Origin: a virus
Direction: 5' to 3' (one strand)
Virus record (IMG/VR): IMGVR_UViG_3300046010_002232
Location: 1-29,195 of that record
DNA length: 29,195 bases
Positions 1-29,195 of the stretch are shown in pieces; position 1 is the stretch's first letter; each line of letters opens with the position of its first letter. Position numbers and translations under genes: made by a program. The notes under the pieces are model-generated. The model ran no database searches, was not told where the DNA came from, and saw only the letters and a program-made list of their open reading frames with translations.

Positions 1-1
1 C

Positions 2-79
2 ACTCACAATTCAGTTAGGACTGACAAGTCTGACATGTATCCATGTCCGCGAGTAATTGAGATGTTAAAGAGCTTGTAA
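2..79 (+). CDS. 3' end of an unidentified gene
   Basis: A frame open at the left edge runs for 25 codons and stops with TAA at 77-79. The visible tail reads THNSVRTDKSDMYPCPRVIE and ends MLKSL. The stop shares its last A with the ATG of the next small gene (TAATG), an arrangement seen at four other junctions in this window, which supports this frame being real. Too little is visible to assign a family, and a chance open frame of this length cannot be excluded. Confidence 0.45.
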   Translation, partial: THNSVRTDKSDMYPCPRVIEMLKSL

Positions 80-216
80 TGAAAAAGCAGAAGGATATAT
101 CATCATTTATAGCAAAGCCAAAGGTAAGTAGACCAGGTGTTCATGCTAAGACAAAGACCTCTAAGACTAAGAGCTCTAAGAATTATAAAAAACAATATAA
201 AGGACAAGGCAGATGA
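79..216 (+). CDS. Small Lys-rich basic protein (45 aa), unknown function
   Basis: The gene starts at ATG 79 inside the TAATG overlap with the upstream frame and ends with TGA at 214-216, which overlaps the next ATG at 213 (ATGA). The product is strongly basic, with about a third lysine, and its C-terminal half is dominated by Lys, Ser and Thr before ending KGQGR. The core RPGVHAKTKTSK followed by KNYKKQYKGQGR resembles small basic proteins I have seen annotated as hypothetical in Bacteroidota phages; this is recognition without a search. It has no membrane segment or zinc motif. The charge suggests nucleic-acid or capsid-interior binding, which is inference. It is the only gene here ending in TGA. 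Confidence 0.6.
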   Translation: MKKQKDISSFIAKPKVSRPGVHAKTKTSKTKSSKNYKKQYKGQGR

Positions 217-839
217 AAGTAAATAATTATCCAGTTAAGACACCTGAAGCAGGTGATAAACTATTTGGAAGTGATTCAAGTGGTGATCAAGTTCAATTTG
301 ACATGACTAATGTAAGTAATAATGTATTTACTTATGAAATAGGTGAGTATGTTGAGGATGAAGGTGGAGTTATCTTTCATAGATATTTAGATGGATCAAC
401 TCAAAATTACCTTGTTATTTCAATAACAGATCAAAGCACTGCACAAGCATATAGTAATGTTGCATCTACTTTAATTGGTGTATCAGCTCAAAGCACTTGG
501 GATGGTTTATCAAATAGTAATGCTATTGTAGCTCAATCTGGATTTACTAGTGGTGCGGCAAAGACTTGTCTAGATCTTACATCATTAGGAAAAAATGATT
601 GGTACTTACCGTCAATGGATGAGCTTAATTTAATTTGGATTAATAGATTTAATATTAATAAGACTCTAGTTGATGTAAGTGGATCTACACAAGTACAAAC
701 TAACGTAAATTATTGGAGTAGCACTGAAAATACTTCAGTTAATGCTTATGGCTTTACGATACAAAATTCAATTTATATGAATTCATTTGGAAAATCAGCT
801 ACAAATTACGTTCGCGCAGTAAGAAAATTTAGCATATAA
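213..839 (+). CDS. DUF1566/C-type-lectin-like protein, probable tail-fibre or adhesin tip
   Basis: The 208-residue product has two parts. The N terminus (about residues 2-32) contains PVKTPEAGDKLFGSDSSGD, the type of anchor seen at the start of phage fibre proteins. From about residue 45 it looks like the DUF1566 (Lcl C-terminal) family, which has a C-type-lectin fold. Hallmarks are a Trp/Ser-rich segment with Cys119-region TCLDL, WYLPSMDELN at 130-139, YWSSTE at 167-172 and VRAVR at 200-204. The role is probably receptor or glycan binding at the virion surface; this is inferred. The segment between YWSSTE and VRAVR is where ligand-contacting residues sit in related folds, and where diversity-generating retroelements mutate their targets. 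No reverse transcriptase lies in this window. Start ATG 213 is coupled to the previous TGA. Confidence 0.72.
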   Translation: MKVNNYPVKTPEAGDKLFGSDSSGDQVQFDMTNVSNNVFTYEIGEYVEDEGGVIFHRYLDGSTQNYLVISITDQSTAQAYSNVASTLIGVSAQSTWDGLSNSNAIVAQSGFTSGAAKTCLDLTSLGKNDWYLPSMDELNLIWINRFNINKTLVDVSGSTQVQTNVNYWSSTENTSVNAYGFTIQNSIYMNSFGKSATNYVRAVRKFSI

Positions 840-843
840 TTGC

Positions 844-851
844 TATATTTG
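844..851 (+). promoter_or_regulatory. Bacteroidota-type -7 element (TATATTTG)
   Basis: TATATTTG matches the TAnnTTTG -7 element of Bacteroidota promoters and lies 19 bases before the ATG at 871. The leader after it ends AATTTAATAAAATG, a sequence shared exactly with the leader of the gene at 7673. No convincing -33 TTTG is present at the usual 19-21 base spacing. It would drive the run of small genes leading to the terminase. Confidence 0.5.
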
Positions 852-870
852 CAATATAAAATTTAATAAA

Positions 871-1107
871 ATGAAAAAAATTGAACAAGATGAACTGTCT
901 AAATTGACAGAGCTAAACCGAAGTTTTAGAGATTTAAAATTTGAGGTTGCTGACATTGAGCTTTCATTCGAAAGACTTAAAAGCAAAAAGAAATCAACGT
1001 TAGCTAATTTAGAAATAGCTGCCCATGATTTAGCAAAGTATCAAGAAGAGATTGTTGCTAAGTATGGTGACATTACTATCAATCTACAGACAGGTGAATA
1101 TAATTAG
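871..1107 (+). CDS. Small coiled-coil protein (78 aa), unknown function
   Basis: The product is highly charged and almost entirely helical. Heptad-like leucines and isoleucines run from residue 5 to about 62 (LSKLTELNRSFRDLKFEVAD, then ELSFERLKSKKK), followed by a short tail with KYGDITINLQTGEYN. The ending 'KYG-x-x-x-INLQTGE' is familiar from small conserved hypothetical proteins in the structural regions of Bacteroidota phages, but I know no function for them. It has the first position downstream of a promoter-like element and is followed 25 bases later by another small gene. A structural bundle or assembly helper is possible; this is inference. It ends with TAG. Confidence 0.72.
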   Translation: MKKIEQDELSKLTELNRSFRDLKFEVADIELSFERLKSKKKSTLANLEIAAHDLAKYQEEIVAKYGDITINLQTGEYN

Positions 1108-1132
1108 AAAGATATCGGTTGGTCCTGACTAT

Positions 1133-1312
1133 ATGAAGTCAATGAACTACACTGTTGGTCAGGAAGTTCTTGATAAGAGTTATTCTATCTATCAAATTAT
1201 AAGAAATGAGGACGGAGTAAAGCTATATATAATTAAGGATGATGAGATTACTCTATGGAAAGAGTTTTCAAATAATGTGCCTGTATCAATTGAATTTAAT
1301 ATAAATTTCTAA
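1133..1312 (+). CDS. Small protein (59 aa), unknown function
   Basis: The open frame extends upstream to 1052, but the first ATGs there would overlap the preceding gene by 56 bases. ATG 1133 (or 1142, three codons later) falls just after that gene ends and gives MKSMNYTVGQEVLDKSYSIY as the start, so I place the start here. The product looks like a small beta-rich domain: alternating hydrophobic strands (SYSIYQIIRN, VKLYIIKD, EITLWKEF, VSIEFNINF) separated by charged turns. Its TAA stop shares one base with the next ATG (TAATG), indicating translational coupling to the GroES-like gene. I do not recognise a family. Confidence 0.6.
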   Translation: MKSMNYTVGQEVLDKSYSIYQIIRNEDGVKLYIIKDDEITLWKEFSNNVPVSIEFNINF

Positions 1313-1872
1313 TGAAATCACCATACTGTTTTATCATCAAGCCAATTGATGGTAGGAGGTATGACAACATAAGAACTTACGGACAAACTGAGTTCATTGT
1401 AAGTGCCTCCCAAGAAGATCATACTGTATCAAATAGATTTGCAGAAGTAGTATCTGTTCCAATTTATTATAATGGGCCAATAGCACCTAAAGACATTGTG
1501 GTAGTGCATCACAATGTTTTTAAGTTTTACTATGATATGCGAGGCAGACAGAAGAGTAGTTGGCATCATTTAAAGGATGACCTATTTATAGTTGAACCTG
1601 AGCAAGTGTATCTATACTCCAAAGATAAAAACCTTTGGAGTGCACCATCTCCATTTGTTTTTATTAGACCTATTCCATCTGAGGATAAAATATTCAGTCC
1701 GATAAATGGACTTGAGGATTTGTGGGGTGAATTGGTTTTTAAGAATGATGAATTTGGTGAAGTAGAGGTTGGTGATATTGTGTCATTTACTCCAGATAGT
1801 GAGTATGAGTTTAGAATTAATAACGAGATTCTTTATAGAATGTATAATCGGAATATATGTCTAAAAAAATAG
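1312..1872 (+). CDS. Tandem GroES (Cpn10)-like protein
   Basis: The 186-residue product looks like two copies of a GroES-type fold. The first half starts with FIIKPIDGRRYDN (7-19), comparable to the GroES opening 'rPLhDRV', continues with FAEVVSVP (43-50) and then KDIVVVHHNVFKFYYDMRGR (60-79), comparable to the GroES 'VKVGDxVlF' strand. The second half repeats the pattern: FVFIRPIP (115-122), WGELVF, then VGDIVSF (153-159), EYEFRINNEILYRM and a terminal Ile. Phage GroES relatives such as T4 gp31 assist capsid-protein folding with the host GroEL, so a role in virion assembly is plausible. The assignment rests on pattern, not a search, and a non-chaperone beta-barrel protein remains possible. 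It overlaps the next gene by 16 bases. Confidence 0.5.
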   Translation: MKSPYCFIIKPIDGRRYDNIRTYGQTEFIVSASQEDHTVSNRFAEVVSVPIYYNGPIAPKDIVVVHHNVFKFYYDMRGRQKSSWHHLKDDLFIVEPEQVYLYSKDKNLWSAPSPFVFIRPIPSEDKIFSPINGLEDLWGELVFKNDEFGEVEVGDIVSFTPDSEYEFRINNEILYRMYNRNICLKK

Positions 1873-2126
1873 AAATACTTGAGGCCGCTAAAATTGCAAT
1901 TGATGAGTTAATAAAGGTATTAAAAGAACCTATTATTACTCGATCTGAGGATGACATATCTGCTGATAAGTTAAAGAACGCAGCGTCAGCTAAAAGGCTG
2001 GCATTTGAGGATGCTTTAAATATGTTGCAAAAGATTGAGGAGGAGGAGAACAAAAGTAATAACATTGTAACTACAGTAACTGCTGGCACAGGAGGATTCG
2101 CAGAAGGAAGAGCTAAAAAGAAGTAA
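1857..2126 (+). CDS. Small helical protein before the terminase; possible small terminase subunit
   Basis: The product has 89 residues. Residues 4-66 are predicted helical by eye: EILEAAKIAIDELIKVLKEP, then DISADKLKNAASAKRLAFED and ALNMLQKIEEEENK. A Gly-rich basic tail follows (GTGGFAEGRAKKK). Small helical proteins directly upstream of the large terminase are often the small, DNA-recognising subunit, and similar short proteins with this 'ISADKxKNAAxAKRxAxxDA' pattern occur beside terminase genes in Bacteroidota phages. It is shorter than typical small terminases and shows no clear helix-turn-helix, so the assignment is tentative. The gene starts within the end of the GroES-like gene and lies 31 bases before the terminase start. 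Confidence 0.68.
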   Translation: MSKKIEILEAAKIAIDELIKVLKEPIITRSEDDISADKLKNAASAKRLAFEDALNMLQKIEEEENKSNNIVTTVTAGTGGFAEGRAKKK

Positions 2127-2157
2127 CATTAAATACTTTTTGCAAAAGCATATATAA

Positions 2158-4377
2158 ATGGAAAATAATCTTTACAAAATACTTGATGATTATATTGCAA
2201 AAAATGTAATACTAACTAAGAATAGAAATAAATCTTGGGAGTATGGCTATGATCCAAAATATGATTTGGTAGTTATATCAAAGGATGGAACTATTGGCGA
2301 GATATATGAGATTAATAGTGTAAAGATAGCTATACCATCAAAACCTGAAAAAATTGCAAGTTTCGATAATAAGTGGAAGCCACAAGAATATCCATCAGAA
2401 CTTCAAAAGATAAAGACAATATTTGATTGGAATAGAAGAGACAATGCTTTTAAATCAAAGTATGTTGACTTAATTGAAGGTGAGTTTGACAAAAGGGAGA
2501 ATGGTTATTGGTTTATGAATAATAGTGTTCCTACTTATATAACAGGAACGCATTATATGTATTTGCAATGGACAAAGATTGATATTGGTCTACCTGACTT
2601 CCGAGAATCAAATAGGATATTCTATATTTATTGGGAAGCATGCAAAGCTGACAATAAGTCATTTGGTATGTGTTACCTAAAGAACAGGCGTTCTGGTTTC
2701 TCATTTATGTCTAGTTCTGAGATAAGTAATACAGGAACAATAGTTAGAGATTCTAGGATTGGTATACTATCAAAGACAGGATCTGATGCCAAGAAAATGT
2801 TTACTGATAAGGTTGTTCCAATTGTAAGAAACTATCCATTTTTCTTCAAGCCAATTCAGGATGGTATGGACAATCCAAAGACTGAGTTAGCGTTTCGTGT
2901 TCCTGCTAGTAAGATTACTCGTAAGAATATGGATCAGGAGAATCAAGATGATATTGATGGACTTGATACAACAATTGACTGGAAGAACACAGCTGACAAC
3001 AGTTATGACGGTGAGAAGTTATTAATGCTTGTTCATGACGAAAGTGGAAAATGGGAGAAGCCTGAGAATATATTAAATAACTGGAGAGTAACAAAGACAT
3101 GTCTTAGATTAGGTAGTAAGATAGTTGGTAAGTGTATGATGGGTTCTACATCAAATGCATTGTCAAAGGGTGGAGAGAACTTTAAGAAGTTATACAACGA
3201 TAGTAATCCAACATCAAAGTCCGCCAATGGACAAACTAAAAGTGGATTATATTCTTTATTTATACCAATGGAGTGGAATATTGAGGGGTATATAGATGAA
3301 TATGGTTGGCCTGTATTTGAAGATCCTGATAAACCAGTAAAGGGTATTGATGGAGAGATGATATCTCAAGGAGTTATTACTTGGTGGAATAATGAGGTTG
3401 CTGCATTAAAAAGTGACTCAGATGCATTGAATGAATTTTACAGACAGTTTCCTAGAACTGAATCACATGCATTTAGGGATGAATCAAAACAGTCAGTATT
3501 TAACTTGACAAAGATATACCAACAGATTGACTACAATGATTCGTTGATTAAGGATCACGTTTTAACAAGAGGTTATTTCCATTGGAAGAATGGTAAGTTA
3601 GATAGTGAGGTAGTCTGGACACCTGATAAGAATGGTAGATTTTTAGTATCTTGGATTCCAAATCAGCAACTGAGAAATAGAGTTATAACAAGAGGTGGTA
3701 AAAAGTATCCTGGTAATGAGCACATGGGTGCTTTTGGGTGTGACCCTTATGACATATCAGGAGTTGTTGGTGGAGGAGGTTCTAATGGTGCGTTACATGG
3801 TATGACTAAGTTTCATATGGAGGAAGCACCAACGAATGAGTTCTTTTTAGAATATATAGCAAGGCCGCAGACCGCTGAGATATTTTTTGAAGATGTTTTA
3901 ATGGCTTGTATTTTTTATGGTATGCCATTATTAGCTGAGAACAATAAGGCTAGGTTGTTGTATCATTTTAAGAACAGAGGATATAGGGCTTACTCAATGA
4001 ATAGACCTGACAAGCATAAGACAAAGCTGTCTAAGACTGAGATAGAGATAGGTGGTATACCTAACTCATCTGAAGACGTAAGGCAGGCACATGCGTCAGC
4101 AATTGAGACATATATTGAGGAGTATGTGGGTCTTGATACTGAGGGAACTTATAGAGATCCTGACTGTATGGGATCTATGTATTTTACAAAGACTTTAGAA
4201 GATTGGGCTAGATTTGATCCAAATAATAGAACAAAACATGATGCTTCTATTAGCTCAGGTCTAGCTATAATGGCTACACGTAAGCATTTATTTGAAACAG
4301 AGAAAAAAGAATCGAAAATAAGTATTAAATTTGTAAAATACGACAATCGTGGAATTAGAAGCGAAATACTAAAATAA
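2158..4377 (+). CDS. terL: Terminase large subunit (ATPase and nuclease)
   Basis: This 739-residue protein is the DNA-packaging motor. The N-terminal ATPase has a deviant Walker A, KNRRSGFS (175-182), and a clear Walker B, LLMLVHDE (288-295) with D294/E295. A coupling-type motif follows at MMGSTSN. The C-terminal RNase H-like nuclease carries three acidic positions in the expected order: D529 in FGCDPYD, E594 in LLAENN and D695 in TKHDAS. The length is normal for the family in crAss-like phages. Walker A lacks the usual Lys before the final Ser; the basic residues sit earlier, as in other phage terminases with the RR-x-GFS form. Start ATG 2158 follows an A/T-rich gap without a Shine-Dalgarno. 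The TAA stop overlaps the portal ATG by one base. Confidence 0.93.
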   Translation: MENNLYKILDDYIAKNVILTKNRNKSWEYGYDPKYDLVVISKDGTIGEIYEINSVKIAIPSKPEKIASFDNKWKPQEYPSELQKIKTIFDWNRRDNAFKSKYVDLIEGEFDKRENGYWFMNNSVPTYITGTHYMYLQWTKIDIGLPDFRESNRIFYIYWEACKADNKSFGMCYLKNRRSGFSFMSSSEISNTGTIVRDSRIGILSKTGSDAKKMFTDKVVPIVRNYPFFFKPIQDGMDNPKTELAFRVPASKITRKNMDQENQDDIDGLDTTIDWKNTADNSYDGEKLLMLVHDESGKWEKPENILNNWRVTKTCLRLGSKIVGKCMMGSTSNALSKGGENFKKLYNDSNPTSKSANGQTKSGLYSLFIPMEWNIEGYIDEYGWPVFEDPDKPVKGIDGEMISQGVITWWNNEVAALKSDSDALNEFYRQFPRTESHAFRDESKQSVFNLTKIYQQIDYNDSLIKDHVLTRGYFHWKNGKLDSEVVWTPDKNGRFLVSWIPNQQLRNRVITRGGKKYPGNEHMGAFGCDPYDISGVVGGGGSNGALHGMTKFHMEEAPTNEFFLEYIARPQTAEIFFEDVLMACIFYGMPLLAENNKARLLYHFKNRGYRAYSMNRPDKHKTKLSKTEIEIGGIPNSSEDVRQAHASAIETYIEEYVGLDTEGTYRDPDCMGSMYFTKTLEDWARFDPNNRTKHDASISSGLAIMATRKHLFETEKKESKISIKFVKYDNRGIRSEILK

Positions 4378-6806
4378 TGGAGAAATTATCAGTTGTAATT
4401 TATCAATCACCATTTCCAAATCAAATGGCTAGTGACGAGGAAAAGTCAACTACCGAGTATGGATTAAAGGTAGCCAAGTCTATTGAGGGTGAGTGGTTTA
4501 AACGTAAAGCAAATACATGTCGGTTCTATGATCAATGGGGTGAATTCCATCGTTTAAGATTATACGCAAGAGGTGAACAACCTGTACAAAAATATAAGGA
4601 TGAGTTATCAGTAAATGGAGATATGTCTATGTTAAATTTAGACTGGACTCCAATTCCTATTATACCTAAGTTTGTTGATATTGTTGTCAACGGAATGAAT
4701 GATAGGCTTTTTACAATTAAAGCTGAATCTCAAGATGTTATGTCTGCTGAAAAGAAAAACATATTTCAAGATATGATTGAGGCTGACATGATAGCTAAAG
4801 ATTTCTTACAGATGACAAAAGATCAATTTGGTATTGATGCCTTTAATGTTAATCCTGATGAGTTGCCTGAGAATGATGAAGAGCTTTCATTATATATGCA
4901 GTTAAAATATAAACCTTCTATAGAGATTGCTGAGGAGGTTGCTATTGACACTATTCTTAAAATGAATGAATACTCAAAAATAAAGAAGTTAATCGATTAT
5001 GATTTAACTGTTTTGGGTAAGGCTGTTGCAAGACATACATTTTTAGTTAACGATGGATTAAAAGTTGATTATGTAGATCCTGCAAACTTCATTCATAGCT
5101 ACACTGAATTGAATGACTTTTCAGATTGCTATTACTTTGGTGAGGTTAAGCAAGTTCATTATACTGAACTTTTAAAAATTAATCCAAACTTAACTGACGA
5201 TCAATTAAAAGAAATACGTAATGCTTCATCTGCTTGGTATGACTACTTTCCTATTATTAGAAACTATCAAGATGATGCATTCTTAAATGAGGTTGTAACA
5301 TTACTTTATTTAAACTATAAAACCACTAAAAGATTTGTTTGGAAGAAGAAAATTCTTGAGAATGGTGGTGAGCGAGTTATCAGAAAGAATGATACATTCA
5401 ATCCTCCTGTTGAGGAAGGAATGATGTTTGAAAAAGTTGAGACAGTTCGTGATGTATGGTATGAAGGTATATTGGTAGGTGGGTCTAATATTATGTTGAA
5501 GTGGGACATGATGAAGAACATGGTTAGACCTAAGTCAGCTACACAAAGAGCACTTCCTAACTATGTAATGTTTGCGCCTAGAATGTATAAAGGAAATACT
5601 GAGTCATTAGTAAGACGCATGATTCCTTTTGCTGATCAGATACAATTGACTCACTTAAAGTTACAGCAAGTAATGAACAGGGTAGTTCCTGATGGGGTGT
5701 TTATTGACGCTGATGGTATCAATGAAGTTGACCTAGGAACTGGAGCAGCATACAATCCAGAGGACGCTTTAAAACTATATTTTCAGACTGGTAGTGTTAT
5801 TGGTAGAAGTTACACGCAAGATGGTGAGTTTAATAATGCTAGAGTTCCTATCCAAGAGTTGAATTCAAATAGTGGTCAATCAAAAATGGCTGCATTGATA
5901 GGTAACTATAATCACTATCTAAATATGATACGTGATGTGACTGGTATTAATGAGGTAAGGGATGGGTCTACACCTAGTCCTGACGCTTTGGTTGGAGTTC
6001 AGAAGCTAGCTGCATTGAATTCAAATACAGCTACTAGACATATATTAGAAGGTGGTTTAAATATAACAAAGAAACTAGCTGAATGTTTATCAATAAGAAT
6101 TGCTGATATATTAGAGTACTCTGACTTTGCTGAAGAGTTTGCAATGCAGATTGGTAAATATAATGTTGCGATACTTAATGACATAAAGGATCTTTATTTG
6201 CATGACTTTGGTATCTTTATCGAGTTAGCTCCAGATGAAGAACAAAAACAAATGCTTGAGGCAAATATTCAAGTTTCATTACAACAACAGACAATCGACT
6301 TAGAGGATGCTATTGATATTAGAATGATTAACAATATTAAGTTAGCAAACGAGTTATTAAAGTTGAAGAGAAGAAAGAGAATGGAGCAGAAGCAGAAAGA
6401 ACAAGAAATGCAGTTCCAAATGCAAATGCAAAGTAACATTCAATCTCAACAAGCTGCTGCTGAATCTAAAGCTCAATTGATTCAGCTTGAAGCTCAATCT
6501 AAGATTCAGTTGAGAGAGGCTGAGATGAATTTTGCTGTTCAACAAATGCAAGCTGAAGCAGCTATTAAAGCTCAATTAATGGATCAAGAATTCCAATACA
6601 ATATGCAGTTAAAGGGTATTGAGACTGATAACTTAATGAAGCGAGAAGAGAAAAAAGAAGAAGCTAAAGATAAACGAGTTGATCTTCAAGCAACAAGACA
6701 ATCTGAATTAATTAATCAAAGAAAGAATAACTTACCACCATTGAACTTCGAATCGAGTGAAGATTCTTTGGATGGCTTCGATTTAGAATCATTTAGTCCT
6801 AAATAG
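4377..6806 (+). CDS. Portal protein
   Basis: This 809-residue protein sits directly after the terminase with a TAATG overlap, the canonical place for the portal, the dodecameric channel that receives packaged DNA. The body (about residues 1-640) has a mixed alpha/beta pattern with conserved-looking stretches such as WTPIPIIPKFVDIVVNGMND and RRMIPFADQIQLTHLKLQQV, characteristic of Bacteroidota phage portals. From about residue 650 to 780 it becomes a long Gln/Met/Lys-rich helix (MEQKQKEQEMQFQMQMQ, then repeated AQLIQLEAQSK-type heptads), forming a C-terminal coiled coil or barrel. It ends with an acidic tail including SSEDSLDGFDLESF. Large portals with such helical extensions are usual in crAss-like phages. 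It ends with TAG overlapping the next GTG start. Confidence 0.9.
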   Translation: MEKLSVVIYQSPFPNQMASDEEKSTTEYGLKVAKSIEGEWFKRKANTCRFYDQWGEFHRLRLYARGEQPVQKYKDELSVNGDMSMLNLDWTPIPIIPKFVDIVVNGMNDRLFTIKAESQDVMSAEKKNIFQDMIEADMIAKDFLQMTKDQFGIDAFNVNPDELPENDEELSLYMQLKYKPSIEIAEEVAIDTILKMNEYSKIKKLIDYDLTVLGKAVARHTFLVNDGLKVDYVDPANFIHSYTELNDFSDCYYFGEVKQVHYTELLKINPNLTDDQLKEIRNASSAWYDYFPIIRNYQDDAFLNEVVTLLYLNYKTTKRFVWKKKILENGGERVIRKNDTFNPPVEEGMMFEKVETVRDVWYEGILVGGSNIMLKWDMMKNMVRPKSATQRALPNYVMFAPRMYKGNTESLVRRMIPFADQIQLTHLKLQQVMNRVVPDGVFIDADGINEVDLGTGAAYNPEDALKLYFQTGSVIGRSYTQDGEFNNARVPIQELNSNSGQSKMAALIGNYNHYLNMIRDVTGINEVRDGSTPSPDALVGVQKLAALNSNTATRHILEGGLNITKKLAECLSIRIADILEYSDFAEEFAMQIGKYNVAILNDIKDLYLHDFGIFIELAPDEEQKQMLEANIQVSLQQQTIDLEDAIDIRMINNIKLANELLKLKRRKRMEQKQKEQEMQFQMQMQSNIQSQQAAAESKAQLIQLEAQSKIQLREAEMNFAVQQMQAEAAIKAQLMDQEFQYNMQLKGIETDNLMKREEKKEEAKDKRVDLQATRQSELINQRKNNLPPLNFESSEDSLDGFDLESFSPK

Positions 6807-7447
6807 TGGCATATATAGAACATAATTTTTTTCCTTTGAAGGTATTCGTTAGAAATGAGTACATGTATCAATTTAAAAAAGGGTATGGTGAATTTACAGA
6901 AGGCGTAATTATATCGGTAAGATGTATGCCAGGTCAAGCTGCATTATTTCAAGTTTTACTTGAGAATGGTGTTATGAGAGATAAGTTACCTAGCCATGCG
7001 TTACTAACTGAACCAGAGTTACCAAATCCCGATCTACCTTTCCATTACTTACAGATATGGAACTGTTTTAGCTATCGTTTTACATTGACACAACTTTCTT
7101 ATGTGTATGATACAAATGTTGATGTATATATGAAAGATAGGCAGTGGCACAAAGGAACTTATTACGCTACAATAAATTGGGGGTCTAACGATATAAATAC
7201 TGATATTACATTGGCTGAAGATCCACTAGAGCACAAGTCACATCATATAATATTACTTGATAACGGTCAGATAGCCTTACAGCCAAACAATAGAGTACGT
7301 TGGTATGAGCCTTCATTTGTTACAAAAGAGTTTCCATCTAAGCCTGACTACTTGGTTAATAACGCTTGGTTTAACTGCGAAGGGTTTGATAAGTGGCATA
7401 CTGAAGATTCAGATGCTATGTTTTATGACAACGTAGACCTAGATTAA
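6806..7447 (+). CDS. Conserved phage protein after portal, unknown function (GTG start)
   Basis: This 213-residue protein begins with GTG at 6806, inside a TAGTG overlap with the portal stop. That one-base coupling justifies the non-ATG start. The product is rich in Trp, Tyr and Phe and looks beta-rich, with segments such as YQFKKGYGEFTEGVIISVRC (SH3-like barrel?), DVYMKDRQWHKGTYYA and HHIILLDNGQIALQPNNRVR. The last reads like a known conserved element of hypothetical proteins that follow phage portals ('LDNGxxALQPNNRxxWxxPSF'). No catalytic motif is visible. A head-completion or neck role is possible from position only. The TAA stop lies within the left arm of a hairpin, and the operon-like run from 871 seems to end here. 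Confidence 0.78.
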   Translation: MAYIEHNFFPLKVFVRNEYMYQFKKGYGEFTEGVIISVRCMPGQAALFQVLLENGVMRDKLPSHALLTEPELPNPDLPFHYLQIWNCFSYRFTLTQLSYVYDTNVDVYMKDRQWHKGTYYATINWGSNDINTDITLAEDPLEHKSHHIILLDNGQIALQPNNRVRWYEPSFVTKEFPSKPDYLVNNAWFNCEGFDKWHTEDSDAMFYDNVDLD

Positions 7448-7465
7448 TCGGATTTTTACCGATTA
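7445..7465 (+). terminator. Hairpin at the end of the packaging operon (weak terminator)
   Basis: TAATCGG (7445-7451) pairs with CCGATTA (7459-7465) around a 7-base loop, and TTTA follows. The stem includes the stop codon of the preceding gene. It is short and lacks a long T tract, so it may be a weak terminator or an mRNA 3'-end structure. It is the first of three hairpins in this intergenic region. Confidence 0.4.
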
Positions 7466-7470
7466 TTTAC

Positions 7471-7505
7471 TTGCCAAATTGCATGAATTTTTCCAGATTT
7501 GGCAA
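7471..7505. repeat. 9-bp inverted repeat TTGCCAAAT/ATTTGGCAA
   Basis: TTGCCAAAT (7471-7479) is matched exactly by ATTTGGCAA (7497-7505) with a 17-base spacer. A second inverted repeat with the same inner core and the same spacer length lies immediately downstream. It could be a protein-binding palindrome or an RNA hairpin. Confidence 0.65.
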
Positions 7506-7514
7506 CTGAGAAAC

Positions 7515-7547
7515 AGCCAAAACATCAAAAAAATCTTTATTTTGGCT
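7515..7547. repeat. 8-bp inverted repeat AGCCAAAA/TTTTGGCT
   Basis: AGCCAAAA (7515-7522) pairs perfectly with TTTTGGCT (7540-7547) around 17 bases. It shares GCCAAA/TTTGGC and the spacer length with the preceding inverted repeat, so the two look like paired copies of one element. Confidence 0.65.
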
Positions 7548-7549
7548 CA

Positions 7550-7565
7550 TGCATAATATATTAGC
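7550..7565. repeat. 16-bp direct repeat, copy 1 (TGCATAATATATTAGC)
   Basis: TGCATAATATATTAGC occurs here and again, identically, at 7591-7606, 41 bases downstream. The 41-base distance is close to four helical turns, so proteins bound to both copies would sit on nearly the same face of the DNA. Both copies lie upstream of the -7 element at 7644. Confidence 0.7.
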
Positions 7566-7590
7566 TATATTGCCTAAAATTATATGCTTT

Positions 7591-7606
7591 TGCATAATAT
7601 ATTAGC
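7591..7606. repeat. 16-bp direct repeat, copy 2 (TGCATAATATATTAGC)
   Basis: This is the exact second copy of the repeat at 7550-7565. Its first four bases belong to a 14-base sequence (7581-7594) that is the reverse complement of 2141-2154, just before the terminase gene. It is 37 bases upstream of the -7 element, an operator-like position. Confidence 0.7.
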
Positions 7607-7643
7607 CATTATTAGCAGTTTATACGTAATAAAATATAATTAT

Positions 7644-7651
7644 TATATTTG
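7644..7651 (+). promoter_or_regulatory. Bacteroidota-type -7 element (TATATTTG) for scaffold/capsid
   Basis: TATATTTG matches TAnnTTTG and is followed by an A-rich leader ending AATTTAATAAAATG at the scaffold ATG (7673). The element plus leader closely copies the arrangement at 844-873. A TTTA at 7619-7622, about 21 bases upstream, is an imperfect -33 candidate. Confidence 0.6.
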
Positions 7652-7672
7652 TAAAAAAATAAATTTAATAAA

Positions 7673-8794
7673 ATGGAAGGAGAATTTAAAGTAAGAGCAG
7701 TTGAGTTCGAGGAGAAGTCAGTTGCAGAGATAGAACAGCAATTGTTGGACAAACATGCTGAAGAAACAGGACAAGTTCAAGATGAGCCACCTGTTGATAA
7801 AGTTGATATTAGTGAATCAGTAAATACAGTTGCTGATAAACCAGTTGAAACTCAAGAGATTGAGATAGACGACAACAAAGTTCTTTCATATATTGGAAAA
7901 AGATATAACAAAGAGATTAGCAATCTTGACGAGTTGTTTGAACAAAGATCAAGCAATGATGATTTAGATCCAGAGGTTGCTACCTATTTGAAGTATAAAA
8001 AAGAAACTGGTCGTGGTATCGAGGACTTTATTCAATTAAATAAAGACTATGATTCTATGGATCAAGACCAATTGCTATTTGAATATCGCAAGAACAAAGA
8101 CAAAGATCTTGATATTGATGATATTAAATTCGATCTTGACACTCAGTTTGGATATGATCCAGACTTTGATGACGAGAAAGAGATTAAGAAAAAGCAGTTG
8201 GCTAAGAAAAAAGAACTCACTAAAGCTAAGGAGTACTTTAACGGATTAAAAGAACAGTATAAAGTTCCTCTTGAGTCAAGAGAATCTTTTGTTCCGCAAG
8301 AAGAAAAAGAAACTTACGAAGCTTACAAGAGTTATAAACAAGCTACGACTCAAGCGGAGGAGGAGCAAGCAAAAAGGTCAAAGTATTTCGCTGACAAAAC
8401 TTCTGAGTTATTCTCTGAAAAGTTCGAAGGTTTCGGATTTAGTTTGGATGAGAATAAGAAATTAGTTTATAAACCATCTGAAGCACCTGACCTACTAAAA
8501 GAGCAATCTAATCTTCAGAACTTTGTATCAAAGTTTTTGAATGATGAAGGTTATCTTAAGGACGCTGAATCTTTCCATCGTGCTATTGCAGTGGCTTCGA
8601 ACCCAGAGAAGTTTGCCAAGTTCTTTTATGAGAAAGGAATGGCAGATGCGGTTGACAATGTGGCTAAAGAGTCAAAAAATATTGATATGACTCGACAAGC
8701 TACACAAGTTACACCAGCTCCAGGTTTCAAAGTTACAGCTATAGATGATGATCGTGGCAACAGATTAGTAATTAGAAACAAAAACAAAAATTAG
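7673..8794 (+). CDS. Probable capsid scaffolding protein
   Basis: This 373-residue protein lies immediately before the major capsid gene, the usual scaffold position. It is highly charged and lacks hydrophobic core patterns typical of enzymes. The N terminus (1-70) is acidic and Pro/Glu/Val-rich. Residues 65-100 hold a small domain (NKVLSYIGKRYNKEISNLDE). Residues 125-165 are very Asp-rich (DKDLDIDDIKFDLDTQFGYD). Lys/Glu-rich helices follow at 165-260, and the C terminus is basic, ending RNKNKN. Acidic coiled-coil middles with basic C-terminal capsid-binding tails are typical of scaffolds. A minor head protein is an alternative. It follows the structured promoter region, has an A-rich leader without Shine-Dalgarno, and ends with TAG five bases before the capsid ATG. 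Confidence 0.68.
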   Translation: MEGEFKVRAVEFEEKSVAEIEQQLLDKHAEETGQVQDEPPVDKVDISESVNTVADKPVETQEIEIDDNKVLSYIGKRYNKEISNLDELFEQRSSNDDLDPEVATYLKYKKETGRGIEDFIQLNKDYDSMDQDQLLFEYRKNKDKDLDIDDIKFDLDTQFGYDPDFDDEKEIKKKQLAKKKELTKAKEYFNGLKEQYKVPLESRESFVPQEEKETYEAYKSYKQATTQAEEEQAKRSKYFADKTSELFSEKFEGFGFSLDENKKLVYKPSEAPDLLKEQSNLQNFVSKFLNDEGYLKDAESFHRAIAVASNPEKFAKFFYEKGMADAVDNVAKESKNIDMTRQATQVTPAPGFKVTAIDDDRGNRLVIRNKNKN

Positions 8795-8799
8795 AAAAA

Positions 8800-10200
8800 A
8801 TGGCTGGTACATTACAAGCGAGTCCTCCTGTAAATCTTACACCGAGCTCGATTAAGGCAGCGTTGCCTACAAACTACATCACTAACTTCAATTTCTTGAC
8901 TCAGTATCTTCCTGATACTTATGAAAAAGAATTTGAGCGTTATGGTAACCGATCAATCGCATCTTTCTTGCGTATGGTTGGTGCTGAACTTCCTTCTAAC
9001 TCTGACTTGATTAAGTGGGCAGAGCAAGGTCGTTTGCATACTAAGTATACTGGAGTATCAACTACAGGAGCAGTTTCTTCTGGTGTTCAAACATTTGACA
9101 TTGGAACAGGAACATGTGTATTTAGAGTTGGTCAAACAGTTATTTTATCATCTGCTAGTGCTAATAAATTACAAAAAGGTATTATTACTGCACTACCTGC
9201 TTCTGATCAATTTACTGTTGCATTTTACACTGCTTCTACTGATTCTCCTGGATTTACTCATACAACTTCTGATATTATCGCATTCGTTTATGGTTCTGAA
9301 TTTAAAAAAGGATCAAATGGAATGAGTGGTTCTTTGGAAGCTGAAGATAGCATCTTCGAAGTATCTCCTATTATCATCAAAGATAAATATGTTGTATCAG
9401 GATCTGATATGGCTCAAATTGGATGGGTTGAAGTAACTACTGAAAATGGTGCTACAGGTTATTTGTGGTATTTGAAATCAGAGCATGAGACTCGTCTACG
9501 TTTTGAGGACTATATGGAAATGGCTATGGTAGAAGGTGTTCCTGCTGGTTCTGGATCTGGAGCTGCTGCTTTAACAACTGGTGATTTGGGTAACAAAGGT
9601 ACTCAAGGTTTATTTAACTCCATTGAGACAAGAGGAAATGTATGGGCTGGTGGTAATCCATCTGCTTTGGCTGACTTTGATACTATCGTACAACGTCTTG
9701 ACAAGCAAGGTGCTATCGCTGAGAATGCATTGTTCTTGAATCGTCAATTCTCTTTTGATATCGATGATATGTTGGCTGCTCAAAACTCTTACGGAGTTGG
9801 TGGAACATCTTACGGATTGTTTGATAACAGCGAGCAAATGGCTTTGAATCTTGGATTCACAGGATTCCGTAGAGGTTATGAGTTCTATAAAACTGACTGG
9901 AAATATCTTAACGATGCTACTCTTCGTGGTGGTCTAGTTGGTGGAGCTGTAAACGGAGTTTTAGTTCCTGCTGGTACAACTACAGTTTATGACCAAGTTC
10001 TTGGTAAAAACGCAAAACGTCCATTCTTACACGTTCGTTACCGAGCTTCTGAAGCTGAAAACAGACGTTACAAAACTTGGATGACTGGTTCTGCTGGTGG
10101 TGCTGCAACTAGCGATCTTGATGCAATGGAGGTTAACTTCTTGACTGAAAGAGCGCTTTGTACACTTGGTGCAAACAACTTCTTTATCTTCAAAGGATAA
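8800..10200 (+). CDS. Major capsid protein
   Basis: This 466-residue protein has the length, position and sequence style of a Bacteroidota phage (crAss-like) major capsid protein, expected to adopt the HK97 fold. The N terminus contains FLTQYLPDTYEKEFERYGNR and SFLRMVGAELPSNSDLIKWA followed by EQGRLHTKY, a stretch I associate with this family. Later segments include FLHVRYRASEAENRRYKTWM and the end TERALCTLGANNFFIFKG. Codon use supports high expression: Gly, Ala and Arg codons are more GC-rich and regular (GGT, GCT, CGT) than in neighbouring genes. A strong terminator begins 11 bases after the stop. The five-base gap from the scaffold indicates co-transcription. Confidence 0.87.
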   Translation: MAGTLQASPPVNLTPSSIKAALPTNYITNFNFLTQYLPDTYEKEFERYGNRSIASFLRMVGAELPSNSDLIKWAEQGRLHTKYTGVSTTGAVSSGVQTFDIGTGTCVFRVGQTVILSSASANKLQKGIITALPASDQFTVAFYTASTDSPGFTHTTSDIIAFVYGSEFKKGSNGMSGSLEAEDSIFEVSPIIIKDKYVVSGSDMAQIGWVEVTTENGATGYLWYLKSEHETRLRFEDYMEMAMVEGVPAGSGSGAAALTTGDLGNKGTQGLFNSIETRGNVWAGGNPSALADFDTIVQRLDKQGAIAENALFLNRQFSFDIDDMLAAQNSYGVGGTSYGLFDNSEQMALNLGFTGFRRGYEFYKTDWKYLNDATLRGGLVGGAVNGVLVPAGTTTVYDQVLGKNAKRPFLHVRYRASEAENRRYKTWMTGSAGGAATSDLDAMEVNFLTERALCTLGANNFFIFKG

Positions 10201-10210
10201 GAATAAATAC

Positions 10211-10242
10211 AGAGAGGGTCTTTATTGGCCCTCTCTATTTTA
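10211..10242 (+). terminator. Strong rho-independent terminator after the capsid gene
   Basis: AGAGAGGGTC (10211-10220) pairs with GGCCCTCTCT (10227-10236) as a 10-bp stem with one G-T wobble and a 6-base loop. ATTTT and A-rich sequence follow. Its G/C-rich stem is conspicuous in this AT-rich DNA. It begins 11 bases after the capsid stop. Confidence 0.85.
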
Positions 10243-10261
10243 AAAATTTAAATTATATAAA

Positions 10262-11041
10262 ATGGAAAAATTAGCAATTAAGAGAGTTAATCTCGAACCA
10301 AAAGACAGAACTTATATTCTGAAAAACAATGAATCTCCTTTAGCTTATTATATAGCTTCAAAGGATACTCCTAGAAAACGTCTACTTTATTTTTGTGAAG
10401 AGACAAATACAAATCATCCACTTCGTTACGCTAGAAACTCAAATAGTCCTTTTCAGGAAGAACAAGATCAAAATGTAATTGTTGAACCAATTGTATTTGA
10501 AGATGGTGTTTTAACAGTTCATAGAACAAACCCAGTATTACAACAATTCTTACATTACCACCCTGGTAATGGAAATGAATTTATTGAATTTGACAATGAA
10601 AAAGATGCTGAAGAAGATATTGAATCAATGTATTCAGAACTTGATGCACAGTTGGCCGCTAGAGATTTGGCTGCAAATGACTTTAATACATTAGAAGCTG
10701 TTGCTCGTATTTTAGTTGGTGGACAAGTTGATAAAATGAGTAGTTCTGAAATTAAAAGAGACATGATGATTTATGCTAAGAGATATCCACAAGATTTCTT
10801 GGAAGCTGTAAATGACCCATCATTAAAAATAAACAACATAGCAGCTAGAGCTTTATCTGATGGTTATTTGGTATTAAAAAATAATGGAAAGGACTTGTAT
10901 TTCAATTTGAAAGAAAATAAAAAGAAATTGTTAACTATTCCATTTGGTGACAATGCAACATCTGTTTTAGCTTCATATTTACATTCAGATGAAGGTATTG
11001 AGCTGTATCAGTTCTTGGACGATAAGTTATCAAATAATTAG
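10262..11041 (+). CDS. Capsid-region protein of unknown function (259 aa)
   Basis: The product starts MEKLAIKRVNLEPKDRTYIL with ATG 10262 behind an A/T leader (TTATATAAAATG). The N-terminal half (1-100) looks beta-rich and ends with a Tyr/His segment, FLHYHPGNGNEFIEFDNEKD. The centre (115-150) is an acidic helix, and the C-terminal half is helical with small motifs such as ARILVGGQVDKMSSSEIKRD. Proteins with the 'HPxNGxxFxEFDxEKDAEED' pattern are common as hypothetical genes after the capsid in Bacteroidota phages. I know no function; a head-tail connector or capsid accessory is possible from position. It lies right after the capsid terminator with no clear promoter in the 25-base gap, so it may depend on readthrough. 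It ends with TAG beside a new -7 element. Confidence 0.75.
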   Translation: MEKLAIKRVNLEPKDRTYILKNNESPLAYYIASKDTPRKRLLYFCEETNTNHPLRYARNSNSPFQEEQDQNVIVEPIVFEDGVLTVHRTNPVLQQFLHYHPGNGNEFIEFDNEKDAEEDIESMYSELDAQLAARDLAANDFNTLEAVARILVGGQVDKMSSSEIKRDMMIYAKRYPQDFLEAVNDPSLKINNIAARALSDGYLVLKNNGKDLYFNLKENKKKLLTIPFGDNATSVLASYLHSDEGIELYQFLDDKLSNN

Positions 11042-11049
11042 TATATTTG
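11042..11049 (+). promoter_or_regulatory. Bacteroidota-type -7 element (TATATTTG)
   Basis: TATATTTG starts one base after the TAG stop of the preceding gene and precedes ATG 11081 by 31 bases. A TTG at 11015-11017 is a possible -33 partner at slightly long spacing (24 bases). The leader contains a perfect palindrome at 11063-11080. Confidence 0.55.
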
Positions 11050-11062
11050 CATCGTTATTAAC

Positions 11063-11080
11063 TTTTAAAACGTTTTAAAA
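11063..11080. promoter_or_regulatory. 18-bp perfect palindrome TTTTAAAACGTTTTAAAA abutting a start codon
   Basis: Every base of this 18-base sequence matches its reverse complement, and its last A is directly followed by ATG 11081. It lies downstream of the -7 element at 11042-11049, so it would sit in the 5' leader of the mRNA. It could be an operator for a dimeric regulator or a weak RNA structure near the start. Low-complexity A/T sequence makes palindromes easier by chance. Confidence 0.5.
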
Positions 11081-11395
11081 ATGGAAAAATTCTTAAAATT
11101 AACTGCTGGATCTAATGTTACAATTCTTAATGCTTCTAGTATTCAGTTTGTTGCAACTACGTTGGCAAATCCTACGTTAGTAGATGTTTTATATGGTGCT
11201 GGTGGTGCTACTGCTGGTTCTGATACTGTTCGTATCACATCATCTGCAACTGCAACAGCTGCTGAACAAGCTGCATTTAGAGATGCTATTTATGATGCTA
11301 TTGAATTAGCTAACAGAGCATCAAGTAATCCTGATTCATTTATTATTCCTGTATTACCTACTGGTATTACTATTGCAAGTGTAGCTTTGAATTAA
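11081..11395 (+). CDS. Small possible capsid accessory protein (104 aa)
   Basis: The product starts MEKFLKLTAGSNVTILNASS and is rich in Ala, Thr, Ser and Val. Residues 1-55 look like beta strands, and residues 58-82 form an Ala-rich helix (SSATATAAEQAAFRDAIYDA, then IELANR). The tail is Pro/Ile-rich (IIPVLPTGITIASVALN). Codon use is regular and GCT/GGT-rich, like the capsid gene, suggesting abundant expression. It has its own promoter-like element and its own strong terminator, so it forms a single-gene unit beside the capsid. These features suggest an abundant virion component such as a head auxiliary or decoration protein. This is inference; no family is recognised with certainty. Confidence 0.7.
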   Translation: MEKFLKLTAGSNVTILNASSIQFVATTLANPTLVDVLYGAGGATAGSDTVRITSSATATAAEQAAFRDAIYDAIELANRASSNPDSFIIPVLPTGITIASVALN

Positions 11396-11417
11396 TAAGC
11401 TATCAAACTAGAAAGGA

Positions 11418-11447
11418 AGAGGCACTTTTATTAAGTGCCTTTTTTTA
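11418..11447 (+). terminator. Strong rho-independent terminator
   Basis: AGGCACTT (11420-11427) pairs perfectly with AAGTGCCT (11433-11440) around a 5-base loop, and an unbroken run of T follows to 11446. The stem can extend outward with A-T pairs from the AAG before it. It closes the small capsid-accessory unit and lies just before the next promoter-like element. Confidence 0.88.
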
Positions 11448-11449
11448 TT

Positions 11450-11457
11450 TATCTTTG
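11450..11457 (+). promoter_or_regulatory. Bacteroidota-type -7 element (TATCTTTG)
   Basis: TATCTTTG matches TAnnTTTG, starts right after the terminator T tract and is 15 bases before ATG 11473. It would start the neck/tail operon. No clear -33 TTTG exists because the terminator stem occupies that position. Confidence 0.6.
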
Positions 11458-11472
11458 TAAAAAGACATTTCG

Positions 11473-12189
11473 ATGATAAATGAAGTTAGAAATACAGTTC
11501 TATCTATATTAGCTAAAGACAATCGAGGATATGTAACTCCATTTGAGTTTAACCTTTACGCTAAGCAAGCACAACTTGAAGTGTTTGAGAGATATATCTA
11601 TCTATATAGCAATGCAATTATAAAGCAGAATCAAAGAATGCATGGAGAAGGCTATGCTGATGTTCCTAAAAAGCTTTCTGAAGTTATAGATACTTTTTAT
11701 AAAATAGACCAATTGACTTACACCGCTCCTTACTTTGAAGCACCGAGCGATAGTTATTTTATTCAGAAGTTAGTTTTAAATGGAACAAAGGAAATAGAGA
11801 AAACAAGCCATCAAAAAGCTTTATATCTATTGGCTTCAAATTTAACAGCTCCTAGTGTAGCGTATCCTATTTATACTATGGCTGATAATTATGACAATAC
11901 AACTACATCAGTTTCAAACTTCACTGTTTATCCAGATACAATAATTAATAATGTGTCAGCACATTATATTAGGTATCCAAAAGAACCTAAATGGACATAC
12001 ACATCTGTTGGAGGTGATCCATTATTCAATCCATCAGCTTTAGACTATCAAGACTTTGAGATGCCTATGAGTGACTTCTCTGACTTAGTTGTCAAGATAT
12101 TACAATATGCTGGTGTATCAATTAGAGAGCAAGAGGTTATGGCTGCTGCAAAAGCTGAGGAGTTACAAGAAATACAACAAAAACAATAA
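11473..12189 (+). CDS. Neck/ring protein (crAss-like structural protein)
   Basis: This 238-residue protein starts MINEVRNTVLSILAKDNRGY and continues TPFEFNLYAKQAQLEVFERY. That opening is characteristic of a conserved structural protein located between capsid and tail genes of crAss-like and other Bacteroidota phages. The N-terminal 60 residues are helical. The middle is beta-rich and contains NVSAHYIRYPKEPKWTY (about 157-173). The C-terminal region (190-238) returns to helices, ending in a Glu/Gln/Lys tail. By position it should be one of the ring proteins stacked below the portal; that is inference from gene order. It is the first gene after a terminator and promoter-like element, and only three bases separate it from the next gene. 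Confidence 0.72.
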   Translation: MINEVRNTVLSILAKDNRGYVTPFEFNLYAKQAQLEVFERYIYLYSNAIIKQNQRMHGEGYADVPKKLSEVIDTFYKIDQLTYTAPYFEAPSDSYFIQKLVLNGTKEIEKTSHQKALYLLASNLTAPSVAYPIYTMADNYDNTTTSVSNFTVYPDTIINNVSAHYIRYPKEPKWTYTSVGGDPLFNPSALDYQDFEMPMSDFSDLVVKILQYAGVSIREQEVMAAAKAEELQEIQQKQ

Positions 12190-12192
12190 CAA

Positions 12193-13101
12193 ATGGCATA
12201 TATTACTAACTATCAATATTATACTAACAATGGTGTAGTGCCTGAAGATGTAAATTGGGGTTCTTACCAATATGTTAGTTTAGCTGACATTGTGAATAAT
12301 TTTATGCTAATGTATGTTGGTAACGATAAATTAGTTAATAATGTTGAGCGATATACTGTGTTGTTTCATGCAAAGAGAGCTATACAGGAGTTGAACTATG
12401 ACGCATTAAGAAATATTAAGGTTCTTGAATTGCAGTTAGGTAGTCAACTAAAAATGGTGTTGCCTCCAGACTATGTTAACTATGTTAGAATATCTTTACT
12501 TAGAAATGGAGTTCTATTTCAGCTAACAGAAAACAGAACAGTTCTATCAGCAACAGCATATTTACAAGACAATAATCTTGATATAATTTTCGATTTAAAT
12601 GGCGAGGTTGTTACAGGCACATCTAAGCTTGACATAATGAGACAAGACAAACAATTATATGTAGGACCTGGACCTTATAATGGTTCTTATGGTTGGGCAT
12701 ATAATGGTGACTGGTATTTTGGTTATGGTATAGGTGGAAGATATGGTCTAGAGACTGACGCTGCAAATAGAAATCCAAAGTTTACAATTAATAAAGCTGC
12801 TGGTGTTATTGACTTTTCAACTGGTGTTGAGGATGGTTATATTGTGCTTGAGTATATTTCAGATGGTATGGAAAATGGTGATGATTCTCTTATCACAATC
12901 AACAAGCTAGCAGAAGAATATATTTACAATTATTTAAAGTGGGCTGTTCTTAGCAATAAAACAGGAGTTCAAGAATACATTGTTAATAGAGTTCAAAAGG
13001 CTAAGACAGCATCTTTGCGAAATACCAAAATAAGATTGAGTAATTTACATCCAGCAAGACTATTGATGTCATTAAGAGGCAGAGATAAAATTATAAAATA
13101 A
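12193..13101 (+). CDS. Head-tail adaptor / ring protein (P22 gp4-like tubular type)
   Basis: This 302-residue protein has the pattern of the neck protein often annotated as tail tubular or P22 gp4-like in crAss-like phages. It has an N terminus with NWGSYQYVSLADIVNNFMLM, then HAKRAIQELNYDALRNIKVL and the segment MVLPPDYVNYVRISLLRNG (about 94-112). A Tyr/Gly-rich loop sits at about 156-182 (GPGPYNGSYGWAYNGDWYFG). The C terminus has a helical segment (INKLAEEYIYNYLKWAVLSN) and a basic end containing SNLHPARLLMSLRGRDKIIK. Such proteins form a ring under the portal and connect it to the tail. The TAA stop overlaps the next ATG by one base, coupling it to the stabilization-type protein. Confidence 0.75.
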   Translation: MAYITNYQYYTNNGVVPEDVNWGSYQYVSLADIVNNFMLMYVGNDKLVNNVERYTVLFHAKRAIQELNYDALRNIKVLELQLGSQLKMVLPPDYVNYVRISLLRNGVLFQLTENRTVLSATAYLQDNNLDIIFDLNGEVVTGTSKLDIMRQDKQLYVGPGPYNGSYGWAYNGDWYFGYGIGGRYGLETDAANRNPKFTINKAAGVIDFSTGVEDGYIVLEYISDGMENGDDSLITINKLAEEYIYNYLKWAVLSNKTGVQEYIVNRVQKAKTASLRNTKIRLSNLHPARLLMSLRGRDKIIK

Positions 13102-16100
13102 TGGCAGTTGAATTAAATAAGACCTTTATTAAAGGTAAAATGAATAAGGATCTTGATGAACGCCTTATTCCTGATGGTGAATATATTGATGCAATTAACG
13201 TAACTATAGATACTGCATCAGGATCTAACATTGGTGCTGTATCAAATTCACTTGGTAATGCACTAGTTTCTAATATTCAGACATTAGTTGAAGCTCAAGG
13301 AGTTACTTATTCTGGCTCAAATTCTAAGACAATTGGAGCTGTAACTTATGAGGCTGATAACCTTATCTATTGGTTGGTTACTAGTGATACATTTGACGCG
13401 ATATTTGAGTATAGTGAGGTATTCAATTTTACTAGTATTGTTTTGCTATGTACAAATCCAGGAAGTGTATTAAATTTTAATAAAAACTATCCTGTAACTG
13501 GAATTAATTTTATACCTGCGTCTAAAGGTGAAGGTCCATTCTTATATTGGACAGATGGATTAAATCCACCTAGAAGAATAAATATAGCAAGATCTAAAAG
13601 TTATACGACTGACGACCCTAGAATCGTTGAGGATATAAATGTAATTCTTAGACCACCATTGTATAGCCCTAAGATTGATTTGTCTTTTAATACTAATATT
13701 GAAACATCAAATAATATTCAAGATAAATTTATATACTTTTCATATCGATTTAAGTATAAAGACAATCAATATAGCTCACTATCTCCATTTTCATCTGTTG
13801 CTTTCCATGCAAGTGGATTCGCATATGACTACAATACAGGTGACAATAAAGGAATGCTAAATAAGTATAATGAAGTAGATGTAACATTTGACACTGGTAA
13901 TGAGTTTGTTGAACAAATTCAGGTTCTTTACTTTGATACTTATAGATTAAATGTTTATATAATTGACAATTACAATAAAGATGATTTATCGTTATTAGAT
14001 GACTCAAAATATACTATAACATTTTCAGCTAATAAAATATATACACCTATTGAATCAAGTGAAGTAACAAGACTATTTGACAATGTACCATTAACTGCAA
14101 AAGCACAAGAGATAATTGGAAACAGATTGGTTTATGGTAACTATGTTCAATTTAGAGATATTGTCAATGCTGAAGGTATAAAAATTGTTCCTAACTATGG
14201 ATTATCACTTTATCCTGAAGCTATAACTACTGAACCTAAAAAAACATTTAGAAGTGATCGTGACTATGAGATTGGTATTGTATATTTGGATGAATATGGT
14301 CGAATGACTACTGCTTTAACTAGCAAAACTAACACACTATATATACCTTCATTAAATTCTGATACAGCAAACTCTATTAAAGTAACACTTAATAATGATC
14401 CTCCTTTTTGGGCTACAAATTATAGATTTGTTATTAAACAGGCACAAGGTGATTATTATAATATATTCCCAAGGACATTTGTAGTTGATGGTGTATTTAG
14501 ATATTTTTTAATTAATGAATCTGATAGAGATAAAATTACTGTTGGTGGATATATTATATTTAAAACTGCTGATGGTATAGCTACTCATTCAAACAAACAA
14601 TTTAAAGTTCTTGAGCTTGAGTATAAAACAGCAACAAGTCCATTTACTACTGAGGGATTATATTTTAAAATTAAAGCTGATCCAGTAGATGTATTTTTAG
14701 ATGAACCTCAATCTACACCAACAAATGCAACAGGACAAGGTAGAGGTCCTAAAAATAATGCAAATCCAACTTGTCTTGGAGATCAAACTGTTAGCCCTGT
14801 AGTAGATAGATCATCAGATGTAACATTTGAATATTCGTATTATGCTAATAATGGTGATAATACATTAATATATCCATATCAAAACGGTGCTCCTGATATA
14901 AATATACAATATGCTTATGCAGGTGGAGAATTAAGTAAGGATTATAGAATATCAATAAAAATAGTTTCAGAAACAGAATTTCAAGTATCTACTGCTCCAG
15001 ATTCTGATACTGGATGGGGATCATCAATATCAATACCACCTTCGAGTTCTTCTTATTTTTTATCAATAGCACTTACGCCTACTTATGGAGATCCACCAGA
15101 TTTTGAATTATATTTTGATGATGGTAATTATAATATAGGTGACTTATACATATTTAATGTAAGATGTAATGGTATTTATAATCCTGTTCCTATTACACCT
15201 CCTTATATATTCTCATCAACAGTAATAGATGGTATATATTCATATAGTGGAATTCCTTCAGATAATGACATGGGAAATATATCTCCAGATGAGTATGGAG
15301 GTCATGCTATATTAGCTTATAATGGACCAATATATCCTGGAGCAGTCATAAATATAAATATAGTAAGAGATTATGCTCCTACAGATCCATCTGCACCTGT
15401 TAGGAATCAAAATAATACATGGACATCTGATAATTATTATAAGAATTTAGAAGAGTGGTTTTGGAGATCAGGTGCATATCAATCATTTAAATATAAAGAT
15501 TTTAGTGATAGTTTAGTAACATCTGCAAACAATATAATATTTAGAAGGTCATCAACTTCAACTCCTCAATATTCTACAGATCCTTCTTTAAGTGATCAAA
15601 CTAATTATATAGAAGAGGATATAAATGGTACACTATGTATGTTAATAAGAGGTGTCGGAGATAACTATATATGTAATAGAAATGAAATTGTAGCGACATT
15701 AGATATAACTCAAACACCAACAGTTCAACTTTCTGCTGAGACAGTGCCATTAGAATCAGATGTTGATGTGTTCTACGAAATGCGTAAGACATATAGAATT
15801 GAGAATGGTAATCACATGGTATCTTGGTATTATGCTGATTTTACATATGGAGCTATTTGGCCTGACGTACCTGCTGAATTCGATAATTATATAGTACTAG
15901 GACCTGAATCAACAACAGTTATAGAAGATACTGATATGATGCATTCTTTTAATGTTGGTGAAATAATATATCTTAGAACTACAGATACCATACCTCCTAT
16001 ATATGGCCCTCTTAATGGATATTATAACATACTTCATATTATAAATGATTATGCAATAATAATTGATGTAGATGTATCATCAGTTTTATCTGGACAAGTA

Positions 16101-17168
16101 ATACCTGGAAATGTTTACTATAATATACAAGAACAAAATCAAAATATAGGAATTGGAGCTCCATTAATTTTACAGTTAAACAACGTAACATCTGACAACT
16201 CAGACTTCAACGCATTTGCTTTTGGTAATGGTGTTGAGTCATATAGAATTTACGACAACTACTTAAGACCTACAATGAAGTATAGTCCTAGAGCAACAAG
16301 CGTTATTGAGGACTATAAGCAGGAAGAAAAAATGGCATCACTTTGCTATAGTGGTATATATAAGGGAGACACATCAACCAATCGATTAAACTCATTTAAT
16401 TTATCACAGGCAAACTTCAAGAATTTAGATAAGCAGTACGGACCGATACAGAAATTGTATGCACAAGATACCAACCTAATGGTATTACAGCAGGACAAAA
16501 TAACGTCAGTTCTTTATGGAAAGAACTTATTAGTTGATGCTGTTGGTGGTGGTCAAGTGGCATCTGTACCTGAGGTGTTAGGTAATCAAATTGTTCATCC
16601 ATCTGAGTATGGTATCAGTAATAACCCAGAGAGCTTTGCGAAGTTTTCAAACATGGTGTTTTTTACTGACTCAAGACGAGGTGCTGTCCTTCAGATGTTG
16701 GGCGATCAAGTTATTGAGATATCAGCAAATGGTATGCGTAACTACTTTAGGGATGAATTAAAAGATAGCCCTAATACTCAAAAGTTAGGTATGTATGATC
16801 CGTATAATGATACATATGTTCTATCATTTACTGATGTTAGACAGGGTCTTTGTGAACTTTCAATTAGTCAAGATCAAAGATATTTATCTTGGAACACAGA
16901 TGGAAATTCATATTTTATGTTCAGTATAATGTCTAATACATACTGGACTATTAGTCTAGAAGATTCAGGTTATGGAACTTCATGGGTAGATATATTGATT
17001 GACTCAGGTTATGGTGATCAAGACATATATGCATATATAGATAGTAATGACTCTGAATCTTTAAGAAATGTAGATTTTGTTGTTCAGTATTGTGATGGGT
17101 CAACAGAAACATTTACATTAATTCAATACGGAACTGAGTTGCCACCTCCTCCAGAAGAAGAAGAATAA
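13101..17168 (+). CDS. Tail stabilization/muzzle-type protein, main part (1355 aa)
   Basis: The N terminus contains KTFIKGKMNKDLDERLIPDG, the opening I associate with the large stabilization (muzzle) proteins of crAss-like phages. KFIYFSYRFKYKDNQYSSLS and a later propeller-like segment, FSNMVFFTDSRRGAVLQMLG with ISANGMRNYF (about 1180-1220), also fit. These proteins build the distal part of the short tail below the ring proteins. The core is beta-rich. Between about residues 530 and 1010 there is a Ser/Tyr/Asp/Pro-rich, lower-complexity section that looks like an insertion relative to the core. The protein ends with YGTELPPPPEEEE. The C-terminal domain usual in this family (the 'GWxSFxSYxPxWM' part) is absent and is found in the next gene. 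Start ATG 13101 overlaps the preceding stop (TAATG). Confidence 0.75.
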   Translation: MAVELNKTFIKGKMNKDLDERLIPDGEYIDAINVTIDTASGSNIGAVSNSLGNALVSNIQTLVEAQGVTYSGSNSKTIGAVTYEADNLIYWLVTSDTFDAIFEYSEVFNFTSIVLLCTNPGSVLNFNKNYPVTGINFIPASKGEGPFLYWTDGLNPPRRINIARSKSYTTDDPRIVEDINVILRPPLYSPKIDLSFNTNIETSNNIQDKFIYFSYRFKYKDNQYSSLSPFSSVAFHASGFAYDYNTGDNKGMLNKYNEVDVTFDTGNEFVEQIQVLYFDTYRLNVYIIDNYNKDDLSLLDDSKYTITFSANKIYTPIESSEVTRLFDNVPLTAKAQEIIGNRLVYGNYVQFRDIVNAEGIKIVPNYGLSLYPEAITTEPKKTFRSDRDYEIGIVYLDEYGRMTTALTSKTNTLYIPSLNSDTANSIKVTLNNDPPFWATNYRFVIKQAQGDYYNIFPRTFVVDGVFRYFLINESDRDKITVGGYIIFKTADGIATHSNKQFKVLELEYKTATSPFTTEGLYFKIKADPVDVFLDEPQSTPTNATGQGRGPKNNANPTCLGDQTVSPVVDRSSDVTFEYSYYANNGDNTLIYPYQNGAPDINIQYAYAGGELSKDYRISIKIVSETEFQVSTAPDSDTGWGSSISIPPSSSSYFLSIALTPTYGDPPDFELYFDDGNYNIGDLYIFNVRCNGIYNPVPITPPYIFSSTVIDGIYSYSGIPSDNDMGNISPDEYGGHAILAYNGPIYPGAVININIVRDYAPTDPSAPVRNQNNTWTSDNYYKNLEEWFWRSGAYQSFKYKDFSDSLVTSANNIIFRRSSTSTPQYSTDPSLSDQTNYIEEDINGTLCMLIRGVGDNYICNRNEIVATLDITQTPTVQLSAETVPLESDVDVFYEMRKTYRIENGNHMVSWYYADFTYGAIWPDVPAEFDNYIVLGPESTTVIEDTDMMHSFNVGEIIYLRTTDTIPPIYGPLNGYYNILHIINDYAIIIDVDVSSVLSGQVIPGNVYYNIQEQNQNIGIGAPLILQLNNVTSDNSDFNAFAFGNGVESYRIYDNYLRPTMKYSPRATSVIEDYKQEEKMASLCYSGIYKGDTSTNRLNSFNLSQANFKNLDKQYGPIQKLYAQDTNLMVLQQDKITSVLYGKNLLVDAVGGGQVASVPEVLGNQIVHPSEYGISNNPESFAKFSNMVFFTDSRRGAVLQMLGDQVIEISANGMRNYFRDELKDSPNTQKLGMYDPYNDTYVLSFTDVRQGLCELSISQDQRYLSWNTDGNSYFMFSIMSNTYWTISLEDSGYGTSWVDILIDSGYGDQDIYAYIDSNDSESLRNVDFVVQYCDGSTETFTLIQYGTELPPPPEEEE

Positions 17169-17172
17169 TTAA

Positions 17173-17180
17173 TATCTTTG
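17173..17180 (+). promoter_or_regulatory. Bacteroidota-type -7 element (TATCTTTG) almost abutting a start codon
   Basis: TATCTTTG matches TAnnTTTG and ends only four bases before ATG 17185. If it is used, transcription would begin at or next to the start codon, giving a leaderless mRNA. It is identical to the element at 11450-11457. No -33 match is visible. Confidence 0.4.
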
Positions 17181-17184
17181 TACT

Positions 17185-18504
17185 ATGTGTGATTGCATAA
17201 AAATAAACTATATTCCAATTGGTGGTGAGCCTGTATCTACAGAGGTTATTTCTAATGGTATTATAAATAGTAAGAACTACTATGAGTTTAGTATTCCTGC
17301 GCAAAGTTCAGGTTGCGATACTATTAGTATTACATATCAATTAATTGGTGAAGAGCCTGTTACGGTGGAGGTTGAGAGTAGTGGTGTTGACCCTGAAACA
17401 AATAAACCTTATTATGATTTTAATATAAATGAAACTGGAGTTCAAATATATCCTCTTATAAATGAATTTTATAATAATTGGGTTTTTTCATACGAGAATG
17501 ATGTAGAAGCATTCATACCTATTGACACCCCCTGCCCTTTCGGTACTTACACAATTGAAGAGGGTAGCATATTTGAAGCGTTTGAGGTTTCTCTTGTATC
17601 AGAACAATCTTTCACTATTTCATGGGATGGTATAAAGTGGTGTTTATTTTTAGGTGAGTCACTTTTATGGGTGCTAGCTGAAGATGAAGATTGTCCAATA
17701 GGAAATTGGGATAATGAGTCTGATACAACTTACTTCTCTGGATTTAGTACTGAAGAATGTGAACCAAAAAGAACGGTAACATATTCAAAAGTATCTGAAG
17801 GATGGAATTCATTTTGGTCTTATCAGCCTGACTGGATGACTGAAATGAATAGCACATTTTATACTTTTAAAGAAGGTGAGCTCTGGAAGCATAACGTGAA
17901 CACAACTAGAAACAATTTCTATGGTCAGCAGTATGGTTCTAAAATAAGGACGATATTTAATGAGCAACCTTTAGAGGTAAAGGTATTTAATACGTTATCG
18001 TTAAACAGCACTCACACTTGGACTGCTGACATATATACCAATATATCTGCAGGTTCAATTGACTACACTTACTTTGTAGAAAAAGAAAATCAATGGTTTG
18101 CTTATATAAGAAGATTTGACAACACTATTGATGTTAAAGCCTTATCTACTCAAGGGGTAGGATCTGCAAATAGCATTGACATAACTGATCCAACGGCTGT
18201 TGAATTGAACTTTTCTTTTAATGTTGACTCAAGCATTAGTATTGGAGATAAGTTATACAAAAATTCAGGAAGCAACTTAATTTTGGTAGGCACAATTGTA
18301 GGAATATCATCAAATATGATAATTGTAGATACAAGTGTTGGAAGTATACCACTAATAACTGACTTCTTGATATCTGTAAAAAATAGCCAAGCTGAATCAT
18401 TTGGTTCTCGTGGATACTATATGAATGTGTATTTATCTAATGATTTAACTGAAGAAGTAAAATTGTTTGCTATAGGCTCTTCAGTATTCAAAAGTTTTCT
18501 GTAA
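17185..18504 (+). CDS. Second stabilization/muzzle-type tail protein with N-terminal repeats (439 aa)
   Basis: The N terminus holds two similar modules of about 40 residues: CDCIKINYIPIGGEPVSTEV from residue 2 and CDTISITYQLIGEEPVTVEV from residue 44, each ending in a YY-x-F-x-I strand. Two Cys-Pro turns follow, CPFG at 117-120 and CPIG at 170-173, suggesting another degenerate repeat. From about residue 197 the sequence reads TVTYSKVSEGWNSFWSYQPD, then WMTEMNSTFYTFKEGELWKH and later RNNFYGQQYGSKIRTIFNEQ. That is the C-terminal domain I would expect at the end of a crAss-like stabilization protein. The upstream gene lacks it, so the function appears divided between two proteins. The frame differs from the upstream gene and a 16-base gap intervenes, so this is a separate gene. 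A surface-exposed or receptor-contacting role for the N-terminal repeats is possible. Confidence 0.72.
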   Translation: MCDCIKINYIPIGGEPVSTEVISNGIINSKNYYEFSIPAQSSGCDTISITYQLIGEEPVTVEVESSGVDPETNKPYYDFNINETGVQIYPLINEFYNNWVFSYENDVEAFIPIDTPCPFGTYTIEEGSIFEAFEVSLVSEQSFTISWDGIKWCLFLGESLLWVLAEDEDCPIGNWDNESDTTYFSGFSTEECEPKRTVTYSKVSEGWNSFWSYQPDWMTEMNSTFYTFKEGELWKHNVNTTRNNFYGQQYGSKIRTIFNEQPLEVKVFNTLSLNSTHTWTADIYTNISAGSIDYTYFVEKENQWFAYIRRFDNTIDVKALSTQGVGSANSIDITDPTAVELNFSFNVDSSISIGDKLYKNSGSNLILVGTIVGISSNMIIVDTSVGSIPLITDFLISVKNSQAESFGSRGYYMNVYLSNDLTEEVKLFAIGSSVFKSFL

Positions 18505-18509
18505 ATTTG
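18502..18509 (+). promoter_or_regulatory. TAnnTTTG element overlapping a stop codon, 3 bases before ATG
   Basis: TAAATTTG matches TAnnTTTG. Its first three bases are the TAA stop of the preceding gene, and only three bases separate it from ATG 18513. As at 17173-17180, use of this element would give a leaderless transcript. The AT-rich context raises the chance of coincidence. Confidence 0.3.
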
Positions 18510-18512
18510 TGT

Positions 18513-18914
18513 ATGGAAGTTCGACTATTGAATGGCAATGACTATGAGACATTGTCATCGTGGTGGAGAGATTGGAGATGGACTCCTCCTCCTGCTGATA
18601 TGTTACCAGAGAATGGTACAGGTGGGGTGATGGTGTCTAAGGATGGTGTTGAGATATGTGCTGGATTTGTTTACTTTACGAACTCAAAGGCAGCATGGAT
18701 TGAATTTATAGTATCTAACTTTCAATACAAAGAAAATGATAGGCATGAGGCTCTTGAATTTCTTATAAATGTATTGATTGAATTAGTTAAAGATGCAGGT
18801 GATTTTAAATATATTTATACATCACTAAAGAGTAAAAGTCTAATTGACAGATATAGCAATTGTGGCTTTATTAAAGGAGATAGCAATTGTCAAGAAATGG
18901 TTAAAATATTATAA
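18513..18914 (+). CDS. GNAT-like protein in the tail gene block
   Basis: I start at ATG 18513; an in-frame TTG two codons earlier is less likely. The product, 133 residues, begins MEVRLLNGNDYETLSSWWRD and contains RWTPPPADMLPENGTGGVMV. A strand pair follows (EICAGFVYFTNSKAAWIEFI with VSNFQYKENDRHEALEFLI), and it ends IDRYSNCGFIKGDSNCQEMV plus KIL. Strand-helix order and the ending 'Y-x-x-x-GFxxGD...M-K-L' fit the GNAT N-acetyltransferase fold. The acetyl-CoA loop is not canonical: the R/Q-x-x-G-x-G/A motif is replaced by ENDRHEAL, so it may use a different acyl donor or be non-enzymatic. Such small GNAT-like genes recur among phage structural genes, where they might modify virion proteins. 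The substrate is unknown. Confidence 0.65.
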   Translation: MEVRLLNGNDYETLSSWWRDWRWTPPPADMLPENGTGGVMVSKDGVEICAGFVYFTNSKAAWIEFIVSNFQYKENDRHEALEFLINVLIELVKDAGDFKYIYTSLKSKSLIDRYSNCGFIKGDSNCQEMVKIL

Positions 18915-18915
18915 C

Positions 18916-19596
18916 ATGGCAGCAGTAACAGGAACGATAGTAGCTTTAGGTGGTTTAGGTTTGAGTGCAGCTCAAGCTATCAAAGCCAATAAAGATATGA
19001 AAACGGCATCACAGGCGGCAGCTAAAGCGGCAGGTGAATTAAAAAACATCAAGGAGTTTAATGCATTCAAGCAAGTTCAAGTCCCTACCTTAGGATTTGA
19101 ATTGGCGCAACAATCACAAGCTCAAGCAACAACACAAGCAATGCAATCATTGCAGGGTGCAGGTGCTGAGGGTGTTATTGGTGGAGTAGGAAATGTACTT
19201 CAAGCTGGAAACGAACAAGCTTTAAATTTAGCTGCTCAGGCAGGTCAAGCACAGTATCAAAGAGATATGGCACAAGCTGAGGCAGAGCAAGGTATTCAAG
19301 CTAGACAGCAAGAACGTAATCTTATGATTGGATTAAATGAAATGCAAAGTGCTCAAAATGAAAGACAAGCTGCTGAAGAAAGAAAGAATGCTGCAATTGA
19401 AGGTATGTTTAGTTCGGCAGGAAGTGCATTAACTAGTGGAGCAGGCGCATTAAACTTATACAAGAAATCAGGTAGCACTACTAATTTTAATGTAGGTGAT
19501 AAACCTAAACCAGGACAACCTGGTAGTGGTGTTATGGCTTATCAAGGTCAACCTACTACACAGAATTATAATATGTGGACTGGTCTTCCTGAATAA
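18916..19596 (+). CDS. Ala/Gln-rich internal virion (ejection) protein candidate, 226 aa
   Basis: The frame extends upstream to 18844, but that start lies deep inside the GNAT-like gene. ATG 18916, one base after that gene ends, gives the natural N terminus MAAVTGTIVALGGLGLSAAQ. This is a Gly-rich hydrophobic segment (about residues 3-22) able to insert in membranes. The rest is rich in Ala, Gln and Glu and almost wholly helical to about residue 175, followed by a flexible Gly/Pro/Gln/Asn tail ending in NMWTGLPE. Composition, size and position after the tail proteins resemble T7 gp14 or P22 gp7, which are stored in the head and ejected to form a channel across the envelope. This is inference from composition and order, not homology. 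Confidence 0.72.
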   Translation: MAAVTGTIVALGGLGLSAAQAIKANKDMKTASQAAAKAAGELKNIKEFNAFKQVQVPTLGFELAQQSQAQATTQAMQSLQGAGAEGVIGGVGNVLQAGNEQALNLAAQAGQAQYQRDMAQAEAEQGIQARQQERNLMIGLNEMQSAQNERQAAEERKNAAIEGMFSSAGSALTSGAGALNLYKKSGSTTNFNVGDKPKPGQPGSGVMAYQGQPTTQNYNMWTGLPE

Positions 19597-19607
19597 AATA
19601 AATAAAA

Positions 19608-21074
19608 ATGTCAAACAGATACAACGAATATACAGGATTTATACCAGCAAGTAATCCAATAGATTGGGCGAAGCTTACTGGTGGGTTAGTTACTACTATA
19701 CAAGGTATAGGTGCTGCAAGAGAAGCTGAAAAACAACTACTTGATAAATTGCAATATGATAATAGTAAGATATTACAAAATACAGAACTAGGTAAAAGTC
19801 AGACATTAAATCAATTGATTCTATCTGGATCAAATCAAGGTAGAGAATCAATGATGGAGTGGAATCGTTTATTGAAAGCTGGTCAAATTACACCTCTTGA
19901 ATATAAAAATAGAATAAACAACTTGATGGATAGCTGGTCTACATTTGCTAATACTGCAAAAAGTTATGACCAACAAATGCAAGAAGCATTAAAAAGACAA
20001 CAGGAAGGTATAGGATCAGGTCTTGAGTTAGAACTGAACAATAGACTCTCTCAGTTAGGAGATTTAAGAAATAAAGCAACTCAAGTAGATCCTAATAATG
20101 GTAACTTTATTATTGGTCAACTAGGCCAAGATGGTTTATTTAATCCTTCAAGCATAATGGATTTAAGGTCTATATCTCAACCAGGAAATATGATTGATAA
20201 TAAAGTTGATTTATCAACTATTGTCGACGAGAAAACAAAAGGTTGGGAAGATTGGACTATTGAATTAGGTAATAAGACTATAACAGACGCATTGCAAAAT
20301 CCTGCTATACAAAGAGCAAGACTTGATTTGGCTAATGGTATATTAAGTAATCCTAGAGCTACAACGAGCATTCTAAAAGACAATACTGACGGAAATTACG
20401 ATTTCTATTACAGTAATGATGATTTAAATTCAAAACTTCAAGACAGAGTATCTAAAGAAAATGAACTTAACAAACAACTTGGAAAACCTGCTTTAGATGG
20501 TTATGCTTTAGATAAATTTATTGAATCTGAGAAAGAAAAGTTTATATTGCTTGCTCAAGATGATCAAGGTGTTTATCAGCCAAATTTGACAAATAAACAA
20601 ATTGAAGATGCAAAGCAAACTGTATTGGACGCTATTGACTCAAGACTAGAAAGAAAGGTTGAACTAGATGAGCCTGATAGAGGAGGCGGAGGTGGAGGCG
20701 GAGGCGGAGGCCGAAAAAGTGAAGATAAAAGCCAAGAAAATGCAGCTATGATAGCTGGATATAAAGCCACATTAAGAGCTTGGGGTGCTGATCCTGATGC
20801 AACAATATCAAGTGGTAGTTGGGTAAAATCATCTAGTGGACCTGATTTTGGTGGTTTAAAACAAGGTTATACATATACACCTAAGAATGGAGGAATTGAA
20901 GTTTCTAAGGGTAGAGATGTTGTCTTTTTTGCTAAGACACCAAAAGATTTATCTCAGTTTGTATATAATGTAGAGCCAGCAAAAGCATCTTTAAATTGGG
21001 AAGAAGCTAGGAAAATGGCTAGATCAAGTCAATCAAGTGGTAGTAATAAAGGAAGCTCTGGTATTCAGTGGTAA
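19608..21074 (+). CDS. Probable internal virion/cargo protein with a poly-Gly tract (488 aa)
   Basis: The N terminus, FIPASNPIDWAKLTGGLVTT (11-30), contains a short amphipathic or hydrophobic segment. It is followed by a long helical, Gln/Leu-rich region (about 35-145). The middle (150-350) is mixed charged helix. Ten consecutive glycines at 359-368, flanked by arginines, form a flexible linker to a C-terminal domain (about 375-465) with GYKATLRAWGADPDATISSG and VVFFAKTPKDLSQFVYNVEP. The end is Ser/Gly-rich. No catalytic motif is recognised. Its place between the Ala/Gln-rich protein and the giant ORF suggests it is part of the same packaged or ejected set. The start ATG 19608 lies behind an A-rich leader with no Shine-Dalgarno. 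Confidence 0.72.
   Translation: MSNRYNEYTGFIPASNPIDWAKLTGGLVTTIQGIGAAREAEKQLLDKLQYDNSKILQNTELGKSQTLNQLILSGSNQGRESMMEWNRLLKAGQITPLEYKNRINNLMDSWSTFANTAKSYDQQMQEALKRQQEGIGSGLELELNNRLSQLGDLRNKATQVDPNNGNFIIGQLGQDGLFNPSSIMDLRSISQPGNMIDNKVDLSTIVDEKTKGWEDWTIELGNKTITDALQNPAIQRARLDLANGILSNPRATTSILKDNTDGNYDFYYSNDDLNSKLQDRVSKENELNKQLGKPALDGYALDKFIESEKEKFILLAQDDQGVYQPNLTNKQIEDAKQTVLDAIDSRLERKVELDEPDRGGGGGGGGGGRKSEDKSQENAAMIAGYKATLRAWGADPDATISSGSWVKSSSGPDFGGLKQGYTYTPKNGGIEVSKGRDVVFFAKTPKDLSQFVYNVEPAKASLNWEEARKMARSSQSSGSNKGSSGIQW
20682..20711 (+). repeat. GGAGGC-type short tandem repeat encoding ten glycines
   Basis: Thirty bases consist of alternating GGA, GGC and one GGT codon, giving a G-rich run on the coding strand within otherwise AT-rich DNA. 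The pattern is close to a hexanucleotide repeat (GGAGGC/GGCGGA) and could change length by slippage in whole-codon or whole-hexamer steps without breaking the frame. The closely spaced GG pairs could also form a two-tetrad G-quadruplex. Confidence 0.8.
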
Positions 21075-21090
21075 TTAAAAATATATAAAC

Positions 21091-24000
21091 ATGCCTAACG
21101 ATAATTTAAAGAAGTATTACGATTATTTAAAAGCAAATAATGCTGATGTTGCACCAAATTATGATGCATTTGCTAACGCTTTGAGCGATGAGAATAACGC
21201 TAAAAAATATCACTCATATTTATTGAATAATGGTTTTGATGCTCCTAAAGATTATAATGTTTTTGTAAATCGATTAGGTTTAGTAAAAAAAAAAGAGGTT
21301 TCACAATCAACACCAAAAAATGGAGCTGTTTCATCGGTTACACAAGAAATGGTTCGAAAGAAGCGTTCGGAATATTCATCTCCAGATGATGGTATTTATT
21401 CAAATCCAGAAAATAATCAAAACTATAAAAAAGTTTCAGGTGTTTGGTATAAAGATGTAACAGGTGCTGGCGATTATAAAGAAATAAAATCTGGAAATGT
21501 CAAGTATAGATATGACTACCTAAATAAAAATGCAAAGATGATTGCTGATATTAACGGCAATCCAGTACAACCAAATTATGAATTAGCTAATCAAAAACAA
21601 ATTGAAAAAGCTTATAATATAACTCCAGAAAAAGTAAAAAAAGAAGAAGAGTTAAGGCAAAAAGAAATAGCTAAAAAAGCTCCAGAATTAAAACAATTTA
21701 AACCAGCTATTGCTGATGGTAAGTTATTTGATATTTCTGATGATAAAGGAAAAGCTGAATTTGAAAAAGCTCACTTTGAATATGTTAAAAGTGGTAAATA
21801 TCAAGAGGACGTTGAGAAAGTTAAAAAAGAAAATGATCTCAACGATATATTAAATACTGTTACTACTGACTTAGTAGGTTCAAACGAAGATGAGGTAATA
21901 TCAAAATTACAAGGTAAGTTAAAGAAATACGAATACCTTGAAATAGAACCTGCTGGAAGAGGTTATGATGGTATAAAGATTAAAAATAATGTAACTGGCG
22001 AAAGTAAATTTATTAATCTTGACAACTGGACAACTGATAGAGATAACGAAGAAGCAAAATTACTTAAGGGTTTCTTAGAAGTAAATATAGTTAATGATGA
22101 GTACATCAAAAAACAAAAACAAGTAAATGATCTAAGAGATAGAATTGAATCTGAAAAGAAAACAAATCCATACAATGTAATATTTCTTCAAAAAGAACTT
22201 GATGAGTTGTTACCTCAACTTGATAAAGAAAGAGAGAAAAAGCTTGACTATATGTCAAAAGATAAATATAGATCAGCTGCTTCTTTTGATAAATATGAAA
22301 TAGACAGAATAAATGACAATATAACTAAAACTATTTTAAAGAAAGAAGATATAAAAAGAGAAGCTTCTGAATTAAATAAATATGAGCAAGACGTAAATGA
22401 GTCATTTAAAAAAGGTTTAATAACAGAAGAAGATTATAATGTCAACTACCTACCTAAAATAAATAAAAGAAAGGAAGAAATTGATAACAATATAAAGTCA
22501 CTTAAAGACGACTACAGAAACATATCTAATGAGCAATCTGATGTAAAAAATATAGCAGGTAATGCTTTTATAGTTGAATCAGAAAGGGGAAATATTTTAT
22601 CAGGAACTGCGTTTTCATTTGTCCAAGGTTTTGAGCAAGCAGCTAGAATTATTGTTGAAGGAGATGAATATGCAAGAGGATCTGCAAAGGGAATTATAAC
22701 ATCTCAATTTGCACCTGAGTCTTTTAGTGAAGAATATTTATCATCAGAAAAAAGAAATGCTTTTGAACAAGTTGTTTTTGGTTTATCTAACTCTGGTGGT
22801 TCAGCATTAGCAGGTGCTATGACTGGAGGTCCTGTTGGATCTACACTTGGATTGTATGCATCTTCTTACACAAATTTTAGAGATCAAATGAATGGTCCTG
22901 AATTTAAAGATGTATCTGAAGGTGAAAAGATGCTACTTGCTGGATCTGTAGGTGCTATTACTTCATTGTTAGAAAAATATGGATTAACTAAAATGTTTAG
23001 TAAATCTCCAGTAAATAATAAAATAGTAAATTACGTTTTCTCTAAATCACTAAAAGGACTTCCTGAAAATGCTACAGCAGAGATGATTGATAATGCTGTA
23101 GAGAAAGAACTAAAAGGATTGATTGCAAACAAAGTTTTAAAAGTTACTGGTGCTGGTTTAATAGAATACTCTACTGAGGCAGGTCAAGAGTTAACTGAAA
23201 TAGGTGCTAAAGAATTATTAAATCAAGTAAAAGGAAAGAAATACTTTGAGAATCCAAAAACATTTGGTGAAGTATTTGAAAGAGCAAACAAAGCTGGGTT
23301 ACTTGGTTTGTTGGGTGGTGCTGGAATGCAATCAATTACTCAAGCTACATTAACTGCAAAGCAGCAGTTAGATAAATATCAATTAAGCAATATTGAAAAT
23401 ACTATAAACAATAAAGACATTAAAGATTTATTTGTTCTCAATATAAAAGATAGAATTTTATCAGGTGAAATAACGAAAGATCAAGGACAAAGAGAATTAA
23501 ATTCTCTTAAAGAATCTGAAGGTGTCCTAAGACAAATACCAGATAATTTATCAAATGATGATAGATATACATCTTTTAAATTAATAAACGAAAGAGAAAA
23601 TTTGCGTAAGCAAATGGAAGGGAAAGACCCTGCTCTTGTTACTCCCATATCAAATAGGATTAATGAGATTAATAATGAACTAAAAACAATAAGTGAAAAT
23701 GCCGTTCAAGTCGAAACAGCAGGTGAAATTCCTGTACAGCCAGAAACCGCAGTTGGCGGAGAAGTGGCGCAAGGAGAACCCCAAGCAGAACCTAAAGTCG
23801 CTACCGAAGAAGGTAAAAAAGAGCAAATAACAGCACAAATAAATATTGCTCCTTTATTTGATACCAAGGTTACAAATGTTCAAGAGGCTGAGTCAATAAG
23901 ACAATCTGAAATGTATCAGAACTATAAAAAAGATATGTCTGATACTGCTCAAAGATTTGGTATACAAGTTGACAATATTGAAGATACAATTGGTGGATAT

Positions 24001-27000
24001 GAAGGAACATCTGAAGTATCTACAGTTGTAAACGTAACAGGAGATTGGAATAACATTGTAGATTTTGCTGCTGTTTATGGTGCGATAGCTCCAGAAGTTC
24101 AAGATTCAACAATTGCTGGTAGAACTGTTGATCCACAAACAAATGAACATAATGCTGATAGGTTTGATATTGGTATTGATAATCAAGAAGCAGCATTAAA
24201 AGCTGCTGAGGATGCAGGATTTAGTCAAGATGGATTTACTATGTCTGGAAATAAAATAATGTTTTTTAATATTTTTGACTATCCAGTTAGTAATTTTGAC
24301 GAAAAATATGCTACATTTGTAGATAAATATTTAGAATATGGCGGAACAATCACTTCAGAATCAAAATCAGCAGTCCAATCAGAATTCATCGATTCTATCA
24401 GAAGGTCAGAAATCCTTGAACAGATTGAAAGAAATGCAGTACAGCAAGGCAGATGGGAAAGCATTCGTGATGTCATACAAAAAGCCAAAGAACGAAACCA
24501 ATCTTACACAACAAAAGGATCAGAAGTAACACAACAAAATTTAGTTACTGAAGAAAATGTTGAACAATTAAGATCTCAACAAACTACACCTGTAGCTCAG
24601 AAAATTTTTACTGCTGCTAAGTTAGCAATGAAAGCATTACCTGGGGTTAAAATTTATATTCATAATACAACTCAAGATTTTGATCAAGGTATAGGTGAAA
24701 AATCAAATGAGGGTGATAGAGGTGCTTATGTTGATGGCGAGATTCATATAAATTTAGAGAATGGTGCTGATGTTGTAACAATGTTGCATGAAGCGATGCA
24801 TCATGCTCTTACTGTTAAAGGTATTGAGTCAGGAGCAATGATTGATTTAGCTAATGGTCTAAAATCAGTTATATCAGATAAGGGATTAAAACAAAGATTA
24901 GATAGTTTTACTTCTAATTATGACGGATCGGAACAAGCTGAAGAATATTTAGCTGAACTAGGTGGAATTATGGCTGAAGCTCAACAAGAGTTAACTACAA
25001 CTAAATTCCAACAATTTAAAAATTTAATTAATAAGTTAGCTAAAAAACTTGGTTTACCAACTATATTTTCTTCAGCAGCAAATGCTAAAAATGCTGTTGA
25101 CTTTATAAACAGTTTAACAAAAGGAATTAGTACTGGACAAAATATAGTTACTGAAGGTATACAATCTAAAATTATTCCTACTGAAAAAGTTAAAAAACAA
25201 GTAGAGGTAAAAGATAAATATAATCTCTCTTATGTAAAGAAATCAGATTTAATTAATTTAAGATTATTAATAGAAGATATAGCAAATAAAAATCAGAATG
25301 TTTGGTTTTGGGTTGCTGATCAATTAGGAAGAGGTTTTGTTGATGATAATATTATAAATGGTAAACATTATTTAGATGCAGGCCCGTCATTTGCATTAGA
25401 TCCAGAAAATAGAAATAAAAATATTATATGGGCATCAGGAGTAAACTTAAAAACGCTTGATAATAAAATAAAGGATAGTGATTATATATTTATAATAAGT
25501 GGATCTCCTCAGAAATCTAAATTGTTTAATAAGACTGTTTCTAATTTTGTTAAAAATAGAATAGAGCAATCTATTGAATTTAATAAATTTAAATCATCAA
25601 TTTTAGAATCTAATCCTACAAAAGATATAAAAACAATATTAGAAAAATATAATAACTATAATGATTTATTTAATGGTTCTGACAGAAAACAATTTTTAAT
25701 AGCTATATCAGAGCAAGAAAAAAAATCAACTAAAACAAAAAAATTATTAGAGTCTTATAATGCATTTGTTGATTATGATTCATTAAGAGACGATTTTTAT
25801 AGAGATAATAATTTTGAGATTGGAGATATAATGTTGGTTTTAAAACCAGAATCTATAGGTGGTAAATCAAATCATTCTACATATGAAAATAATATAATTG
25901 GCGAAGTAGTTGGAGTTCCAGATGTTATTATAAATTCTTACGACATACTTCCAGAAGATATAAGATCAAAATATCAAGAAGATATTTCTAGAGTACAACA
26001 ACAACAAGTTGTTGCACCTTATGGAATGGGAATTCGTAAAGTTAAAAAACAAAAAATTACTCCAGAAAATTCTTCTAATTATGCTAATCTTACAGAAGAT
26101 GACAAAGGTAATTTTGTATTTTTCCATATAGGTGAAAAAAATTATGATGTAATAAAAAGAAGTTCTGGAGCTAGCCTAAAAACAAGTTCAACAGAAGGAT
26201 CTGCCATCGGAAGAGTTGGTGGTGTTGCAATGTATTACACTAGACCATCCGATGGTGAAAGAATGGTTACTGGTCCATCAAGATATATTGTAAAAATACC
26301 AAAAGATGAAGTTTATGACTTTAATTCAGATCCATTAAAATTAATAGATGAAGCAGAAAAAAGATTTAATGAGGAATTTCCTGGATTAGCATTTACACCT
26401 AATGACCAATTAGCTTATATAACTAAAATAGCAGATGAGAATGGCTATGGTATGACAGTTGCACAATGGGGAGATAGAACAAGGGCACAGACAGTTCAAG
26501 AATACAAACCTGATGATGTTGAAATTACAGAAGGTAGTAGAATTGTAAAACCATTTGATGAAAAATATATAAGCAATACTGAAAAAGGATTTGTATCTGT
26601 TATACCTGAATCAAAAAGTAAAAAAATCAATGATTTATATGATAAGATTTATAAAATAAGAAATTCTGAAGGAAAATATGATGATCTATATAGAATTCAA
26701 GAAGAGTCAAGCAAAATGACTCAAGATCAGATAACTGATATGATAATGAATTCAGATTTACCAAAAAGTATTAAAGATGAATATCAAGAAATATTATCTT
26801 ATAAACCTGAGAAAAGAAGATCTATTAAAAAGCAGAAATCTAGTATACAAAAACAAGAAGCAATTCAAAAAGCAAAAGATAAATATACGCTATCAGTAGA
26901 GCAAAGAGGTAATCCACATAAGCAAGGTGTAGATGCTGCATTAAATGATTTAAGAAAGTCAGAATGGTATAAGACTACTGATGATACACAAAGAGAAAAT

Positions 27001-29195
27001 GCTGAGAGAGAATTAAAATTATTCTTTGGTGAAAAACTTAAGAAAGCTCCATCAGTTGCTAAGGTATTAGGTAAACCTAAAGCAAAACAGGTTTCAGTTA
27101 ATGAGATGTCAGCACTTAAAGACCAAATTAGACTAGAGGCAAAAGCTGCTCGTGAAGCTAAGGGTGATTTAAATGCTAAAAGAAAAGCTCTTGCTACTGC
27201 TATTAGTAGTATGGTTAAGACTGGCAAAATAAAGGCTGCTCAAGCTGGCGTTATAATTAAAAGAATTAGCAATCTTAACTTAGACAACCCAGTATTGGTT
27301 GAGCGATTTATTGATTATTCTTCTAAAGTATTTGACAGAGCTGACTACCAAGAAAGACTTGACAATGCATTTAAATTACGAAAAGCAATCCGTAAGGCAT
27401 TAAAAACTGACAATCAAGCTGAAGTAGTTGGTATGGCCAAAGATTTTGCAAAAATTGATCCCTCAATGGTTGAGGATATCGATGCATATATTGCAATGGC
27501 TGAAAAAGTTGTAAATGCTGTTAAACCATCACGAGTAAAAGGACTTGATGTAGTAATGAAGGAAGCTGCAAATATTGCTGAGGTTTCTGAATACACAAAT
27601 AATGAGATTGAAAGACAGGAAAATGTTCTCAAAGACGAGATACTTGCTGTTTATAATTCATTAGTTTCTGATGGTATTATATCGAAAGATATGTCATTGA
27701 AAGAAATGCAAGATATGATAAATTCTTTGAATGATCCTACTACCAAAATGGATTCAGTTGAAAAGGAAAAAGGAATAAGAAATTTTTTAAATGAAAGATT
27801 AAAGTTATTAAAGCCAAGTATTGAAACGATTATCAGAACAAAAATTGATCCATTTACTGGGGAAGAGTTGGATATCGATAACAATGCCATTGAACTGATG
27901 AAAAAAGTTATGGATATAGACATAGCTGATATGTCAGTAAGGGATGCTATAAAGGTTGTTGAGGCAATAGATAACTTCTTAAATAACAATATAACAAGTG
28001 GACTTGAAGCAGTTGTTAGTAACTATGAGGGGGTTAAAAATGTTAACAAATTAGTTAACAAAGGCATTAAGGCTAGACCTATTAAATTATTATTGAATAA
28101 AACAATAGGTAGATTCTATAGTGACGAACTTTATTCTCTTCCATTATTAATGGAAAAACTGTTTAATGGTGTTAGAAATGCTACAAAAATTATGGAGATG
28201 GCAGGTCTATCAAAATTAATTAATGGTGTAAATAAAGCAAATAATCAACACAATAAAATACTTGACGATTATTCAAAACAAGATTTTTATAATTCAAAAG
28301 GTTTTATGGATGCTAAAAATGTATACGAAAGAGGTATGCTTGCATTCTTAAATAGAAATCTTATTGGAACAGAAGCTGAAATGAAAGCTGAGTTGAATAG
28401 AAGGATTGATATGATTAAGCAAAGTATCCAAACTTTGATTGAAAATGGAGATTCAAAAGAAGTGAAAATGGGAGAAATGTATCAAGAGATCTTCGACAAA
28501 CTTAATGTTAATGAAGGTGATATTGATATAATTAATTCTAGTGCTAGTAAAAGTAATAGAGAAGCTGTTAATTGGTGGATTAATCAATGGGCTAAAAGCT
28601 ATAAAGAATTATCAGATATAAGCTTGTCAGTTTATAATACACAACTTGGAAGTGATTTAAATTATACTCCAGATAGGTATAAAAAATTATCAGGTGAATC
28701 AGTTCAATTTGATTCAGATTTAATTGAAAGAAATGGAGCTTTCTCTATTAGTATTGATTACACAGATAAAAATAAGACTGGAGTATTGATGGAAACAACA
28801 AGACCAAAAGTTATTCCTGATGATAGATATGTTAGTCTTGATTTTGATACAAATAACTCAAATTCACTTCAAGCCGCATTAGTTGATATAAATACAGCAA
28901 GTGCTATTAGACAAGTTGATGGTTTTGTTAACTCAAAAGGATTTAAAAAATTATTTACTGAATCTGACGACAGAGTTCTTATAACAAGAAGAATTAACAA
29001 TTATATCAGAAGGGCAAAAGGAAAGAAAATTGCACCGAGAGATACATGGGACTCAGTAAATAAACTCACAAACTTTATAACATCTATAGGTGTTGGAAAA
29101 GCATTGGGTGGTTTAAATCAAGCCGTAATGCAAACTGTTCCTGTAATCGCTAACACTGTTATAAATGCAGGTAGGTTTATAACTGTAAATTCCCT
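21091..29195 (+). CDS. Giant multidomain phage protein, polyvalent/internal-virion type (partial, open at right edge)
   Basis: The frame from ATG 21091 has no stop through 29195, giving at least 2701 codons. An in-frame TAA at 21076-21078 fixes the 5' limit. In order: two 24-residue helical repeats (8-31 and 39-62); charged coiled-coil regions to about 490; Gly/Ala-rich hydrophobic segments at about 500-520, 562-592 and 735-750; a Pro/Glu/Val linker (871-910); a globular part (970-1090); a zinc-metallopeptidase signature HEAMH at 1233-1237 with later E1285/E1289; a Trp-rich domain (NVWFWVADQLGRG, 1403-1415); a possible ADP-ribosyltransferase-like domain (about 1675-1830); long helical regions; and another hydrophobic stretch near 2660-2690. 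This mosaic resembles phage polyvalent proteins delivered with DNA. Giant proteins after the tail genes are known in crAss-like phages; some carry an RNA polymerase, but no DxDGD motif is seen here. Confidence 0.85.
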   Translation, partial: MPNDNLKKYYDYLKANNADVAPNYDAFANALSDENNAKKYHSYLLNNGFDAPKDYNVFVNRLGLVKKKEVSQSTPKNGAVSSVTQEMVRKKRSEYSSPDDGIYSNPENNQNYKKVSGVWYKDVTGAGDYKEIKSGNVKYRYDYLNKNAKMIADINGNPVQPNYELANQKQIEKAYNITPEKVKKEEELRQKEIAKKAPELKQFKPAIADGKLFDISDDKGKAEFEKAHFEYVKSGKYQEDVEKVKKENDLNDILNTVTTDLVGSNEDEVISKLQGKLKKYEYLEIEPAGRGYDGIKIKNNVTGESKFINLDNWTTDRDNEEAKLLKGFLEVNIVNDEYIKKQKQVNDLRDRIESEKKTNPYNVIFLQKELDELLPQLDKEREKKLDYMSKDKYRSAASFDKYEIDRINDNITKTILKKEDIKREASELNKYEQDVNESFKKGLITEEDYNVNYLPKINKRKEEIDNNIKSLKDDYRNISNEQSDVKNIAGNAFIVESERGNILSGTAFSFVQGFEQAARIIVEGDEYARGSAKGIITSQFAPESFSEEYLSSEKRNAFEQVVFGLSNSGGSALAGAMTGGPVGSTLGLYASSYTNFRDQMNGPEFKDVSEGEKMLLAGSVGAITSLLEKYGLTKMFSKSPVNNKIVNYVFSKSLKGLPENATAEMIDNAVEKELKGLIANKVLKVTGAGLIEYSTEAGQELTEIGAKELLNQVKGKKYFENPKTFGEVFERANKAGLLGLLGGAGMQSITQATLTAKQQLDKYQLSNIENTINNKDIKDLFVLNIKDRILSGEITKDQGQRELNSLKESEGVLRQIPDNLSNDDRYTSFKLINERENLRKQMEGKDPALVTPISNRINEINNELKTISENAVQVETAGEIPVQPETAVGGEVAQGEPQAEPKVATEEGKKEQITAQINIAPLFDTKVTNVQEAESIRQSEMYQNYKKDMSDTAQRFGIQVDNIEDTIGGYEGTSEVSTVVNVTGDWNNIVDFAAVYGAIAPEVQDSTIAGRTVDPQTNEHNADRFDIGIDNQEAALKAAEDAGFSQDGFTMSGNKIMFFNIFDYPVSNFDEKYATFVDKYLEYGGTITSESKSAVQSEFIDSIRRSEILEQIERNAVQQGRWESIRDVIQKAKERNQSYTTKGSEVTQQNLVTEENVEQLRSQQTTPVAQKIFTAAKLAMKALPGVKIYIHNTTQDFDQGIGEKSNEGDRGAYVDGEIHINLENGADVVTMLHEAMHHALTVKGIESGAMIDLANGLKSVISDKGLKQRLDSFTSNYDGSEQAEEYLAELGGIMAEAQQELTTTKFQQFKNLINKLAKKLGLPTIFSSAANAKNAVDFINSLTKGISTGQNIVTEGIQSKIIPTEKVKKQVEVKDKYNLSYVKKSDLINLRLLIEDIANKNQNVWFWVADQLGRGFVDDNIINGKHYLDAGPSFALDPENRNKNIIWASGVNLKTLDNKIKDSDYIFIISGSPQKSKLFNKTVSNFVKNRIEQSIEFNKFKSSILESNPTKDIKTILEKYNNYNDLFNGSDRKQFLIAISEQEKKSTKTKKLLESYNAFVDYDSLRDDFYRDNNFEIGDIMLVLKPESIGGKSNHSTYENNIIGEVVGVPDVIINSYDILPEDIRSKYQEDISRVQQQQVVAPYGMGIRKVKKQKITPENSSNYANLTEDDKGNFVFFHIGEKNYDVIKRSSGASLKTSSTEGSAIGRVGGVAMYYTRPSDGERMVTGPSRYIVKIPKDEVYDFNSDPLKLIDEAEKRFNEEFPGLAFTPNDQLAYITKIADENGYGMTVAQWGDRTRAQTVQEYKPDDVEITEGSRIVKPFDEKYISNTEKGFVSVIPESKSKKINDLYDKIYKIRNSEGKYDDLYRIQEESSKMTQDQITDMIMNSDLPKSIKDEYQEILSYKPEKRRSIKKQKSSIQKQEAIQKAKDKYTLSVEQRGNPHKQGVDAALNDLRKSEWYKTTDDTQRENAERELKLFFGEKLKKAPSVAKVLGKPKAKQVSVNEMSALKDQIRLEAKAAREAKGDLNAKRKALATAISSMVKTGKIKAAQAGVIIKRISNLNLDNPVLVERFIDYSSKVFDRADYQERLDNAFKLRKAIRKALKTDNQAEVVGMAKDFAKIDPSMVEDIDAYIAMAEKVVNAVKPSRVKGLDVVMKEAANIAEVSEYTNNEIERQENVLKDEILAVYNSLVSDGIISKDMSLKEMQDMINSLNDPTTKMDSVEKEKGIRNFLNERLKLLKPSIETIIRTKIDPFTGEELDIDNNAIELMKKVMDIDIADMSVRDAIKVVEAIDNFLNNNITSGLEAVVSNYEGVKNVNKLVNKGIKARPIKLLLNKTIGRFYSDELYSLPLLMEKLFNGVRNATKIMEMAGLSKLINGVNKANNQHNKILDDYSKQDFYNSKGFMDAKNVYERGMLAFLNRNLIGTEAEMKAELNRRIDMIKQSIQTLIENGDSKEVKMGEMYQEIFDKLNVNEGDIDIINSSASKSNREAVNWWINQWAKSYKELSDISLSVYNTQLGSDLNYTPDRYKKLSGESVQFDSDLIERNGAFSISIDYTDKNKTGVLMETTRPKVIPDDRYVSLDFDTNNSNSLQAALVDINTASAIRQVDGFVNSKGFKKLFTESDDRVLITRRINNYIRRAKGKKIAPRDTWDSVNKLTNFITSIGVGKALGGLNQAVMQTVPVIANTVINAGRFITVNS

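What the first reader, a model, noticed from the sequence alone, without database searches (positions are those of the whole stretch)
21091..29195. Giant open frame (at least 2701 codons) with a mosaic of unrelated domains
Reading the frame codon by codon shows no stop from 21091 to the window edge. The protein combines helical repeats, Gly-rich hydrophobic segments, a protease signature, possible ART-like and other enzymatic-looking domains and long coiled coils. Such 'polyvalent' proteins are described as packaged effectors that enter the host with phage DNA. This one follows two likely ejection proteins and is probably the main injected cargo, a strong place for undescribed anti-defence or host-takeover activities.
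Basis: partly seen in the sequence, partly recalled or inferred. Interest (0 to 1): 0.72.

Follow-up and report, generated by a model that had tools for sequence, protein, structure and literature searches.

The report
Swappable docking tag on phage giant
A giant protein that a virus of bacteria probably injects into its host begins with a doubled, exchangeable tag that changes in step with a short tail on the protein made just before it, which suggests a plug-and-socket code for loading injected cargo.

Summary
The open frame is real: 21091-29193 has no stop, and a 98% identical relative has the complete gene, 3177 codons. Relatives resolve it into a conserved N-terminal part, an exchangeable middle cassette (337-1479 aa in 30 loci) and a conserved C-terminal part. 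The window's cassette has a zincin domain with conserved HExxH, a domain with weak YTH-like fold matches and one with a weak-to-moderate ART match.

The new result lies at its start. Residues 1-64 are a tandem-duplicated tag. Related phages carry unrelated tags up to a fixed border, and the last 5-8 residues of the gene just upstream change with them. Motifs written down from a few loci were tested on new ones: strict forms often failed (A 5/9, B 3/63, C 19/67, G 4/11); relaxed forms, set afterwards, held in 8/9, 56/63, 64/67 and 10/11. Relaxed A, B and G are rare elsewhere; relaxed C is less specific. The window's own tail (SG[IV]xW) occurs 6 times among 3695 ORF tails, always before its tag. 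I infer a docking code between an ejection protein and the injected giant. Binding is not shown.

The parts
18844..19596 (+). 250-aa protein with one strongly hydrophobic segment; probable first ejection protein (T7 gp14-like by position)
   Evidence: PHROG 13764 virion structural protein; role inferred
19608..21074 (+). 488-aa probable ejection protein (T7 gp15 / N4 gp51-like by position) that carries the C-terminal tail
   Evidence: role inferred
21057..21071 (+). C-terminal tail motif SGIQW, last five residues before the stop
   Evidence: [GS]G[IV]xW at the C-terminus occurs 6 times among 3695 unique ORF tails, all 6 upstream of this tag type; two new contigs predicted and found
21091..29193 (+). 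giant open frame, cut by the contig end; complete in L003 at 3177 aa
21100..21183 (+). tag repeat 1, residues 4-31
   Evidence: tandem duplication, 0 of 300 shuffles reach the score (computed on L009, identical here)
21193..21276 (+). tag repeat 2, residues 35-62
21286..21294 (+). KKK junction, the border up to which tags differ
   Evidence: alignments of phages with different tags begin here
21283..23955 (+). conserved N-terminal part (chassis), residues 65-955
23956..26823 (+). exchangeable payload cassette, residues 956-1911
   Evidence: replaced in L004; 337-1479 aa in 30 loci
24490..25170 (+). zincin-like metallopeptidase domain, residues 1134-1360
24787..24801 (+). HExxH motif (HEAMH, residues 1233-1237)
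   Evidence: HE..H invariant in alignment A3
25210..26040 (+). domain with weak YTH-like fold matches, residues 1374-1650
   Evidence: VIA-align Z up to 6.0; own distribution
26026..26556 (+). ART-like domain, residues 1646-1822
   Evidence: best match 6kyf (AcrIF11), Z 6.9; found without the neighbouring domains in other giants
26824..29193 (+). conserved C-terminal part, residues 1912-2701 here (1912-3177 in L003)

Best explanation
The giant is the last, payload-carrying ejection protein of a probably short-tailed Bacteroidota phage. Its duplicated N-terminal tag is a socket that binds the short C-terminal tail of the ejection protein encoded just upstream, so that the giant is loaded next to it in the virion and follows it out at infection. 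Tail and tag form a matched pair; many distinct pairs exist, and phages exchange them independently of the payload. SHOWN: the tag is duplicated, unrelated tags meet a conserved protein at a fixed border, and the upstream tail motif changes with the tag across proteins without detectable similarity, at the amino-acid level. INFERRED: physical binding, presence in the virion, order of ejection, and the activities of the payload (peptidase and ADP-ribosyltransferase-like) in the host.
For: Duplication: 58 of 80 unique N-termini at <=3/300 shuffles; 10 of 240 interior windows at <=1/100. Tag exchange: L013/window 78% identical from the KKK on with unrelated tags; L014/L017 88%; L012/L013 share a tag at 32% identity over their N-terminal parts. 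Tail follows tag: 91 pairs with different tags but similar upstream bodies have tails at background similarity (1.1% similar), 30 pairs with same tag and similar body 83%; partial Mantel r 0.505, 0 of 999 permutations (pairs share loci, so are not independent). New loci: relaxed A 8/9, B 56/63, C 64/67; all 223 unique loci: A 13/15 vs 0/208, B 60/67 vs 2/156. Window type: 2 new contigs, 1 strict, 1 a residue off. Type G relaxed 10/11 new. Type B tagged proteins fall into 29 and their upstream proteins into 39 clusters not linked by BLASTP at 1e-5. Residues before the motif are unconserved, while positions that the search anchor did not force are conserved: I or L after DPLG in 51 of 54 (B), G before GxxR in 46 of 54 (C). 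Codons vary. Seven phage isolates show KYPxY-type tags with DPLG[IL] tails. T7 gp16-N stabilises the gp15 C-terminus (PMC8954989, passages); N4 gp50-NTD is modelled on gp51 (PMC12633501, passages).
Against: No binding data. A tethered AlphaFold2 model of tail, linker and tag folds the tag as two helical hairpins but leaves the tail at pLDDT <50 apart from one residue. The strict motifs fixed in advance were too narrow: A 5/9, B 3/63, C 19/67, G 4/11; relaxed forms were set after seeing the data, and relaxed C also matches 17 of 67 B tails. Same tag with dissimilar upstream bodies gave only a weak tail signal in the first set (19 pairs, mean 0.224 vs 0.168). Residues -60 to -14 of the upstream protein also correlate with the tag (r 0.62), so larger blocks move together. 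The profile was anchored on the motif itself, so the height of its peak is partly built in. 22 of 80 N-termini miss the duplication threshold; elemo, L005 and L007 look untagged. Bacteroides phage BKO1-TP3, found with an F-type query at E 0.05, lacks the F-type tail. In Maribacter phage Panino the tag lies in a frame other than the annotated giant's.
Confidence: 0.74

Rival explanations
1. Hitch-hiking: tail and tag are adjacent in DNA, so any recombination fragment with the tag drags the end of the upstream gene along; no interaction exists.
For: The genes lie between -23 and +50 nt apart; residues -60 to -14 also correlate with tag type; between window and L036 the last ~115 aa of the upstream protein diverge.
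Against: Within types B and C the 20 residues before the motif are unconserved among 54 tails each (near-duplicates removed, anchored on the motif); type B tails persist over 39 upstream clusters without BLASTP link; in L036/L012, which differ in tag, low-identity windows of the upstream protein are confined to its last ~30 alignment columns.
Confidence: 0.1
2. Tail and tag each bind a third partner (portal, scaffold or host factor), and matching reflects that partner's type.
For: Would give the same covariation; T7 ejection proteins are arranged on the portal (PMC8954989 passages).
Against: In 5 related pairs with different tags no other gene in the compared stretch changes only with the tag; the variable parts of the 439-aa and 250-aa proteins also differ between window and L011, which share a tag. 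Genes further upstream were not compared.
Confidence: 0.13
3. The tail sequence is a nucleic-acid signal (ribosome binding or translational coupling) for the giant.
For: It sits just before the start codon; some genes overlap.
Against: Codons vary at the conserved residues (Gly four codons, Leu six, Pro four in type B; Arg in type C is mostly AGA) and the gap to the start varies.
Confidence: 0.02
4. Nothing special: an ordinary polyvalent phage protein with a variable N-terminus.
For: The domain mosaic of that class is well described (PMC5512222, abstract and passages).
Against: Duplication and tail match exceed the controls.
Confidence: 0.03

Closest known systems
Polyvalent proteins of phages and conjugative elements (Iyer et al. 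2017, PMC5512222; abstract and passages seen)
   Same: Very large, many unrelated domains, metallopeptidase hub, ART and ddrB-ParB domains in relatives, next to late virion genes
   Different: The abstract and passages I saw do not mention a duplicated N-terminal tag or a matching tail on the upstream gene; the window's own domains give no usable Pfam hit
T7 gp14-gp15-gp16 and N4 gp52-gp51-gp50 ejection proteins (PMC8954989, PMC12633501; passages seen)
   Same: Small membrane protein, tunnel protein, large protein; the N-terminal part of the large one meets the tunnel protein
   Different: No exchangeable tag or tail code in the passages seen; no RNA polymerase or transglycosylase found here; homology to these proteins not shown
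Docking domains of polyketide and nonribosomal peptide synthetases (PMC9113145; search listing and start of abstract only)
   Same: Short regions at N- and C-termini of subunits that pair in a set order
   Different: Here a short tail and a duplicated helical or proline-rich tag, in phage late genes; no sequence relation shown
T4 capsid targeting sequence of internal proteins (recalled; search listing only)
   Same: Element that brings injected proteins into the head
   Different: As I recall it, one conserved type; here many unrelated types, each with a partner tail
AcrIF11 anti-CRISPR ADP-ribosyltransferase (6kyf; PMC12421852, passages seen)
   Same: Best fold match of residues 1670-1811
   Different: Z 6.9, 10% identity; catalytic residues not mapped; part of a giant protein

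Membership tests
Polyvalent proteins | several domains of unrelated activity in one polypeptide | tested here: met
   three separate predicted domains with independent distributions in other giants; cassette replacement in L004; activities themselves not tested
Polyvalent proteins | catalogued polyvalent domains in this protein | tested here: inconclusive
   none in the window protein; ddrB-ParB in 4, ART-PolyVal in 2, Tox-MPTase2 in 1 of 29 related cassettes
Polyvalent proteins | late or virion gene context | tested here: met
   terminase, portal and virion structural genes upstream
Polyvalent proteins | injected with the DNA | not testable with these tools
   no virion proteomics; elemo homologue deposited as structural protein
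T7/N4-type ejection cassette | a small membrane-type protein, a medium protein and a giant side by side | tested here: met
   18844-19596, 19608-21074, 21091-; homology to T7 or N4 proteins not shown
T7/N4-type ejection cassette | transglycosylase or RNA polymerase domain in the giant | tested here: inconclusive
   no Pfam, PHROGs or PDB-sequence hit; only residues 1130-1912 were folded
AcrIF11 / ART superfamily | ART fold | tested here: inconclusive
   6kyf Z 6.9 over 120 residues, MbcT (6fkg) 5.8, RhsP2 (7rt7) 4.0, all below Z 8; that MbcT and RhsP2 are ARTs is recalled
AcrIF11 / ART superfamily | NAD-binding and catalytic residues | not tested
   no coordinates at hand for mapping
Zincin metallopeptidases | HExxH plus a downstream acidic ligand | tested here: met
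   HE..H and three downstream Glu invariant in 6 sequences; fold matches Z 4.5-4.9 including N4 gp50; which Glu binds metal not shown
YTH domains | YTH fold with aromatic cage | tested here: inconclusive
   Z up to 6.0; 13 of the 16 best rows are YTH entries; cage not examined
PKS/NRPS docking domains | homology to known docking domains | tested here: inconclusive
   no Pfam match of weight in the window's tag; tag model without PDB match at E <= 0.001; scan of other tagged proteins failed
PKS/NRPS docking domains | direct specific binding of C- and N-terminus | not testable with these tools
   covariation only; tethered fold left the tail disordered

The most novel reading that the evidence does not exclude
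Phages of Bacteroidota and Proteobacteria share a modular loading code for injected proteins: a short C-terminal peptide on one ejection protein plugs into a tandem N-terminal tag on the next. Many orthogonal plug-and-socket types circulate by recombination independently of the payload, so any effector cassette can be mounted on any delivery chassis, and cargo can be predicted in genomes from tag and tail alone.
Probability: 0.6. Interest if true: 0.92.

Novelty: new variant of a known kind. Interest (0 to 1): 0.82.

Why it matters
How phages choose and order the proteins that they eject ahead of their DNA is largely open. A readable code, tested on new loci for several tag types, would let one find injected proteins (also non-giant ones) in genomes without homology, would make a defined protein-protein contact in a virion testable, and might guide attachment of chosen proteins to phage particles in the laboratory. 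The exchangeable cassette of the same protein is a rich place to look for anti-defence enzymes.

Tried and rejected
Searches of the giant against Pfam, PHROGs, NCBIfam and PDB sequences gave nothing usable; the Pfam hits DUF2624 and RICTOR_phospho lie below their cut-offs. The zincin profile gave no PDB-sequence hit below E 0.1. The window-type tag was not found in named phage records at a usable E-value (best E 3), nor in the one scan of genome contigs. Tags of types A, C and G gave no match in named phage records (limits E 1, 0.1, 1). Foldseek alone gave no PDB match at E <= 0.001 for either model. A tethered model of tail and tag did not show docking. The daisy-chain idea (L100, whose 301-aa gene is itself tagged and lies before a tagged giant) was looked at and not resolved. 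The ribosome-binding explanation is rejected by codon variation. Membrane helices: only one 19-residue stretch of the complete L003 giant exceeds a mean hydropathy of 1.2, inside the payload, so T7-gp16-like membrane insertion is not supported by that test. Paper searches for a docking or tag code in phage ejection proteins listed nothing that describes it; they rank only listed papers, and subscription papers and bioRxiv are not held.

Rows dropped before counts: duplicates, 281 to 223 loci; L152 and L155 had no upstream ORF and were left out (L155 was later seen with an NNDPLGLGL tail); new-locus counts exclude loci whose tag and tail equal a training locus; training contigs L312, L315, L316 and L318 are left out of the type G count. 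Types A, B and C were assigned by regular expressions on the tag. Relaxed C matches 17 of 67 type B and 3 of 70 other tails. Only tag types A, B, C, G and the window's were tested on new loci; predictions D, E, F, H and I were not. The best-explanation confidence was lowered from 0.76 to 0.74, and the hitch-hiking rival raised from 0.08 to 0.10, on rechecking, because the profile was anchored on the motif.

Full report
Observation. The frame 21091-29193 is open to the contig edge, 2701 codons. The contig is a 29,195-base IMG/VR fragment. A 98% identical relative, L003, has the complete gene with 3177 codons. Substitutions between the two are 43/14/95 on codon positions 1/2/3 without indel, as expected of coding sequence. 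The window reads as the late region of a tailed phage: terminase and portal at 2158-6806, virion structural genes by PHROGs further on, then a 250-aa protein, a 488-aa protein and the giant. In the phage collection the giant matches 68 records, all Flavobacterium phages, those listed being elemo phages, whose 3694-aa homologue is deposited as structural protein. That the phage is short-tailed is inferred from this kinship.

Mosaic. Against L003 the relatives match at both ends and differ in the middle. L004 is the clearest: flanks 95% and 91% identical, but residues 956-1911 are replaced by 453 aa with a ddrB-ParB domain (E 2e-12). In 30 of 31 loci with an intact start the middle could be bounded and is 337-1479 aa (bounds are ends of BLASTP matches; the 30 include L003's and L004's own contigs and one near-duplicate). 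Between window and L003 the payload has 11 substitutions in 2868 nt, the N-terminal part 78 in 2673 and the C-terminal part 62 in 2370, which suggests recent exchange. Of 29 middles scanned with Pfam (the near-duplicate left out), four have ddrB-ParB, four DUF7178, two DUF3293, two ART-PolyVal, one Tox-MPTase2 and one L5 gp82; the one from L003's contig, nearly identical to the window's, has none. The window's cassette was folded with 29 relatives (783 aa, mean pLDDT 79.1). VIA-align, a second look at Foldseek's list, gave for model residues 541-682 (protein 1670-1811) the anti-CRISPR protein 6kyf at Z 6.9 (PDB 6KYF is AcrIF11, PMC12421852, passages) and MbcT at 5.8; for 245-521 (1374-1650) YTH domains at Z up to 6.0; for 24-192 (1153-1321) zincins at Z 4.6-4.9, and N4 vRNAP gp50 at 4.5 over 13-219. 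All lie under Z 8 and are leads; Foldseek itself gave no PDB match at E <= 0.001, while predicted viral proteins did match, an elemo structural protein best (E 7e-30). The zincin call rests more firmly on sequence: HE..H and three downstream Glu are invariant in six sequences, window included. Single domains recur in other giants without their neighbours.

The tag. Giants found through the C-terminal part or the zincin domain mostly begin with short tandem-duplicated sequences that differ from phage to phage. Of 80 unique N-termini, 55 were reached by 0 and 58 by at most 3 of 300 shuffles; of 240 interior windows of the same proteins 10 were at or under 1 of 100. The sequences are related, so this counts sequences, not events. 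Among 1011 unique ORF N-termini in those loci 61 passed a duplication test; 48 were ORFs of 1500 aa or more; the other 13 are truncated or split giants, the L100 gene below and unrelated repeats. Types include the window's YYDYLK...DAPxxYxxF, LYxLYKSKGL...TTDFNTF (A), KYPEY (B), DFVATANSGKY...KFPEL (C), and short ones such as IKPVIVxDDGIN and LPSPxxIL, usually followed by KKK. Phages with unrelated tags can be very similar from the KKK on: L014/L017 88%, L012/L036 80%, L013/window 78%; L012 and L013 share a tag at 32% identity over their N-terminal parts.

The tail. The last residues of the gene just upstream change with the tag. I wrote the expected motifs into the notebook and then searched IMG/VR with tag-only alignments (177 loci, read). 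On new loci the strict forms held in 5/9 (A), 3/63 (B) and 19/67 (C); relaxed forms, set after seeing the data, in 8/9, 56/63 and 64/67. Over all 223 unique loci relaxed A matched 13/15 and 0/208 others, B 60/67 and 2/156 others; relaxed C matched 68/71, but also 17/67 B tails and 3/70 others. Among 3387 other ORF tails the relaxed motifs hit 5 (A), 24 (B) and 126 (C). With a tighter DPLG motif nine further tails were found in all loci then held; seven belong to phage records fetched because of their tags, and all nine come from loci with a KYPxY-type tag, eight directly before it and one (L204) with a short ORF between. For the window's own type the prediction [GS]G[IV][QN]W was written down first; two new contigs showed SSGINWG and GSGVKWG, one strict and one a residue off. 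Among 3695 unique ORF tails the relaxed motif occurs six times, all before this tag. Type G (K[PR]xAY) held strictly in 4/11 and relaxed in 10/11 new contigs; relaxed it occurs 16 times among the 3695 tails, 14 of them before type G tags.

Controls. With 79 loci not chosen by tag, tag and tail similarity correlate (r 0.573; 0.505 after removing upstream-body similarity; 0 of 999 permutations each). 91 pairs with different tags but similar upstream bodies have tails at background level; 30 pairs with the same tag and similar bodies have similar tails in 83%; 19 pairs with the same tag and dissimilar bodies show only a weak excess (pairs share loci). The stretch -60 to -14 correlates as well (r 0.624), so blocks larger than the motif move. 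Within types B and C, among 54 tails each, the 20 residues before the motif show no conservation; the profile was anchored on the motif, so its peak is partly built in, but positions that were not forced are conserved too (I or L after DPLG in 51 of 54; G before GxxR in 46 of 54). Type B tagged proteins (64) form 29 and their upstream proteins (65) 39 clusters without BLASTP link at 1e-5. Codons vary, so the constraint is on amino acids. In five related pairs with different tags no other compared gene changes only with the tag; the diverging end of the upstream protein spans about 115 aa in window/L036 and about the last 30 alignment columns in L036/L012.

Phage isolates. KYPxY-type tags with the predicted tail occur in Vibrio phages vB_ValP_FGH, 44E38.1 and 1.211.A, Thalassomonas BA3 and Pelagibacter HTVC106P; in Ruegeria 45A6, where the tail is in a frame other than the annotated upstream gene; and in Maribacter Panino, where the tag is in a frame other than the annotated giant. 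These seven are all that I opened of 22 records found. L168 and Bacteroides phage BKO1-TP3 have a doubled tail peptide before a tag doubled (by eye in the latter), though BKO1-TP3's tail is not of the type its query predicted.

Mechanism. In T7 the gp16 N-terminal tape stabilises the flexible C-terminal part of gp15 (PMC8954989, passages); in N4 the gp50 N-terminal domain is proposed to follow gp51 (PMC12633501, passages). Tag and tail sit at the matching ends of genes in the matching position. The simplest reading is a plug-and-socket contact that loads and orders the giant. A tethered model folded a type C tag as two helical hairpins but left the tail disordered, so docking is not shown. What the payload does in the host (peptidase, ADP-ribosyl transfer) is inferred from motif and fold.

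Novelty. The giant is a polyvalent-type protein (PMC5512222; abstract and passages seen). The papers listed by searches do not, as far as their listings and the passages seen show, describe an exchangeable tag-tail code. I rate it a new variant of a known kind, because docking pairs are known from megasynthases (PMC9113145, search listing), and put the bolder reading in the section on the most novel reading.

Noticed in passing
window 17185-18504: 439-aa protein with a ~42-aa N-terminal duplication and a region (about residues 30-130) that differs even between window and L011, which share tag and tail; possible host-recognition protein.
   Followed up: no
L100 6157-7062: A 301-aa protein directly before a tagged giant bears its own tandem tag: possible second cargo or a daisy chain.
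   Followed up: partly
L303 (Maribacter phage Panino) about 8986-9168: The KYPEY tag is covered by an annotated antisense ORF and lies in a frame other than the annotated giant, an apparent frameshift or a split gene.
   Followed up: partly
L300 (Ruegeria phage 45A6) about 3516-3989: The tail DNDPLGLR ends a 157-codon frame other than that of the annotated upstream CDS; frameshift or misannotation.
   Followed up: partly
window 23956-26823 versus L003: Payload cassette about seven times less diverged than the flanks: recent exchange between close phages.
   Followed up: partly
L168, tail of the upstream gene; L306 2860-3975: The C-terminal tail peptide itself is doubled before a doubled tag, hinting at a 1:1 match of peptide and repeat.
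   Followed up: no
L016, L025, L095: Short proline-rich tags (IPSP/LPSP/LPKP) pair with a longer, helix-like upstream tail (roughly AxxAEWKxxGWTDxQI), as if plug and socket had changed sides.
   Followed up: no
window 213-839: 208-aa ORF, PHROG 4245, of unknown function upstream of the packaging genes.
   Followed up: no
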